Source: Novacetimonas hansenii JCM 7643 (lineage in GTDB: Bacteria > Pseudomonadota > Alphaproteobacteria > Acetobacterales > Acetobacteraceae). Taken from it: a DNA stretch of 64,000 bases. Within the stretch, counting starts at the first letter, position 1. Each line of letters starts with the position of its first letter. Where the stretch lies: assembly GCF_000964405.1 (NCBI RefSeq), contig NZ_BANE01000050.1, positions 1 to 64,000 on the forward strand. The letters run 5' to 3'. The notes beneath the pieces were generated by a model. That model searched no databases, was not told the origin of the DNA, and was given only the letters and a program-made list of their open reading frames with translations. The position numbers were made by a program, and so were the translations under genes. Below are positions 1-64,000 of the stretch, one piece after another.

Positions 1-39
1 CTTTGGGAATCCTATGATTCAAGCTATTCGCAGTGCGCT

Positions 40-2202
40 CTAGGCGAGCGCGAGCAGTTCCCCCAGGGCAATACTGATGTCATCCCGTCCGGCACATGCC
101 GCACGTTCCAGAACTTTCGAGATGCTGGGCGAAGCTTCTCCCCCCGTCACCCGCATGACCGGGCTGTCCAGCCAGTCGAACAGACGCCGCTGGATTTCAT
201 CTGCCAGCCAGCCGCCATAGGATGTCCCACGTGCGCCCTGTTCCACCAGAAGTACACGGTTTGTCTTACGGATACTTTCCCCTATGGTATCCCAATCAAG
301 GCTGGCCCGATCCAGCCAGCGCAGGTCAATGACATCCACATCCGCATTCAGTTCATCCACGATATCAATTACGGGCTGAACCATCGCCAGATAGGTAATA
401 ACAGTGACCTTGTCCCCGGTCCGGCGCAATGCTGCTGAACCGGGCGGGATAATACCATCAAGATCATGCGGCTCCGGCGATATGGTCTGGTAAAGATCAA
501 CATGTTCAATAACCAGAACGGGATCATTGATCGTAAGGGCAGCATTCATCAGCCCCACATAATCAGCAGGGCAGGACGGTGCGACAATACGCCACCCCGG
601 AGCCGTCGCGAAAATACCAGCGGGGTCCATGGAATGCTGCGATCCATATCCCGTTCCCATTGCAACCTTGGTACGCAGGACAAGGGGAACATCAATCGCA
701 CCACCAAACATATGCCGCGCCTTCCCAACCTGATTAAAGACCTGATCAGCCGCCACCCACATGAAATCGGGATACATGAACTCCACCACCGGCCGGAAAC
801 GCCCATCCATGGCAAGGCCGCCTGCAAGGCCCATAAAGGCATTTTCGCTGATTGGTGTTCCAAAGACACGATCAGGAAAGCGCGTCGCAAGGTCACGTGT
901 AGCACCGTTCGTGCCACCTTTGAGACGATGGACATCTTCTCCCAGAACAACGATACGGGGGTCACATTCCATACGTCGGTTCATGACATCTGCAACGATA
1001 TCAACAAATTTTCGTTTCTTACCTTCAGATGAAACATCTTTCGACAGGATGGGCAGATTACCGATCTCACCAAGGTCACTGCGAATCCCGACATCGCGGA
1101 ATGATGCTGCAGGCCAAAGCTCAGGTCGGATGCTGCGCTGGTTCCCTTCCATAATCGTCAATTCTGATGATATATTCTCCATAATCGCCCGGCATCGTTC
1201 ACGCAGGTCGGATATGTCCTGCGATGTGATAAGCTGGCGCCGTATCATTTCACGCCCGACATGCTCTATCGGGTCCCGCTCACGCCAGGCGGCTTCTTCA
1301 TTCTTGTCACGATAGCCAAAGGCACTGCCAGGAAGTTTTCCATTTTGGTGAAAGTAACGATAAACTGTGGCTTCGATGACCGCCGGACCATTGCCCGCCC
1401 GACATACCGCCAGGGCTTCGTTCATCGCCATGAAGGTCGCGACAGGATCCATCCCATCGACCTGCCATGAAGGAATTCCAAAGGCCAGCCCCCGTGACGA
1501 CAATCGCGCTTCGGCCGTTGCCTCATTCACATGGGTGGAGACCGCATAAAGGTTGTTTTCAATAAAAAAGATCAACGGCAGTTTCCATGCCGCCGCAAGG
1601 TTCATGGTTTCAAGGACGGAACCGATATTGACAGCCCCATCCCCAAAATAGGTCACGGATACATTGTGTGTCCCAGCCAGGCGGTCTGCCCACGCTGCCC
1701 CTGCGGCAAGCGGGACACCACCACCGACAATGGCGTTTGTTCCCGTTACCCCGGCCTCGGCCCATCGCAGGTGCATAGACCCACCCCGTCCCAGGCAGAA
1801 CCCGGTACGCAACCCCATGATTTCAGAAAGGGCACCATGCAGTGTTTCCCGGATTGCCCCATCGAAAGGGGCCGTGCATGTCAGCGGTTGATGTTGCGCG
1901 ACATATCCCAGCGCCTTTGCCAGAAACTGGTGATGACCACGATGGGAACCATTGACCTGATCCCCCGGCAACAGGGGAAGAATGCTTCCCACGGCACCGC
2001 CTTCCTGCCCAATCGAAGAATGGGCTGGCCCATGGACCAGACCACTACCAGCAAGATCGAGAACACTTTCTTCAAACGCCCGTATCAGACTTAACCGAAC
2101 CAGCATTGTATCCAAAATGGCAGGTTCCATCGCATCCCAGTCTTCCTGAGTAGAGCGAAGCTGCACCCATGATGCCTGGGGTTCCAGAGGAATGGTGCGC
2201 AT
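40..2202 (-). CDS. Fused alpha/beta E1 subunit of a 2-oxoacid dehydrogenase
   Basis: This 720-residue protein joins the two E1 subunits of a ThDP-dependent 2-oxoacid (pyruvate, acetoin or branched-chain type) dehydrogenase. The N-terminal half shows the alpha-subunit ThDP motif GDGAVNIG, closing about 25 residues later at IENN, and the SHRGHHQ loop. The C-terminal half, from about residue 395, is the transketolase-like beta subunit (VVLGEDV, PISENAFMGLAGGLA). It would decarboxylate a 2-oxo acid and pass the acyl group to a lipoyl E2, which is not in the window but may lie beyond position 1. The ATG has AAGGA about 10 bases upstream. A 640-bp gap separates it from the aldehyde dehydrogenase operon, so it probably has its own promoter. 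The fusion and fold are clear; the substrate cannot be read. Confidence 0.85.
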   Translation of the reverse strand: MRTIPLEPQASWVQLRSTQEDWDAMEPAILDTMLVRLSLIRAFEESVLDLAGSGLVHGPAHSSIGQEGGAVGSILPLLPGDQVNGSHRGHHQFLAKALGYVAQHQPLTCTAPFDGAIRETLHGALSEIMGLRTGFCLGRGGSMHLRWAEAGVTGTNAIVGGGVPLAAGAAWADRLAGTHNVSVTYFGDGAVNIGSVLETMNLAAAWKLPLIFFIENNLYAVSTHVNEATAEARLSSRGLAFGIPSWQVDGMDPVATFMAMNEALAVCRAGNGPAVIEATVYRYFHQNGKLPGSAFGYRDKNEEAAWRERDPIEHVGREMIRRQLITSQDISDLRERCRAIMENISSELTIMEGNQRSIRPELWPAASFRDVGIRSDLGEIGNLPILSKDVSSEGKKRKFVDIVADVMNRRMECDPRIVVLGEDVHRLKGGTNGATRDLATRFPDRVFGTPISENAFMGLAGGLAMDGRFRPVVEFMYPDFMWVAADQVFNQVGKARHMFGGAIDVPLVLRTKVAMGTGYGSQHSMDPAGIFATAPGWRIVAPSCPADYVGLMNAALTINDPVLVIEHVDLYQTISPEPHDLDGIIPPGSAALRRTGDKVTVITYLAMVQPVIDIVDELNADVDVIDLRWLDRASLDWDTIGESIRKTNRVLLVEQGARGTSYGGWLADEIQRRLFDWLDSPVMRVTGGEASPSISKVLERAACAGRDDISIALGELLALA

Positions 2203-2842
2203 CAGGCCTGTTCCTTATATGACGTCCCCCCACACGGGCGGGTAAGGTTGCCCGCAACGAGTATCAGTTAATTGGATACATTCGTATAAATATAACTGTT
2301 CTTTATGTAAAAAATAGGTGATATCCATCCCGAGTGGATACATTGTGGCGAAACATATCCACGCGTTTCCCATGGAAGAGGCTCCTGACACAATAAGATG
2401 CCAGCCGCCCATGGTATCCAACAATGGAAATGCTCAGGGTGCGCTATGATGGCGATCTGCACGATCATGACATGGCTGTGGTGCGGCTAAAGACCGTGAA
2501 GCCGGATCAACACACCGTCAGAAGGGAAATTGAAAAGCCAACTGAAAACTGAAATTTTCGTCCAGTTTCCGAAATGCCCAGCAACCGCAGTCCAATGCCT
2601 GAATTGCTTCGGCAGGCCTTTTACCATGGACTATCTGCACGGATTATCCATGATGGACGCTTGCCCATGACACATGCTGTTGATCTGTTGTGCCATTACA
2701 TCGGGATGGGCGGTTATGTCCTGCCAATTTCAGCGGGCCTGTTCATCAGCCATCTGAAACATTGTGCAGATTTTTCTTTTGGATTTTTTATACAAAAAAT
2801 CAGGATATGCCGTCCTCAAACAACGGGAATGCGCCTGCATTC
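2203..2842. other. Intergenic region upstream of the E1 gene
   Basis: A 640-bp gap between the E1 gene and the aldehyde dehydrogenase stop. Short open frames here have no recognisable protein character. The only structure I can support is an inverted repeat and a direct repeat close to the E1 start, listed separately. Confidence 0.5.
2322..2340. promoter_or_regulatory. Inverted repeat upstream of E1, candidate operator
   Basis: TATCCA and TGGATA form a perfect 6-bp inverted repeat with a 7-bp spacer, about 120 bases upstream of the E1 start. The right arm lies inside a 10-bp direct repeat, TGGATACATT, which also occurs at 2273-2282, about 62 bp nearer the E1 gene. That layout suits a regulator binding two sites. 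Which regulator is unknown. Confidence 0.35.
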
Positions 2843-4345
2843 TCATGACGCGGCCCAAGGATGCGGGATTTCAGACATACCAATATAATAGGATTTCTGC
2901 CGCATGTATGAAAGAAGTCCCTGAAGACCTTTTTCCCTGCCCATGCCGCTTTCCTTCTCTCCGCCAAAAGGCGTGGATATGGAAAACTGCTTATAGGTAT
3001 TGATCCATACCGTGCCAGTGGTAATACGCCGCCCCACCTGCATGGCCTGCACGTTATCACGTGTCCATATACCGCATGCCAACGCGTAAGGATTATCATT
3101 GGCCAATGCAATAACTTCCCCAACATTAGAGAATTTCTGCACCGTCAGCACAGGGCCGAATATTTCCTCCCTACAGGCTTCGGACGTATTTGGCAGTCCA
3201 GCAATCACTGTCGGCTGGTAATAGATCCCTGCATCATACATGCTGCCTTCCGGTCGCCGCCCACCTGCAAGGATATCACCACCCGCCTTACGTGCTTTTT
3301 CCACCCATCCCTCCACCGTGCGCAGATGTGCGGCATGAACCAGCGGCCCAACCTGAGTCTGTGGGGCGAAGGGGTGTCCGACCTTCAGGCCTTTTGCTGC
3401 CCTGACAAGACGCTCCAGAAAACTTTCATATATGTCTTCATGGATGAAAAGTCGTGATCCCGCGACACAGGATTGTCCTGATGAAGAGAAGATACCATAA
3501 AGAATCCCGGCGATTGCCACATCCTGATCCGCATCGGCGAATACGATGGTGGGCGATTTCCCACCCAGTTCCAGCGATACCGGGATCATGCATTTTGCGG
3601 CATGCAGGGCGATGGCATGCCCGACACGGGTGCCACCGGTAAAAGAAATACGCCTGACCATGGGATGATTGACCAGATATTCGCCAACGATCTCCCCACT
3701 TCCGGGCAATACTGAAAACAGACCTTTCGGCAGGCTGGTTGTATCAATGATACGTGCGAATTCCAGCGCAACCAGCGGCGTCCATGTCGCAGTCTTCAGC
3801 ACCACCGCATTGCCTGCCGCCAGCGCGGGGGCCACTTTCTGCGCATCGCTTGCAATGGGCGAATTCCATGGTGTAATCGCGCAGACAACACCGACCGGCT
3901 CATAACAGGACAGTGTCATATAAGGGCCACGGGCTGGCGTTATCGCTTCTTCGCGCGTCTCCACAACGGCGGCATAATAACGGAATGTCGCGGCGGCACT
4001 TTGGGCCAGCGCGCGCGTTTCCATCAGGGTCTTGCCTGTATCACGTGTCTGTATCCACGCGATCCTGTCAGCATTGCGTGCAAGTGCCTCCGCAATTTCA
4101 TACAGATATGATGCACGCTGATGGGGAAGGAGGTTGCGCCAGGCAGGGGCCATCGCCGCCGCCTGCGCCCGTTCGAGTGCGAGCGCCGCATCGGCGGTTC
4201 CCGCACCACGCATGACCCGATTGATCCGCATATCCGCTGGAAAATAGGACGTAATTTCCTCGCCAGTACCAACACGGAATTCACCGCCGACATAAATCCT
4301 GCCATCGGGCATATCCGTTTCTGGAAAGGGATCTTGTAACGTCAT
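2843..4345 (-). CDS. NAD(P)-dependent aldehyde dehydrogenase
   Basis: A full-length (500 residue) aldehyde dehydrogenase that should oxidise an aldehyde to the acid. Visible family features: PWN with the oxyanion Asn161, the nucleotide-binding FTGGTRVG near 236, general base Glu259 in LELGG, and catalytic Cys293 in GQSC. The usual KPSE motif is replaced by KTATW at Lys184, which could affect cofactor preference. The ATG is preceded by GGAG at a good distance and lies 18 bp after the aspartate-dehydrogenase-like gene. It is the last gene of the IclR-led operon. The ThDP enzyme two genes upstream is a plausible source of its aldehyde; this is inference from context. Confidence 0.9.
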   Translation of the reverse strand: MTLQDPFPETDMPDGRIYVGGEFRVGTGEEITSYFPADMRINRVMRGAGTADAALALERAQAAAMAPAWRNLLPHQRASYLYEIAEALARNADRIAWIQTRDTGKTLMETRALAQSAAATFRYYAAVVETREEAITPARGPYMTLSCYEPVGVVCAITPWNSPIASDAQKVAPALAAGNAVVLKTATWTPLVALEFARIIDTTSLPKGLFSVLPGSGEIVGEYLVNHPMVRRISFTGGTRVGHAIALHAAKCMIPVSLELGGKSPTIVFADADQDVAIAGILYGIFSSSGQSCVAGSRLFIHEDIYESFLERLVRAAKGLKVGHPFAPQTQVGPLVHAAHLRTVEGWVEKARKAGGDILAGGRRPEGSMYDAGIYYQPTVIAGLPNTSEACREEIFGPVLTVQKFSNVGEVIALANDNPYALACGIWTRDNVQAMQVGRRITTGTVWINTYKQFSISTPFGGEKESGMGREKGLQGLLSYMRQKSYYIGMSEIPHPWAAS

Positions 4346-4363
4346 TGCGTTGCTCCGGATTTT

Positions 4364-5197
4364 TCAGATCACTTCACATGTCACATGGTTTATCACCAGA
4401 CGCGCCAGGCTGTACCCAGCAGTCTGGGAAGTGCGTGGATTATCAGGGGATGCACGTCCCTCCAAACGGATGGAAACGGTTGTACACCCTGAATCAAAAA
4501 CAATCTCGTGGATGTTGCCCGTAATACCGGGATCCGCGATCAGCCTGACACGGGTCTTTTCAAAACCAACCCCGGCCAAGGCAATGGCGGCGGCCACATT
4601 GGCATTTTTGGGATAATCCAGGGCTGCGGCACGTGCCGTGCCATCAAAAAATACTTCTGGGACAGACAGTGTATCCAGCGACATTTTCTGCTCAGCCAGT
4701 GTGCCACGCCATGCCTGTGGTGGCTTGCGGGAATGATAGATCACCTCGCGCAGACCCGACAGACGGGCCGCCACCAGAACATCAAGCGCCCCGATCGCAC
4801 CTGGCGCAACCAGATAACGTGTGCCGCCAAAAGATGCAGCACGCTGCAGGGATGTACGCACATCATCATCAGCCAATGCCCCGACAGAGGCCAGAACCAG
4901 CGGCACGCCCGCCGCCAGAACATCCGCGCCGTACATCGTGACCGCCTGCTGTGAGGCACATTCGACCACGATATCGGGACGGGCCGCCATAAACGCATCA
5001 TATGTTGTCACGACCGTCGGGCAGGTATCGCCCTCCTGCCATGTTCCGATACGGTCGCGAACCCGCTCCGCACTTCCTTGCGGCACCAGGAATGTCAGGG
5101 TCGGGAAACGCATTCCCGCCGCGTACAGGGCCTGCATCATCGTGGCGGCCATCGCACCGCATCCGATCACCCCCATATTGACCCGCATGCATCCCAT
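4364..5197 (-). CDS. Aspartate-dehydrogenase-like NAD(P) oxidoreductase (NadX family)
   Basis: 277 residues with an N-terminal Rossmann motif (GVIGCGAMA) and a C-terminal aspartate dehydrogenase domain carrying the family's VIYHSRKPP segment with its His. Family members oxidise L-aspartate to iminoaspartate/oxaloacetate, but several sit in catabolic clusters where another amino acid or amine may be the substrate. The start codon overlaps the stop of the ThDP enzyme as TGATG, so translation is probably coupled. No nadA or nadC is nearby, which argues against a role in NAD synthesis here. Confidence 0.8.
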   Translation of the reverse strand: MGCMRVNMGVIGCGAMAATMMQALYAAGMRFPTLTFLVPQGSAERVRDRIGTWQEGDTCPTVVTTYDAFMAARPDIVVECASQQAVTMYGADVLAAGVPLVLASVGALADDDVRTSLQRAASFGGTRYLVAPGAIGALDVLVAARLSGLREVIYHSRKPPQAWRGTLAEQKMSLDTLSVPEVFFDGTARAAALDYPKNANVAAAIALAGVGFEKTRVRLIADPGITGNIHEIVFDSGCTTVSIRLEGRASPDNPRTSQTAGYSLARLVINHVTCEVI

Positions 5198-6885
5198 CAG
5201 GCCACACCACTGCCAGCGGCACCTGCGGGGGGGCCCGTAAAGCTGCGTGCGAACGGACCAATCGCAAGCATATCGACCTCCAGCAAGACCGGTCCTTCCA
5301 TTCGCAAGGTCTGTGCAAATGTGCCGGGAAAATCCTGCGCATCATCGACACGGCGATAAGCCATCCCCATACCTTCCGACAGTTTTGCAAAATCGGGCGT
5401 ATTCGATAATGTATAACAATGCCGCCCACCGTACTGGGAATCCTGGATATTGCGGATCACGCCATATCCCCGGTCATTCATCAGTACAAAGACAATATCG
5501 GCCTGCTGCTCAACAGCCGTGGCCAGTTCACCGATATACAGCATGGCCCCGCCATCCCCCAGCAATGCCACGGTTTTTCTAGAATGTGCGGCGCATGCAG
5601 CTCCAATCGCCATTGCGATCCCCTGCCCGATGCCACCGCCAAGCGCATGCACACCCAGATTCGGAGCGGCCAAAGTCACATAACGGTTGCCAAACATGGA
5701 ATTTGCGATCGTGACATCACGCACGAACGGAAGCTTTTCCTCCGATACATGATGACGCAATGTATCCGCAACGACAGCATAAGGCCCCAGCGCCTGCCGC
5801 AGGTCTGCCTCGGCGCTATAACGTGCATGCCTGACATCTTCAAGAAATTTTCTGTCTGTATCAAGATCTTGAGGAATACGATCCACAACCCCCTGTAGTA
5901 CGAGTTGCGCATCGCCATGCACAAACAGATCAACCGCGTAATTCCGTCCCCCCTGGGTTGCATCCGCATCCACCTGTATACGCGCCTGCCCCAATGGCAT
6001 TGTATTATTACATGTCTCGTTTCCACGCAGGCGTGACCCGACAATCATGACAAGGTCAGAACGTGCATAGATTTCCTGTGCCGATAGAGACATATTGAAT
6101 GCCCCCAACGTGGCCGGATGGTTTTCTGGCACGATAGCCCGCCCGTTCGTGCTGGTCACGACAGCGCATCCCCGATCCGCCAGCAAGACAGCCTGAGCCA
6201 TGGCCTTCCTTGCCCCCCCACCCAACCACAGGACGGGCCGTCGCGCGCGGCGCAACATTGTCGCAAAGTGATCAAGCGCCACCGGATCGGGGATAACTGG
6301 CGCAACATATGGACGCGGCATATAGAGGGGAACAGCAGCACGTTCACGCTGGACATCAATCGGGATTTCAATGGAGACCGGCCCCATGGGGGCGCTGAGC
6401 GCCGCCGCCGCCGCCGCCGCCAGCATCGGCAGAAGGGTTCGTGCTTCCCACACACGGAACACGGATTTGGATACACCACGCAGCATGACGGGCTGGTGCG
6501 GCACATCATGAATGGCCGCACGGTCGCGATCCATCAGGGGGCGATCAACCTGCGTCGTGATATGCAGCACCGGTGAACAGGCGGTCAGGGCCTCTACCTG
6601 GCTGCCTGCTGCATTCCCTGCAGCCGTGCCGGTACTGGTAATCACCACCCCCAGACATCCGCTGACACGGGCATAGGCATCGGCCATGTTCATTGCACCT
6701 GCCTCCCCCCGCGCGGGAACAAAACGGATGCAGCCCTTTTGATATAATGCGTCCAGTATTGGCATGTTATGGATCGAAATAACGCCGAACACGGTCGTAA
6801 CCCCGATTGTCTCCAACCATTGCGCAACCTGTTCGCCCACGGACATCCCCGTATCGGGAACCTCCCCGGTCATTGCATTCACCAT
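5197..6885 (-). CDS. ThDP-dependent enzyme of the acetolactate synthase / decarboxylase family
   Basis: About 562 residues with three ThDP-fold domains. The N-terminal domain has the catalytic Glu in ARGEAGA. The C-terminal domain has GDGG, closing with the ND of LMNDRGYG. It resembles acetolactate synthase, benzoylformate decarboxylase and related lyases; substrate not assignable. I start it at the ATG at 6885, 13 bases after the SDR stop and behind GGAAAAC, rather than at an upstream start that would overlap the SDR by more than 200 bp. A (GCC)7 trinucleotide run at 6401-6421 encodes a polyalanine stretch. Located in the IclR-SDR-ThDP-AspDH-ALDH operon, it could turn a 2-oxo acid into the aldehyde used by the last gene. 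Confidence 0.85.
   Translation of the reverse strand: MVNAMTGEVPDTGMSVGEQVAQWLETIGVTTVFGVISIHNMPILDALYQKGCIRFVPARGEAGAMNMADAYARVSGCLGVVITSTGTAAGNAAGSQVEALTACSPVLHITTQVDRPLMDRDRAAIHDVPHQPVMLRGVSKSVFRVWEARTLLPMLAAAAAAALSAPMGPVSIEIPIDVQRERAAVPLYMPRPYVAPVIPDPVALDHFATMLRRARRPVLWLGGGARKAMAQAVLLADRGCAVVTSTNGRAIVPENHPATLGAFNMSLSAQEIYARSDLVMIVGSRLRGNETCNNTMPLGQARIQVDADATQGGRNYAVDLFVHGDAQLVLQGVVDRIPQDLDTDRKFLEDVRHARYSAEADLRQALGPYAVVADTLRHHVSEEKLPFVRDVTIANSMFGNRYVTLAAPNLGVHALGGGIGQGIAMAIGAACAAHSRKTVALLGDGGAMLYIGELATAVEQQADIVFVLMNDRGYGVIRNIQDSQYGGRHCYTLSNTPDFAKLSEGMGMAYRRVDDAQDFPGTFAQTLRMEGPVLLEVDMLAIGPFARSFTGPPAGAAGSGVA
6401..6421. repeat. (GCC)7 trinucleotide repeat inside the ThDP enzyme gene
   Basis: Seven consecutive GCC triplets encode part of an Ala-rich run in the ThDP enzyme. 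Slippage would add or remove whole alanines without shifting frame. Confidence 0.8.
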
Positions 6886-6898
6886 GAAGTGTTTTCCA

Positions 6899-7690
6899 TC
6901 ATATCTGGCGTGAAAGACCGCCTGAGACCTCAATTCGGGCACCGGTAATATAATGCGCAGCGGAAGAGCCAAGAAATACGATCGCCTGAGCCACATCTTC
7001 CGGTTTTCCCAACCGGCCCAGCGGTATAGTCCTGCGCGCTGCGACATCAGCGAGCCATGCGTCATAACCAAGATTGCGGTTGGCCCGCACTTCGAAACGC
7101 CGTCGCCATTGACCGGATTCAATCAACCCGACCACAACCGAATTGACCCGGATGGCAGGCGCCAGTTCGCATGCAAGCGATTTCAAAAGATTCTGCACCC
7201 CGGCACGTGCCGCCGAAGTGCATACCATATGGGGTTCCGGCTGATATGCCAGCAATGAGTTCACCGCCACAATAGCCCCTGCGCCATCATGGGACAGGGT
7301 TTTACGAAATGCCCTGATCGTGTTTATCTGACTGAAGAATTTTAAATCAAGCTCTTCGCGCCACCCTGCATCATCCGTATCCGCAAATGTGGAAACACGC
7401 CCTTGGCCCGCATTATTGACCAGCAGATGGCACCCACCACGCCACGCCATCACCGCATCATGCAATGCCTGCACCTGCCCGCTTTCCAGAACATCGCATT
7501 GAACAGCCAATACCCGTCCCGCCCCTGCAAGACCTACCAATTCGGCATGGGCATGGGCCAACCGATTGGCGTCACGACCACAGATGGCTACATAAGCGCC
7601 ATTACGCAGCAGTTCACGCGCCGTCGCCAGCCCGATCCCCGATGATCCTCCCGTCACGACGGCAACGCGGTCATTCAATCCCATGTTCAT
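6899..7690 (-). CDS. SDR-family oxidoreductase lacking the usual Tyr-x3-Lys
   Basis: A short-chain dehydrogenase/reductase of about 264 residues with the dinucleotide motif VTGGSSGIG and the structural NNAG. The catalytic serine region is present (VNSLLAY), but where YxxxK is expected the sequence reads MVCTSAARAGVQ, so both the Tyr and the Lys appear to be missing. Such SDRs exist as a subfamily; whether they are active reductases is unclear to me. I chose the ATG at 7690, 13 bases after the IclR stop. It is the second gene of the operon. The nucleotide-binding fold is certain, the reaction is not. Confidence 0.8.
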   Translation of the reverse strand: MNMGLNDRVAVVTGGSSGIGLATARELLRNGAYVAICGRDANRLAHAHAELVGLAGAGRVLAVQCDVLESGQVQALHDAVMAWRGGCHLLVNNAGQGRVSTFADTDDAGWREELDLKFFSQINTIRAFRKTLSHDGAGAIVAVNSLLAYQPEPHMVCTSAARAGVQNLLKSLACELAPAIRVNSVVVGLIESGQWRRRFEVRANRNLGYDAWLADVAARRTIPLGRLGKPEDVAQAIVFLGSSAAHYITGARIEVSGGLSRQI

Positions 7691-7703
7691 AGGAATACCC
7701 CCG

Positions 7704-8576
7704 TCATCTTCCGACATGCAGGTCACAATGGCTGCCGACTGGTGGCGCAGCCTCTTCACGATCACCGATACGCACCGACAATGTATGCGCAGCCTTGCAG
7801 ACCTGTTCGATGATCTGTGTTTCCCTGCGAAGAGACATCTTGAACAAGGAGGTAGGACCAGTCACATTCAGCGCGGCCAGAACCTTGTGACCATGCCCGA
7901 AAATGGGTGCTGCGACAGAACTGACCCCATTGCTGTAGATACCATCACTGACAGAATATCCCATCTCGCGCTCCGCCCGAAGGCGTGCCTCAAGGCTTTC
8001 CCAGGTGGTTGGTGTCATGTCCGTATATTGCCCAAGCACACATCCCGCATACATTGCCCGCACTGTCTCTGCATCCATGACGGCAAGGATCGCACGACCC
8101 AGTGTGGTTGCATGTGCGCTGATACGCGAACCCACCGTAATATTGCTGGCCAACGGGACATTTGGCACCCGACGGGCAAGGTACATGGCATCCAGACCAT
8201 CCAGAACCCCAAGATGCGCTGACAGTCCGGTTTCCTCCGCAAGCCGGGCGATCACCGGCATGCCGATCCGCACAAGGTCCTGCCCATAGGCGTGGTCGCC
8301 CACCATGCCGACCAGGTCGATACCAATCTGGTAATCCCCACCGCCAGAGACCTTTTCGATAAAACGTTCGGCCTCGAACGTATGCAAAAGCCGCAGCAAT
8401 GTAGTACGACTTATGTCAAGTTGCGTTGCAACGGCCCTGATGTTCGCAAATGAACCACCCTCTGCAATATATCGCAAAAGCCGGCAGGCACGTTGTACCG
8501 GCGGGGACAGGTAATGACTTTCCCCCTCCGGCCTGACCACGGTGACTTCGTGCATATCCTGCCCATATTCGTCCAT
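7704..8576 (-). CDS. IclR-family transcriptional regulator, head of the AspDH/ThDP operon
   Basis: About 290 residues with an N-terminal winged HTH (ISRTTLLRLLHTFEAERFI) and the IclR ligand-binding domain (ARLAEETGLSAHLGVLDG, HATTLGRAILA, SVAAPIF). It is the first gene of a minus-strand operon with SDR, ThDP enzyme, AspDH-like enzyme and ALDH, so it probably autoregulates them. An excellent palindrome lies about 105 bases upstream of its start at 8681-8696, and a nearly identical one precedes the TonB receptor gene near 16.9 kb. The ATG at 8576 is preferred to an upstream TTG at 8606. Confidence 0.88.
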   Translation of the reverse strand: MDEYGQDMHEVTVVRPEGESHYLSPPVQRACRLLRYIAEGGSFANIRAVATQLDISRTTLLRLLHTFEAERFIEKVSGGGDYQIGIDLVGMVGDHAYGQDLVRIGMPVIARLAEETGLSAHLGVLDGLDAMYLARRVPNVPLASNITVGSRISAHATTLGRAILAVMDAETVRAMYAGCVLGQYTDMTPTTWESLEARLRAEREMGYSVSDGIYSNGVSSVAAPIFGHGHKVLAALNVTGPTSLFKMSLRRETQIIEQVCKAAHTLSVRIGDREEAAPPVGSHCDLHVGR

Positions 8577-9065
8577 TTCGCAGCCACGCCTTTCATGTCC
8601 AGACAATCCTGCAGCAGCCCTGCCCGTAACTTACGCACACAAGCACATGCTTTTGTAAGCAAGTCAGCGCATCGCAAATATGTTCATATTTGAACATTTA
8701 ATCACTATATGAACATTTTATATCCCAGATAAATATCTCGATCAACTTATTTCGGCATCACATCATTGGAATGACAACCAGCGTCATTAAAGACAAATTC
8801 CATTTATTTTTCTTTATTTAACAACATAATATTCATTTTTAGGCATATACAAGGCAACGTCCATTCAGACGAATTCCTGCAAATTCTGTCAGATTTCCAC
8901 ACAGACTCCGATCCATATATTTGATTGAATACGAACCTATGGTTATATTATGAACAATTATCGGCGTGTGGCAGGCGGCTTACACAAAGACTGAAAGCCT
9001 CCATCACGCACCCTCATCACCCGATCCAATCCCGGCATAAGGCCGGCAGGTCAGGAGTTCAGAAC
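8577..9065. other. Divergent promoter region, IclR / cupin
   Basis: An AT-rich gap of about 490 bp between the divergent IclR and cupin genes. It holds the palindrome at 8681-8696 and two TATGAACA half-sites, and nothing that looks protein-coding. Confidence 0.5.
8681..8696. promoter_or_regulatory. Palindromic operator TGTTCATATTTGAACA
   Basis: A 16-bp palindrome (15 of 16 positions shared with the site at 16864-16879) in the divergent region between the IclR gene and the first cupin gene. Extra half-sites reading TATGAACA lie at 8708-8715 and 8949-8956, the latter on the cupin side. The arrangement suits an IclR-type regulator controlling both directions. Confidence 0.6.
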
Positions 9066-9992
9066 ATGTCCCTGCAAGACGATTTCCAAGGCCACATACA
9101 ACGTTATGCAACGCGACAGTTTGATTGGAATGCCTTCCCATCAAACGCCGGATACCCGGAACTGGCCCGCGCACAGATGCGCATGATCGGATCTGGTGGC
9201 TCGCCCAAAAATGGCGATACCACCACGTTACGCCCTGAACATTTCACCATGAGCCTGATTTATAAGGAACCGGGGAAATTTGCGGCATGCCACGCCCATG
9301 AAATCGAAGAAGCCTTCTTCATCCTGTCCGGCGTGCTGACCGTTGGATGGGAATCAGAGGGTGAAGTGGTAGAAGTCGCACTTGGCCCCAAGGATATGAT
9401 ACTGAATGCCCGTGACATAGCACATGGTTTTCGTAATTCAGGCATAGAACCTGTCATGCTGTCGGTCATGGTCGGGGCTGGAAAACCACTACCACCACGC
9501 TATCTTTACCACCCAAAGGATACCAGCGCGGAACTTGCGGCGGCCTTTGGCGCACAGCCTGGGCATACGCATCTGCTGACATCGGCAGATGAACTCCCGT
9601 TGCGTGAACTGATGGCCCGCAATGTCATCCGGTATGACAACCAGAAAACGCACTGGCTGCCCGCAGGGTTTGGACGCAAGATTTATGTGGGTGAAGGCGG
9701 TGTGAAGGCGACGACCGTGCGTAAGGAGATGTTTCTGATTCCACCCTTCGTCGGGGTCAGGCCTTACTGCCGTGACGTGGAAGAAGCCTTCCTGGTGCTA
9801 GAGGGTCACATTACCGTTGGGTGGGAGGAAGACGGCATATGCGTGGAGCAGCAGATCGGCCCACGCGATGTCATCCTTACACCCGCCGGGCGTCGTCACT
9901 ATTTCCGCAATAATGAACTTACCCCTGTTACGCTGCTTTGCGTTATCGGCACCGCACAGCCCAATGATATCCAGTTCGAGGCACAGTCATGA
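9066..9992 (+). CDS. Two-domain cupin protein (paralogue 1)
   Basis: 308 residues folded as two cupin domains. The first has the full metal-binding motif with His76, His78 and Glu82 (HAHEIEE, then FFILSG), plus a later His in DIAHGFRN. The second keeps the fold (VEEAFLVLEGHITVGW) but reads CRDVEE where HxH is expected, so it likely binds no metal. Bicupins of this sort include ring-cleaving dioxygenases, but I cannot name a substrate. The ATG at 9066 sits 8 bases after AGGAG. Its stop overlaps the next gene by 4 bp (ATGA). A paralogue lies at about 12 kb. Confidence 0.8.
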   Translation: MSLQDDFQGHIQRYATRQFDWNAFPSNAGYPELARAQMRMIGSGGSPKNGDTTTLRPEHFTMSLIYKEPGKFAACHAHEIEEAFFILSGVLTVGWESEGEVVEVALGPKDMILNARDIAHGFRNSGIEPVMLSVMVGAGKPLPPRYLYHPKDTSAELAAAFGAQPGHTHLLTSADELPLRELMARNVIRYDNQKTHWLPAGFGRKIYVGEGGVKATTVRKEMFLIPPFVGVRPYCRDVEEAFLVLEGHITVGWEEDGICVEQQIGPRDVILTPAGRRHYFRNNELTPVTLLCVIGTAQPNDIQFEAQS

Positions 9993-10828
9993 CATATGAC
10001 ATCCGCTCCACCCTTCTGCAGGGTTTGCGCAACGGGCCATTGAACATAAGCTGGGCACACGCCATGCCAGCACAGGAGGCGATGTTACGTCCCCTTGTAC
10101 TGCTACATGGTATCGGCTCCGACGCCCGGTCATGGCAGGCACAACTAACCTCATTTGGCACCCGACGACAGGTTATCGCATGGAACGCTCCCGGTTATGC
10201 CGAAAGTGTGCCTTTTCCCATGGAACGCCCCGTCGTTGATGATTATGCAGATATTCTGAGCAGCCTGCTAGACAATAACGGCATAAAGCAATGTGATCTG
10301 GTGGGGCATTCTCTGGGCGCACTGACGGCTGCCCGCATGGCTTTGCGCATCCCATCCCGCGTGGCAAACCTGATCCTTTCTGCACCGGCAAGCGGACTGG
10401 GGCTGCCGCCCAACAGCCCCTTTCCGCCGGCATTGCAGGGCCGGATTGACGATATAACCCGCCTGGGACCGGCAGGAATGGCCGCTCAACGCGCCCGACG
10501 CACCCTGTCCCCGCAGGCAACAGCACAACAGATTGCCGGAGCAGTGGCCGCAATGGGCCGGGTATCAGTGGCAGGATACACACAGGCGGTGCATCTTCTG
10601 GCAACCGGGAACCTGATACAGGATCTGCGGGGACTACAACGACCAGTCTACATCATGACCGGCCGCGAGGATGTGATCGTGCCCATGCGTGCAATACAAG
10701 AAATCACCACTGCCGTGCCGGGCTGTATCCTGCGGATCATGGAACAGGCGGGACATGCGTCTTATTACGAATATCCCGAAACCTTTAACAAGGTTCTGGA
10801 GGAATTCTGCAAATCCCCTCCCGCCTGA
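9989..10828 (+). CDS. Alpha/beta hydrolase
   Basis: 279 residues with the alpha/beta hydrolase fold: oxyanion HGIGSD, nucleophile elbow GHSLGA (Ser), acid Asp in GREDVIVP and catalytic His in EQAGHASYYE. Candidates are carboxylesterase or C-C bond hydrolase of the kind following ring cleavage. It overlaps the cupin gene by ATGA, so the two are translationally coupled. A cupin oxygenase followed by a hydrolase would fit ring cleavage then hydrolysis of the product, but that is inference. Confidence 0.88.
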   Translation: MTYDIRSTLLQGLRNGPLNISWAHAMPAQEAMLRPLVLLHGIGSDARSWQAQLTSFGTRRQVIAWNAPGYAESVPFPMERPVVDDYADILSSLLDNNGIKQCDLVGHSLGALTAARMALRIPSRVANLILSAPASGLGLPPNSPFPPALQGRIDDITRLGPAGMAAQRARRTLSPQATAQQIAGAVAAMGRVSVAGYTQAVHLLATGNLIQDLRGLQRPVYIMTGREDVIVPMRAIQEITTAVPGCILRIMEQAGHASYYEYPETFNKVLEEFCKSPPA

Positions 10829-10837
10829 AGCAGGAGA

Positions 10838-11662
10838 TTACGACAGATATCCCATCGCGCGTGAAATATCGCGTACCGTACGTTCCACTGCGGCGCATAT
10901 CCGGGTTTCAAATTCTTCCCGTGAATAGGTATCAAGCGGGCAGGTCGCATTAATCGCAGCCTCCACCTTACCTGCCCGATTACGGATCGGCACGGCAATC
11001 GTCGCGACATCCGGTTCAAAATATCCCCAACTGACAAGGCTGGGGCGATTACGATCCAACTCCAACTGACTCACCAGTTCGCCAAGCGTCCCGACCGTGG
11101 ACGGGGTGTAGTGGTGAAAAGCATGTTTTTCATATTCCATGACGACTTCAGCCATGGGCAGATGTGCAAGGATCGCCCGCCCCGTCACGGTGGCATAGGC
11201 AGGAAAGCGCGTGCCGACAGTAATGCCACTGATCAGTCGCGTATTTCCCGCACAGCGCGCCAGATACACGATATCCTTGCCTTCACGGACGACAAGGTGG
11301 GTGGAACACCGCGTCTCGTCACGCAGCCGTTCCAGAAATGGCGTCGCGATATCCACCAGATCCCGACCGGCCAGCAGGCTATATCCCAATGACAGCACCT
11401 TGGTCCCAAGGCGATATGTCCTGCCGCTGCCGACACGCTCCAGATAACCCAACATGTCCAGTGTGTAGGTCAGGCGAAAGGCGGTGGCGCGCGACAGGCC
11501 TGTCATACGCACCATCTCGGCAATTGACAGTTCCTGTCGTTCCGCCCCGAAACATTCAAGAAGCGCCAGCCCACGCACAAGGCCAGGGACAATATAGCGG
11601 TCATCAACGACCGCGCCATCGACGGCACACTCAGGCGACGAAAGATCGGTGGGCATAACCAT
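10838..11662 (-). CDS. IclR-family transcriptional regulator
   Basis: 274 residues, convergent with the hydrolase gene and separated from it by only 9 bp. It has an N-terminal HTH (LSIAEMVRMTGLSRATAFRL) and a ligand-binding domain (TRCSTHLVVREGKDIVYLAR, YATVTGRAILAHLP, ATIAVPIRNRAGKVEAAIN). This layout is closest to aromatic-pathway regulators such as PcaR/CatR, which often activate rather than repress. It is the second of three IclR genes within 11 kb. A perfect 12-bp palindrome lies upstream at 11747-11758. Confidence 0.88.
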   Translation of the reverse strand: MVMPTDLSSPECAVDGAVVDDRYIVPGLVRGLALLECFGAERQELSIAEMVRMTGLSRATAFRLTYTLDMLGYLERVGSGRTYRLGTKVLSLGYSLLAGRDLVDIATPFLERLRDETRCSTHLVVREGKDIVYLARCAGNTRLISGITVGTRFPAYATVTGRAILAHLPMAEVVMEYEKHAFHHYTPSTVGTLGELVSQLELDRNRPSLVSWGYFEPDVATIAVPIRNRAGKVEAAINATCPLDTYSREEFETRICAAVERTVRDISRAMGYLS

Positions 11663-11746
11663 ATACCGATCCTAGGCCGTGATAAAATTTTTTACCAGTC
11701 CCACTTTTCCGGGATTAAACACCCAAAATCCCCTTACCCATGTCCT

Positions 11747-11758
11747 GCAATATATTGC
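11747..11758. promoter_or_regulatory. Perfect palindrome GCAATATATTGC
   Basis: A 12-bp perfect palindrome about 85 bases upstream of the second IclR gene, in a 200-bp gap that has no coding potential I recognise. It is unlike the TGTTCATATATGAACA sites, so it may be a separate operator, perhaps for autoregulation. Confidence 0.35.
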
Positions 11759-11867
11759 GGCTTTCGTCCTGCCGGGGATTATGATTCAAAAACCCGCATG
11801 ATCGCTTCATACTGATCGACATGCCCATATTCCCGGCCTGCACGTATTTCTAAACCGCGATGCCCTG

Positions 11868-12833
11868 TTACGACGCGACACGCTCCATGGCTGTGGAATA
11901 TACGAAATCGTCCGCGTCCACCCCGCCAATCACAACCCACGCCACTGCCGTCACATCCCCGTCATTGCGGAAATAATGTGCCTGCCCCATTGGCGCCAGC
12001 ACGAGGTCATGCCGTCCCAGGCGTCGTTCCACACCACCCGCCGCCGACTGCCAGCCCACGACAAGCGCCCCTGCGATCACAAGCATGGCCTCTTCTACTG
12101 GCCGCGTAATTGCCATGATCGCACATCCGGGGGGAATGATGAACAATTCCTTGCGCACCGCTGTGGCTGGTGCGCCCCCCACGCCGACATACACCCGGCG
12201 TTCAAAACCTGCGGCCTCCGTGATCTGATGGCTGTCAGCGAAACGCACCAGATACGGTGCGATCAGGGTGTGCAGCGGACTGTCGGTCAGCGTTCCCTCC
12301 CGCACCGTACATCCCGGTCGCGCGCCAAATGCGCGGGCCACCGTACCCTCGACCTGTGCCGGATGGAAAACGTTATGTGGCGGCAGGGGACGCCCGGAAT
12401 CAACGGTCACGGACATCAGCACCTTCTGCGCACCATCATTACGAAACCCATGTGGAACATCGCGCAGATTCTGGACCATATCCAGCGGCCCCAAAGTCGC
12501 CTCGATGACGGAGCCGTCTTTTTCCCATCCCACCGTCAACTCCCCCTCCAGCACAAGAAAAGATTCCTCGATTTCGTGCGAATGTCCGGCCGCATAGGTA
12601 CCGGTCTCCTCCTCCAGCAGGCTGAGGGTAAAATGCGTGGGAGGAAGGGTCGTCCTGTCTGAAACTTTAGGGGATCCCCCTCCCCCGATATAGCGCATCT
12701 GCCCGCGCGCCAGTTCGGCATAACCAATATTGGCCGGAAAAGCTTCCCAATCAAAAACCTTATCGGCAAAACGCCCGATATGCTGATCCAGACTGATCTG
12801 CATATGCACGCATGTGTCAGCGGAATCTGTCAT
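11868..12833 (-). CDS. Two-domain cupin protein (paralogue 2)
   Basis: A bicupin clearly paralogous to the protein at 9066-9992. They share the FDWxAFPxNxGYxELARxQMR start and a complete metal motif in domain 1 only (HSHEIEESFLVLEG); domain 2 lacks HxH here too (TRPVEEAMLVIAG). The start is uncertain. The ATG at 12833 gives 321 residues; the ATG at 12803 would match the paralogue's N-terminus more closely, and a GTG at 12872 is also open. It follows the MFS gene closely and is probably in its operon. Function unknown beyond probable metal-dependent dioxygenase or isomerase chemistry. Confidence 0.78.
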   Translation of the reverse strand: MTDSADTCVHMQISLDQHIGRFADKVFDWEAFPANIGYAELARGQMRYIGGGGSPKVSDRTTLPPTHFTLSLLEEETGTYAAGHSHEIEESFLVLEGELTVGWEKDGSVIEATLGPLDMVQNLRDVPHGFRNDGAQKVLMSVTVDSGRPLPPHNVFHPAQVEGTVARAFGARPGCTVREGTLTDSPLHTLIAPYLVRFADSHQITEAAGFERRVYVGVGGAPATAVRKELFIIPPGCAIMAITRPVEEAMLVIAGALVVGWQSAAGGVERRLGRHDLVLAPMGQAHYFRNDGDVTAVAWVVIGGVDADDFVYSTAMERVAS

Positions 12834-12882
12834 TAACCTGATATCCTGCGAAAAAGGTCGGGACAGGGTCACGGCAATGGCA

Positions 12883-14232
12883 TCACATAACCAGATGCCG
12901 GGTCTCCCGAGCCATTACGAAACTTATGCCGCTGACCATCAGGCCAACAGCGGCGAAAAGCATGAACACCCCGGCAATGGAACCGTGGCTCATGCCCAGT
13001 CCCACCGCACCGGGCGCAATCATGGACGCAAACCTCAGAACGGCGGCATTAAACCCGGTAAACGCACCCCGCGCCTGCGCGGGACAGAGTTCGGGGGTAT
13101 AGAGATAAACAGCCAGCATAAGGACAGCGACAAAGAAACTGGTGATAAGGGTCATGAAAAATACCCACCCAGCGGTCATCGCGCTACCCATGAGTGCCAG
13201 GGCAACAAGTGGCAATGCCGCACAGAGGAAGCCCCCCATTACGATCTTGCGACGTCCGATGGCGTCGATGGCCAAACTGCACGCGATCGTGCCGATAAAG
13301 ATGATGACACTGCGAATGATGCTATAATCCAGTGCATCGGACACAGGCAGTCTGAATTGACGTGTGTAGATGATGGGCAACCACGTCGCGAGCCCATAAT
13401 TAAGTAACCCCAGCGCGAACCATAACGGAACGGTCAACAGCAGCAGGCGCAGGCTATCGCGCGGCAGGAATAAGGGCACGTGCAGGCAACCAGCAGCCCC
13501 ACCATGGACCGGTGCAGGCAACGGGCCAGGGCCCTGCGGCTTGCCCGTCTCAAGACCACGGACCAGATCAAGGGCATAACGCGCCTGCCCGCGCGCGCAT
13601 AACCAGCGTGGCGATTCCGGCAGGCGCATGACAAACGGCAGGAGCAGCACACCAGCCACACCAGAAAGCCAGAATATCGACTGCCAGCCGAAAGCCGCCA
13701 GGAATATACGGCAGATAACCGCGGCCAGCACATTGCCAACCGCAAAAATGCTTTCATAAAGCAGGACAAACCTGCCCCGTCCGGCCTGACGGGAGATCTC
13801 TGTTATATAGGTCGCGGCAATCGGCACATGCCCGCCCAGTCCCAGCCCCTGTATGAACCGCAGGGCCTCGAACTGCGCTGCGGACTGCACCAGCGCGGAG
13901 AGGAGTGTGGCCACCGCGAATATAAACACAGCAACCGAAAGTGCACGAATACGACCGTAACGTTCTGAAAAAAAACCGAATACCACAGACCCGATCATCT
14001 GCCCCAGAAAACCGATAGAGAACACCATCCCCACCTGCACGGGTGAAAGATGCCACAGGGGCGCCATTACCGGCATGACGAAGGCAATCGAGAATATATC
14101 GAAGGAATCAAGGAAAGTTGCCATTCCAACGACCAGACGCACCCGATGCCGCCAACCGTCCGAAGATGGGCTTTCGAGGCGGGCAATACATTCGGCAACA
14201 CTCCCGTCATCAGCATTCATTATTATGGACAC
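12883..14232 (-). CDS. MFS transporter, aromatic acid / metabolite:H+ symporter type
   Basis: A 12-helix major facilitator of 449 residues. The N-terminal half has ATFLDSFDIFSIAFVMPVMAP and the loop-2/3 motif GFFSERYGRIRAL; the middle has LPESPRWL, as in sugar-porter and aromatic-acid symporter branches. It is likely the inner-membrane uptake protein for the compound handled by this island. The start is a GTG with AAGG upstream; the ATG at 14220 is an alternative. It lies downstream of the TonB receptor in the same direction, a typical outer plus inner membrane pairing. Confidence 0.85.
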   Translation of the reverse strand: MSIIMNADDGSVAECIARLESPSSDGWRHRVRLVVGMATFLDSFDIFSIAFVMPVMAPLWHLSPVQVGMVFSIGFLGQMIGSVVFGFFSERYGRIRALSVAVFIFAVATLLSALVQSAAQFEALRFIQGLGLGGHVPIAATYITEISRQAGRGRFVLLYESIFAVGNVLAAVICRIFLAAFGWQSIFWLSGVAGVLLLPFVMRLPESPRWLCARGQARYALDLVRGLETGKPQGPGPLPAPVHGGAAGCLHVPLFLPRDSLRLLLLTVPLWFALGLLNYGLATWLPIIYTRQFRLPVSDALDYSIIRSVIIFIGTIACSLAIDAIGRRKIVMGGFLCAALPLVALALMGSAMTAGWVFFMTLITSFFVAVLMLAVYLYTPELCPAQARGAFTGFNAAVLRFASMIAPGAVGLGMSHGSIAGVFMLFAAVGLMVSGISFVMARETRHLVM

Positions 14233-14266
14233 CCGATTGCCTTATCCATGGTTTTTACAACATGCC

Positions 14267-14298
14267 CGTGCTGCCCCCCCCCTGCGGCAGGCAGCACG
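14267..14298 (-). terminator. GC-rich hairpin after the TonB receptor gene
   Basis: CGTGCTGCC and GGCAGCACG pair perfectly over 9 bp around a 14-base loop containing part of a C9 run. It lies just past the receptor stop codon, with no strong T tract. It may attenuate rather than end transcription into the MFS gene. Confidence 0.45.
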
Positions 14299-14307
14299 CA
14301 GTGCGCA

Positions 14308-16722
14308 TCAGAACGAGGAACTGAATGTAAACAATGCGGCAAAGCCGGGATTGATGTAATAGGTCGGGGCACTGATCTTTGCACTGGGCGTAAAGGTGTA
14401 GATGCCGGTCCTGTACATGCTGTTGGTCAGGTTCTGAAGGTTAACCTGAAGTTGCGGCACCTTAAGGAACGCAAGCTTGGGGAAGCGATAGCCAAGGGTG
14501 ATGTTATCGGTGATATAACCCGGGATACTTTCATCATCCATGAATGTTGAATATTGCCTTCCGGTGTAACGCAGGTTCAGGTTCCCGAAAATTCTTCCAT
14601 CATCGTAATCTATCCCCAGAGCCCCCTGATAGTGTGGCGATCCGATCGCCGTTTTTCCTTTTGTATTGAGGACGGTCGTGCCATACGCCAGATTATTGTC
14701 CATCCGGGCATAAAGATATTCAAAAGACACATAGGGACGGAAATGATGGAAAGGTGCCATCCCGATCTGCACATCGACCCCGCGGGACGTCTGACCACCC
14801 GCGTTCACATTTTCAGAAACAAGGGTATCATTCTGCCAGACCGGAAGGGCAAGCTGCCGGTTGGTAAAGTTGTAATTGAAGAATGAGACATCTGCCGCAA
14901 AAATATGGTTCTGATAGCGATATCCAAGTTCTTCTTCGATGCTATATTCCGACTTCTGGGAGCTTATGCCGGTGCTAAGGGTACCACTGGTGAGATTATA
15001 GAGATTATACATATTGGAATCAGAGGGAACATGGAAATTTGTCGAACCGGCAACATAGATCTGCTGATGTGAATCAATGTTGTAATGCGCTGAAAAATAT
15101 GGGGTTGGAACCTGATACAGGACATGTTTGCGCTGGTTTCCCTGCTCAAGGTAATTATATCCATCCCGGTTCAGGTACGTATACTTGAATCCGGCGCTCA
15201 GCGTCAGCCTGTCCTTCAGGAGCTTCAGCGTATCACCAATGAACATCATGTAAGTCTGTGAATAGGTCATGGTGTTTCGCGTATATAAGCGCTGACCTCC
15301 GGTCGTATTCAGATAATAGCTGTTGCCCCACATATTCGCAGGCACGCCGGTTGTCTGATCCATCCGCGTGACGCTTCCCAATGAATGGTTGGACATCCAT
15401 TCATACCAGAACCCTGCGGACAGGGTATTATGGCCCTGCTTCCATGTGAATTTTGTCACGCTTCCGGGACGGAACATCTGCGACACCTGCGCGGTGGACG
15501 CAACACCTGTCGTAGCATCCTGGCTAAAACCGCTGGTGACCTTATTGATAAAGACTTTCTGTGTCCCGGAATAAACCGGATTGTTAAGGTTGAGGTTAAC
15601 CGCACCATCGACAGGACCCCAGCCATAAAAGAAATACGGGGTTTCATCGATACGGAAATGCCCTGCAGTATCAATGTTCCAGACACTCGGCGCACTGACG
15701 ATCACGTCATTATACGGCAGCAGATGCTGTTTATAATATGAGGTACTCCCCGGAGTGTAGGTGGAGCTATAGTTGGCACTGGCCCCCAATTTGTCAAACT
15801 GCGCCTTGGTGGGAAACAGAAGGTTCTGGATAACCTGGTTATCATAGGCGACGGCAAGTGCGATCCGGCTGTTATTATGAAAATCCTTCACAAGCTTGAA
15901 ATCAAGGTGCTGGCGTTCATTGTCACCTGAACCACGCCATGAATCCGAATCTGTGTGGGAAAAGGACAACCATGCACGGACACCTGTCCTGCCGATATCG
16001 CCAGATTCAAGGCGAATGAACTCCCGGTTGGTTTTGTAGGTGCCATAGGCGAAATCAACATAGCCCCCGCGATGATGCGAAGGATCAATCATGAAAATCT
16101 GCGACATGCCCCCCGAAGCAGACATCGTGGGTGTGTCATAATTCGCCGAACCGGGCTGCGTTACAAGACTTTGCAGATTTTCCGCATCTGCGACCTCGTT
16201 CCCGAACATCAGGTTTGTGGCGGAGTTGTTTCGTGGCATGCCCTCGAAAAGCCAGCCGATTTCACTACTATCAAGTCCACGTATGCGGATCTGCGACATT
16301 GACAACCCATAAGGGTCGGCACTGACAACATTGGCCCCAGGGTTCATCGACATCAACGTAATCGGATTCTGTGTGGGGGCCTGCTTGGAGATATAATCGC
16401 GCGAAATGGTCTGGACCGAACGGGCCTCATGCTGGCGCGTCATCAATCCGCCCCCCAATGCGGTCCCGGTGACGCCATTACTGGACCGTATGGTACTGCG
16501 TACGACACGGATATGTTCCATCTGCCCGGATGGGGCCGTGGTCTTTTCCGTCGTGGCCGCAGATTTTTCATGCGATGGCGCCGCCGAATCCGTAGGGGTC
16601 TTGCGCTTCTCCGCGGCCTGCATTTCCGAAGGCATATTAGATAAAAGTGCCGCAAGCGCACACGCGGTTGTCATGCTGACCAGAGGAATTCGACACCTCT
16701 CCTGACGGGAAAAATTACGCAT
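14308..16722 (-). CDS. TonB-dependent outer-membrane receptor
   Basis: About 804 residues: an N-terminal signal segment (VSMTTACALAALLS, ending near AQ/AA), a plug domain (ALGGGLMTRQHEARSVQTI, QIRIRGLDSSEIGWLFEGMPRN) and a long beta-barrel ending in Phe (FTFSSSF), the usual outer-membrane C-terminal signal. It would import a bulky or scarce nutrient using TonB energy. The ATG at 16722 is chosen because GAGGA lies 8 bases upstream. Its promoter region carries two copies of the palindrome also found at the first IclR gene, so the receptor is probably in that regulator's control. Confidence 0.9.
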   Translation of the reverse strand: MRNFSRQERCRIPLVSMTTACALAALLSNMPSEMQAAEKRKTPTDSAAPSHEKSAATTEKTTAPSGQMEHIRVVRSTIRSSNGVTGTALGGGLMTRQHEARSVQTISRDYISKQAPTQNPITLMSMNPGANVVSADPYGLSMSQIRIRGLDSSEIGWLFEGMPRNNSATNLMFGNEVADAENLQSLVTQPGSANYDTPTMSASGGMSQIFMIDPSHHRGGYVDFAYGTYKTNREFIRLESGDIGRTGVRAWLSFSHTDSDSWRGSGDNERQHLDFKLVKDFHNNSRIALAVAYDNQVIQNLLFPTKAQFDKLGASANYSSTYTPGSTSYYKQHLLPYNDVIVSAPSVWNIDTAGHFRIDETPYFFYGWGPVDGAVNLNLNNPVYSGTQKVFINKVTSGFSQDATTGVASTAQVSQMFRPGSVTKFTWKQGHNTLSAGFWYEWMSNHSLGSVTRMDQTTGVPANMWGNSYYLNTTGGQRLYTRNTMTYSQTYMMFIGDTLKLLKDRLTLSAGFKYTYLNRDGYNYLEQGNQRKHVLYQVPTPYFSAHYNIDSHQQIYVAGSTNFHVPSDSNMYNLYNLTSGTLSTGISSQKSEYSIEEELGYRYQNHIFAADVSFFNYNFTNRQLALPVWQNDTLVSENVNAGGQTSRGVDVQIGMAPFHHFRPYVSFEYLYARMDNNLAYGTTVLNTKGKTAIGSPHYQGALGIDYDDGRIFGNLNLRYTGRQYSTFMDDESIPGYITDNITLGYRFPKLAFLKVPQLQVNLQNLTNSMYRTGIYTFTPSAKISAPTYYINPGFAALFTFSSSF

Positions 16723-16863
16723 TTGTATCATCCTCGCAATGATCAACTAAATAACGGACAGAGAGAACGAAGACGCAAACTGAAAGCCAAAAAAGACAGC
16801 AGGAACCATCCTTATGGAAATCGGCGCTTACGGAACTCAAAACAATTGCATTGGCTGCAAACT

Positions 16864-16879
16864 TGTTCATATATGAACA
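16864..16879. promoter_or_regulatory. Perfect palindromic operator TGTTCATATATGAACA
   Basis: A perfect 16-bp palindrome about 140 bases upstream of the TonB receptor start. It differs by one base from the site upstream of the first IclR gene (8681-8696). Confidence 0.65.
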
Positions 16880-17005
16880 TGTGCTTCAAATATGTTATGT
16901 ATTCGCTACTTTGCTTGTCAATTATATTTCTTTACCAAAACATATTAATCCAAGCTGTGCAGCATAAGCGCAACATGAACAGATGCATGGCGATACGCCG
17001 CCATC

Positions 17006-17021
17006 TGGCCATATATGAACA
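17006..17021. promoter_or_regulatory. Second, weaker copy of the TGTTCATATATGAACA operator
   Basis: TGGCCATATATGAACA matches the perfect site at 14 of 16 positions, keeping the right arm intact. It lies 142 bp further from the receptor, close to the end of the third IclR gene. Confidence 0.45.
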
Positions 17022-17088
17022 GATCTTTCTTTTATATTTATGGTTTTATTTTATATGATGAAGACATACGCAATAATCATGTGTATTT

Positions 17089-17895
17089 TCAAAAAGAAGC
17101 CGGCACAGATCCTGTCATGGGAAACATGGCCTGGACTTTCTCACGCAGATATTGCGTCACAATATCCTGCGCCTGCATGAAATGCGCATATTCCTGTGTG
17201 GCAAAACTGACGGATGCAACCGTGTGATTTTCATCATTCCGTAACGGAACGCCAATCGCAAAAATATTTTCCAGGTTCTCGCCCCGACAGAATGCAACAT
17301 CGTCACGCTGCACCGCCTTGATTTCCTGCATCAGGTTTCGCGTGGATACGATACTTCTGTCGGTACGGGGGGTCAGGTCGATCATCCGCGCAATTGTGTT
17401 CAGCTTACGGCTTTCCAATCCCGCCAGCAGGGCCTTTCCCAAAGCCGTAGTATGAAGATAGGTCTGATCTCCCACCGTTGCATCTGCCGTTGTAAAACGT
17501 GTTGCAGTGGTCGCGACATAGATCACGCTGTTCCCACGCATCACCCCGACATAGCCATCCATCCCGACATGCTGCGCAAACTGTGTCAGTCTGCCAATCA
17601 TGCCTTTGTCAAGGAATGCGCAGGCAGGTGGCAGTGACCCCGCCGCGTTGAAGATACGGGCACTGACACGATATTTCGTAGTCACCGGATCCTGTTCAAC
17701 GTAATTACGTTCACGCAGGCTCACCAGCAGGCGATGGACAATACTCGGGGCGAGGCCAAGTTCACGCGACAGTTCGCGCACCCCCTTGTCCATATGACTT
17801 GCCCGCAGCACATCAATCAGGGACAGAGCATTGGAAAGGGACTGGTTTCCTTCCACTTTCAATTCATCATGTCGCTGCGGGCCTGTCATTGGCAT
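17089..17895 (-). CDS. IclR-family transcriptional regulator, end of the F420 operon
   Basis: 268 residues with HTH (VRELSRELGLAPSIVHRLLVSLRERNYV) and an IclR effector domain (GMDGYVGVMRGNSVIYVATT, HTTALGKALLAGL, AIGVPLRN). It begins 70 bp after the MFS gene that closes the F420 biosynthesis operon, in the same direction, so it is probably co-transcribed. It is the best candidate for the regulator of the IclR-type operators found between fbiC and the PLP-enzyme gene. The ATG has AGGGA upstream. Confidence 0.87.
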   Translation of the reverse strand: MPMTGPQRHDELKVEGNQSLSNALSLIDVLRASHMDKGVRELSRELGLAPSIVHRLLVSLRERNYVEQDPVTTKYRVSARIFNAAGSLPPACAFLDKGMIGRLTQFAQHVGMDGYVGVMRGNSVIYVATTATRFTTADATVGDQTYLHTTALGKALLAGLESRKLNTIARMIDLTPRTDRSIVSTRNLMQEIKAVQRDDVAFCRGENLENIFAIGVPLRNDENHTVASVSFATQEYAHFMQAQDIVTQYLREKVQAMFPMTGSVPASF

Positions 17896-17965
17896 AATCC
17901 CTGCAAGAATGAACCATCAGGCTGTCAGACCCGAGAGAGCATTTCAACGGGAAAGATGCCACCTG

Positions 17966-19237
17966 CTATGATGCTTTGCGTGACGGAAGCGGAAGCGCAA
18001 GCGTCAACGCAATGCAACCGGCAATCGCATAGGGCACACCGTAGAATACGACGGGTCCCATCCCCACGCCCAGATGTTTCATGACCTGCTGAAACACTGG
18101 CCCGGATACCGATGCCGTTCCATAGTAGATACATAACAGGATACCCGTTGCGGTCGGCGCAGCGAATGCCGCCACATGACGCTGTATGATGGCGCAGGCA
18201 TTCACATAGATCCCCCCCACCCCAATACCAAAAATAATGGCCAGAAACGTTGTGGAAATGGCATGGAATGGCAACATGAAAAGCAGTGTTCCCGCAATCA
18301 TCTTGGTAAATGCGGAAGCGACGATAACCCGTTTCTGCCCAACGATATCCGCAACCAGACCCAGCGGTGCCCCGCCAAGGATGCTGCCGATGCTAAAAAA
18401 ACTGAACAGCATCGCGGCACGGGCCAGCGAGAGGGAATTGTAGGTGCGTTCGAAATTCACCAGCATGGTAATCACCGAATAGGTTCCCATGCCACTGATT
18501 GCGATGATTGCGTATAAGCGCGGCATCTGCCCGGACATCGCACAGGCGAAGCGTTCCCGAACCGTGGCCGTACTCTGGTTCAAAGCCACGAAAGTCATCT
18601 GTCGCAGGGCAAATTTCAGGATGACCCCGAACACCAGCCCGCCACCACCCAGCAGATAGAAAATGGCCCGCCAGTCCCCAAACCCATGCTGTACCGCACC
18701 GATCAACGGTGCGCCCACAATGCCCGACAGACCATAAATGGTCGTGGACAGACCAATGAACATGCCCTTGCGCCGTTCCGACAGGCTGGAGAGGAATGAC
18801 AGCAGGCAGACACTGAAGACCGCTTCGCCAAGTCCCGTTACACACCGCGCCACCAGCAGGTCCGGCGCGGAGATCCCGATGGCCGTATACCCTGTTGCCA
18901 GCGAAAACAGGATAATGCTGCCAACAAAGCAGGTCGGTATCCCCAGATAACTGACAACCAGTCCCGCAGGCAGTACGAACAGCGAGATACCAAGCGTGAA
19001 GATTGATGAAAGCGTTGCCGCCGTGACAGGTTGTAAGCCATAGGCACGGCTGATTTCCACCAGTTCGACGGGTATCGCCATCCGGTCCCACGCATACAGG
19101 ATATACACAAGACACAGTACGATCAGTGGCACCAAGGCGTAGGATGTCGCTGTGGGCGATGTCCCTGTGGACCGCCCTGCCATATCTTCCAGCGATTGTC
19201 CCGGCACTTCGGAGCGGGTCTCTACATAACCTGACAT
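17966..19237 (-). CDS. MFS transporter in the F420 operon
   Basis: 423 residues, 12 predicted helices. Family signs: YAWDRMAIPVELVEISRAYGL in helix 1 and its following loop, GLGEAVFSVCLLSFLSSL, and a central loop before the C-terminal half. It resembles anion/organic acid permeases. Its ATG overlaps the end of cofC by 16 bp, which ties it to the F420 operon. It may import the substrate of the F420-dependent enzymes or export a product. Confidence 0.85.
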   Translation of the reverse strand: MSGYVETRSEVPGQSLEDMAGRSTGTSPTATSYALVPLIVLCLVYILYAWDRMAIPVELVEISRAYGLQPVTAATLSSIFTLGISLFVLPAGLVVSYLGIPTCFVGSIILFSLATGYTAIGISAPDLLVARCVTGLGEAVFSVCLLSFLSSLSERRKGMFIGLSTTIYGLSGIVGAPLIGAVQHGFGDWRAIFYLLGGGGLVFGVILKFALRQMTFVALNQSTATVRERFACAMSGQMPRLYAIIAISGMGTYSVITMLVNFERTYNSLSLARAAMLFSFFSIGSILGGAPLGLVADIVGQKRVIVASAFTKMIAGTLLFMLPFHAISTTFLAIIFGIGVGGIYVNACAIIQRHVAAFAAPTATGILLCIYYGTASVSGPVFQQVMKHLGVGMGPVVFYGVPYAIAGCIALTLALPLPSRKAS

Positions 19238-19899
19238 GGCTTTTCTACCTTGATCTCACCCCTGCGGATGGCCTGCTCCACAAAACGTCCCGTTTCCGTC
19301 GGTGACGCCAGCATCCACAGATCATATATATCCAAACTCGTATCGATATCGAATCCAAACCCCGGAAAATCCATCACTGTGTGGGACAGGCCATGGCTGC
19401 ACGCGAGCTGCCTGTGCCGATGCAGACTGTGTATGCCGAAATGAGGCACCATGACGTCTGGACCGCGTAACAACAGTCCATTTGTACCAATCCCGTCCCG
19501 CGCGGCCAGGATGGCAACCTGCATCGCACTGGCCGCAGACAGCACGGCCTGCACCTCACCTGATGTCAGCAGGGGAATATCGGCAGGCAGGATCAGCGCG
19601 GCATCCCCCCCCTGTTCCGCAATACGGCATGCGGCCTGCCGGGCAACCCGGTTGTAATCAGTGGGCGTGGGTTCAGCCATGATTTCGACCCCGTACCGAC
19701 GCCCGATGCGGGTGATTTCCACATCTGGTGTCGGTACCATGATCCCCTCAAGCCCTGGTGCGTGCAGCAGGGCTGTCAGCACATCTTCGAACATGATCAG
19801 GGCCAGTTGCCGACGCATCCTGTCGGACATCACCGGGGCAAGCCGGCTTTTTGAAAAATGTGTGTCCTTGATTGGTACGATGGCCCATATCCCCGTCAT
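19222..19899 (-). CDS. cofC: 2-phospho-lactate (or 3-phosphoglycerate) guanylyltransferase
   Basis: About 225 residues. CofC activates a phospho-hydroxy acid (2-phospho-L-lactate, PEP or 3-phosphoglycerate) with GTP to give the donor for the F420 side chain. The sequence starts WAIVPIKDTHFSKSRLAPVMS, the nucleotidyltransferase motif of the family, and has LILPADIPLLT, the metal-binding Asp segment. The start at 19899 lies one base after the cofD stop (TGA-C-ATG). Which acceptor is used cannot be read directly, but see the finding about the missing dehydro-F420 reductase. Confidence 0.9.
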   Translation of the reverse strand: MTGIWAIVPIKDTHFSKSRLAPVMSDRMRRQLALIMFEDVLTALLHAPGLEGIMVPTPDVEITRIGRRYGVEIMAEPTPTDYNRVARQAACRIAEQGGDAALILPADIPLLTSGEVQAVLSAASAMQVAILAARDGIGTNGLLLRGPDVMVPHFGIHSLHRHRQLACSHGLSHTVMDFPGFGFDIDTSLDIYDLWMLASPTETGRFVEQAIRRGEIKVEKPCQVM

Positions 19900-19900
19900 G

Positions 19901-20866
19901 TCACCCGTTCCTGCCCATGGCCTGCGCCAGTTGGCACACATGCCGGGCCAGCGCCACACGATCCTCCAGCGTGGTCATCAGCGTTTGCGCCGTTACACAG
20001 GGCACATCAATGTCATGACGCAATGCCGCATCCGTTTCATCAAGTACGAACAGATCGACAAAATCGGCATAATGCCGCGCGACAGATGCTGCACTGACCT
20101 CCAGCCCCAGTTCAGCCATCAATTTCGCGGTCGGTCCCTTCACCGCCTTTCCGGCAATCACGGGGGATACGGCAATGACCGGTGCGGGCGATTGTCGCAA
20201 TGCGTCACGCAGGCCAGGCACGGCAAGGATCGGATCAATGCTCAGAAAAGGATTGGAGGGACACAGGATAATCCCCGCCAGCGCCGGATCAGACAGACCG
20301 GCCAGGATCTCCGGGTGGGGCTGGACCGCGCCGATGCTTTCGAAGGCAATCCCCGTCGCAACCGGGATGCAGCGTTCACGCACGAAATAGGTCTGGAAAT
20401 CCAACCGTCCTTCGCTGGTATCAAGAAAAGTTCGCAGGGGGGCATCACTGGCGGGCAGCAAGGTGCAACCTACGCCCATCCGGCGCGTGATGTCGGCCAT
20501 GATCGCCGACAATCCCTCCCCACGGTGCAGGCGGCGGGTCCGCTCCACATGCAGCGCCAGATCCCCATCCCCCAGCAGAAACCAGGCATCATCCCCGATC
20601 TGGCGCAGGACCTGCATGAAGGTCCATGTCTCATCACGACGCCCCCATCCCTGCACAGGATTTGCAACGCCGGACAATGTGTAAAGCAGGGTGTCAAAGT
20701 CAGGGCAGATATAAAGCCCGAGATGTTCAAAGTCATCGCCAATATTGGCAATGATACACAGATCCTCCGGTGGCAGGGCATGATATAGCCCAAGTGCGAG
20801 CTTGGCGCCCCCGACACCGCCTGAAATTGCCAGGAACCTGCGTCCTGCAACATGGTCATATGTCAT
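19901..20866 (-). CDS. cofD: FO phospholactyl transferase
   Basis: About 321 residues. CofD moves the phospho-acyl moiety from the CofC product onto FO, giving F420-0 or a variant. Family features are the N-terminal FLAISGGVGGAKLALGL, NIGDDFEHLGLYICPDFDT and LCPSNPFLSIDPIL. The ATG at 20866 overlaps the cofE stop as ATGA, so the operon is translationally coupled; an upstream start at 20914 would overlap cofE by 50 bp. Confidence is high because all family blocks are present. Confidence 0.93.
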   Translation of the reverse strand: MTYDHVAGRRFLAISGGVGGAKLALGLYHALPPEDLCIIANIGDDFEHLGLYICPDFDTLLYTLSGVANPVQGWGRRDETWTFMQVLRQIGDDAWFLLGDGDLALHVERTRRLHRGEGLSAIMADITRRMGVGCTLLPASDAPLRTFLDTSEGRLDFQTYFVRERCIPVATGIAFESIGAVQPHPEILAGLSDPALAGIILCPSNPFLSIDPILAVPGLRDALRQSPAPVIAVSPVIAGKAVKGPTAKLMAELGLEVSAASVARHYADFVDLFVLDETDAALRHDIDVPCVTAQTLMTTLEDRVALARHVCQLAQAMGRNG

Positions 20867-21633
20867 CGGAACCGATCCTCCGCAAGCGGACGCACAAGTG
20901 CGCGGGCATTGCATTCCGGCACGTCCCAGGCATATCCGCGGATCAGCACAGCCGGTTGCCGCTGTGCCGCCTGCCCCATCAGCAGGGATGCCGCGGCGGC
21001 GATTTCATCGCCCAGTCCCACGACGGTGCTGTGCAGGACACGACCATTCATATCGCATTCCCCGCGAAGGTCCTGCACGGCAGGAAACCCTGCCGCCCCC
21101 AGGCACACCCCGACGGTGCCCTGTCGCCATGGGCGACCGAAACTGTCATTGACCAGCACCGCGATACGACACCCGGTGCGGGCATACAGGGCATCCGCTA
21201 CCCTGCGTGCACTTTCATCAGGGTCAACAGGCAGCAACAAGGCGCATGCCTGCCCATCGGGGCTGCTGACATTGGACTGGTCTATGCCTGCATTCGCCAT
21301 GACAAATCCCAATCGATGCTCAAGGATCAGCAATCCCGGCAGCGCCCGCACGACACGCGCCGATTCCGCAAGCGCAAGAGTGACAAGCCGCGGATCTTTC
21401 TTGACGCGGTGCGCCAGGTCGCGGGCTTCGGGCGTGACAGTCACCTCATCAAGGAGGACAACGCGACCTTCCGCCTTAGAGACGATTTTCTGGGCCAACA
21501 CGATGATATCACCATGCTGCAACACCTGCCCCATCTGATCCAGCGCATCCATGACAATCCGCGCCAGGTCATCCCCTTTGCGCACGTCGGGAATGCCAGG
21601 CAGGGCAATGGCGGTGTACTGTGCGGTATTCAT
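20863..21633 (-). CDS. cofE: Coenzyme F420-0:L-glutamate ligase
   Basis: 256 residues, the length of stand-alone CofE. It adds the gamma-linked glutamate tail to F420-0 with GTP. Seen are GDIIVLAQKIVSKAEG, NAGIDQSNV and NDSFGRPWRQGTVGVCLG, the conserved CofE blocks. It lacks the C-terminal nitroreductase-like (dehydro-F420-0 reductase) domain of mycobacterial FbiB. The ATG at 21633 overlaps the fgd stop as ATGA. Confidence 0.93.
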   Translation of the reverse strand: MNTAQYTAIALPGIPDVRKGDDLARIVMDALDQMGQVLQHGDIIVLAQKIVSKAEGRVVLLDEVTVTPEARDLAHRVKKDPRLVTLALAESARVVRALPGLLILEHRLGFVMANAGIDQSNVSSPDGQACALLLPVDPDESARRVADALYARTGCRIAVLVNDSFGRPWRQGTVGVCLGAAGFPAVQDLRGECDMNGRVLHSTVVGLGDEIAAAASLLMGQAAQRQPAVLIRGYAWDVPECNARALVRPLAEDRFR

Positions 21634-22640
21634 GCCGCCCCGAACCGTCGCCGCAGGCGCGGAAGGATCTCTTTCGCATACAGCGACAGGAAACGCTGCT
21701 GGTCCGGGCCGGGAGCATGAAACACCAGATGGTTGAAACCACGCCTGATGTAAGCTGCAACCTGTTCCACATGTTCCTCTGGATCGGCAGAGACCTGCCA
21801 CCGGGCGGCCGCGCGCTCCAGCGGGAGCGCGCGGGCCAGTTCCTCCATTTCCATGGGGTCGGCCACCGAATGCTTTTCCTCGGCGGACAGAGCCAGCGCT
21901 GCCCAATGGCGCGTGGCCTCCCGCGCGGCCTTGATGTCCGTATCGAATGACACCTTCATCTCGATCATCCGGCCATAACCGCTGGTCGCGCCCTCCCGCC
22001 GTGACAGGCCCTGTTCAATATTTGGAATGATCTTTTCATCATAAAATGCGGGTTCCTTTCCGCTGGTACAGATGAACCCGTCCCCCATATACCCGGCATA
22101 ACGCGCGACAAGCGGGCCGCCCGCTGCGACATAGACAGGGGGTGCGACATCTGGCCGGTCATACAGGGTGGCGTTCCGGGTATGATAATACTGCCCGTCA
22201 AAAGTGACCCGCTCCTGCGTCCACAAGGCACGCATAAGATCGACGGCCTCACGCAGGCGGGCAAAACGTTCGCGGAATTCCGGCCATGCAATACCTGTCG
22301 CCGGGACCTCGTTCAGGGATTCACCCGTTCCGACCCCGACGATGAAGCGGTCGGGAAACATGACCCCCAACGTCGCGAACGCCTGCGCCACCATAGCCGG
22401 GTGATAGCGGAATGTAGGGGTCAGAACACTGGTGCCCAGCACGATCCTGTCGGTGCGGGCCGCAGCCGCGCCAAGCCATGATAGCGAGAATGGCGCATGC
22501 CCGTCCGTATGCTTCCACGGCTGGAAATGATCGCTGATGAAAACGGAATCAAACCCCGCCTCCTCCGCCGCGCAGGCAAGTGCCAGCAGTTGTGTGGGCG
22601 AAAACTGTTCTGCCGAAGCCTTGTAACCAAACCTGAGCAT
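21630..22640 (-). CDS. fgd: F420-dependent glucose-6-phosphate dehydrogenase
   Basis: 336 residues, LLM fold. It should oxidise glucose-6-phosphate while reducing F420 to F420H2. It matches mycobacterial Fgd1 almost block for block (GYKASAEQF, SDHFQPWKH, LGTSVLTPTFRY, GVGTGESLNE). By counting, Asp37, His38, Trp42 and Glu107 correspond to the active-site residues Asp39, His40, Trp44 and Glu109 of M. tuberculosis Fgd1. Lys195, Lys256 and Arg280 correspond to its phosphate-binding Lys198, Lys259 and Arg283. The ATG at 22640 is preceded by GGGGG at 4-8 bases. It lies 35 bp after fbiC, so F420 synthesis and reduction are co-expressed. Confidence 0.92.
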   Translation of the reverse strand: MLRFGYKASAEQFSPTQLLALACAAEEAGFDSVFISDHFQPWKHTDGHAPFSLSWLGAAAARTDRIVLGTSVLTPTFRYHPAMVAQAFATLGVMFPDRFIVGVGTGESLNEVPATGIAWPEFRERFARLREAVDLMRALWTQERVTFDGQYYHTRNATLYDRPDVAPPVYVAAGGPLVARYAGYMGDGFICTSGKEPAFYDEKIIPNIEQGLSRREGATSGYGRMIEMKVSFDTDIKAAREATRHWAALALSAEEKHSVADPMEMEELARALPLERAAARWQVSADPEEHVEQVAAYIRRGFNHLVFHAPGPDQQRFLSLYAKEILPRLRRRFGAA

Positions 22641-22675
22641 TATACCCCCATCCCGATCGGGATAACGTTTGCTTG

Positions 22676-25078
22676 CTAGAAATGATCCCTGCGTTTTTTC
22701 CACGGTGTCTGCACCCTGGCCTCCAATGGGCGCGCCTGCATGCTGCAGGCCCGGCGTTCTTCGTGTACCGCCTGATACAATGTCGTACGCTGCTGGGGCA
22801 GCCGCCCCGATGCCACGATTACGTCTTCCATCTGCGCCGGGCTGAACTCCTGCCCATGCACGGCGCCAGCAGCACGCGAGATGCTCTCATCCATCAATGT
22901 CCCGCCCAGGTCATTCGCCCCGCACGACAACAACCGCCCGATCCCCGGCGCGCCAAGCTTGACCCATGATGCCTGGATATTGGGGATTGAGAAATTCAGC
23001 ACCAGCCGCGCGACCGCATGCATCAGGACCACTTCGCGCCAGGTCGGCCCGATGCGCGATTCACCGCGCAGGAACATCGGGGCCTCCATATGTACGAAAG
23101 GAAGGCAGACGAACTCGGTAAATCCCCCTGTCCTGCCTTGCAGGTCACGCAGGTGCAGCAGGTGCGCGGCCCAACTGTGGGGGGATTCGATATGGCCGAA
23201 CATGATCGTGGACGTGGTGCGCAGCCCGACCGCATGCGCGGCCTCCACCACCTCCAGCCATCCGCGCGTTCCCAGCTTACCGGGGGCAAGGCGCTCACGC
23301 ACCCCATCATCAAGGATCTCGGCCGCTGTCCCTGGCAAGGACCCCAGGCCAGCTTCCTGAAGGCGTTCGAGATATGTTGTCAGCGATACACCGGCCAGCC
23401 GGGCGCCATGCGCGATCTCCAGCGGGGAAAATGCATGGACATGCAGCCCGGGTGCTGCCTGCCGGACCGTACGCAACAACTGCATATAGGTCTGATGTGT
23501 GTAATCAGGGCTGATCCCGCCCTGCATGCACACCTCCGTTGCCCCGCGTTCCCATGCCTCACGCGCGCGTCGTGCAACTTCTTCCAACGCAAGGTCATAA
23601 GGCGCACCGCGCAGATGTTCATGTGTCTTCCCCTTTGAAAACGCACAAAAACGGCAGGAAAGCCCACATACATTGGTATAATTGATGTTACGGGTCACGA
23701 CATAGCGCACAACATCACCACAGGTCGTACGCCGCAGGTCATCGGCCGCGATGCGTACGGCCTCGACCTCATCCCCACGGGCCTGGAACAGGCGCACGAT
23801 CTCCGCATGCCCCAACCTGTCACCATGCATCGCACGCCCAAGGATGAACTGCAGGTCACGCCCGACATTGTTCCCGCCCATGGCGGGCGCGGGCAGACCG
23901 ACATCCAGGCCGGGGCTCCAGCCATCCGTCCGCGCGAAACCTTCCGCATCCATGTTGCGCCGTACCATCGCATGCAGCGCCGGATCGACCCACCGTTCCA
24001 GATCCTGCGCATACCGGGGATAAATCGGCAGGCGCTGCGCCAGTTCCAGCCCGTATTCACGGCAGGCACGGGCCAGTTGCGCTACCTGTGGCCATGGTGC
24101 CTCGGGATTGACATGATCCGCCGTCACGGGCGAAATGCCGCCCCAGTCAGAAATGCCACTTTCGAGGATACGGGGAAACACGGCATAGGACAGATTGGGG
24201 GGCACCTGTATGCTCACCTCATCATCCATGATACGCCGCGCCATGGCTGCGGTCCACAACAGGTCGTCAAGATCCGGCTCTGCGCACCCATGCATACGCG
24301 TCTCAGCCTTGGCACGGAAATTCTGGACGATGATTTCCTGAATATGGCCGTATTTACGGTGAAGATCACGCAAGGCAAGAAGCGCGTCGATACGTTCGAG
24401 GCGTGTCTCCCCGATCCCGATCAGTATCCCGCTGGTAAAGGGAATAGCCTGTTCCCCCGCCTCGGCGATCATGGCAAGACGGATTTCGGGGCGTTTGTCC
24501 GGCGCCCCGAAATGCGGTCCCCCACGTTCACACAACCGCGTCGCCGTACTTTCCAGCATGATCCCTTGCGAGATACTGACCGCACGCAGGCGCTGCATTT
24601 CTTCTTTGGATAATATTCCCGCATTTACATGCGGCATCAGCCCTGTCTGCCGCATGATGGCGTCACAGACATGCACCAGATAATCAACCGTGGAGTCAAA
24701 ACCCATCCGCGCCAGCGCCTCGCGTGCGACGTGATACCGGCTTTCCGGTCGATCCCCCAGCGTCAACAGGGCCTCGTGACAGCCGGCATCCCGCCCGGCC
24801 CCTGCGATCGCCAATACCTCCTCGACCGAGAGATACGGCGCGGGCACATCCACCGGGCGCGCGGCGAAAGTGCAATACCCGCACTGATCGCGGCATAGTC
24901 GTGTCAGTGGAATAAAAACCTTGCGCGAATAAGTCACGACACGACCGGACAGCGATCGCGCACGGGCGAATGCCCCTGCATGCAAGGACTGTGCCGACAT
25001 GCCCTGTACTTCACGCAGGAGGGCTTGCGCCTGTGCATGATGTTCCGGGGCGTATTGCGTCGTTTCAAATATGGCCAT
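22676..25078 (-). CDS. fbiC: FO synthase, fused CofG-CofH
   Basis: About 800 residues with two radical SAM domains, which make the deazaflavin FO from tyrosine and a ribityl-pyrimidine intermediate of riboflavin synthesis. The CofG half has its [4Fe-4S] motif at Cys62, Cys66, Cys69 (CRDQCGYC). The CofH half has Cys471, Cys475, Cys478 (CGLSCRFC). The fusion is typical of actinobacteria and of bacteria that probably obtained the genes from them. The ATG at 25078 opens MAIFETTQ; upstream starts lack support. It is the first gene of the F420 operon. Confidence 0.94.
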   Translation of the reverse strand: MAIFETTQYAPEHHAQAQALLREVQGMSAQSLHAGAFARARSLSGRVVTYSRKVFIPLTRLCRDQCGYCTFAARPVDVPAPYLSVEEVLAIAGAGRDAGCHEALLTLGDRPESRYHVAREALARMGFDSTVDYLVHVCDAIMRQTGLMPHVNAGILSKEEMQRLRAVSISQGIMLESTATRLCERGGPHFGAPDKRPEIRLAMIAEAGEQAIPFTSGILIGIGETRLERIDALLALRDLHRKYGHIQEIIVQNFRAKAETRMHGCAEPDLDDLLWTAAMARRIMDDEVSIQVPPNLSYAVFPRILESGISDWGGISPVTADHVNPEAPWPQVAQLARACREYGLELAQRLPIYPRYAQDLERWVDPALHAMVRRNMDAEGFARTDGWSPGLDVGLPAPAMGGNNVGRDLQFILGRAMHGDRLGHAEIVRLFQARGDEVEAVRIAADDLRRTTCGDVVRYVVTRNINYTNVCGLSCRFCAFSKGKTHEHLRGAPYDLALEEVARRAREAWERGATEVCMQGGISPDYTHQTYMQLLRTVRQAAPGLHVHAFSPLEIAHGARLAGVSLTTYLERLQEAGLGSLPGTAAEILDDGVRERLAPGKLGTRGWLEVVEAAHAVGLRTTSTIMFGHIESPHSWAAHLLHLRDLQGRTGGFTEFVCLPFVHMEAPMFLRGESRIGPTWREVVLMHAVARLVLNFSIPNIQASWVKLGAPGIGRLLSCGANDLGGTLMDESISRAAGAVHGQEFSPAQMEDVIVASGRLPQQRTTLYQAVHEERRACSMQARPLEARVQTPWKKRRDHF

Positions 25079-25155
25079 CACATTGCCCCACGATACACAC
25101 CTGTTGCGATACATCCGTAACGAAAGCAGGATACCAACCAGAACCAGAAACAAAA

Positions 25156-25174
25156 TGTTCTATATAACGGAACA
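25156..25174. promoter_or_regulatory. IclR-type operator near fbiC
   Basis: TGTTCTATATAACGGAACA: arms TGTTC/GAACA separated by 9 bases, 78 bases upstream of the fbiC start. It agrees at 12 of 19 positions with the site at 25278-25296, including the whole ACGGAACA/GCGGAACA side apart from one base. Confidence 0.45.
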
Positions 25175-25277
25175 AAAAACGCGATTTTGTTATTTTCGTG
25201 AAATAACTTAAACAATGAATTGACAAGAAAGCAAGTCTCAATTCATCATCGAAACGTGTTCAAGGAAACATATTGTT

Positions 25278-25296
25278 TATTCCGCTCAGCGGAACA
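25278..25296. promoter_or_regulatory. IclR-type operator TTCCGC-N3-GCGGAA
   Basis: TATTCCGCTCAGCGGAACA contains the perfect inverted repeat TTCCGC-TCA-GCGGAA. GTTCCGC/GCGGAAC palindromes are the classical binding sites of many IclR-family regulators. It lies about 40 bases upstream of the PLP-enzyme start, on the opposite side of the divergent promoter region from the 25156 site. Confidence 0.6.
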
Positions 25297-25334
25297 GATT
25301 TATTCTTGTGAACCCTGATATCGGGAACGCACGC

Positions 25335-26606
25335 ATGCCTGACACTTATGCCACGGGATTAAGATGCCTGCGATGTGGCACACCCTACCCCCTGCGCGAC
25401 AGCCTCGACGGATGCACCCGTTGCACGGGGAGCCTCGCGGCTGGCCTGGAAGTTACATATAACCCGGCCCTGACGGCGCCACGTCCGTGTATACCACAGG
25501 GACGCGGCCTGTGGCGATATGGCCCCATGCTGCCGGTCGCGGCGCAACAGGCCGTTACCCTTGGCGAAGGGGGAACGCCACTGCTTGCGCTGGACAGGAC
25601 AGCAGAAGCACTTGGGCTTGCGACATTGCTGCTCAAGGATGAAACGCGCAACCCAACCGGATCGTTCAAGGACCGGCTGGCCTGCGTGGGGGTGTCCTAT
25701 GCCAGGGCATCGGGCAGATCCGTTATCGTCTCAAGCTCCTCGGGCAATGCTGGGGCATCCGCTGCCGCCTACGCCGCCAGGGCGGGGATGCCCTGCGTGA
25801 TTTTCACAACACCCGACGCACCACGCAACATGATGACACAGATGCGCGCTCTTGGCGGGATTGTCCTTGTCACTGCACATGCCGACGACCGACTTGCCCT
25901 CCTGCGGCAGGGCGTCACGCGGATGGGCTGGTTTGCAATCTCCCCTTTCTGCATGCCGGTGACAGGCAGCAACCCCATCGCGATTGAGGGATACAAGAGC
26001 ATCGCATATGAAATCGCCGAAGACATGGGCTGGGACATTCCGGAATGGGTTGTACTCCCTGTCTGTTATGGCGACGCGCTTTCGATGATCTGGCGCGGGT
26101 TCAAGGAAATGCTTGAAATGGGGTGGACCCGGCGCTTGCCACGCATGGTCGCGGCGGAAAGCTCTGGCTCCCTATGTCATGCCATGGAAACAGGGGCGCA
26201 ATATACAACCGCCACGCGCCAGAACAGAAGGTCGATCGCGACATCCATCGGGACCGACCGTGGCACGTTCCAGTCACTTCATACCTTGCGGCAAAGCCAA
26301 GGGATCGCGGTCAAGGTCGAGGATTCCAGCATGCTGCAATGGCAGGACAGGATTTCACAAACAGAAGGTTCCTGGCTTGAAATTTCTTCTGCCGCTGCAT
26401 TTTCCGCTGTGGAAAATCTGGTACGCGCAGGCACGATTTCCGCGCATGACCGCGTGGTCGTACTGGGCACCGCGAGTGGTATGAAAACACCCTCCCCCCC
26501 ACCCATCGCCATGCTGGATTCCGCCATCCTCGACGATGCCCTTGATACGGCACGCGATGTCTATGGCGTGGATCTGGCCTCACTTCATACAGGGCATGGC
26601 GCATGA
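25335..26606 (+). CDS. Threonine-synthase-like PLP enzyme with zinc ribbon
   Basis: About 423 residues of fold-type II PLP enzyme. An N-terminal Cys4 zinc ribbon (Cys11, Cys14, Cys27, Cys30) is followed by the PLP lysine Lys112 in NPTGSFKDR and the phosphate-binding SSSSGNAG. The family includes threonine synthase and various lyases and dehydratases. No hom or thrB is nearby. It is divergent from fbiC and 36 bp before hyuA, so a role in the linked catabolic module is likelier than housekeeping threonine synthesis. The ATG at 25335 has GGGAA upstream; a GTG at 25308 is possible. Confidence 0.82.
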   Translation: MPDTYATGLRCLRCGTPYPLRDSLDGCTRCTGSLAAGLEVTYNPALTAPRPCIPQGRGLWRYGPMLPVAAQQAVTLGEGGTPLLALDRTAEALGLATLLLKDETRNPTGSFKDRLACVGVSYARASGRSVIVSSSSGNAGASAAAYAARAGMPCVIFTTPDAPRNMMTQMRALGGIVLVTAHADDRLALLRQGVTRMGWFAISPFCMPVTGSNPIAIEGYKSIAYEIAEDMGWDIPEWVVLPVCYGDALSMIWRGFKEMLEMGWTRRLPRMVAAESSGSLCHAMETGAQYTTATRQNRRSIATSIGTDRGTFQSLHTLRQSQGIAVKVEDSSMLQWQDRISQTEGSWLEISSAAAFSAVENLVRAGTISAHDRVVVLGTASGMKTPSPPPIAMLDSAILDDALDTARDVYGVDLASLHTGHGA

Positions 26607-26642
26607 CCATGCCGGACACCCAGAATTCAGTCAGGGAATATC

Positions 26643-28721
26643 ATGCGCACTCCGAAACTTTCCGTTGATATAGGCGGGACTTTTACCGACCTTGTATTAA
26701 GCGTGGGGGACAGGGTCCACACGCGCAAGGTACTGACAACCCCCGCAATGCCCGATGATGCGTTCCTCCAGGGGATGGACCTGATCCTGCACGATGCAGA
26801 TGTGGGATATAATGACTTATCCCTCATCATCCATGGCACGACGCTTGCCACCAATGCGCTGATTGAACGCAAGGGCGCACGGTGCGCCATGCTCGTGACA
26901 GAGGGTTTTCGTGATTCTGTTGAAATGGCCTATGAAAACCGTTTCGAACAGTACGATATCCTGATGGAACGGCCACCGCCGCTGGTACCGCGTCACCTGC
27001 GCCTGCCGATCCGTGAACGGCTGGGGCCTGCGGGCCAGGTCATAACGCCACTGGACGAAGACGCCATCATTGCCGCCATTGACGTCTTTCGGCGCCACGA
27101 TATCCAGAGCGTGGCAATATGTTTCCTGCATTCCTATGCCAACCTTGTCCATGAAAAACGGGCACGCGAAATTCTCCAATCCCATGCGCCCGACCTTTCC
27201 ATCACGATGTCGGGACAGGTCTCGCCCGAAATCCGGGAATACGAACGCTGGTCCACCGCCTGTGCGAATGCCTATGTGCAACCGGTGATGGACACCTATC
27301 TCGGGCGCCTTGAAACCCGGCTGCATGAACGGGGCGTCATGGCGCCCCTGTTCATGGTGACCTCATCAGGCAGCCTCGCCACATGCGCGCATGCGCGTCA
27401 CTTTCCGATCAGGCTGGTGGAATCCGGGCCTGCCGGTGGGGCTGTACTGGCCGTGGCACTGGCCGCGCATTATGGCCTGCCGGAAATCGTATCATTCGAC
27501 ATGGGAGGGACGACGGCAAAAATCTGCCTGATTGACAATAACCAGCCCCTCTTTTCACGTTTTTTCGAGGTCGCGCGCCATTACCGCCACCTGAAGGGAA
27601 GCGGGCTTCCCATCCGCATTCCTGTCATAGACATGGTGGAAATCGGGGCAGGCGGCGGTTCCGTCGCGACAGTGGACGCGATGAAACGTATCCAGGTCGG
27701 GCCGCAAAGCATGGGATCAACCCCAGGTCCGGCCTGTTATGGTCGCGGTGGGACATGCGGGACGGTCACGGACGCCAACGTGGTCTGTGGACGCATTCGT
27801 GCCGAAACCTTCGCCGGGGGCAGCATGAAGCTCGATACGACTGCGGCACAGTCGGCCCTTGTTGATGCCGTGGGCATGATCACGGGTCAGTCCCCTGCGG
27901 CGGCAGCCAGTTCCGTTATCGAGATTGTCGAGGAATCAATGGCCAATGCCGCGCGTGTACACGCCATGGAAAAAGGTTGTGACCTGACATCACGCACCAT
28001 GATCGCGTTCGGGGGCGCCGCCCCCCTGCATGCGTCGCGGCTGGCGGAAAAACTTGGTATCCGACAGGTTATTGTCCCAACGGGCGCGGGCGTAGGATCG
28101 GCGATCGGCTTTCTGCTGACCCCGATCGCCTGTGACATCGCGCGCACCCATCTGCTGACGCTGGATGCAACCTCCGGGCTGGGTGCCCTTGAACGCCTGC
28201 ATCAGGGCATGCTTGATGAAGCGCATGCTGTCATCGGCCCGGCGATACGCGGTGATCTCAACAGGCTGGAAGCCCGTTGGGTTGCTGACATGCGCTATCA
28301 CGGGCAGGGGCATGAAGTGCAGGTACACATCCCGCCCACGCGGATACGCGACCCAGATACCCTGCGCACCTTGTTCGAGGCAGCATACGCCCGGCAGTTC
28401 GGGCGGACCATCCCCAACCTTGCGGTACAGATAACGGGATGGACGTTGCGGCTGAGTGCGCCGGTTGATGCCCGGCTGCCCCCGCCATCGGGCATTCCCA
28501 CCACGGGCACGGCGCAACCGGTCATGGGCAGGATCATTGCCCCCGGCACGTCACGACAGATCGATGTCGCCATATACCAGCGCGCGGAACTGCCGGTTAC
28601 GACCACCGTCAATGGCCCGGCCCTGATTGTGGAAGATGAAACGACAACTTTTGTATCCGCCTGCTTTGGCGCGACAATAAATGAACTGGGCCATATCGTC
28701 ATGACAAGGATCGAGGCATGA
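26643..28721 (+). CDS. hyuA: Hydantoinase/oxoprolinase family protein, A subunit
   Basis: 692 residues. HyuA carries the ATP-binding fold of ATP-dependent N-methylhydantoinase, 5-oxoprolinase and the acetone carboxylase family. Visible are DIGGTFTDLVL at residues 9-19, TTLATNALIERKG, the second phosphate motif SFDMGGTTAK, and GPACYGRGG. With HyuB it should cleave a cyclic or activated amide using ATP. RBS AGGGAA precedes the ATG. It follows the PLP-enzyme gene by 36 bp and overlaps hyuB by ATGA. Confidence 0.92.
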   Translation: MRTPKLSVDIGGTFTDLVLSVGDRVHTRKVLTTPAMPDDAFLQGMDLILHDADVGYNDLSLIIHGTTLATNALIERKGARCAMLVTEGFRDSVEMAYENRFEQYDILMERPPPLVPRHLRLPIRERLGPAGQVITPLDEDAIIAAIDVFRRHDIQSVAICFLHSYANLVHEKRAREILQSHAPDLSITMSGQVSPEIREYERWSTACANAYVQPVMDTYLGRLETRLHERGVMAPLFMVTSSGSLATCAHARHFPIRLVESGPAGGAVLAVALAAHYGLPEIVSFDMGGTTAKICLIDNNQPLFSRFFEVARHYRHLKGSGLPIRIPVIDMVEIGAGGGSVATVDAMKRIQVGPQSMGSTPGPACYGRGGTCGTVTDANVVCGRIRAETFAGGSMKLDTTAAQSALVDAVGMITGQSPAAAASSVIEIVEESMANAARVHAMEKGCDLTSRTMIAFGGAAPLHASRLAEKLGIRQVIVPTGAGVGSAIGFLLTPIACDIARTHLLTLDATSGLGALERLHQGMLDEAHAVIGPAIRGDLNRLEARWVADMRYHGQGHEVQVHIPPTRIRDPDTLRTLFEAAYARQFGRTIPNLAVQITGWTLRLSAPVDARLPPPSGIPTTGTAQPVMGRIIAPGTSRQIDVAIYQRAELPVTTTVNGPALIVEDETTTFVSACFGATINELGHIVMTRIEA

Positions 28722-30499
28722 CCAGCCAGGATAAGAACACGCCCCCCCCGCCGACGGACGGCCTGGAACGTATCGGGTTACAGGTCATGTGGGACCGCCT
28801 GCTGTCGGTCGTGGAGGAACAGGCATTGATGCTGGTGCGAACAGGGTTCAGCACCTCCACCCGTGAAGCAGGCGATGTGTCCGCAGGGATTTTCGATGTG
28901 CAGGGGCGCATGATCGCCCAGGCCGTGACCGGAACCCCGGGCCATGTCAATTCGATGGCACGCGCGATCCGGCATTTCATCGACTGCTTCCCCGTCGCCA
29001 CAATGCGGGAGGGGGATACGTTCATTACCAACGACCCGTGGAAAGGTACCGGGCATCTTCATGACTTTACCGTTCTGACACCAATTTTCCGCGCAGCGAA
29101 AGTCGTGGCGATGGCGGCCAGCACCTGCCATGTGATCGACATTGGCGGTCGCGGCATGGGACCAGAAGGCCGCACCATTTTTGAAGAGGGCCTTTTTGTA
29201 CCGATCCGTTATCTGACCCGGGGGGGAGAGGTCGACCAGACCCTGATGGACCTCATCCACTGTAACGTGCGTGAACCCGAACAGGTGGTGGGCGATGTCT
29301 ATTCCCTGATGGGATGCAATACAGTGGCCCAGCAGCGTTTCGTACAGATGCTTGATGAATTCCACCTTGATGACATCGAAATGCTTTCGGAACACATCAT
29401 CAACACGTCGCGCCTTGCCATGCTGGATGCGATACGCGCCCTGCCCCCTGGCCGCAGCCATTACGAGATGTATTCCGACGGATATGACCTGCCCATAAGG
29501 ATCCGCGCGACCCTCAGCATCGAAACCGATGGGATCTGTGTCGATTTCGCAGGGTCGTCCCCTCCGTCGCGTTTCGGTATCAACGTCCCGTTCTGCTATA
29601 CGGAGGCTTATGCCAGTTTTGGCGTGAAATGCATGGTCGCCCCCAGGGTCCCGAACAATGCGGGCTCGCTGGAGGTGATACGCATCTGCGCGCCCGAAGA
29701 TTCGATCCTTAACGCCCCTTATCCATTACCAGTCGCAACACGGCATATCATAGGACAGCTCCTGCCTGACGTCGTCATCGGGTGCCTGTCACAGATCCTT
29801 GGTCCGACTGCCGTACCGGCGGAAGGCACATCATGCCTGTGGAACCTGATTGCCTCTGGCGGCGCAGGGATGGTGGATGTCGCCCCTGCAGAGCTTGCAA
29901 ATGCACGGACATTCAATGTGATGTCATTCCATTCAGGCGGGACCGGCGCACGACCCGGCCGCGACGGCCTGTCCGCCACCGCATTCCCAAGCGGGGTACG
30001 CAACGTGCCGGTGGAAATTACGGAATCCATGTCACCAATCCTGATCCATTCCAAGGAATACCGGACCGATTCCGGGGGGGCGGGCGAATTCCGGGGGGGG
30101 CTGGGACAGGTCATGGAAGTCTCCAGCACCGAGCACAGCCCCTTTACCCTGAGCGCGAATTTCGACCGCGTCCTTCACCCGCCACGTGGGCGTGCGGGTG
30201 GAATGGATGGGTTGGCCGGGCGGCTGGTGCTGGGCGATTCCACGCCCCTGCGTGGCAAGGGGCGCCAGGTTATCCCGGCAGGCATGCACCTGACCATCAA
30301 GATGCCCGGCGGCGGCGGGATCGGTGATCCCACGCGACGGTGCCCCGAACGCGTGGCACACGATGTCAGGAATGGCCTGGTTTCCCCCCGATGTGCCGTC
30401 ACGCTTTATGGCGTCATACTTGATGCCAATGAACAGGTTGATCTTGACGCAACATATCGACATCGTAATGGCATGGCCAAGGCAGGAACACGAACATGA
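28718..30499 (+). CDS. hyuB: Hydantoinase/oxoprolinase family protein, B subunit
   Basis: 593 residues with the HyuB blocks SAGIFDVQGRMIAQAVTGTPGHVNSM, TNDPWKGTGHLHDF, the Asp/Gly-rich GGAGEFRGGLG and HPPRGRAGG near the C-terminus. It pairs with the upstream HyuA; both subunits are needed for activity in the family. The gene has long homopolymers (C8 at 28742-28749, G7 at 30074-30080, G8 at 30093-30100) but is intact as read. Start and stop overlap its neighbours by ATGA on both sides. Confidence 0.92.
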   Translation: MTSQDKNTPPPPTDGLERIGLQVMWDRLLSVVEEQALMLVRTGFSTSTREAGDVSAGIFDVQGRMIAQAVTGTPGHVNSMARAIRHFIDCFPVATMREGDTFITNDPWKGTGHLHDFTVLTPIFRAAKVVAMAASTCHVIDIGGRGMGPEGRTIFEEGLFVPIRYLTRGGEVDQTLMDLIHCNVREPEQVVGDVYSLMGCNTVAQQRFVQMLDEFHLDDIEMLSEHIINTSRLAMLDAIRALPPGRSHYEMYSDGYDLPIRIRATLSIETDGICVDFAGSSPPSRFGINVPFCYTEAYASFGVKCMVAPRVPNNAGSLEVIRICAPEDSILNAPYPLPVATRHIIGQLLPDVVIGCLSQILGPTAVPAEGTSCLWNLIASGGAGMVDVAPAELANARTFNVMSFHSGGTGARPGRDGLSATAFPSGVRNVPVEITESMSPILIHSKEYRTDSGGAGEFRGGLGQVMEVSSTEHSPFTLSANFDRVLHPPRGRAGGMDGLAGRLVLGDSTPLRGKGRQVIPAGMHLTIKMPGGGGIGDPTRRCPERVAHDVRNGLVSPRCAVTLYGVILDANEQVDLDATYRHRNGMAKAGTRT

Positions 30500-31506
30500 C
30501 CGCACTCGTCAGTGTCGGCCTCCCGACCGGGATGGAGGGGCTGACCTTCCCCATCCCATTTTCCGACCCGTCAACGCTGCTACGGATTGCAAAACATGCC
30601 GAGGCCCTCGGCTATCATTCCGTGTGGGGCAATGACCACATGACGACCCAGAATTATGTGCGGTCGGAATTCCCCACGCCGCCACGTTTTTGGGAGCCCT
30701 TGATAACCTATGCATGGCTGGCCGCGCAGACCACGACGCTACGCTTTGGCACGGGCATCCTTGTCCTGCCGATGCGTCGTGACATTGTGGTGACAGCCAA
30801 ACAGATCGCAACCCTGGACCACATGTCAGGCGGCCGGCTTGAAATCGGCGTGGGCGTCGGTGCCTACCGGGAGGAGTTCAACGCCCTGTGGCCAGATGCC
30901 AAGGTGCATCGTGGCGAGATGGTTGAAGAGGGCGTACGCGCCCTGCGCGAATTGTTTAATGAACGTGAGGCAAGCTTTCAGGGTAAATACTATCATTTTC
31001 GCGATGTCGAGTTCTTTCCCAAACCATTGCAACCCGACCTGCCGCTATATTTTGGTGGCAATTCGGTGCAGCACCTGCAACGTGTGGCGCGGTGGGGCAA
31101 CGGATGGATCCCCGCCGGCATGCCTGCGGGGCAGCTTGGCAACATGGTTTCCATGCTGCGTGACTATACCGCGGCGGAAGGTCGAGACCCCGACACGATC
31201 GCCATTGCCCCGCAATTCGTCGCCTATGTCGCCAGGACGGACGAGGAAGCGATTGCAAAATACCAGCAAAGCCAGATGCACAAACACCTGATGTCGCTGC
31301 GTTCATCCACCCTGAAGGGACAGTCCGCCACAGGGATGGAGGACATCAACCTTGTCGGTAGCGTGGAGACCGTGGTGGCCAAGATGCATAGGCTGATAGC
31401 CGCCGGGGTAACCCATTTCCTTGGTCTGTATTTTGCCGCAAGTTCGCCCGACGAATTATGTGAACAGATGCAGATTTTCGCCGAACAGGTCATCCCGGAG
31501 TTATGA
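30496..31506 (+). CDS. LLM-class F420-dependent oxidoreductase
   Basis: 336 residues of the luciferase-like (TIM barrel) family, closest in style to the TIGR03619-type F420 enzymes: LLRIAKHAEALGYHSVWGNDHM, RFGTGILVLPMRRDIVVTAKQIATLDHMSGGRLEIGVGVG, and YFGGNSVQHLQRVARWGNGW. It would reduce or oxidise a substrate with F420H2/F420. Family assignment alone does not exclude FMN, but complete F420 synthesis genes next door make F420 likely. It is coupled to hyuB by ATGA. Confidence 0.87.
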   Translation: MTALVSVGLPTGMEGLTFPIPFSDPSTLLRIAKHAEALGYHSVWGNDHMTTQNYVRSEFPTPPRFWEPLITYAWLAAQTTTLRFGTGILVLPMRRDIVVTAKQIATLDHMSGGRLEIGVGVGAYREEFNALWPDAKVHRGEMVEEGVRALRELFNEREASFQGKYYHFRDVEFFPKPLQPDLPLYFGGNSVQHLQRVARWGNGWIPAGMPAGQLGNMVSMLRDYTAAEGRDPDTIAIAPQFVAYVARTDEEAIAKYQQSQMHKHLMSLRSSTLKGQSATGMEDINLVGSVETVVAKMHRLIAAGVTHFLGLYFAASSPDELCEQMQIFAEQVIPEL

Positions 31507-31510
31507 CGGA

Positions 31511-32479
31511 ATGAAACTCAGCCTGTCGTCCGATGGGGCGACACCTCCCGCCGACCTGACGCAACTGGCCCTTGCGGCGGATGAATGCGGCCTGGCGCGT
31601 TATTGGATGGCATCGCACCTGTTCCAGCGCGAACCCATCGTCAACAGCACCATGGCGTTGCAGCAGACGCGACGGCTGGGTATCGCGCTGATGGCCATGA
31701 GTCCCTACACCGTTCACCCGGTCTATGCCACGATGGCGGCGGCTGCGCTGGATGAATGGTTTCCCGGCCGTGTGGTCCTGTGCTTTGGCACGGGATCACC
31801 ACGCGACCTTGAATCCATATCCATGCAGGCGGCCCGTCCGTTGCAGACCATGCGTGAGACCATCGAGATCGCCCGCCGGCTTCTTGATGGCGGCAACGTT
31901 ACTTATGCGGGCCAATGTTTCACGATCGCCGGTCGTACCCTTTCCGCCCGGCCGCACGATATTCCCATCATGGTGGCCGCGTCAGGGCCACGCATGCTTG
32001 AACTGGCCGGGGCACAGGCCGATGGCGTACTGATCAGTGCGGGCACTTCACCACAATTCATCGCCCGTGCGCTTGATCACGTCAGGGCGGGCGAGGCACG
32101 CAGTGGACGGACGGTGTATAAATCGGCACTCGTTTACACCGCCGTCGCCCCCGATGGTGACGAAGCCCGCCAGCAGGTCCGCCGCGCTCTGGCCTTTGTC
32201 CTGCGTGGGGAACATCATCGCGAAAACCTTGCCTGCGCGGGCAGCACCCTGGACCAGAATGCATTACGCGAAGCCTATGCCGCATGCGACTGGGCACGGG
32301 TGGACGACCTGATTGACGATCGCATTATCGCCAACCATGCCGCTGCAGGCACGGCAAGGGAAGTCCGTACCGCCATCGACGCCTACCGGGATATAGGGCT
32401 TGACGAACTTGTCCTGTCATCGCTCCGCTTTCCCGACGAACTGCGGCAAATCATCGCCCCTCCTGCCCCTACCGCCTGA
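31511..32479 (+). CDS. LLM-class oxidoreductase, methylene-H4MPT reductase-like
   Basis: 322 residues, luciferase-like fold: LAADECGLARYWMASHLFQREP, SPYTVHPVYATMAAAALDEWFPGRVVLCFGTGSP, and IPIMVAASGPRMLELAGAQADGVLISAGTSP. This resembles the 5,10-methylenetetrahydromethanopterin reductase (Mer) branch, which uses F420. The ATG at 31511, 5 bases after the previous stop with GGAG upstream, is preferred. Two different LLM enzymes in one operon may act in sequence on one substrate or as alternative activities. Confidence 0.85.
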   Translation: MKLSLSSDGATPPADLTQLALAADECGLARYWMASHLFQREPIVNSTMALQQTRRLGIALMAMSPYTVHPVYATMAAAALDEWFPGRVVLCFGTGSPRDLESISMQAARPLQTMRETIEIARRLLDGGNVTYAGQCFTIAGRTLSARPHDIPIMVAASGPRMLELAGAQADGVLISAGTSPQFIARALDHVRAGEARSGRTVYKSALVYTAVAPDGDEARQQVRRALAFVLRGEHHRENLACAGSTLDQNALREAYAACDWARVDDLIDDRIIANHAAAGTAREVRTAIDAYRDIGLDELVLSSLRFPDELRQIIAPPAPTA

Positions 32480-32504
32480 CCGGCCCCTTCCCGAGGATAG
32501 CTGC

Positions 32505-33794
32505 ATGAACACCGCCCCCCTTTCCCCCAGCGGGACAGCACATCGCACATGGCGTCCCGGCATGTTCTGGCAGGTTGTCATCGGCAGCGTGCTGGGCCTG
32601 GGGCTCGGGGTGATCGACCCTGCCCTCGCCATGCAGACACGTTGGGTCACGGACATTTTCCTGCGCCTGATCGTGATGGCCGTGGGGCCTTTGCTGTTCT
32701 GCATCGTGACGATGGGCATTGTGGGGGCTGGCTCCCTGCGCAACGTCGGGCGTCTTGGGGCGAAAGCCCTGCTCTATTTCGAGGGCATGACCACATTCGT
32801 GCTTCTTGGCTCGGTCGGGGTGGCCATGCTGCTCCAGCCCGGCAGGACCATTGTCTTTACCCCGACGGACGAAGACACCCGCATGGTGGCGTCTTATGCG
32901 CATAATGCCAGCCTCCTGCATGATGGTGGCATTACGGGGTTCATCGTATCACTGGTCCCACATTCGCCCGCCGACGCCTTTGCCCAGGCCAACATCTTGC
33001 AAATCCTGTTCTTTGCGATCCTGTTTGGATGCTGCCTCAGCCTGATCGGCCCGGCGGGAACGCCGCTTGTGCATCTGCTGGAGGCCCTTTCCACCCTGTT
33101 TTCACGCATGATGCGCGTTATCATCTCGCTTGCCCCGCTGGGGGTCTTTGGCGCGATGGCAACGACAACCGCACGCTATGGCATAAATGCGATCATGCAC
33201 CTGGCGGCATTCGTCGGGCTGTACTATCTTGTCATCATCGTGTTCCTGACCGTGGTGCTGGGCGGCTGCCTGCGGATGGCAGGGGTCAGGCCTTTGCGTT
33301 TTGCACGCTACTTCCGCGAAGAACTGGCCATCACCTTCACGACCACCACATCTGATGCGGTGCTACCCAGTGTCATGGCAAAACTGGAACGGCTGGGTGT
33401 ATCCTCACAGGTTGTCGGGATTGTGGTTCCGGCGGGATATTCCTTTAACCTTGACGCCCTGTCGATCTACCTCGGGCTTGCGGTGATCTTCCTTGCGCAG
33501 GCAACGGGAACGCACCTGAGCTTCTGGCAGATGGCCATCATGCTGACGGCGGCACTGTTTACATCCAAGGGTGCACATGGTGTGCCCGGCATCGCGATCG
33601 TAGTGCTGGCCGCAACCCTGCAGGCCATGCCCTCCATCCCGCTCGCCAGCCTGACCATGTTACTGGCGGTGGATTGGTTTATCGGGATTGCCCGTGCCGT
33701 GGGCAACCTGGCGGGGAACTGCGTCGCCCCGGTCATTATCGGTGCGTGGGAAGGCAAGCTGGACCGTGAAAAAATGGCACGCGAACTTGGATAG
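32505..33794 (+). CDS. Dicarboxylate/amino acid:cation symporter (DAACS family)
   Basis: About 429 residues with the family's serine/threonine-rich hairpin (TTTTSDAVLP), the SFNLDALSIY motif that corresponds to the usual NxDG region, and VDWFIGIARAVGNLAGN near the end. It would take up a C4-dicarboxylate or acidic amino acid with Na+ or H+. GAGG lies 9 bases before the ATG. As the last gene of the hyuAB-LLM-LLM operon it is a candidate importer of the substrate or exporter of the product; family homologues are nearly always importers. Confidence 0.87.
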   Translation: MNTAPLSPSGTAHRTWRPGMFWQVVIGSVLGLGLGVIDPALAMQTRWVTDIFLRLIVMAVGPLLFCIVTMGIVGAGSLRNVGRLGAKALLYFEGMTTFVLLGSVGVAMLLQPGRTIVFTPTDEDTRMVASYAHNASLLHDGGITGFIVSLVPHSPADAFAQANILQILFFAILFGCCLSLIGPAGTPLVHLLEALSTLFSRMMRVIISLAPLGVFGAMATTTARYGINAIMHLAAFVGLYYLVIIVFLTVVLGGCLRMAGVRPLRFARYFREELAITFTTTTSDAVLPSVMAKLERLGVSSQVVGIVVPAGYSFNLDALSIYLGLAVIFLAQATGTHLSFWQMAIMLTAALFTSKGAHGVPGIAIVVLAATLQAMPSIPLASLTMLLAVDWFIGIARAVGNLAGNCVAPVIIGAWEGKLDREKMARELG

Positions 33795-33890
33795 GCACGG
33801 GCCGGAAATGGCGGGACAAGCCAGTTAGGGCAGATCATGTTTGGATGCGTGCATTCAAACAGGTGAAGATGCGCGTAAAAACAATAAACC

Positions 33891-33930
33891 GGAGCATTTT
33901 CACCGAACCGGTTTTCGATGGAAATGCTCC
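33891..33930. repeat. Nested inverted repeat
   Basis: GGAGCATTT and AAATGCTCC are perfect 9-bp arms enclosing 22 bases whose centre is the palindrome AACCGGTT. It lies about 100 bases after the symporter stop. It could act as a transcription terminator for the hyu operon or be a mobile repeat; there is no T tract. Confidence 0.45.
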
Positions 33931-34256
33931 AGACAGCAGGCTTTTAGCCCTGCGCCCCTTCGTCCGCCCCGGACACAGGGATTACAAGTGCGGGCTTGCG
34001 CATGAATCACCCACATCATCTTTCGTGCGTCCCGGCCACACCGGATGGCATCTCACCGACATTCAGAGACCGTTCAAAAACAACCCATTGATAAGCAAAG
34101 GGAACATTCCAGACGTTATCTTATCCCTTGATAAAGCGATACCTCTCAAAACTTTTGGCAGAAGCATCACAAAAACTTTTATAATCCCAGTATGTTATCA
34201 GACCCATATTTTTCAACAGTCCCTTACATGCCTGCCTGCTATCTTTTTGGGGCATC

Positions 34257-34265
34257 TGCTATAAT
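34257..34265 (+). promoter_or_regulatory. Extended -10 element TGCTATAAT
   Basis: A perfect extended -10 (TGnTATAAT) ends 8 bases before the LysR start codon, so transcription would begin at or within a base or two of the ATG. No Shine-Dalgarno is present. This suggests a leaderless mRNA. Confidence 0.55.
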
Positions 34266-34273
34266 GATGCTCC

Positions 34274-35188
34274 ATGGTTGATCGTCTGAACCTTGACCGA
34301 CTGTTTGTCGCCATTCTGGAGACGGGAAGTTTTGTCGCCGCATCTGAACGCATCGGCGTCAGCAGCGGGCAGGCATCCAAGATGCTGTCCCGCCTGGAAT
34401 CCGAACTGGGCGTACAACTGATACAGCGGACGACGCGCGCACTGTCCCCAACGGAAATCGGGCAGGCCTATTACGAGCGGATCAAGGTCATCCTCGCACA
34501 ACGCGACGACCTGGATGCTTCCATACGTAATATCTCCGGCACTCCATCAGGACGGTTGCGAATCACCGCGCCAATGTCATTTGGCAATATCCAGTTGATG
34601 CCTGCCCTGCTTGCCTTTGCGGACCGCTACTCCAGCATTCGTCTCGACGTCAGTTTTTCGGATCACCTGGCTGACCTTGTGGAGGATGGCTTTGATCTTG
34701 CCGTGCGCATCGGGCGGCTTTCCGACAGCAGTCTGATCGCACGCAGGTTATGCGACACCCGGATCGTTACCGTCGCCTCGCCCGGGTACCTTGCGATACA
34801 CGGCGTCCCAACCCACCCGGACGAACTGTCACGCCATGCCTGTATCATCGATACCAATTTTCGAACGCCCAACATCTGGTCCTTCTGCAACCCGACTTCG
34901 CGTCAGCCTATGTCAGTGCCCATCTCGGGGAGGATTGCATTTTCAAACGGTGAAGCCTGCATGACTGCCGCGGAACGGGGGTTGGGCATCGCATGCCTGC
35001 CAAGCTTCATCGCTGGTCCCGGAATTTACAAAGGCACGCTGGTTACGCTTCTGCGCGATGCTGAACCACCTGCGCTTGGTGTTCACGCACTATATCCTTC
35101 AGCACGCCATCTTGCCTTAAAGGTCCGCGTACTATCAGATTTTCTTGCCGATCACTTCAAGGGCAAAGCAGAATGGGATATGCACTAA
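34274..35188 (+). CDS. LysR-family transcriptional regulator
   Basis: 304 residues. The N-terminal HTH reads LDRLFVAILETGSFVAASERIGVSSGQASKMLSRLESELGVQLIQRTTRA, followed by a type 2 periplasmic-binding effector domain. The N-terminus matches the normal LysR start, so the ATG at 34274 is right despite lacking an RBS. Its target is unknown; the neighbours are the hyu/LLM operon upstream and YceI convergent. Confidence 0.88.
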   Translation: MVDRLNLDRLFVAILETGSFVAASERIGVSSGQASKMLSRLESELGVQLIQRTTRALSPTEIGQAYYERIKVILAQRDDLDASIRNISGTPSGRLRITAPMSFGNIQLMPALLAFADRYSSIRLDVSFSDHLADLVEDGFDLAVRIGRLSDSSLIARRLCDTRIVTVASPGYLAIHGVPTHPDELSRHACIIDTNFRTPNIWSFCNPTSRQPMSVPISGRIAFSNGEACMTAAERGLGIACLPSFIAGPGIYKGTLVTLLRDAEPPALGVHALYPSARHLALKVRVLSDFLADHFKGKAEWDMH

Positions 35189-35210
35189 CCACAAGCAACC
35201 TTCCACAAAG

Positions 35211-35279
35211 GCGGCTGGACATCAGCCGCACACAGCCTGCTTTCACCCGGCCTGCCGGAACCAGTGGCTTCGGCAGGCC
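35211..35279. terminator. Two hairpins between convergent genes
   Basis: GCGGCTG/CAGCCGC (35211-35229) and GGCCTGCCG/CGGCAGGCC (35249-35279) are perfect stems between the convergent LysR and YceI genes. They lack T tracts, so termination here is plausible rather than shown. Confidence 0.45.
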
Positions 35280-35301
35280 CGATGCAGGGAGATGCAAAAC
35301 G

Positions 35302-35916
35302 TCATTCCTGCTTTTCAAATGCGCCTGCGATACGCAACTTCACTTCATCACCGACATAGGGGACGTACGTCTTCACACCGAAATCGCTACGCCTTATTGT
35401 ACCTGTTGCTTCGAATCCAGCAGTGTATTTTTTGTCCATCGGGTTGGTGCCCGCACCGATGAAATGTACCTTCAATATCTCGGATTTCGTCACACCATGC
35501 AGGGTCAGATTGCCCTTGACCACGGCGTCGGCCTTACCAATTGACTTTACCTCTGTGGAAATGAATGTTGCGGTTGGGAATTTCGCGGCATCAAACCATT
35601 GCTCCCCCTTGAGCTCCGCCGTAAGCTTATCACTTGTTGTCTGCACGGAGGCAATCGGGATCGTTACAGACAGCTTCGATTGTGCAGGGACCCTGGCATT
35701 CAGATCCAGTGTCCCGGAAACATTCGAAAACATACCATCATAATAGGTAAACCCGAAATGCAGGAGTGAAAAACCAACCTGTGTATGGCCGGATTCGATG
35801 GTGTAGGCACCCGATTGGACCTGTGCGGGATCGGCAACAGCCTGGGCAGAGGCAAAGGTCGGGATGGCGGAAATGGATGCCACCAGCAGGACAGTGCGGG
35901 ACAGACGTTGATACAT
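35302..35916 (-). CDS. YceI-family periplasmic protein
   Basis: About 204 residues: a Sec signal peptide (TVLLVASISAIPTFASAQA) and the YceI lipocalin-like fold (YTIESGHTQVGFSLLHFGFTYYDGMFSNVSGTLDLN, and KSEILKVHFIGAGTNPMDKKYTAGFEATGTIRRSDFGV). Family members bind polyisoprenoid lipids in the periplasm; their roles include stress response. The ATG at 35916 is preferred over one at 35940 because it gives a normal signal peptide with AAGGA upstream. Confidence 0.92.
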   Translation of the reverse strand: MYQRLSRTVLLVASISAIPTFASAQAVADPAQVQSGAYTIESGHTQVGFSLLHFGFTYYDGMFSNVSGTLDLNARVPAQSKLSVTIPIASVQTTSDKLTAELKGEQWFDAAKFPTATFISTEVKSIGKADAVVKGNLTLHGVTKSEILKVHFIGAGTNPMDKKYTAGFEATGTIRRSDFGVKTYVPYVGDEVKLRIAGAFEKQE

Positions 35917-36236
35917 GGCAAAGATCCTTAACCACAGCATGAAACCACAGCATGCAAGGCCTCAAGAGCTTACCTGCATGCCAAGCATGGTCATTGTGCC
36001 CATGTAGGGGCTATTGATCCATGAAAAGTGCGGAAGGTCATTCCATCCATACAGGAAACAATACTACACCAGCCACGCCGGAGAGAAGGGATAAGACGTC
36101 CATGGCTTCCGACGAAATGAAGGACCGCCCCCCTCTTCCCGATCCCAGCCAGAGTGGTAGATAGTAGATGTCTTGGAATAAAATTCACCCATCAAAAAAA
36201 ATAAAACTCTCTTTCTATATAAAGAAAAATAAAAGA
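35917..36236. other. Intergenic region upstream of the YceI gene
   Basis: About 320 bp with no convincing gene; the stretch nearest the lipoprotein stop is AT-rich. No clear promoter motif could be picked out by eye. Confidence 0.4.
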
Positions 36237-37301
36237 CTATCCATTTACAGGTATTGTAAGAACCGCACCTGGATTTTTTGTGGTTTTTGAAAGTTCCATA
36301 AGTATCTGAAGCATTGTAAAACCAAGCTTGCTAGGAAAATCCGTATCAGAAATATAATAGAATTTTTTATTGTATTTTATCTCAACAAATGATACACGAG
36401 GGATTTCATTGCTGACATGAATAAAAACTGTAGGTTTTGTATTGCGACCAATTGATATTATTTTTGGAAGCGTGCGCCCAGAATCAATGTCTTCTTGGGG
36501 AACATCAATCTGATATGCAATCTGCCCCAGAACCCCCAGCATTGTGCGGGTCAGAAGCCTGATCTGGCCATGTTGCGGTTTTCCTGCACCATATACCACT
36601 TCCACACGCTCATCCTTTGGACCCATTTCAAAGAAACGACGCGTAGCCTTCACAACTTCGGCCAGAAGTGGATCGTTGGTTGGTGACACCGTAAGGAATA
36701 CCCGATCAAACGCAGGGGTCTTCCCCGGTATTTCCTCACTATGTTCAAGCTGAATCCCTAAAAGGCCAGCTATCTGCAAGCGACGAAGGTCATAGATAAG
36801 TTCAAAAAATTCGGGCGAACCTTTCCCGACATCTCCCCCTATGGAACCCGCGTTATTAATCAGATTAACAGACTGAACCGCCAGACGGAACAAGATGTCT
36901 ATCGGCAATCCCCCCATCGCCAGGGGCAGCAGGCTACCTGGAGGAAGCGGACGCAAAAACGTCTGGGCATAAGCATCCCCTGTCACCGGCTGGAATGTAA
37001 AAGTCGGGCTTTCTTGTATCTGCGCCCCGATAGAGCCTGCAGGTCGCAGCGGATTAGAGTCTGACCCCACCCCGATGGAAATGTTGCGTTGCAATTGGTA
37101 CCCAGAAATCAGTTGGGTTGTATCCAGAAATCCTGGCGTATCCGCATATCTCAAGCGTACGACATTCAAAAGCGTTTGCTGCTTGGAAGAGCCAATCAGT
37201 GCTTGGGAATAATCGAGTTGATCACGATCCAGTCTCTGGGAACCGACACCAGAACAGCTACTCAATAACAGAATGAGCGGCACCATCGTAAGTTTTTTCA
37301 T
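36237..37301 (-). CDS. Outer-membrane lipoprotein of unknown function
   Basis: 354 residues. The N-terminus MKKLTMVPLILLLSSCSG is a classical lipoprotein signal with lipobox LSSC. The mature part begins RLDRDQLDYSQALIGSSKQQTLLNVVRLRYADTPGFLDTTQLISGYQLQ, which I have the impression of seeing in conserved hypothetical lipoproteins of Proteobacteria, but I know no function. No domain I can name follows. Neighbours (YceI, small secreted protein) are also envelope proteins but are not in one operon. Base usage is more AT-rich than the catabolic island. Confidence 0.8.
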   Translation of the reverse strand: MKKLTMVPLILLLSSCSGVGSQRLDRDQLDYSQALIGSSKQQTLLNVVRLRYADTPGFLDTTQLISGYQLQRNISIGVGSDSNPLRPAGSIGAQIQESPTFTFQPVTGDAYAQTFLRPLPPGSLLPLAMGGLPIDILFRLAVQSVNLINNAGSIGGDVGKGSPEFFELIYDLRRLQIAGLLGIQLEHSEEIPGKTPAFDRVFLTVSPTNDPLLAEVVKATRRFFEMGPKDERVEVVYGAGKPQHGQIRLLTRTMLGVLGQIAYQIDVPQEDIDSGRTLPKIISIGRNTKPTVFIHVSNEIPRVSFVEIKYNKKFYYISDTDFPSKLGFTMLQILMELSKTTKNPGAVLTIPVNG

Positions 37302-38022
37302 AAAAATATAACTCTGTATCTCTCAATATGGTGCGTCATATCGTATTTCGAATATTCTAGGGCATTGACTGAACACTTGCCGTTACAAATAACCCGGTCA
37401 TTTCATATCATATAACATGTGCTTCTCTTAAATTTATATCAGAATTAGACTTCATCTCTCAACGAGCATAACCAGACCTGTCATCATTGCAGGCATATTC
37501 ATTGAGGATGCAGGTCAGAGCCTCAGTCTCAAGTTACAAAAAAGCAACATATCATTGATGATGGATCTCATCACATATTGGCCTACATAAAATTACAGCC
37601 GGGTTTATTAACCTATCACCTGACTTATCTTGATATGTCGCATTCTGCGCCCCATATCGCGACAGTCGGTAAAGCACTGGATGAAATTTTTTGTAACTTC
37701 GATGCGAGGGAGATCAGGCCCGTTCAACCGGAACTGCATTTTCCCACCAAAGCCATAGCGGACAAAAACATGCCAAGGGATGATATAACATGCCACCGTC
37801 ATGCATTGCACTGGATGCACGATATATCCCCACAAATGCCATCGCCGGGCCTCATATGGCACTCCACCTCACTCAATGGAAAGATTTTCCAAAGGGAATA
37901 TGTTATTATAAGATCGTATGTTAACTGACCGATGCTGGTACGCGTATCCTGTGGGGAGAAATTTAAACCATCAGATAGGATTGTGAGTTTATCGTAATTC
38001 TCCATAAGGTGTCTCTGTAACT
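37302..38022. other. Intergenic region before the small secreted protein
   Basis: 720 bp. Open frames on both strands (for example 37578-37928) have no signal, domain or plausible composition, and I do not call them. The region is AT-rich near 37340-37460. Confidence 0.4.
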
Positions 38023-38487
38023 ATGAGAAAAATGTTTTTTGCCCTTGTTCCAGCGTTGACAATGATTGGTCACGCATATGCGACCGATGTGAAACTGCCC
38101 GATGGCACCCCGGCCAGCGTGACAACCCAATCGCCCTGCACCAGTGATAGCTATAAGGAATACGGAACATGTATTTCCGCCATCCTGAGCATTCCGTCCA
38201 ACCGCGGGGGGGACGTGGATATCCGCGCGATTGAAACATTGCTGCCGAAAGATATCCAAAAGGCTGCCATCATAAGCGGTATTACCGCCACATCATCTAT
38301 GCCTATGACGGTGTCTTTGAAGCATTATGATGACAAAAACATTACATGGCCTGCAACAGATACACCACTCGACCATATTATCATTCCCAATAATGGAACA
38401 TATCAGGTTGTTCTCACAACAAATGATGCCGGGAAGACATGGGGCATAAGGGTTATTATCGAACAGTCCGGGTCAATAGATCAGTAA
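38023..38487 (+). CDS. Small secreted protein of unknown function
   Basis: 154 residues starting with a Sec signal peptide (MRKMFFALVPALTMIGHAYA, cleavage likely after AYA). The mature 134 residues contain two Cys (SPCTSDSYKEYGTC) that could form a disulfide, consistent with a periplasmic location. No family recognised. It is monocistronic and followed directly by a hairpin. Confidence 0.65.
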   Translation: MRKMFFALVPALTMIGHAYATDVKLPDGTPASVTTQSPCTSDSYKEYGTCISAILSIPSNRGGDVDIRAIETLLPKDIQKAAIISGITATSSMPMTVSLKHYDDKNITWPATDTPLDHIIIPNNGTYQVVLTTNDAGKTWGIRVIIEQSGSIDQ

Positions 38488-39209
38488 TGAAAATCTGCCA
38501 CAGATTTTCACAGGAAAACCAACGATTACTGAACATTGACTCTACAACCCTGACCTTTCTCGGGTTTGCTTAAACGTAAGCCCGATACAAGGACACACGA
38601 AAACATCGTGCCATGCCCCAAAGCCAGTGGTGGCCCGAGTGACGGTTCAAGCCTCCATAATGCCCGGCCTTGCCTGTTCAGAGCAGGTTGCAAGATTTTA
38701 CCCAAGGTTGAATGCCTTGAAAATAGGCAGCCGACAGCAAACTTCCGGTTTATTTTTACGTAAACCAAAGACTATTTATCATGTTTTTTCGTGAAATTTG
38801 ACGTGTTCGATCTGATAATAAAATCAGACAGTATGGAGCAGATTCAACACTACAAATTGACAACAAGAAATACATATAAAATAAAACAAATATAAAAACA
38901 AAAATAAGCACCATTAAAAACTTTATTATTATACAATTTAACTGCATAAATTACACATAAATACATTGCAAAAACCCGCAATAACTTGGTACCATTTTTT
39001 ACTACCATAATGCCAAAGCCGTATCAGATCAGGCAACAAATGCCTTTACAGTTACATATAGAAATCTGCTGGACGTGATATCTCCCATAAATAGCTATAA
39101 AATATAGTGTTTATATATTGTTATTTCATATATTAATCAATTGACATGATATATGTCGAAAGATAGAAGCCAAAAACAACTTTTAAAAAGTTAATTTTGG
39201 ATTCCACTC
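38488..39209. other. Intergenic region upstream of the second TonB receptor
   Basis: 720 bp. The first third has GC-rich open frames on both strands (about 38526-38768) that look like an eroded element rather than a gene. The rest, 38770-39200, is strongly AT-rich and should hold the receptor promoter. Confidence 0.45.
38490..38508 (+). terminator. Hairpin right after the secreted-protein gene
   Basis: AAAATCTG and CAGATTTT pair over 8 bp around CCA, three bases beyond the stop codon. The stem is AT-rich and not followed by a long T run. Confidence 0.45.
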
Positions 39210-41558
39210 ATGAAAACGTTTAGTCTGTTCCTATTCTCAACGGTCATCATATGGACTGGACGGTCCTACGGAGCGGACGTTGCCCTCACACATCGTACGA
39301 TCAGTGGTGGGAATAAGGCACGTCATCACGACAGGCAGCAACAGCCACACCCTGATACCGCACCGAGCATGGAATCCATTGCTGTATCAGGGAACCGGCA
39401 TGTCTCCCACGGGCCAGAACAGTTCGTCAGCCGCGAAGTCATGGATCGCTTCGTGCCTGGCACAAGCCCGCTCCAGATCCTTGCCGCAACCACGCCTGGC
39501 GTCAGCTTCGGTTCGGATGATCCTTTCGGCCTCGATGGGGTTGCCAATACGCTATATCTGCGTGGGTTCACCCAATCGCAGATCGGGGCAACGCTGGATG
39601 GCATTCCTCTGGGGGATCAGGGGTTCATGCAATATAATGGCCTCGATATTAACGAAGCCGTGATTCAGGACAATATTTCATCGATTGGTGTTTCACAGGG
39701 GGCCGGGGCCGTGGATGTTCCATCGGCGCAAAACCTGGGCGGCGTGATCCGGTATTTTACATCCGATCCAGCGGACAAAGCCGGAGGGAACCTGTCACAG
39801 ACATTTGGCAGCAACGCAACATTCCGCACATTTGGTAGCGTTGACAGTGGTGCCCTTAATGCAACAGGCACAAAATTCCGTGCCAGTTTTGCCCGCACCG
39901 ACAACGACAAATGGAAGGGGTACGGCGACCAGCTAGAGTATCAGGCGAACTTCAAACTTGTCCAGCCGATCCAGGATCGGGGCAAGATCAGCGCCATCTT
40001 CGACTGGTCCGAATTCAACCAGTACAATTACATGAATTACAGCCTGAACATGCTAAAGAAATTTGGGGCGACAGGCTCTGACTTCCTGACACCCAATTAT
40101 GCGGAGGCATATGCTGCGGCACAGGGCAACTACACATCCAACATCGCCTCACTGGGCAATGCGACGGATGAATCAAATGCCACACAATATGACGGAGCAC
40201 AGATCCAGCGTAATTATCTGTCCGCCATTACCAGCCAATTGACTCTGGCCCCGCATCTTGAAGAAAATACGGTCCTGTATGCCCATGTGTCCAGTGGTGA
40301 CTATGAAGCAAGCCCGACGTTCCCATCCCCGACCGGGGCACCATTTTCCCAACTCGTCAGCCACCAGGGCATTCGCAGGATCGGGTTCACGCAGTCTTTT
40401 CGTTATACGATCGCCGGAAATCACATTGACACCGGCGTATGGTATGAAAACAATTCATACTCGTTCCCTGCCGAACTCTACAGTCAGCCAGCCCTTGGCC
40501 AGGGAACGCCACGCAATGCGATGGGCCCTTTCCGTAATCCCTATGCAACATGGTTTTCGGATTCCTTCAACACCAACACTTTCCAGTTTCACTTGCAGGA
40601 CACTTACGACATCCTGCCCAATCTCCAGATCAGTGCGGGTTTCCGCTCCCTGATAACGACGACCCATGGCGGTGCAAGCTATAATAACCAGTCCCTGACC
40701 GGACAGGCCGAACTTCCCCGCGGCAGCCTGACAGCCGCCAGCGCCTTTCTCCCGCATGTTTCATTAGATTATCATTTCCTCAGCCATCACGAATTCTATA
40801 TCGACATTGCGGAAAACATGCGCGCCTATACTTATAATCCTTTCCTGATGTCCGATGGCGCGTGGTCGGTTGAAAACCAGTCTGAATTCCAGTCTGTCAA
40901 AACAAAAATCCGCCCTGAACGTACCTGGACCTTCCTTGGAGGTTATCGTTACAATGGCGCAAAAATTTCAGCACAGGCAGATGCCTACCACGTTGAGTAT
41001 TACAACCGGCTGGAAAATATCACGGCGGGAACACCAACCGATCCCATCAATTCCTTCGTCAATACAGGCAAGGAGGCAATCACCGGCGTGGATGCATCCC
41101 TGACGTTACGTCCGGTCAAGGGGCTCGAATTCTTCAACAGCCTGAGCTACGCCAAGGAACAATATGGCGGTGGCGTTGACTATGAGGGGACCTATTATAA
41201 CCTGAAGGGGAAAAAGCAGGTGGGTTATCCAAGCTGGATGTACAAAACCAGCCTGTCCTATGCCTATCGCCGGGCACGCGTGACCTTCAATGCAACTTAT
41301 ACCGGCTCCCGCCCGCTTTCCTATGTCAACGATACCCATGTTGCGCCATACTGGCTGGCCGGTCTGTCGGCATCCTATAATTTCGGATCAATCGGGTTCA
41401 TGAAAAACTTCGGCATCAATTTCAACATCTATAACCTTTTCAACACCACCTATGTCGGCGGCATGGGGCTGTTCGGCTATCCCATCTCCGGGGATTCTCC
41501 AACCCTGTTCATTGGCGCACCCCGACAGTTCTTCGGATCCGTGCACGCGTCTTTCTAA
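39210..41558 (+). CDS. TonB-dependent outer-membrane receptor
   Basis: 782 residues: signal peptide (MKTFSLFLFSTVIIWTGRSYGA), a plug (VSREVMDRFVPGTSPLQILAATTPGVSFGS, NTLYLRGFTQSQIGATLDGIPLGD) and a beta-barrel ending FGSVHASF with the terminal Phe. It should import a TonB-dependent nutrient. The POT-family transporter gene starts one base after its stop, so the two form an operon. That pairing suggests a peptide or peptide-like ligand rather than iron, though the ligand is not shown by sequence. Confidence 0.92.
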   Translation: MKTFSLFLFSTVIIWTGRSYGADVALTHRTISGGNKARHHDRQQQPHPDTAPSMESIAVSGNRHVSHGPEQFVSREVMDRFVPGTSPLQILAATTPGVSFGSDDPFGLDGVANTLYLRGFTQSQIGATLDGIPLGDQGFMQYNGLDINEAVIQDNISSIGVSQGAGAVDVPSAQNLGGVIRYFTSDPADKAGGNLSQTFGSNATFRTFGSVDSGALNATGTKFRASFARTDNDKWKGYGDQLEYQANFKLVQPIQDRGKISAIFDWSEFNQYNYMNYSLNMLKKFGATGSDFLTPNYAEAYAAAQGNYTSNIASLGNATDESNATQYDGAQIQRNYLSAITSQLTLAPHLEENTVLYAHVSSGDYEASPTFPSPTGAPFSQLVSHQGIRRIGFTQSFRYTIAGNHIDTGVWYENNSYSFPAELYSQPALGQGTPRNAMGPFRNPYATWFSDSFNTNTFQFHLQDTYDILPNLQISAGFRSLITTTHGGASYNNQSLTGQAELPRGSLTAASAFLPHVSLDYHFLSHHEFYIDIAENMRAYTYNPFLMSDGAWSVENQSEFQSVKTKIRPERTWTFLGGYRYNGAKISAQADAYHVEYYNRLENITAGTPTDPINSFVNTGKEAITGVDASLTLRPVKGLEFFNSLSYAKEQYGGGVDYEGTYYNLKGKKQVGYPSWMYKTSLSYAYRRARVTFNATYTGSRPLSYVNDTHVAPYWLAGLSASYNFGSIGFMKNFGINFNIYNLFNTTYVGGMGLFGYPISGDSPTLFIGAPRQFFGSVHASF

Positions 41559-41559
41559 C

Positions 41560-43119
41560 ATGCCCCCCAAAATACCGGGCAGCCCCCTGCCAGCCACCTT
41601 ACCAGCGCGACAATACGGTCTGGGGGTGGCCCTGTTCCTGGAAGCTGCCGAGCGGTTCAGCTTCTATGGCATGCTCAGCATTCTGCTGATCTACCTGCTG
41701 GATATACGCGGGCTGCCCGCGCCGCAGGCCAACCTGTTCGTTGGCAGCTTCAACGCTCTTGCACTGGTCAGCACACTGCTGGGCAGCCGTCTGGGCGAGG
41801 CGCTACTTGGCCCCACGCGAACGGTCCTTTATGGCTGCCTTATCCAGTTTACAGCCCTCGTCCTGCTCGGTCTGTCTACGACATGGCCCATGCTCTTCCT
41901 TCCGGCCACGGCAACCATCGCGGTTACGAACGGCCTGACACGCACGAACATGGCAATGCTGGTCCTACGCCATGCAACCAAGGAACGATCGGCAGACGGT
42001 CTTGCGACCCTTTATACCTTTGCCGTCAATCTTGGGGCCATGTTCTCATTTCTCCTCGTGCCATGGATCGGCAAGCGGTATGGCTATGCCACTGCATTCG
42101 GGATATGTGCGACGGGGCTGTTCCTCGGCGCGATAACGGCCCTGCTTAACAGACGCAGCCTCGGCGGTGAACCGCAAGGGGGCACCACAACAAATCGTGC
42201 TGGCGAAAGGCCTGACGCGGGACAGGCCGTCCCCCGGGCGATGGGCGAGATCGTCCTTGTCGCCCTTTTCTACTGGATTATCCTGAATTTCCCGGCGGGC
42301 GGTCATTGGATATTCTGGATCGTTACCAGCGCAATCCCGGTATTCTGGACCGTGCTATGGCACAATGCCACAGTCACGGAGCGTCCAGGCATCATACTCT
42401 GTCTGATCCTGGTTGCGGAGGCCATGTTCTACGGCATTTTCGATGAACAGACGACTTCGACCTTTGTGCTTTATGCCTTACATAACCTCAACCGCCAGTT
42501 CAGCCTGGGGGGGATTACGCTCTTCCAGCTTGATGCACCGCAGATTGTCGCCATCAATGCGGGTCTGACCATGCTGATCGGGCCAGCATTCGTCGCGCTT
42601 TACCGCTTTCTGGATAAAAAGTTCGGCACCATTGCACTCTCGACGAAATATGCATGCGGATCACTTTTCATCGTCATAGGCTTTCTGATCCTATACATGA
42701 ATACGGCGGGTCCGGCATCCGGGCTCCGCGCCCCATGGGGCATGTTCGGGGCCTATGCCGCCATCTCGGTGGCTGGACTGATCATGAATGGCCTCGGCCT
42801 GTCGGTCATCATGACTTACCTGGCCCCACGTGTGCGCAATATGTCCGTTGCCGTCTATTATATTTCCACCGGTGTGGCGATGTATGGCGGCAGCGTACTG
42901 GCAAATACAATGGGCATCCGCCATCTGCACACCACGGCGTCTATCAGGGACAGCCTCTCCATCTTCCATACATTTTTTCAGGGTTTCACCCTGCTGGCCG
43001 CCGCGGGGGCGGTAATGATTATCCTCCTGTTACCAGTGCTGCGCATACTGGAAAAACGCACGCGTCCCATCCCGACACATCAGGACAGGTACAAGAAAAA
43101 TGAAACAGCCCCGAATTGA
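41560..43119 (+). CDS. POT-family proton-dependent oligopeptide transporter
   Basis: 519 residues with many membrane helices. Helix 1 carries the family motif ExxERFxYYG as EAAERFSFYG. The protein would bring di- or tripeptides (or a modified amino acid) across the inner membrane with protons. Its ATG (TAA-C-ATG) is one base past the TonB receptor stop, giving a two-membrane uptake system. Confidence 0.85.
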   Translation: MPPKIPGSPLPATLPARQYGLGVALFLEAAERFSFYGMLSILLIYLLDIRGLPAPQANLFVGSFNALALVSTLLGSRLGEALLGPTRTVLYGCLIQFTALVLLGLSTTWPMLFLPATATIAVTNGLTRTNMAMLVLRHATKERSADGLATLYTFAVNLGAMFSFLLVPWIGKRYGYATAFGICATGLFLGAITALLNRRSLGGEPQGGTTTNRAGERPDAGQAVPRAMGEIVLVALFYWIILNFPAGGHWIFWIVTSAIPVFWTVLWHNATVTERPGIILCLILVAEAMFYGIFDEQTTSTFVLYALHNLNRQFSLGGITLFQLDAPQIVAINAGLTMLIGPAFVALYRFLDKKFGTIALSTKYACGSLFIVIGFLILYMNTAGPASGLRAPWGMFGAYAAISVAGLIMNGLGLSVIMTYLAPRVRNMSVAVYYISTGVAMYGGSVLANTMGIRHLHTTASIRDSLSIFHTFFQGFTLLAAAGAVMIILLLPVLRILEKRTRPIPTHQDRYKKNETAPN

Positions 43120-43191
43120 TGAAAAACAGTGGATTACATGATGTCCCGATGGGACAGCCATAGCAACACAACCTGAGAAACTGCTTGAATA

Positions 43192-43234
43192 GCCGTTGCC
43201 CGTATCAAGGGAGTTCAGCCCACAAGGCAACGGC
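43192..43234. terminator. Hairpin between convergent POT and MFS genes
   Basis: GCCGTTGCC and GGCAACGGC are perfect 9-bp arms with a 25-base loop. A smaller hairpin (TGTCCC-GAT-GGGACA) lies at 43142-43156, just after the POT stop. Together they probably end transcription from both sides. Confidence 0.45.
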
Positions 43235-43329
43235 GCACCTGTAGGGAGAGCAGCACCCAACGCCCCCAAAAGTCATGCGGTCCCATCCTGTCAAATGTTG
43301 CATGATCCGTATTGCTGTCCCCCATTTGT

Positions 43330-44610
43330 TCAGCTCACGGGCTTTGGCAAATTCCGATGACTGCCGATACCTATGGCAAGGAAGGCGGCCATCACGCCTG
43401 CGAGACCCGCAAGCACAAGCATATCCTGATAACTTCCCTGCGCCTCTCGCAGCAGGCCGGCGAGAGACGCAGCGCAGGCAGCCCCGATCTGATGTCCGAA
43501 AACGATCCAGCCAAACACAATGGGGGCCGAATGCTCACCAAACGCAATGTTGCTTAGACGCAGGGTTGGCGGGACTGTTGCGATCCAGTCGAGACCATAG
43601 AATATTCCAAAGATGGTCAGGCTTTCGGGCGAAAAATCGATGAAGGGTAGCGCAATGAGCGACACACCCCGTAGGCCGTAATAGGAAAACAGCAACCAGC
43701 GCGCATCCAGCCGATCCGTCAGCCACCCAGAAAATGTGGTGCCAAAAAGGTCAAACATCCCCATCATGGCAAGATATCCCGCCGCCGGGACCTCACCGAT
43801 ACCATGATCGGCACATATCGCGATGAAGTGCGTGCCAATCAGGCCATTGGTGGTGAAGCCGCAGACAAAAAAGGTGGCAAACAAAAACCAGAAATCCCGC
43901 TTTCGTGCGGCCATCACCAATGCTGTGATGGCTGTTTGTAATGGGTTCTGGTCCATATATCGCAACGGCGCATGATCCGGCGCGGCCCCATGGGGCACCA
44001 ACCCACGATCTTGCGGATGTTCGGGCAGGAAAAAAGCCACAAGCGGCACCAATATCAGGGTCATTGCGGCAACAGCCATGACTGCGGCCTGCCACCCGAA
44101 CTGATGAACAAGTGCGGCCAGGCCTGGCAGGAACAGTAATGAACCGGTTGCCGTGCTGGCGGCCAGCAGGCCCATGATCGTACCGCGCCGGGCCACAAAC
44201 CAGCGGTTTACCACCGTGGCCCCCAGCACCATTGCCACCGCCCCGGTGCCGAAACCGGTCAATACGCCCCAGGTCAGAAAAAACTGCCACGGCTGTGTCA
44301 TATCCAGTGACAGCAATGCGGACAGGCCAATCAGCAACAATGCACCGATCAACATGCGGCGGATTCCGAATTTCTGCATAAGAGCCGCGGAAAATGGCCC
44401 GACAAGACCATAAAGAAAGATTCCTACAGCGGCAGAAATGGAAATGCTGCTCCGGCTCCAGCCCAATGTTTCCTGCAACGGCATTATCAGAACACCCGGT
44501 GTCGCCCGCACACCGGCAGAAACCAGCAGAGAGAGAAACGTAAGCCCAACCACCAGAACGAAAACATGTGGTCGTTGTGTTCTCTTGTTTCGGGGAACGG
44601 AAATCTTCAT
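43330..44610 (-). CDS. MFS transporter (monocarboxylate-type)
   Basis: 426 residues, 12 helices: VRATPGVLIMPLQETLGWSRSSISISAAVGIFLYGLVGPFSAALMQKFG and WFVARRGTIMGLLAASTATGS resemble the oxalate/formate and monocarboxylate branch of the superfamily. It is divergent from a TetR gene, with two operator-like repeats in the 62-bp gap, so the TetR protein almost certainly represses it. Substrate unknown; drug or organic acid export is possible. Confidence 0.85.
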   Translation of the reverse strand: MKISVPRNKRTQRPHVFVLVVGLTFLSLLVSAGVRATPGVLIMPLQETLGWSRSSISISAAVGIFLYGLVGPFSAALMQKFGIRRMLIGALLLIGLSALLSLDMTQPWQFFLTWGVLTGFGTGAVAMVLGATVVNRWFVARRGTIMGLLAASTATGSLLFLPGLAALVHQFGWQAAVMAVAAMTLILVPLVAFFLPEHPQDRGLVPHGAAPDHAPLRYMDQNPLQTAITALVMAARKRDFWFLFATFFVCGFTTNGLIGTHFIAICADHGIGEVPAAGYLAMMGMFDLFGTTFSGWLTDRLDARWLLFSYYGLRGVSLIALPFIDFSPESLTIFGIFYGLDWIATVPPTLRLSNIAFGEHSAPIVFGWIVFGHQIGAACAASLAGLLREAQGSYQDMLVLAGLAGVMAAFLAIGIGSHRNLPKPVS

Positions 44611-44612
44611 AT

Positions 44613-44626
44613 TACTGACCGGTAAG
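44613..44626. promoter_or_regulatory. TetR operator, copy 1
   Basis: TACTGACCGGTAAG sits next to the MFS start and carries an imperfect version (half-site CCGGTAA) of the perfect palindrome 35 bp away. It probably binds the same repressor. Confidence 0.4.
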
Positions 44627-44647
44627 TTCTGTTATCCCAACCATAAG

Positions 44648-44659
44648 TACCGATCGGTA
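44648..44659. promoter_or_regulatory. TetR operator, perfect palindrome TACCGATCGGTA
   Basis: A 12-bp perfect palindrome 14 bases before the TetR start, in the short divergent gap between the MFS and TetR genes. The position suits autoregulation and repression of the transporter. Confidence 0.65.
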
Positions 44660-44672
44660 ACATCGTCAAGTC

Positions 44673-45284
44673 ATGAGTTTGGAAATGTCGTCTCACAAAG
44701 CTGTGCCCCACCCCTGTGCCGCAGATAAAATCCGCAGTTCGGCGCGTGAACTGTTCTATAATCAGGGGATACGTGCGGTTGGGGTCGATGAGATCGTTCA
44801 GAAAGCTGGCGTCACCAAACCCTCCCTCTACAGGGCTTTTGAATCCAAGGATGGGCTGACGACTGCGTACCTGATTGATTACCAGCAGACGTTCTGGGGG
44901 CGGATCGACGCAATCTGTCACAACCACCCAGATAACCCCCGCGCACAGATTCTGGCCTATTTCGACGATCTGGCCCTGCGGGCAGCCCAACCCGGCTATC
45001 GTGGTTGTGCGCTGACCAATGCAATTGTCGAATATCCAGATCCAGACCATCCCGTACGCCGGGAGGCTGCACGTCTGAAACACGAAATACGCGAATGGAT
45101 ACAGCAGAAAGTATCTAACCTGAAAGCAAATGACCCCGATCTACTGACGGACGGATTGATCCTGTTAATAGAAGGCGTCTATACCGCCGGCCAAGTCTTT
45201 TACCCTCCCGGACCTGTGATAAAGGCCGGAAAACTGGCACGACTGCTTCTTCAATCATCAGGCATATCGGCGGATCAAGAATGA
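44673..45284 (+). CDS. TetR-family transcriptional repressor
   Basis: 203 residues. N-terminal HTH: ADKIRSSARELFYNQGIRAVGVDEIVQKAGVTKPSLYRAFESKDGL. The C-terminal ligand domain is of the type common in small-molecule efflux regulators (RGCALTNAIVEYPDPDHPVRREA). It is divergent from the MFS gene. The ATG at 44673 has no good RBS; the in-frame ATG at 44685 is an alternative. Confidence 0.87.
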   Translation: MSLEMSSHKAVPHPCAADKIRSSARELFYNQGIRAVGVDEIVQKAGVTKPSLYRAFESKDGLTTAYLIDYQQTFWGRIDAICHNHPDNPRAQILAYFDDLALRAAQPGYRGCALTNAIVEYPDPDHPVRREAARLKHEIREWIQQKVSNLKANDPDLLTDGLILLIEGVYTAGQVFYPPGPVIKAGKLARLLLQSSGISADQE

Positions 45285-45528
45285 TTTTTGAATATGCCTG
45301 TTCCACAAAGAGATGCAGGATAAGGCGATTATTATACAATGCTCTTTTCCCGACAGAGAGATCTTCTGGATTTATCAGGAATGCCGTTTTCATTCCATAT
45401 TGCAGAATTTTCAATAAATACAGATCAGAAAATCACAATTTTCATGAGGATGTTTCATCCCATCACATCACCATAGAATGAATGGGCAATCCGATCATGA
45501 AGGTTTCTGCCAAATCCCCACTTCATGA

Positions 45529-46425
45529 TTAGCTTCGATAACGCATTGCCTCGACAAACGCCGCGAAAGCCGGTGAATGCAAACGTCTGCTGGGATAATA
45601 AAGATAGGGCCCTTCACACTCCAAACTCCAATCAGATAGAACCTCCATTAATTTCCCTGCTTCGATATAGGGTTTTGCAAGATCATAAGGGACATATCCA
45701 AGGCCAATACCATCAATGGCCGCGCCCAGGACCAGCATTGAATTGCTGAATGTCGTTTGTCCCGAAACGCGAAGTGCAATCTCCCGCCCCTTTGGTTCAC
45801 GGAATTCCCATCTAAGATTTCCACCAGCAGTTGTCATCCGCATATTAATGCAGTTGTGGTTGCCCAATTCACGAGGCATGACAGGTGCGGGACAGCGATC
45901 AAAATAATCCGGCGATCCGATAACACAAAAACGCCAATCTGGACCTATGCGTGTGGCACACATATCCTTTTCCACAGATTCACCAATACGAACACCAGCA
46001 TCAAAACGTTCCGAAACGATATCGACGAAGGCATAATCCATACTCAGTTCGACATGGATATCTGGATATTTCCGCAAAAATTCTGCCAGTTTTGGTCGAA
46101 ACACCAGTTCTATGGCTGCATCCGTACATGTAATACGAAGTGAGCCGGCAGGTTTTTCACGAAGAGATGTGATGAGGTCAAGTTCAGCGGAAACCTGCTC
46201 GAGCAGTGGCCCCACACGTCTGAGCAACCGTTCCCCGGCATCTGTTGTTGCCACATTCCTTGTGGTACGAGATAGCAGACGGAGTCCAAGCCGTTCCTCC
46301 AGCCCCCGCACCGTATGACTCAATGCAGAAGGCGTCACGCCAAGTTCCGCGGCAGCGCGCGTAAAGCTTCGTTCCCTGGCGACGGTCAGGAAGGCCGTCA
46401 TTTCGTTGATATGATCGCGTGGCAT
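45529..46425 (-). CDS. LysR-family transcriptional regulator
   Basis: 298 residues. HTH: MTAFLTVARERSFTRAAAELGVTPSALSHTVRGLEERLGLRLLSRTTRN. The effector domain ends LYYPSRRLHSPAFAAFVEAMRYRS. It is divergent from the hydroxynitrile-lyase-like cupin and SDR genes, its likely targets. It is strongly similar along its length to the LysR at 49580-50473, so the two are paralogues flanking the cupin/SDR/AKR genes. Confidence 0.88.
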   Translation of the reverse strand: MPRDHINEMTAFLTVARERSFTRAAAELGVTPSALSHTVRGLEERLGLRLLSRTTRNVATTDAGERLLRRVGPLLEQVSAELDLITSLREKPAGSLRITCTDAAIELVFRPKLAEFLRKYPDIHVELSMDYAFVDIVSERFDAGVRIGESVEKDMCATRIGPDWRFCVIGSPDYFDRCPAPVMPRELGNHNCINMRMTTAGGNLRWEFREPKGREIALRVSGQTTFSNSMLVLGAAIDGIGLGYVPYDLAKPYIEAGKLMEVLSDWSLECEGPYLYYPSRRLHSPAFAAFVEAMRYRS

Positions 46426-46540
46426 TGCTGAACTTATTTCAATGATGCACGTACGCCAAACAGTCTAATCAGGCGTAACAAGATACTTTACCTGTTTTCA
46501 GGCTTGGCCAGTCAGCCACCCAAACAGACAGGAACATATC

Positions 46541-46936
46541 ATGGAAATTTTCCGCGTAGGTCATACAGCATCTCTCAAGGGGCCCGCCGATTGGTTCACG
46601 GGGACGGTTCGTGTTGATATGCTTTTCAATCCGACAGCCCCCGATCGGGTGCAGGGCGCGAACGTAACATTCGAACCGGGTGCGCGCACAGCATGGCATA
46701 CGCATCCGCTTGGCCAGACCATCATTGTGACATCAGGCGTTGGTCGTGTGCAACGATGGAATGGAACTATCGAAGAAATATATCCTGGCGATGTCGTATT
46801 CTTTGCACCAGGGGAGAAGCATTGGCATGGGGCGGCACCACAAACAGCCATGACGCATATAGCCATTCAGGAAGTGGAGAATGGGAAGGTCGTCGACTGG
46901 ATGGAGCAGGTTTCCGATCAACAATATGGCGCCTGA
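46541..46936 (+). CDS. Cupin protein, (R)-hydroxynitrile lyase-like
   Basis: 131 residues, one cupin domain. It matches the cupin (R)-hydroxynitrile lyase from Granulicella tundricola as I remember it: the opening [21 protein letters not shown], then [17 protein letters not shown] and [10 protein letters not shown]. By counting, the Mn ligands His53, His55, Gln59 and His94, plus His96 and pocket residues Ala40, Val42 and Gln110, are all at the same positions. In many bacteria this protein sits beside SDRs and LysR regulators, and its natural role is unclear. AGGAA precedes the ATG at 6 bases. The SDR follows 30 bp later. Confidence 0.85.
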
Positions 46937-46966
46937 ATAAAGGCATTTATAGAAAGTATCCATTCA

Positions 46967-47710
46967 ATGATCAAAGATAAGGTTGTGGTCATAACCGGTG
47001 CATCATCAGGCATCGGCGAAGCAACAGCACGCCTTCTGGCGCAGCAGGGGGCAAAGGTTGTTCTTGGTGCGCGCAGAGAGGGCCGCCTTCAGACGATTGT
47101 CAGTGCTATCGAAGCACAAGGGGGCACAGCCACCTATGCTGTAACGGATGTGACGAAAGCGGCAGATAATGAAGCGCTGATCAACACCGCCATAAAAAAA
47201 TACGGCCATATTGATGTCATCTTTCTCAATGCCGGTTTCATGCCAACAGCACCTGTATCTGCCTTGAAAACAGATGAATGGAATGCTGCCGTTGATATTA
47301 ACATCAAAGGAGTGTTGAACGGCGTCGCCGCCGTCATGCCACACTTCCTGAAGCAGAAATCAGGACAGGTGATTGCCGTTTCCTCAGTCGCTGGCCTCAA
47401 GGCCTATCCGGGCAGTGCGATCTATGGCGGCACCAAGTGGTTTGTTCGTGATTTCATGGAGGTCCTGCGCATGGAATCCGCACTGGAAGGCACCAATATC
47501 CGGACTTCCACGATTTATCCCGCAGCCGTAAAGACCGAGCTGCTTGGCGGTATCTCTGATCCACGATCTGCACTCGCCATGCAGAAACTTTACGATCAGC
47601 ATGCCATCCCTGCCGAGCGGGTCGCCAATGTCGTCGCATTTGCCATCTCAGCCCCGGCAGATACAACAATTAACGAATTTACAGTCGGTCCCACGAATCA
47701 GGCATGGTAA
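46967..47710 (+). CDS. SDR-family oxidoreductase
   Basis: 247 residues, a classical SDR: VVITGASSGIGEAT nucleotide motif, NAG in LNAGFMP, catalytic Ser in VSSVAG and YGGTK with catalytic Tyr and Lys. It would reduce a carbonyl or oxidise an alcohol with NADP(H); Arg in GARREGR favours NADP. It follows the cupin gene in one operon and is convergent with an aldo/keto reductase. Confidence 0.9.
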   Translation: MIKDKVVVITGASSGIGEATARLLAQQGAKVVLGARREGRLQTIVSAIEAQGGTATYAVTDVTKAADNEALINTAIKKYGHIDVIFLNAGFMPTAPVSALKTDEWNAAVDINIKGVLNGVAAVMPHFLKQKSGQVIAVSSVAGLKAYPGSAIYGGTKWFVRDFMEVLRMESALEGTNIRTSTIYPAAVKTELLGGISDPRSALAMQKLYDQHAIPAERVANVVAFAISAPADTTINEFTVGPTNQAW

Positions 47711-47760
47711 AGTACCACTCCATAGAAAAAATCCTTCTGATACCATAAAATTTAAAATAT

Positions 47761-47790
47761 GCTGCGTTGGCGTTGGCAGACCAACGCAGC
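47761..47790 (-). terminator. Terminator between convergent SDR and AKR genes
   Basis: GCTGCGTTGG and CCAACGCAGC form a perfect 10-bp stem with a 10-base loop. On the minus strand it is followed by a T-rich stretch (ATATTTTAAATTTTATGG), so it is a good intrinsic terminator for the aldo/keto reductase and may also stop the SDR transcript. Confidence 0.7.
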
Positions 47791-47797
47791 ACCGACA

Positions 47798-49579
<1,782 letters not shown>

Positions 49580-50473
49580 ATGCCGCGCGAGAACCTCAAT
49601 GATCTGCAAGTTTTCCTGTCCGTCGCGCGGGAAAGGAGCTTTACCAGAGCAGCAGCCAAAATCGGCATCTCGCAATCAGCCCTCAGCCATACCATACGTC
49701 ATCTTGAATCCAGGCTGGGCATCCGGCTCCTGACCCGCACAACCCGGGCTGTATCCCCGACCGAGGCTGGCGAACGGCTGTTAAACAGGGTGGGACCACT
49801 GCTTGATGAGGTCGATGCCCATATTGATGCACTTAGCGAGTTACGTGACAAGCCTGCTGGCACCATTCGCCTCAGTGCGTCGGACCATGCAATCAAGCAC
49901 ATCCTGTGGCCCAAATTACGGACCATCCTGCACCAATACCCGGACATCAAGGTGGAACTTGTACAGGACAATGGGCTTACGGATATCGTAACCGAACGCC
50001 TGGATGCAGGCGTCCGCATGGGCGATCAACTGGCCAAGGACATGATCTCTGCCCGGATCAGTCCCGATATCCGGTTTGCGGTCGTCGGCGCGCCATCCTA
50101 CCTCAAGAATAATCCAGCACCGCTTCATCCCCGCGATCTGGTCAGCCACACCTGCATCAACAATCGCCTGCCGACATTGGGTGGCTTCTGGCCTTGGGAG
50201 TTTCAGGAGAAAGACGGACCAGAGATCAAGATACGGGTCGATGGTCAGCTTGCCTTCAACAATATTTTTAATATCATCGAGGCAGCGCTTGACGGCTTTG
50301 GCCTTGCCTACCTGCCGGAAGACCTTGCACTTCCCTATATCTCTCAGGGACGCCTTGTTCGTGTCCTCGAAAAATGGTCGCCTTACTGGGATGGCTATTA
50401 CATTTATTATCCCAGCAGGCGCCAATCTTCACCGGCTTTTCTTACCCTGGTTGAAGCATTACGCTACCGTTGA
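49580..50473 (+). CDS. LysR-family transcriptional regulator (paralogue)
   Basis: 297 residues: HTH LNDLQVFLSVARERSFTRAAAKIGISQSALSHTIRHLESRLGIRLLTRTTRA, then effector domain ending YYIYYPSRRQSSPAFLTLVEALRYR. It is a clear paralogue of the LysR at 45529-46425. GAGGA lies 9 bases before the ATG. Targets unknown; no gene follows closely. Confidence 0.88.
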   Translation: MPRENLNDLQVFLSVARERSFTRAAAKIGISQSALSHTIRHLESRLGIRLLTRTTRAVSPTEAGERLLNRVGPLLDEVDAHIDALSELRDKPAGTIRLSASDHAIKHILWPKLRTILHQYPDIKVELVQDNGLTDIVTERLDAGVRMGDQLAKDMISARISPDIRFAVVGAPSYLKNNPAPLHPRDLVSHTCINNRLPTLGGFWPWEFQEKDGPEIKIRVDGQLAFNNIFNIIEAALDGFGLAYLPEDLALPYISQGRLVRVLEKWSPYWDGYYIYYPSRRQSSPAFLTLVEALRYR

Positions 50474-50839
50474 AATATAAAAATGAGACAAGAGGAATAT
50501 AATATATCAGTATTAATTACAAAGAAATATATATGATATTCCAGATAAATATATCATATATAATATAATTAAATACCATAAATATATACCCATGACACAT
50601 CAACAGAAGCAGAACGTATCTCCCAGCCTGTCACCGCGTCGCATGATGGCAGATGGTTTACGGTTCGGGATCTGCCGGTATTATTGATACAGTCCCACCG
50701 TCATGATCGAAAATGACAGGGGACTGCGCCACGAGATCATATCCTGAACATATTAAGCACTCAGTTCATGACCATGACCTACGCCAGATCAAGGCCAATA
50801 ATATCCCAGGGATAACTATATGCGTGGTGATCTCATCGG
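50474..50839. other. Intergenic region between convergent LysR and CobW genes
   Basis: 366 bp, AT-rich especially 50480-50590. I see no gene or clear terminator. Confidence 0.4.
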
Positions 50840-52063
50840 TCAGGCTGGTTCATGATTTTCGACCTGCCGCCGCCAAATGGGAAACGGGTCCGCCAAACCG
50901 GTATAAAGATCCGGATCAAAAAATCTCACCTCTGCGACAAGGCAGGCATCGAGATCACGACGCAAAGCGATCTCATCCATCTCTCCCGTCCCAATAAAGA
51001 CAATTTCCTGCCGACGATCGCCGTAAACTGGATCCCAGTTCCCCAGAACAAAGTCACGCCATTGATCGCTGTCTGGCCATTGGTTTTTTGGAATTGAGGC
51101 CCACCATAATCCCATGGCCTCGCTGCGCACCAGCGCACCTGCCTGGCTCATCTCCCCCACCCATTCAGGACGTGTCGCCAGCCAGAAATGCCCTTTTGCA
51201 CGGACAACCCCGGACCAACTTCTGTCCAGAAATGCCTGAAATTTCTCAGGCACGAAGGGACGACGCGCACGATAAACGAAATTACGGATGCCATATTCAT
51301 CGGTTTCTGGCATATGATTGGAAAAACCATACAGTTCCTTGAACCACAATGGATGCTGATGCGCCTTGTCATAATCAAAACGCCCGGTATTCAGTATCCG
51401 GTTGATTGGAACCTGCCCCATATCGGTTTCGATGATATCGGCATCTGAATTCAGGGCACGAATGATCTTGCGGGCTGCATCCACCTGATCGGGCATGGCG
51501 GTAGAGACCTTGTTGATCACGACGACATCCGCAAATTCAATCTGCTGGACCAGAAGGTCAACCAAAGCGCGCTCATCATCCTCGCCCGCAGTTTCGCCGC
51601 GATCCCTGAGGAAATCACGCGAAGAGTAGTCACGTAGCAGGTTCACCGCATCCACCACCGTAACCATCGTATCAAGCCGCGCAATATCACTCAGGCTGAT
51701 ATTATTTTCATCACGGAATTCGAACGTAGCTGCCACTGGCAATGGTTCGGCGATCCCTGTCGATTCAATAAGGAGATAATCGAATTTATTCTCCCCTGCG
51801 AGACGTCGCACTTCTTGTAAAAGATCGTCACGCAAGGTGCAGCAGATACAGCCATTGGTCATCTCGACCAGCTTTTCATCTGTACGCGACAGATTACTGC
51901 CGCCCTCACGCACCAGATCAGCATCAATATTGACCTCGCTCATGTCATTTACGATAACCGCAACCTTATGTCCCTGGCGATTGTTCAGGACATGATTAAG
52001 CAGGGTCGTCTTGCCCGCGCCAAGAAAGCCGGACAGTACGGTAACGGGAAGCCTGTTATCCAT
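50840..52063 (-). CDS. CobW/COG0523-family GTPase, probable zinc metallochaperone
   Basis: 407 residues. Walker A is [12 protein letters not shown], the metal-binding CxCC is [13 protein letters not shown], and the GTP base-specificity element is VVINKVST. The CobW C-terminal domain follows ([26 protein letters not shown]). COG0523 proteins move zinc to client enzymes under zinc starvation. A perfect Zur box lies 290 bp upstream, and the divergent gene encodes a DUF1826 protein, which co-occurs with such GTPases. Both support the zinc role. Confidence 0.9.
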
Positions 52064-52076
52064 CAGAGATCGTCCT

Positions 52077-52304
52077 TCAGTGCTGTGTCAGGTTCGGCAC
52101 ATCGCCGCACGCGAAAGTCGGGCCAAAAACCTTCTGTATGTTGCAAAAAACAAGACGGGCTAATGGCACCGGAACAGCATAATCGGCAGGAAGATCGACA
52201 TGCCGATAAAAGCAGTTCCAATCCCCCACATGGCAGTTTTCCCCGAAGCCAGCCGTACTGACCCATGATATCCGGGCGAGCATCCGCGACGATGGATGCA
52301 TCTC
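52077..52304 (-). CDS. Possible small protein in the CobW leader
   Basis: A 75-residue open frame that fills most of the gap between the Zur box and cobW, with its stop 13 bp before the cobW start. It contains several Cys and His residues but matches nothing I know. The position suggests a first cistron of the zinc operon; chance is also quite possible. A tiny alternative frame at 52160-52231 encodes the hydrophobic [20 protein letters not shown], preceded by GGGGA. Confidence 0.25.
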
Positions 52305-52351
52305 GACGGTTGTGTCCATTAGGCCCTCGTGATCGGCGTTGAAAAACATTA

Positions 52352-52366
52352 TGTTATAATATAACA
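52352..52366. promoter_or_regulatory. Zur box TGTTATAATATAACA
   Basis: A perfect 15-bp palindrome matching the proteobacterial Zur consensus (TGTTATAnTATAACA). It lies between the divergent CobW-type and DUF1826 genes, so zinc-loaded Zur probably represses both. Confidence 0.85.
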
Positions 52367-52434
52367 ATATAGGCGACCATCACATAACGTCAAGCATCCG
52401 ATTCATACCTTCGCTTCCCCGGACATAGCCTTTT

Positions 52435-53118
52435 ATGGAAAGACACCCCATGGAGTTCCAAGCGGCCCTCGACATCCCGCCCCAGAAAACTCAACAATAC
52501 GGCACCGCCATGCTGTTCATGGAAAGCTGGCCGGCTCCAGCACTCGGCGATACCGCCCCTCCTCCCTCGGCGTATCCTGCCCCTCATGTGATTGCCTGCG
52601 CCCATGCTGCGGTCCTGCTGGATCTGCATCGCGCAGAAATCGACATGGTCGTCTGGGGGCGCAGGGTTCCGAACACATGGCAGATGGCATTGGGGAAGCC
52701 CGCTTCGTCCGGGACGATCTTTGACATGTTGGCCAGTTCCACTGAGATTGCCAATGTCCTTGCATCAAAAGCCGCAAACCGGGAGCTGTCGCCGCTGGTC
52801 CTTGGCGATGCAATCGAATTATCGAGCCTGTTTTCGGCGATCACACATGACAGCCGACAACACCTCAGATTATTGGTGGGGGCCACGGATGGGCCCGAGT
52901 TTGCGCCTGCCCCCAACAGGCTCAGGCTTGTATGCTGCTATGGGTCCAGCAGCACAGAGTGGCGCAGTTCAGCGGGTATCACGTCCCTGCCACCATACGC
53001 CGTGGCGTTAATCAAAGGGACGCGTGACAGTGGGCATGGATGTCTGCATCGCTTCTGTCGTGCGGCCCCTGACGAGACGACATCTGGCATTCACCTCATC
53101 ATTGATACCGTCATCTGA
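52435..53118 (+). CDS. DUF1826-family protein
   Basis: 227 residues. The segment RLRLVCCYGSSSTEW matches the conserved core of DUF1826 proteins, which are often encoded beside COG0523 GTPases in Zur regulons. Their function is unknown; a role in zinc homeostasis is inferred from context. The in-frame ATG at 52450 has a better RBS (GGAAAG, 7 bases) than the one at 52435. Confidence 0.75.
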   Translation: MERHPMEFQAALDIPPQKTQQYGTAMLFMESWPAPALGDTAPPPSAYPAPHVIACAHAAVLLDLHRAEIDMVVWGRRVPNTWQMALGKPASSGTIFDMLASSTEIANVLASKAANRELSPLVLGDAIELSSLFSAITHDSRQHLRLLVGATDGPEFAPAPNRLRLVCCYGSSSTEWRSSAGITSLPPYAVALIKGTRDSGHGCLHRFCRAAPDETTSGIHLIIDTVI

Positions 53119-53243
53119 TGACGCACACGGAGATGGAGATACCCCGCTTTTTCATTGCGCCCTCGCATGTCACAGGACATGCGACCATCACGGCTCAACA
53201 TCAGTCCATATGAAGTCATAAGCGCACCATCATCATACATGCG

Positions 53244-54158
53244 TCACGACATAATCATCGCGCCATCATGGCCAAGGCATGCCTGCAGTGCCTCAACAAC
53301 TCTGTTCTGGTTGTGGGAGTCGAGTGGCAGGATCGGCAAAGGCGGTCGGGCCGTCAAAAGCCCCATGGCATTGGTCGCGGCATAAGCCACACGCAGGCTT
53401 CCAAACTCCCTGAAGAGCAGCCACATCGGCTGCAGGGTTTGCTGGTAATGGTTCACTGCATGAACATCACCTGCATAGGCCGCAGTCACCAGTGCCTTGG
53501 CCAGTTTTGGCAGGAAACCACCCAGCACACTAAACCATGCATCACATCCGGCCAGCAGGGCTTCGGCCGCAATCCAGTCCCCGCTGTAGCCGATGTTGAG
53601 TTTTCCAACCGGGCTGCCCCGTAATGCCGTCAACTCCTGTGCCAATGCCCCCTCTGGCAGAGGGGGCATTTTTATGGCCGCGATATTAGGGACATCAGAC
53701 AGCCGCTCCAGTAACTCACGCCCGAAACTGAAACGGGTCGTGCTGGGGTTATTATAAATGCACAGCGGCAAAGACGTGACACCGGCCACCGCAACATAAT
53801 GCTGGTACACTTCGTCCTGTGTCAGGGGGGTATAGGAAACCGGGGCCATCAATAATCCATCCGCCCCTTCGGCTGCGGCATCACTTGCAAGGTTCTGCGC
53901 ATCATCAGTACGCAGCGCACCAATCCCCACGATCAGGGGCGTTTTCCCCCCGACAGCCTTGACCGCAGCACGAACAGCGCGACGCCGCTCGACACGGCTT
54001 AGATAGGCATAAGTTCCGGTACTGCCCAACAGGCCAATGGAATCCACGCCATTGATCGACAGATGATCTGTCAGACGCATGACACCTTCCGCATCAACGG
54101 CACCATGTTCATTGGCTGGTGTAATGGGAAACGCCGACAGACCATGAAAAATAGACAT
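53244..54158 (-). CDS. Dihydrodipicolinate synthase-family aldolase/lyase
   Basis: 304 residues, TIM barrel of the DapA/N-acetylneuraminate lyase superfamily. GLLGSTGTYAYL is the GxxGE-like loop, Tyr in YNNPSTT and the Schiff-base Lys in AAIKMPP are present. The GTTGE motif of true DapA reads GSTGT here, so a different aldol substrate is more likely than lysine synthesis. The start at 54158 gives the usual N-terminus (GLSAFPITPANEHG). Monocistronic; substrate not predictable. Confidence 0.85.
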   Translation of the reverse strand: MSIFHGLSAFPITPANEHGAVDAEGVMRLTDHLSINGVDSIGLLGSTGTYAYLSRVERRRAVRAAVKAVGGKTPLIVGIGALRTDDAQNLASDAAAEGADGLLMAPVSYTPLTQDEVYQHYVAVAGVTSLPLCIYNNPSTTRFSFGRELLERLSDVPNIAAIKMPPLPEGALAQELTALRGSPVGKLNIGYSGDWIAAEALLAGCDAWFSVLGGFLPKLAKALVTAAYAGDVHAVNHYQQTLQPMWLLFREFGSLRVAYAATNAMGLLTARPPLPILPLDSHNQNRVVEALQACLGHDGAMIMS

Positions 54159-54185
54159 GTTAAATATCATTCCCTGATGAAACAT

Positions 54186-54601
54186 TGAGGCCCATCGATT
54201 TCAGATAACGCCTGATTCAGCACGTCACCTGGCAAAGACGCTGTTTGTTTACCACCACTACGACACAGGCAGAACCTTCGCCCTGAGCACGATATCCAAT
54301 CGCTGCGACAGCCGCCACCCTGGCATGGGCACAGAGGCCGTCTGGAAAACTCCAGACTCCCCAGATATGTAAGCACTGGCGGCACAAGTGCCCATGTGCA
54401 CATGCAGGCATCTGGCGCGGAACTATCCCCTTCCAGAGCAGGAAAAACTCCCGAATAGCACATTACGCCGACGATGATGGAATTACCTGTTGCATTCCAT
54501 AATATCCTGCGGGTGGTCCGCCGCCCGCAGTCGTTGGTTTCGGCAAGGACATAGGTCGGCAGAAGTCGTGATTATACAATGATCTGTATTATCCACCACA
54601 G
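54186..54601. other. Intergenic region downstream of the DMT transporter
   Basis: 415 bp with no convincing gene. It holds one GC-rich hairpin at 54507-54530. Confidence 0.4.
54507..54530 (-). terminator. Hairpin downstream of the DMT transporter
   Basis: CTGCGGG and CCCGCAG form a 7-bp GC stem with a 10-base loop, about 70 bp past the transporter stop. On the minus strand AT-rich sequence follows. Confidence 0.4.
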
Positions 54602-55464
54602 TCAGGAAAAATGTTTTGCACCAGCCACACACAAAACAACGATAAACGTTGAAGCCAGCATAGTCCACGCAATCGGTTCATGAAGCAAAAATGCGGCAAG
54701 CAGCAGCCCGAAAAAAGGTTGAAGCAACTGAAGCTGCCCGACACTAGCAATCCCCCCCATCGCCAGACCACGATACCAGAAGATAAAGCCGATCAGCATG
54801 CTGAAAATTGAAACATAACCAAGGCCAATCCATGAAGAGACATGGATATTCCCCCAACTGGTGGGCAGGTAGGCCAGGCCAATCAGCGCCATGAGCGGTA
54901 GAGACAACAGCAGGGACCATGAAATGACCTGCCATCCCCCCAGGCGGCGGGAGAGTGTTGCCCCTTCCGCGTATCCAAGACCACAGACAAGAATGGCCGC
55001 CACCATCAGGAGATCACCTGTAAAATTCCCGGCCTGACTGCCATAAAATGCAAACCCGGCGACAGCAGTCGCACCAATAATGGAGAATAACCAGAAAGCA
55101 GGCTTTGGTCGCTCGCCACCACGCAAAACCCCGAAAATTGCTGTTGCCAGTGGTAACAAGCCGATAAACACAATTGAATAGGCAGCGGTAATATGCTGCA
55201 GCGCCAGTGCCGTCAGCAGTGGAAAACCAACCACCCCACCGACCGCCACGAGAATGAGCGGAACACTATCGCATCGTTGCGGCCGAGGCTGACGGAATGC
55301 GCCCAGGAAAATCCCCCCCCCAGCAGGGCAGCAATCACGGCCCGTGCATAGGTCAGGAAAATCGGGGAAAAATCAGCAACCGCAACCCGCGTTGCAGGAA
55401 GAGAACCGCTGAAGATGATGACAGCGAGCAAACCGCTGCCCCATCCTTCTGTTGTCCGTTTCAT
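54602..55464 (-). pseudogene. DMT/EamA-family transporter, frameshifted at a G9 tract
   Basis: Two frames together encode a 10-helix EamA transporter. The N-terminal part (MKRTTEGWGSGLLAVIIFSGSLPATRVAVADFSPIFLTYARAVIAALLGGG) is read to the G9 tract (C9 at 55313-55321 on the plus strand) and then runs out of frame. Adding one G restores a continuous frame through VPLILVAVGGVVGFPLLTALALQHITAAYS to the end, giving about 287 residues, normal for the family. It is therefore a one-base deletion in a homopolymer: phase variation, a fixed mutation or a sequencing error. It faces a MocR regulator, a frequent partner of such transporters. Confidence 0.8.
55313..55321. repeat. C9/G9 homopolymer in the DMT transporter
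   Basis: Nine consecutive C on the plus strand, inside the coding region of the transporter. Ten would make the gene intact, eight or nine do not. The tract is a candidate on/off switch. Confidence 0.8.
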
Positions 55465-55544
55465 CGACGGGAATCCTTGGTATCATGATGTCTGCGTATA
55501 TTCGAAATTATGAAGATAAAATTCCCCGGACCAGCCACAATCTG

Positions 55545-55566
55545 ATACAGTTATGAAAAACTGTAT
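55545..55566. promoter_or_regulatory. Inverted repeat ATACAGTT-N6-AACTGTAT
   Basis: Perfect 8-bp arms at 55545-55552 and 55559-55566 with a 6-base spacer, in the divergent gap between the DMT transporter and the MocR gene and touching the possible MocR start. A likely MocR operator. Confidence 0.55.
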
Positions 55567-56996
55567 TGGTAATAATACCCATACACTTTCCGGGGCTGGC
55601 ATTGGGACATCCACAGATACGCACATCCACCATCATGGAGGCGATCAGACAGCGCATAGCAACCCGCGCCCTTGTTCCTGGTGATCGCCTGCCATCCATC
55701 CGACAGTTGGCCAGAACCATGCAGGCCTCCCCTTCCACCATCGTGCAGGCTTATGATCGGCTTGCTGCCGAGGGAGTTATTGCACCACGTCAGGGATCGG
55801 GTTTTTATGTGACAGGGCGCGCACTTCCTCCTCTGGCGCTGGCAGATGCCACGACACCGGCGGCAAGGGCCATCGACCCGTTCTGGGTATCGCGCCAGTC
55901 CCTTGATTCCGACCCTACAGTTCTAAAGCCGGGATGCGGCTGGCTTCCGACGGAATGGATGCCCAATGCAGCCCTGCGCAAGGCATTTCGGGCCGTGGCA
56001 CGTAGAGAAAACGTCATTCTGTCAGAATATGGCAGTACCAGGGGCGCAATACGCCTGCGCCGCTTCCTGACAGCCCAGTTTGCTGAAGAAGGGCTGGAGA
56101 TCAGCCCCGATCAGGTTCTGCTGACAGGTTCGGGTACGCAGGCTGTTGACCTGATCTGCCGCCTACTGCTGCGTCGCGGTGATACGGTACTGGTGGATGA
56201 TCCATGTTACTTCAATTTCCAAGCCTTGCTCCGGGCACATGAAATCCGGATTATAGGGGTTCCATATACCGCGACTGGCCCGGACATCGAAGCTTTCGAA
56301 CGGATTGTCCTGCATGAAAAACCGCATCTTTATCTTACCAACTCGGTGCTGCACAATCCTACGGGGGCGATGGTTTCACCCCAGACTGCCTTTCGCCTTT
56401 TAAATACTGCTTCTGCTGCGGGTCTCCTGATTGTTGAAGATGATATCTTCGCAGATTTCGAAACGATACCCTCCCCCCGACTGGCTGTGATGGATGGGCT
56501 GGATCATGTGATCCGGGTTGGAAGTTTTTCAAAAACGCTTTCTGCCTCCGTCAGGTGTGGCTATATCTCTGCGCGCAAGGATCTGATTGACGGCCTGATT
56601 GATCTGCAAGTAGCAACCAGTTTTGGCGGCCCCAGTCCCGTGATTACCGAAGTAATCTCCGATGTGCTGGAAGGGGGGAGCTATCGCAAACACATGCTTG
56701 AAATTCAACGACATCTGGAGAAATCCCGCAAAACAGTAATACATAAATTGGAAATGCTGGGGATATGTCCCTGGGTCGTACCAAAGGGCGGTTTTTATTT
56801 ATGGGGTCGACTGCCCGATGGGCAGGATTCCACACAGATCGCCCTACGTAGCTTGGATGACAAAATCATTCATGCCCCAGGGAACGTCTTTAGTGTCAGT
56901 CAGTCAGCTTCTTCATTCATGCGTTTCAATGTCACGCAATGCATGGATGAAAAGATCTTTCATTCTCTTGAAAACATACTGACAGGCCGTCGATAA
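55566..56996 (+). CDS. MocR-type GntR/aminotransferase transcriptional regulator
   Basis: Up to 476 residues: an N-terminal GntR HTH (MEAIRQRIATRALVPGDRLPSIRQLARTMQASPSTIVQAYDRLAAEGVI) fused to a fold-type I aminotransferase-like domain with NPTG and the PLP lysine in GSFSKTLSASVRCGY. Such proteins sense PLP or amino-containing ligands and typically control a divergent transporter or enzyme, here the DMT transporter. The start is unclear: the frame opens only after 55556, so TTG at 55566, TTG at 55602 or ATG at 55635 are the options. Confidence 0.87.
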   Translation: MVIIPIHFPGLALGHPQIRTSTIMEAIRQRIATRALVPGDRLPSIRQLARTMQASPSTIVQAYDRLAAEGVIAPRQGSGFYVTGRALPPLALADATTPAARAIDPFWVSRQSLDSDPTVLKPGCGWLPTEWMPNAALRKAFRAVARRENVILSEYGSTRGAIRLRRFLTAQFAEEGLEISPDQVLLTGSGTQAVDLICRLLLRRGDTVLVDDPCYFNFQALLRAHEIRIIGVPYTATGPDIEAFERIVLHEKPHLYLTNSVLHNPTGAMVSPQTAFRLLNTASAAGLLIVEDDIFADFETIPSPRLAVMDGLDHVIRVGSFSKTLSASVRCGYISARKDLIDGLIDLQVATSFGGPSPVITEVISDVLEGGSYRKHMLEIQRHLEKSRKTVIHKLEMLGICPWVVPKGGFYLWGRLPDGQDSTQIALRSLDDKIIHAPGNVFSVSQSASSFMRFNVTQCMDEKIFHSLENILTGRR

Positions 56997-57074
56997 TTTT
57001 TATCCCACAAATTCCATACAAGGAAAAACAGAAGGGGCTGGCATAGGTACGCCAATAAAGGCTTGGTATGTCAC

Positions 57075-57461
57075 ATGAAAGCACGTCATCGTGGGCGGCT
57101 GCCTGTCAGCATCCAAAAATACCTTCTGGAGCACTTTGTTGCGGACCCGCCGGTCTGGGGGGCCGGCGAGCTTGTCGGTGTCAATCGTAATACCGCAACC
57201 CTATATTATCGTAAATTGCGAGAGATCATCACGAAACAGATTGCTCATGGGGCGCCGGTATCTCCGGGCTGTATATATTATTGGCGGCAGGACAGACAAA
57301 GACCATCGCATGGCAGCTTGCCGATCATCCCGAATTCGGTCACGTACAATCTGTACCCCGTGATAATCCCGGCACGATTCGTCTGCTGCTTTTCGCCAGG
57401 CACTTCCCGGCCAGAACCGGGGCAAGGCAGGCACGGCCAGGGATTCATCATTGCAGCCTGA
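57075..57461 (+). pseudogene. Remnant of an IS1595-like transposase
   Basis: The segment up to about 57250 reads like the start of an IS1595/IS1016-group transposase: LLEHFVADPPVWGAGELVGVNRNTATLYYRKLREIITKQI. The rest of the frame is unrelated, and the DDE catalytic domain is missing. It is a truncated insertion-sequence fragment beside the Gfo/Idh gene. I could not define its ends or target duplication. Confidence 0.6.
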
Positions 57462-57477
57462 AGGGATATATCCGATC

Positions 57478-58548
57478 ATGAGCCAGCTTCCTTCCACCAT
57501 CCGTGTTGGCCTGATTGGCTACGGATTTGCGGGCAAGACATTTCACAAACCTCTGCTGATGGCGGAACCGCGCATGCGGATCACCCGTGTCGCATCCAGT
57601 GATAGTGCAAAGGTGCATGCCGACCTGCCGGACGTTACGGTTGATGCTGATCCCGCGGCCCTTATCGCATGCAAGGATGTTGACCTTGTCATCATCGCAA
57701 CCCCGAACGCGCACCATGCCCCCTTGGCACGACAGGCACTGCTTGCGGGCAAGAACGTCGTCGTGGACAAACCCTTCACACTGACGCTGGCACAGGCGCG
57801 TGATCTGGTGGCGCTGGCGGCACAGCAGGACAAGTTGCTGTCGGTCTTCCACAACCGGCGCTGGGATAGTGATTTCCTGAGTGTGAAAAACGCGCTCACA
57901 ACCGGTCTGATCGGTCGGATTACGCATTTTGAATCCCACATTGACCGTTTTCGCCCCATGGTCCGCAAACGCTGGCGTGAAGGCGATCAGCCGGGCGCCG
58001 GCCTGTGGTTCGACCTTGGCCCACATCTGGTGGATCAGGCGCTATGCCTGTTTGGCCTGCCCATTGCCGTGCATGGCGACCTTATGAGGCAACGCAATGG
58101 CGCCGTGTCGGACGACTGGGCGCATGTCGTGTTGGAATATGATCACCATCGTGTCATCCTGCATTGCAGCATGCTGGTTGCCGGCGGCGTGCCGCGTTTT
58201 GTCATGCATGGTGAAAAAGGCAGTATTCTCAAACGCAAGCCCGATGGCCAGGAAGCCCAGCTTCTTGCGGGCATGGCACCAGGTCATGATGGCTGGGGAT
58301 ATGATCCAGACCCGCTCCTGATGTATGATGAACATGGATCAGAGCAGGAAATTCCTGCACTTATGGGGGATCAGCGACGCTATTATGCCCATATTGCGGA
58401 TGCGCTGACAGGTGTCGGGGCGAATCCCGTGCCCCCGTTCCAGGCACTGGCCGTAATGGCCGTTATCGAAGCCGCAAACCAATCCGCCCGGGCGAAAGCC
58501 TCTGTCGGGCTGGATCTGACAAGTGAGGAAATCGCCGCATGGCCATAG
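57478..58548 (+). CDS. Gfo/Idh/MocA-family oxidoreductase
   Basis: 356 residues. N-terminal Rossmann domain (VGLIGYGFAGKTFHKPLL), DKPF with the conserved Lys, and a C-terminal domain typical of the family (GAGLWFDLGPHLVDQALCLFG). Family members oxidise sugars, inositols or their derivatives with NAD(P). The ATG at 57478 is preceded by AAGGGAT. It overlaps the next gene by 10 bp, so they form an operon. Position and substrate fit sugar metabolism but neither is proved. Confidence 0.9.
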   Translation: MSQLPSTIRVGLIGYGFAGKTFHKPLLMAEPRMRITRVASSDSAKVHADLPDVTVDADPAALIACKDVDLVIIATPNAHHAPLARQALLAGKNVVVDKPFTLTLAQARDLVALAAQQDKLLSVFHNRRWDSDFLSVKNALTTGLIGRITHFESHIDRFRPMVRKRWREGDQPGAGLWFDLGPHLVDQALCLFGLPIAVHGDLMRQRNGAVSDDWAHVVLEYDHHRVILHCSMLVAGGVPRFVMHGEKGSILKRKPDGQEAQLLAGMAPGHDGWGYDPDPLLMYDEHGSEQEIPALMGDQRRYYAHIADALTGVGANPVPPFQALAVMAVIEAANQSARAKASVGLDLTSEEIAAWP

Positions 58549-59042
58549 CAGATGACCTGCGCATGATCGCGCAGCAGGAACACGAACTTCTTTTTCCAAC
58601 ATTCGATGAAGCCAATGCGTGGCAGCTTGGCCAGTTCCTTCGGGAATGGGGACAGACGAACGGGGCACCGATCGCCATAGATATCCGTACCTTCAATCGC
58701 CCCCTGTTCTTTGCCGCCCTGCCGGGATCGGCACCGGACAATACCGACTGGATCCGCCGCAAAAGCAATATGGTCGATCGCTATCGGCGAAGCAGCTATG
58801 CAATCGGGCTGGACCTGAAGGCGAAGGGAACAACCCTCACGGAACGCTATGGCCTGTCACTTCAGGATTATGCTCCGTATGGTGGGGCGTTCCCGATCAT
58901 ACTGGACAAAACCGGCATTATCGGTTCCGTGACTGTATCAGGGCTGGATCAGCGCGAAGACCATAATCTGGTTGTCACGGCACTCTGCGTGGCACTCGGG
59001 CTGGACCCAAAGCAGCATACCCTTGAAAGCAACATCCCCTGA
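58539..59042 (+). CDS. UPF0303 family protein (heme-degrading-domain fold)
   Basis: 167 residues of the COG4702/UPF0303 family, annotated in databases as heme-degrading-domain proteins. Typical blocks are PIAIDIRTFNRPLFFAALPGSAPDN, WIRRKSN and YAPYGGAFPI. Its biochemical role is not known to me. It overlaps the Gfo/Idh/MocA gene by 10 bp, an arrangement I have seen in other Proteobacteria, so the two may act together. Confidence 0.85.
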   Translation: MAIADDLRMIAQQEHELLFPTFDEANAWQLGQFLREWGQTNGAPIAIDIRTFNRPLFFAALPGSAPDNTDWIRRKSNMVDRYRRSSYAIGLDLKAKGTTLTERYGLSLQDYAPYGGAFPIILDKTGIIGSVTVSGLDQREDHNLVVTALCVALGLDPKQHTLESNIP

Positions 59043-59358
59043 ACCTCCTCCTGCCGCACCACGGGTCCTGCCCGCCCATTTACCTACACCCGGCATGATG
59101 CAGGATCGCAGTGGACTGATGCCCCCGGAAGCGCGGACGATCGGGCCGGTCTATAATCTGCGGCCTGCCTGATCGCCCACATGCGACCTCAAACCGTCTG
59201 AGCATGGTCAGGCAGCCGCTCTTTGCCCATTGGGCCTCCATCATACACATGCCCCAACCTTTTCCATCAAGGGGCCATCGTCGCCATCTGTTCTTTTGTC
59301 ATGATGCACCGACTTTACACGCGATATCATGGGCACCACCACGCCAGAAACCGTTTCA
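59043..59358. other. Intergenic region between UPF0303 and TetR genes
   Basis: 315 bp. A short proline-rich open frame runs through the first 130 bases but has no start or family I can support. Nothing else seen. Confidence 0.4.
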
Positions 59359-59982
59359 TCATCGCCAGGGATCAAGCCGTGCGCACAGATACAGGCGATT
59401 CATGCGACGCAGTTCATCGGGGGCACCGGGTGTCGTCGGGGCCTCCTTGAGGGTCATGCCCAGCATAACTTTCATGTTGTTCAGCACCACTGCCGCAATA
59501 TCTTTTGCCACCACTTCGTCCAATGCTGGCGCACAGACCCGCAATGCTGCTGAAATCCCCTGTATTGCCTGCGCGCGCGAAACATTGCGGATTTCCACGC
59601 TGTCAGTGCGTGCCTGCATCAATGCGGGAAGCGATTTGACACGGGGATAACGTGTCACCATCAGGTCGATCAGGATATCGGCAAGTTCTTCGGGCAAAAG
59701 CGTCGATGCCCGCCCCGCCAAGGCTTCATATTCATCATGCAGAACGGCCATCTGCTGCTGTAACAGCGTTTCGGCTATCGCTTCTTTGTTGGGAAAGAAG
59801 CGATAGAGCGAGCCGACCTTCGCCCCCGCCCGTGCGGCAATTTCTGCCATGGTGGTGGCGTCATAGCCCCGTTCTGCCATGAGATCGGACGCAGCTTGCA
59901 GCAATTCCGCCACGCGTTGACGTCCGGCCGCCCGACTTGGCTGGAGGGGCTGGCGTTTCTCACTTGACGTATTTGAGTCCAT
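59359..59982 (-). CDS. TetR-family transcriptional repressor
   Basis: About 207 residues. HTH: VAELLQAASDLMAERGYDATTMAEIAARAGAKVGSLYRFFPNKEAIAETLL. It is divergent from the isochorismatase-like and DHA2 MFS genes. The ATG at 59982 lies inside the first of two operators; a TTG at 59988 is also open. Autoregulation and repression of the divergent operon are likely. Confidence 0.88.
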   Translation of the reverse strand: MDSNTSSEKRQPLQPSRAAGRQRVAELLQAASDLMAERGYDATTMAEIAARAGAKVGSLYRFFPNKEAIAETLLQQQMAVLHDEYEALAGRASTLLPEELADILIDLMVTRYPRVKSLPALMQARTDSVEIRNVSRAQAIQGISAALRVCAPALDEVVAKDIAAVVLNNMKVMLGMTLKEAPTTPGAPDELRRMNRLYLCARLDPWR

Positions 59983-59990
59983 CCTCAAAT
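59971..59990. promoter_or_regulatory. TetR operator 1, overlapping the TetR start codon
   Basis: ATTTGAG-N6-CTCAAAT: perfect 7-bp arms with spacer TCCATC. The TetR start codon lies within the site. Confidence 0.65.
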
Positions 59991-60001
59991 AATGTCCATA
60001 C

Positions 60002-60017
60002 TTGAGTTAATCCTCAA
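60002..60017. promoter_or_regulatory. TetR operator 2
   Basis: TTGAG-N6-CTCAA, same arms and spacer length as operator 1, centred 29 bp away. The second copy faces the isochorismatase-MFS operon. Confidence 0.65.
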
Positions 60018-60087
60018 CTTTTATCCACCCTGCGACTGTCGGACAATAAGTCCGCGTAAAGCGCGCACAGACGGGAAACAACTGGTC

Positions 60088-60657
60088 ATGATTTCTCTCC
60101 CGGCATCCCGGACGGCCCTGATCCTGATCGACCTGCAAAAAGGCATCGTCAGGCGTCCCGTGGTCCCTTTTACAGGCGAAGTGGTCGTCGAACGATCCCA
60201 AAAACTTGCCGCCCGTTTCCGCGCGGCAGGATCACTCGTAATCCTGGTCAACGTCGCCTTCGCACCGGATTTCGCAGATGCCGTGCGCACAGAGGTGGAT
60301 CGTCCCCTCTCACCTCCGGCAGGTGGATTCGCCCCGGACTGGACCGAACTTGTCGAAGGGCTGGCAGAACCCACGGACCTTCTGGTGACGAAGCGGCAAT
60401 GGGGGGCGTTTTATGGCACGGGTCTTGATCTGCAGCTCAGGCGGCGTGGGATCGAAACCGTTGTAATTGGGGGGATCGCGACGAATATGGGCGTTGAATC
60501 GACAGCCCGTGCCGCCCATGAACATGGATATGGCGTTGTCATTGCCGAAGACCTGACAGCAACCTTTTCCGAAGCCATGCAGCGTTTCGCCTGTGATAAC
60601 ATCTTCCCAATGCTCGGGCGGGTGACAACAAGTGATCTCATAACCCTTGCCGCATGA
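60088..60657 (+). CDS. Isochorismatase-family protein without the catalytic Cys (YecD-like)
   Basis: 189 residues with the family Asp15 (LILIDLQKG) and Lys102 (TKRQWGAF). The usual nucleophile Cys is replaced by Gly135 (GGIATNMGVESTARAA). As I remember them, E. coli YecD and true isochorismatases such as EntB also lack this Cys, so the protein may hydrolyse a vinyl ether or bind ligand rather than cleave an amide. The ATG at 60088 has GGGAA upstream. It overlaps the MFS gene by ATGA. Confidence 0.85.
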   Translation: MISLPASRTALILIDLQKGIVRRPVVPFTGEVVVERSQKLAARFRAAGSLVILVNVAFAPDFADAVRTEVDRPLSPPAGGFAPDWTELVEGLAEPTDLLVTKRQWGAFYGTGLDLQLRRRGIETVVIGGIATNMGVESTARAAHEHGYGVVIAEDLTATFSEAMQRFACDNIFPMLGRVTTSDLITLAA

Positions 60658-62099
60658 AGACGGGCTCATCCGGCATGCCTGTATCGAACCATGACGCCGA
60701 TATGGACACCGCCCCCGCGCAGCAGCAGGAGACAGGCCAGCTTCCAGCCGGCATCTGGAAAATTGTCAGCGTTGCTGCAATCGGCTCGTTCATGTCACAG
60801 CTTGATGCGACGATCGTGAATGTCTCGCTGCCGGATCTTGCGGGGACGCTGCATGCGCCGTTTTCTGTCATCCAATGGGTGGTCAGCGGATATCTGCTGG
60901 CCCTTGCACTGACGCTCCCGCTGAATGGATGGCTTGTCACCCGGATCGGCAGCCGTGCAGTGTATCTGCTCTGTTTCGCAGCCTTTACGATCACTTCCGG
61001 CCTATGCGCCGTGGCGTGGTCCGCCCCCTCCCTTATCGTCTTCCGCCTGCTACAGGGCATGGCAGGCGGCCTGCTGGCCCCCATGGCACAAATGACCGTT
61101 GCACGGGTGGCGGGCAGACATATGCCAAGAGTCGCCAGCGCTGTTACCATGCCGATCCTGCTGGCGCCCCTTCTTGGTCCGGTCGTGGCGGGAGTGATCC
61201 TGTCGGTGGCATCCTGGCGATGGATATTTCTTCTCAATCTGCCATTCGGTCTGCTTGCGCTGCTCCTCGCGATCCTGTTTCTACCTGATGATCAGGATAC
61301 GATACGCCCCCGCCCGCTGGATGTTATCGGGCTGGCGCTTCTGGCCCCTGCCCTGACGGCGTTCCTTTACGGCATGGATCATGCAAGACTGCGCATCGGG
61401 CAGACCGCGCTGTGTGGGGCATTGCTGCTTTTCATCGCCTATTTCTGCTTTGCACGACGGAAAGGTGATCTGGCGCTGATTGACCTGCGCCTGTTCAACA
61501 ACGCGACCTTTTCAACGTCGGCTGCGATATTGTTCATGATGAATGGTGTTTCGTTCGCGGGACAGATGCTCCTGCCGGTATGGCTTATCCATGCCTGCGG
61601 GGTCTCGCCCGAACGTACGGGACTGTTTATATTGCCGCTGGGCCTGGGGATGTTCTGCACCTATCCCCTGATGGGACGCCTGACGGATTGTTTCAGCATT
61701 CGCCGCCTCACCTCTTGTGGTGCCCTATGCGCCATTGCGGGCACAGCCCTGCTGGCCGTCCTTGCCCATACCGGCCTCGGCATCGGTGGTCTGGTGATCG
61801 CCCTTTTCCTGCGCGGTGCCGGAATGGGCGCCGTTGGAATCCCCACCATGAGCGCGGGTTATGCCGCCGTCAGGCGCACCGACATTCCCATGGCAACAAC
61901 CGCCCTGAACATCATGCAGCGGATCGGGGGGCCAACCCTGACAACATTATGTGCAACATTCCTTGACTGGAGAATATCTACCACCGGGGTGTCAGAGATA
62001 TTTTCAGAAACATTTAGTTTACTCTGCATATTTCATATTGTGCTGTTTCTAGGAACTTTGAGATTACCCCGACACCGCGCAGGCGCAGCCCGTTCATAA
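60654..62099 (+). CDS. DHA2-family MFS drug exporter
   Basis: 481 residues, 14-helix DHA2 type. Motif D1 is LDATIVNVSLPDLAGTL and the antiporter motif C is PILLAPLLGPVVAGVIL. It should extrude hydrophobic compounds or dyes with protons. It is coupled to the isochorismatase-like gene by ATGA and controlled by the divergent TetR. Confidence 0.88.
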   Translation: MKTGSSGMPVSNHDADMDTAPAQQQETGQLPAGIWKIVSVAAIGSFMSQLDATIVNVSLPDLAGTLHAPFSVIQWVVSGYLLALALTLPLNGWLVTRIGSRAVYLLCFAAFTITSGLCAVAWSAPSLIVFRLLQGMAGGLLAPMAQMTVARVAGRHMPRVASAVTMPILLAPLLGPVVAGVILSVASWRWIFLLNLPFGLLALLLAILFLPDDQDTIRPRPLDVIGLALLAPALTAFLYGMDHARLRIGQTALCGALLLFIAYFCFARRKGDLALIDLRLFNNATFSTSAAILFMMNGVSFAGQMLLPVWLIHACGVSPERTGLFILPLGLGMFCTYPLMGRLTDCFSIRRLTSCGALCAIAGTALLAVLAHTGLGIGGLVIALFLRGAGMGAVGIPTMSAGYAAVRRTDIPMATTALNIMQRIGGPTLTTLCATFLDWRISTTGVSEIFSETFSLLCIFHIVLFLGTLRLPRHRAGAARS

Positions 62100-62319
62100 C
62101 ACAGCGCAAGAATTTGGCCCTGTTCATTCATCAACCCCATATATCGGGGACGTGTATCACGCCCCCGACCGCGCACACAGCAGAACATATTGCCCCCTGC
62201 GAGGCGTCAGAGACGATCATGGTTCAGTCAGGCCGTCCGACACAATGTCGGTCATCAGGTCAGGAGCTTCATGGCATAGATCCCACACGCAAGGGGAGTT
62301 ACATCCGATTGATATGCAC

Positions 62320-63330
62320 TTATGCACGGACCACTCTTCCCTCCACAGGATGACCGGGATCACTGAAACCGGGGGTAGATGCATGACCTGGGGCCACCAG
62401 AGTATCAATGAATTCCTCGTCTTCCTTTGTCAGACTGACCTTCCGTCCCTGCAGATATCCTGCCCATTGCTCCTCCGTACGTGGCCCCGCGATTGTTGAT
62501 GTGACAAGTCGATTACCCAGCACCCATGCAACGGCAAAATCTGCGATCGAAATTCCTCTTTTTTGAATATAGGAACGAATTTTCTCCGCCACTTCGAGGG
62601 ATTGTGGCCGCCACTCAGTTTCCAGCAAACGTTTATCCGCCCGCCCTGCCCGGCTATCTCCCTGCGGAACGCTATCAGTGCGGTATTTTCCCGTTAAAAC
62701 ACCTCTGGCCAGAGGACTGTAGGAAATAACACCCAGGCCATAATGAGCCGCCGCAGGCAATTCCTCGACCTCAGCCTGTCGTGTCACGATGTTATAAAGC
62801 GGTTGGCTGGCAATCGGACGCTCAACCCCCAGCATATCCGCAATGCGACAGACTTCCGCGATACGCCAGCCGCGAAAATTCGAAATTCCGAAATAACGGA
62901 TCTTACCCTGACGAATCAGGTCGCCAACCGCACGCACCGGTTCATCCAGCCTCACGCCAAAGATCGCACGGTGGAAATATAGAATGTCGATATAATCTGT
63001 TCCAAGGCGCCGAAGACTATGGTCAACTTGCTCGATAATCCATTTACGCGACAATCCTCCTTGATTAGGGCCACTCCCCGCCCTGTTCGCCAGTTTTGTC
63101 GCAAGGACCCAATAATCTCTCTGCGCCTTTATCGCCTTACCGACGACAACCTCTGACTGACCAGCATTATAGACATCGGCCGTATCAATAGAGTTGATGC
63201 CATGATCGCGCGCACTTTCGATAATACGTCGTGACACGGCTTCATCCGTGACACCGCCGAACATCATTGTCCCCAATGTCAGCGGTGAAATTTTCAATCC
63301 GCTGTGCCCCAGATAACGATAGTCATCCAT
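62320..63330 (-). CDS. Aldo/keto reductase (YajO/YghZ-like branch)
   Basis: 336 residues. The AKR residues are visible: Asp in SIDTADVY with Tyr, Lys in LATKLAN, His in YFHRAIFG. The sequence opens YRYLGHSGLKISPLTLGTMMFGG, typical of the AKR11-13 type. It reduces aldehydes or ketones with NADPH. The ATG is preceded by a near-perfect AAAGGAG. Monocistronic. Confidence 0.92.
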   Translation of the reverse strand: MDDYRYLGHSGLKISPLTLGTMMFGGVTDEAVSRRIIESARDHGINSIDTADVYNAGQSEVVVGKAIKAQRDYWVLATKLANRAGSGPNQGGLSRKWIIEQVDHSLRRLGTDYIDILYFHRAIFGVRLDEPVRAVGDLIRQGKIRYFGISNFRGWRIAEVCRIADMLGVERPIASQPLYNIVTRQAEVEELPAAAHYGLGVISYSPLARGVLTGKYRTDSVPQGDSRAGRADKRLLETEWRPQSLEVAEKIRSYIQKRGISIADFAVAWVLGNRLVTSTIAGPRTEEQWAGYLQGRKVSLTKEDEEFIDTLVAPGHASTPGFSDPGHPVEGRVVRA

Positions 63331-63601
63331 GAATATTCTCCTTTAGATTTCAGGCAGTCGGCATTTTTTCGCTTCGCCCATACCGTAATCCCGTGAGTTT
63401 TATATATCAGTTGCCAGAAACATACTTATGGTGCATATAAAACTAAATATTTTCAGAAAATAATTTTAAAATACATTTATAATATATAAATAAAATCTCC
63501 GTTCGTGATATTATGAAAAATGTTCTAAAAATTTTATAATTGTTTGAGTTATCGGCGATTATTTTTTAAATATTAAATCTGAAATTTATCATTTTAATAT
63601 T

Positions 63602-64000
63602 CTACACAGAAGCCTTGGATGGAACAGTTTTTTCAGGGCGTTCCAATAACAGGGCATCGGCCAGGGAACGATGATCCAGAATATCCGCAACAGCGGTGCG
63701 GACCTCGGCAAAAATTTTGCGCAAGGCACAAATTTCCTCGTTACTGCAATCCTCGCATTGTTCATAGAAATTGCGGCTGACACATGGCAGCATCGAAATT
63801 GGACCATCCGTAACGCGAATGATATCCGCAAACATAATCCGATCAGCCGGACGCGCCAGCCTGTAACCGCCACCACTGCCACGCTGGCTGGTCACAAGTC
63901 CGGCGCGACGCAGGTCACTCATGATGGTTTCCAGGAATTTCCTTGGGATATTCTCCTGATCCGAAATATTTCCTACTTGCTGTGACGGTCGATCAGCCCT
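63602..64000 (-). CDS. Rrf2-family transcriptional regulator, 5' end outside the window
   Basis: The visible 132 residues begin inside the HTH (DRPSQQVGNISDQENIPRKFLETIMSDLRRAGLVTSQRGSGGGYRLARP). The C-terminal part has a Cys cluster (LPCVSRNFYEQCEDCSNEEIC) like the Fe-S ligands of IscR, NsrR and RsrR. It probably senses iron-sulfur status, NO or redox changes. The start lies beyond position 64000. The 270-bp AT-rich gap to the aldo/keto reductase holds nothing I recognise. Confidence 0.85.
   Translation of the reverse strand, partial: RADRPSQQVGNISDQENIPRKFLETIMSDLRRAGLVTSQRGSGGGYRLARPADRIMFADIIRVTDGPISMLPCVSRNFYEQCEDCSNEEICALRKIFAEVRTAVADILDHRSLADALLLERPEKTVPSKASV

Follow-up and report, generated by a model that had tools for sequence, protein, structure and literature searches.

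Picrate degradation in Nocardioides and Rhodococcus is an aerobic catabolic process in which F420H2 transfers hydride to an aromatic ring and Fno is the F420 reducer. It is actinobacterial and acts on a nitrophenol, and to our knowledge it involves neither HyuAB nor a PLP enzyme. The role of LLM enzymes in picrate reduction is named in the available part of a 2021 review (PMC8498797). Reductive uric acid degradation in E. coli involves XdhD, YgfK, SsnA, HyuA, YgeW, YgeY and YgeX, and an F420-dependent LLM enzyme is predicted for a Chloroflexota variant of the pathway, according to the accessible portion of PMC12507026. Two further points of comparison are the ATP-dependent lactamases (caprolactamase CapAB, N-methylhydantoinase and 5-oxoprolinase; PMC8453981) and Mer, the F420-dependent methylene-H4MPT reductase.

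The locus analyzed here lies in a 64,000-nucleotide stretch of Novacetimonas hansenii JCM 7643 DNA (the window), and its proposed F420H2-dependent hydride transfer to a ring would resemble that of picrate degradation. With the uric acid pathway, as far as the available text of PMC12507026 describes it, the module would share a reductive dearomatization, a hydantoin-type opening, a PF00291 PLP lyase and, in one variant found in other genomes (variant B), a molybdenum enzyme. However, HyuA and SsnA of that pathway are PF01979 amidohydrolases in the same text, whereas opening in the window would fall to an ATP-dependent HyuAB pair (PF01968/PF02538), and the window cluster also differs in having a threonine-synthase-like PLP enzyme and two LLM enzymes. 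No PF01979 match was found among the 10 operon-region proteins scanned, and no xanthine-dehydrogenase-type molybdenum enzyme among the scanned window genes (17966-35188). The window PLP enzyme shares PF00291 with the diaminopropionate ammonia-lyase YgeX but reaches 39.6 bits against 276 for NF006058. Like the lactamases covered in the accessible part of PMC8453981, the pair has intact HyuA ATP motifs and an intact HyuB Asp-His-Asp-His site. Unlike CapAB, it scores 459.5 and 177.1 against a caprolactamase equivalog cut-off of 1000, and unlike that family it shares one operon with LLM enzymes. Mer is the nearest solved relative of LLM2, although no methanopterin gene was recognized in the window operon. 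In searches of an open-access library, the combination of all steps as one pathway was found described nowhere, in agreement with the initial annotation, which knew of no described pathway with this gene set.

Table 1. Features of the module and its surroundings in the window.
Feature	Coordinates	Strand	Family or evidence
IclR-family regulator, likely regulator of module	17089..17895	-	PF01614/PF09339
MFS transporter, last F420-operon gene	17966..19237	-	PF07690; start overlaps cofC end
cofC, guanylyltransferase of F420 synthesis	19222..19959	-	PF01983 85.8 bits, cut-off 22
cofD, F420 synthesis	19901..20914	-	PF01933; TIGR01819 275.3 bits, cut-off 257.45
cofE, F420 glutamyl ligase	20863..21633, start at inner ATG	-	PF01996 240.3 bits; ORF extends to 21906
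TIGR03554 family gene, F420 operon	21630..22703	-	TIGR03554 478.5 bits, cut-off 420
cofGH (FbiC), FO synthase	22676..25153	-	NF006687 1083.7 bits, cut-off 1018
Divergent promoter region	25154..25307		sigma-70-like TTGACA-18-CATCAT at 25220-25249 (+), consensus match only
Threonine-synthase-like PLP enzyme (fold type II), proposed lyase	25308..26606	+	PF00291
hyuA, ATP-binding subunit of predicted ATP-dependent cyclic-amide hydrolase	26643..28721	+	PF05378 + PF01968
hyuB, predicted metal-binding hydrolase subunit	28718..30499	+	PF02538
LLM1, predicted F420H2-dependent LLM reductase	30496..31506	+	PF00296; TIGR03619 203.7 bits, cut-off 166.9
LLM2, Mer-like predicted F420H2-dependent reductase	31511..32479 by ATG	+	PF00296
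SDF-family (DctA/GltP-like) symporter, proposed uptake	32505..33794 by ATG	+	PF00375 320.7 bits
Dispersed repeat at operon end	33816..33941		numerous genomic copies, most at 86-96% identity
LysR-family regulator adjoining operon, membership uncertain	34274..35188	+	PF03466/PF00126

The six-gene operon and the gene families claimed by the initial annotation were borne out by the open reading frames and family profiles (Table 1). From the coordinates, the genes follow one another on one strand in the order PLP gene, hyuA, hyuB, LLM1, LLM2 and symporter with spacings of 36, -4, -4, +4 and +25 bp. The frame of the PLP enzyme begins at 25308, and the start given earlier, 25335, is the first ATG in that frame. 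The symporter belongs to the SDF family and falls below both NCBIfam DctA cut-offs (476.2 vs 570 and 441.2 vs 513). A scan for sigma-70-like sites between 24900 and 35300 returned 3 sites where 5.4 were expected by chance, no better than shuffled sequence. Two neighbors of the F420 genes, encoding an MFS transporter and an IclR regulator, extend the gene list drawn up originally.

To the initial annotation, absence of this synteny from every other genome would have been fatal, but a scan of one genome per species (84,980 species) found it elsewhere, with LLM2 relatives at 66 loci, 56 of them titled Alphaproteobacteria. Counted within the stretch around each locus, with genes called by a codon-usage script that joined or missed some and with related genomes as non-independent samples, an LLM1-like gene was present in 63/66 (best match 43% or more), the PLP gene in 55 and hyuA/hyuB in 29, while LLM2, LLM1, PLP gene and hyuAB occurred together in 25. 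The frequencies of the LLM1-like and PLP genes argue that the clustering is not due to chance. No hyuAB was present in the stretch around 37 loci, 15 of these among the 36 loci of at least 19 kb. F420 genes (cof, FGD at 55% or more, or Fno) lay near 19 of the 66 loci (FGD in 5, Fno in 6), a count that leaves out L106, L109 and L116, because the hits of the FGD query there were other LLM enzymes (34-40%); none was found in the stretch around the other 47. The whole set was present at four loci (L082, L114, L121 and L130). The presence of hyuA is by itself no predictor of the set, because 18 of 20 neighborhoods selected by hyuA had no LLM1, LLM2 or cof/FGD; the other two (L039, L043) had LLM1 with other module genes.

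Recurring neighbors were labeled by Pfam on one representative per family. Some relatives additionally carry a molybdenum hydroxylase, an NADPH:F420 reductase or a RidA-like protein. Variant B is the form with the molybdenum hydroxylase, whose large-subunit cluster occurs in 14 of the 66 loci, and variants A and B stand in tandem on one contig (L082, L098). Next to the window operon itself, no molybdenum hydroxylase or RidA was observed. With 34-35% identity (down to 2e-45), the window IclR resembles the LLM2-adjacent IclR in variant-A loci (L081-L084, L087, L088). The symporter, originally taken as part of the set, does not belong to its conserved portion: a relative over thresholds was found at none of the 66 other loci. 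Transporters of the Liv-type ABC or Tct families are encoded at many of these loci. The LysR gene likewise had no relative over thresholds at any of the 66. The window cluster is apparently part of an acquired genomic island, and three sister species are without its cofD, hyuA and LLM2. An LLM2 query of a plasmid collection retrieved only distant LLM enzymes (at most 32%). A separate plasmid search with window DNA from 36000-60000 gave short matches, the best to Acetobacter plasmids.

The predicted model of the PLP enzyme is nearest to threonine synthases (Z 44-38), and Lys121 is kept in 56/56 homologues (rows above 330 aa, 56 of 60 kept). Identity as a threonine synthase was rejected: the scores for PRK08197 (257.7 vs 303) and TIGR00260 (146.1 vs 167.1) are both below cut-off. 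The threonine synthase loops ASTGNTS and VNSVNPxR, which we take to bind the substrate phosphate, are not matched by SSSGNAG and VTGSNPIA of the window protein, and the residue after SGN in the family is A in 43/56 and H in 13/56. Near-invariant sites are altered in the window copy, among them A225 (G in 55/56) and T394 (D in 54/56). In a HyuB tree, the window protein falls within a supported clade of 26 module HyuBs but on a long branch (0.82). Seven further module rows branch elsewhere, among other HyuB lineages, and LLM2 clusters have accordingly been joined by more than one lineage; the tree needs three changes, possibly one gain and two losses, and these seven rows come from few lineages. 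Given the long HyuB branch and the altered PLP sites, the window copy may have drifted in function.

The gene set, found repeatedly across many bacteria, appears to reduce a nitrogen-containing ring via the rare cofactor F420, after which an ATP-driven enzyme cuts the ring. We consider a catabolic module for reductive opening of an N-heterocyclic compound the probable function, and in it we infer the direction of electron flow, the order of steps and the substrate class. F420 would be made from the divergent operon and kept reduced by glucose-6-phosphate dehydrogenase. A small acidic N-heterocycle would enter through the symporter, or through Liv or Tct transporters elsewhere, and one or both LLM enzymes would pass hydride from F420H2 to a ring C=C or C=N. 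The cyclic amide or cyclic urea would then be hydrolyzed by HyuA, using ATP, and the metal site of HyuB, after which the PLP enzyme would cleave the amino acid so formed, probably in an elimination reaction; in some relatives, a RidA-like protein may handle the enamine. In variant B, the molybdenum hydroxylase would first add an oxo group beside the ring nitrogen, and an unoxidized heteroaromatic could therefore be the starting compound.

The link of the operon to F420 is supported by neighborhood and by genome co-occurrence, as initially proposed: cofD is present in 59/62 LLM2 genomes versus 58/385 genomes drawn from the class. Within that draw, cofD occurs in 10 of the 11 genomes with an LLM2 homologue (hypergeometric p 3e-8) and in 8/8 with an LLM1 homologue at 1e-40 (p 2e-7). 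Both LLM proteins belong to PF00296, with which the LLM1 model agrees. The four best solved relatives of LLM2 are F420-dependent Mer enzymes (5e-43 to 3e-39), and its 156.5 bits fall short of the Mer cut-off of 276. It is possible, though unlikely, that LLM1 is an FMNH2-dependent monooxygenase making a RutA-like oxidative attack on the ring, with only LLM2 using F420 in an oxidative pathway with one reductive step. The LLM1 model ties with FMN enzymes (FMN monooxygenase Z 33.0 vs F420-dependent Mer Z 33.4), so that the fold does not tell F420 from FMN, and its relatives in the PDB list include enzymes of both kinds. In addition, a flavin-reductase-like gene (PF01613) after LLM1b in variant B would also fit an FMNH2-dependent monooxygenase. 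On the other hand, TIGR03619 is the top family of LLM1 and is over cut-off, no flavin reductase was recognized in the window operon, and cofD accompanies even the four LLM1 homologues in the class draw that are merely 34-37% identical.

For HyuAB, the choice lies between a hydrolase and an ATP-dependent carboxylase of the acetone/acetophenone type, which we consider very improbable. The two belong to a common superfamily, HyuA and HyuB can each be aligned with a subunit of the carboxylases, and the accessible text of PMC8453981 gives both types the same metal ligands. Nevertheless, N-methylhydantoinase and 5-oxoprolinase outscore acetophenone carboxylase as nearest solved relatives for HyuA (369.9 and 337.5 vs 244.4 bits) and for HyuB (177.3 and 147 vs 87), and no extra carboxylase subunit was recognized in the operon. 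The A-subunit ATP motifs DxGGTxTD, DxGGT and PGP, taken from the available part of PMC8453981, are intact as DIGGTFTD, DMGGT and PGP in 29/29 module HyuA proteins including that of the window, and the HyuB metal ligands D53, H113, D116 and H138, matched by eye to solved relatives, occur in 33/33 (rows above 600 aa for HyuA and 480 aa for HyuB, both above 45% identity). When the matching motif residues of CapAB are changed to alanine, activity is nearly or completely lost, as reported in that portion of PMC8453981. These residues and nearest relatives support the original prediction of an ATP-dependent cyclic-amide hydrolase. It is also improbable that the cluster is biosynthetic, or that F420 runs in reverse with the LLM enzymes oxidizing the substrate and reducing F420. 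FGD is an LLM enzyme able to reduce F420, and the accessible sections of PMC8498797 describe F420-dependent LLM enzymes in natural-product pathways. However, import-type transporter families and IclR regulators recur among the clusters, no NRPS or PKS gene was recognized by eye among them, and two F420-reducing enzymes, FGD and Fno, stand beside some clusters, which argues that F420H2 is being supplied.

Reductive catabolism remains our preferred reading. One substrate guess that uses every step would run from an imidazole-type acid via a cyclic urea and 2,3-diaminopropionate to pyruvate, but the chance that this compound class is correct is small. Hydantoins, 5-oxoproline, picolinate, nicotinate, pyrrole-2-carboxylate and imidazole-4-carboxylate were also weighed and gained no further support. 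More tentatively, the module could be an aerobic route devoted to the reductive breakdown of N-heteroaromatic acids, and a main reason for F420 production in a group of Alphaproteobacteria. In this reading, a molybdenum enzyme would hydroxylate the substrate where this is required, the two LLM enzymes would each carry out an F420H2-dependent reduction of the ring, the saturated lactam or cyclic urea would be opened at the expense of ATP, and the threonine-synthase-like lyase would then act by elimination.

Why Proteobacteria make F420 was unanswered, and no F420-dependent enzyme from non-actinobacterial bacteria had been studied experimentally, according to the available part of the 2021 review (PMC8498797); structures of such an enzyme from a Chloroflexi species have since become available (9hav). 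The cluster is not the whole answer, because 48 of the 58 cofD genomes in the class draw have no LLM2 match at 1e-30, but it may help explain why the bacteria that carry it make F420. It offers a defined set of genes in cultured carriers such as Rhodopseudomonas palustris 2.1.18, Reyranella soli and Roseomonas acroporae NAR14, in which deletion combined with substrate profiling could answer the question for these carriers. If the proposed ring chemistry is correct, it would add a reductive, low-potential N-heterocycle route to aerobic bacteria and would supply F420 reductases that come with partner ATP-dependent lactamases.

Open reading frame and family analysis placed the operon where the initial annotation had put it (see table), and its genes are tightly packed, with successive gaps of 36, -4, -4, +4 and +25 bp from the PLP enzyme to the symporter. 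The IclR gene at 17089-17895 shares 34-35% identity with the IclR genes adjoining LLM2 in other genomes that have one of the arrangements described below (variant A). Because of this relationship, the divergent F420 operon (17966-25153, minus strand) is probably part of the same unit as the LLM/hyu operon. Immediately past the symporter stop, at 33816-33941, lies a repeat of ~105-125 bp that recurs many times elsewhere in this genome, mostly at 86-96% identity. The same stretch also carries a second catabolic-looking gene set (2843-16746) encoding an aldehyde dehydrogenase, an aspartate-dehydrogenase-like protein, a TPP enzyme, an SDR, two cupin proteins, an alpha/beta hydrolase, an MFS protein, a TonB receptor and two IclR regulators.

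Genes of the LLM/hyu operon in the window
Feature	Coordinates	Basis
Threonine-synthase-like PLP enzyme	25308-26606	ORF and family
hyuA	26643-28721	ORF and family
hyuB	28718-30499	ORF and family
LLM1	30496-31506	ORF and family
LLM2	31511-32479	ORF and family
SDF-family symporter	32505-33794	ORF and family

The gene cluster is real and recurrent. Among 385 genomes of the class, relatives of LLM2 with at least 47% identity were found in only three besides the window's own, the next being at most 37% identical. Scanning one genome per species from 84,980 species with an alignment of five LLM2 proteins yielded 66 LLM2 loci, whose record titles name Alphaproteobacteria in 56 cases, Betaproteobacteria or Burkholderiales in three, an unspecified group (Proteobacteria, Pseudomonadota or "bacterium") in six, and a metagenome bin called Klebsiella in one. 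Neighbors were counted in the stretch around each locus, up to 10 kb per side and often shorter. An LLM1-like gene was present in 63 of these stretches (best match at least 43%), a PLP gene in 55, hyuB in 29 and hyuA in 27, and at 65 of the 66 loci LLM1 or the PLP gene lay on the same strand within 400 bp of LLM2. LLM1, the PLP gene and LLM2 were found together with hyuA or hyuB in 25. The initial annotation had proposed looking for the same gene set elsewhere and knew of no described pathway containing it; the set does recur, and our searches, which covered open-access literature, likewise found no published description. When neighborhoods were instead fetched with hyuA, only 2 of 20 (L039 and L043) contained LLM1 and other genes of the module, while the other 18 lacked LLM1, LLM2, cof and FGD genes alike. 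hyuA is therefore common and no predictor of the module.

The gene arrangements fall into three variants, with neighboring families assigned by Pfam from one representative each. Variant A consists of a Liv-type ABC transporter, hyuA, hyuB, LLM1, the PLP enzyme, LLM2 and IclR, with cof genes next in some loci. Variant B comprises an M24-family protein, the PLP enzyme, a Tct-type transporter, a three-subunit molybdenum hydroxylase with CoxG, LLM2, a second LLM1 type and a flavin-reductase-like protein, together with hyuA-hyuB in Ferrovibrio-type genomes or with Fno, cofE and cofD in others; the one Fno protein scored reached 195 bits against TIGR01915 (cut-off 149.8). In variant C, the PLP enzyme, LLM2 and LLM1b converge with LLM1a, hyuB, hyuA and Liv genes. 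Variants A and B stand in tandem on contig DLGP01000071 (L082, L098), and in Roseomonas sp. MO-31 (L121) a single run holds Liv genes, LLM1, the PLP enzyme, LLM2, hyuA, hyuB, cofE, cofD, cofC and cofGH. The molybdenum hydroxylase large subunit occurs at 14 of the 66 LLM2 loci; its nearest solved chains are 4-hydroxybenzoyl-CoA reductase, CO dehydrogenase and nicotinate dehydrogenase, which are not diagnostic of substrate. A RidA-like gene lies near the module in four neighborhoods (L073, L078, L097, L100), and the window's symporter had no counterpart above thresholds at the 66 loci. Runs of extra LLM genes were seen beside the module in L039 (13671-19625), L071, L105, L112 and L141, some titled Enhydrobacter or Rhodospirillales. 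In three Acetobacteraceae/Rhodospirillales metagenome bins (L135, L136, L137), two conserved genes, one of the UGSC family (PF24696) and the other lacking a Pfam match, precede LLM2-LLM1b in the position that the PLP gene occupies at other loci.

The cluster is tied to F420, as had been proposed for the operon: cofD scored above the cut-off in 59 of 62 LLM2 genomes (48/50 and 11/12), compared with 58 of 385 genomes drawn evenly from the class. The three LLM2 genomes without it (L088, L104, L135) are metagenome assemblies according to their record titles. Across the three 385-genome class draws, taken to be the same genomes since their handles agree, cofD was present in all eight genomes with an LLM1 match at 1e-40, four of these homologues being only 34-37% identical, and in 10 of 11 with an LLM2 match at 1e-30, the single miss being a genome 63% complete. 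Hypergeometric p values for co-occurrence with cofD were 2e-7 for LLM1 and 3e-8 for LLM2 (1e-6 and 2e-7 without the window's genome), although these treat related genomes as independent. A cof gene, FGD (at least 55%) or Fno was found within the stretch at 19 of 66 LLM2 loci, and at 14 of the 36 that span at least 19 kb. The whole set plus an F420 gene fell inside the stretch at four of the 66 (L082, L114, L121, L130), and in one genome (G184) the module parts are spread over three adjoining stretches, cofD and the PLP gene marking out a span of ~28 kb. As 48 of the 58 cofD genomes of the class draw have no LLM2 match at 1e-30, other uses of F420 exist in the class. Within the family, 74 of 299 genomes had a cofD match above the cut-off.

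The four metal ligands of HyuB are kept in 33/33 module proteins and the ATP motifs of HyuA in 29/29; for caprolactamase, PMC8453981 reports that alanine mutants at the matching residues lost nearly all or all activity. Among solved chains, HyuA and HyuB scored highest against N-methylhydantoinase and then a 5-oxoprolinase/hydantoinase entry, with carboxylases lower. The PLP enzyme keeps its lysine in 56/56 proteins but scores below the threonine synthase cut-offs, and its loops in the window, SSSGNAG and VTGSNPIA, differ from the aligned ASTGNTS and VNSVNPxR of solved threonine synthases. In fold comparison its model came closest to threonine synthases, the best of them at Z 43.8 (2.1 A over 371 residues), with serine racemases and threonine deaminases at Z ~33. 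The module PLP family (L078-L143) comprises two types, ~45-53% versus 33-38% identical to the window protein, and in 13 of the 56 enzymes H replaces both F in SFKDR and A after SGN. The best match of LLM2 is the F420-dependent Mer (4.7e-43), and LLM1 scores above the TIGR03619 cut-off; the LLM1 model gave Z scores of 33.4 to Mer and 33.0 to SfnG, so that fold does not separate F420 from FMN enzymes.

For the pathway chemistry, we offer a reasoned proposal. Some clusters are accompanied by F420-reducing enzymes of two kinds, a sign that F420H2 is in demand, and the LLM enzymes would thus most likely act as F420H2-dependent reductases. HyuAB would next open a cyclic amide or cyclic urea, and the PLP enzyme would last act on the released amino acid. 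The molybdenum hydroxylase of variant B suggests that the ring may be heteroaromatic, being first turned by this enzyme into a lactam form. For uric acid, a pathway with a similar order of steps but other enzyme families was described recently, and the same study predicts that Chloroflexota have an F420 version of it (PMC12507026).

Of the 33 module rows in a 51-protein HyuB tree, 26, including the window's, form one supported clade (100/99), in which the window protein groups on a long branch with its nearest relative, that of Roseomonas MO-31 (99/95). The seven outlying rows sit among non-module proteins; five are Ferrovibrio-type (two identical), and the other two represent a single Roseomonas acroporae genome obtained from two sources. 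The module label requires three changes on this tree, possibly gains or losses. The topology indicates that HyuAB of more than one lineage has become part of LLM2 clusters, suggesting that its activity is wanted there. Three sister genomes of the window's genus yielded no hyuA match and no cofD, and their LLM matches are only 25-27% identical to LLM2. DNA matches to the sisters cover 40-2324 and resume at 36238, and the intervening parts searched as DNA (2325-19999 and 33800-36237) gave only short matches of up to ~220 bp. Together with a G+C content of 56.8% in 2325-36237 versus 52.2% rightward, this makes 2325-36237 a likely acquired island of ~34 kb; its two flanks do not adjoin each other in the sister genomes, which therefore showed no clean empty site.

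Why some Alphaproteobacteria make F420 is described as an open question in PMC8498797. The cluster makes this question testable in cultured strains.
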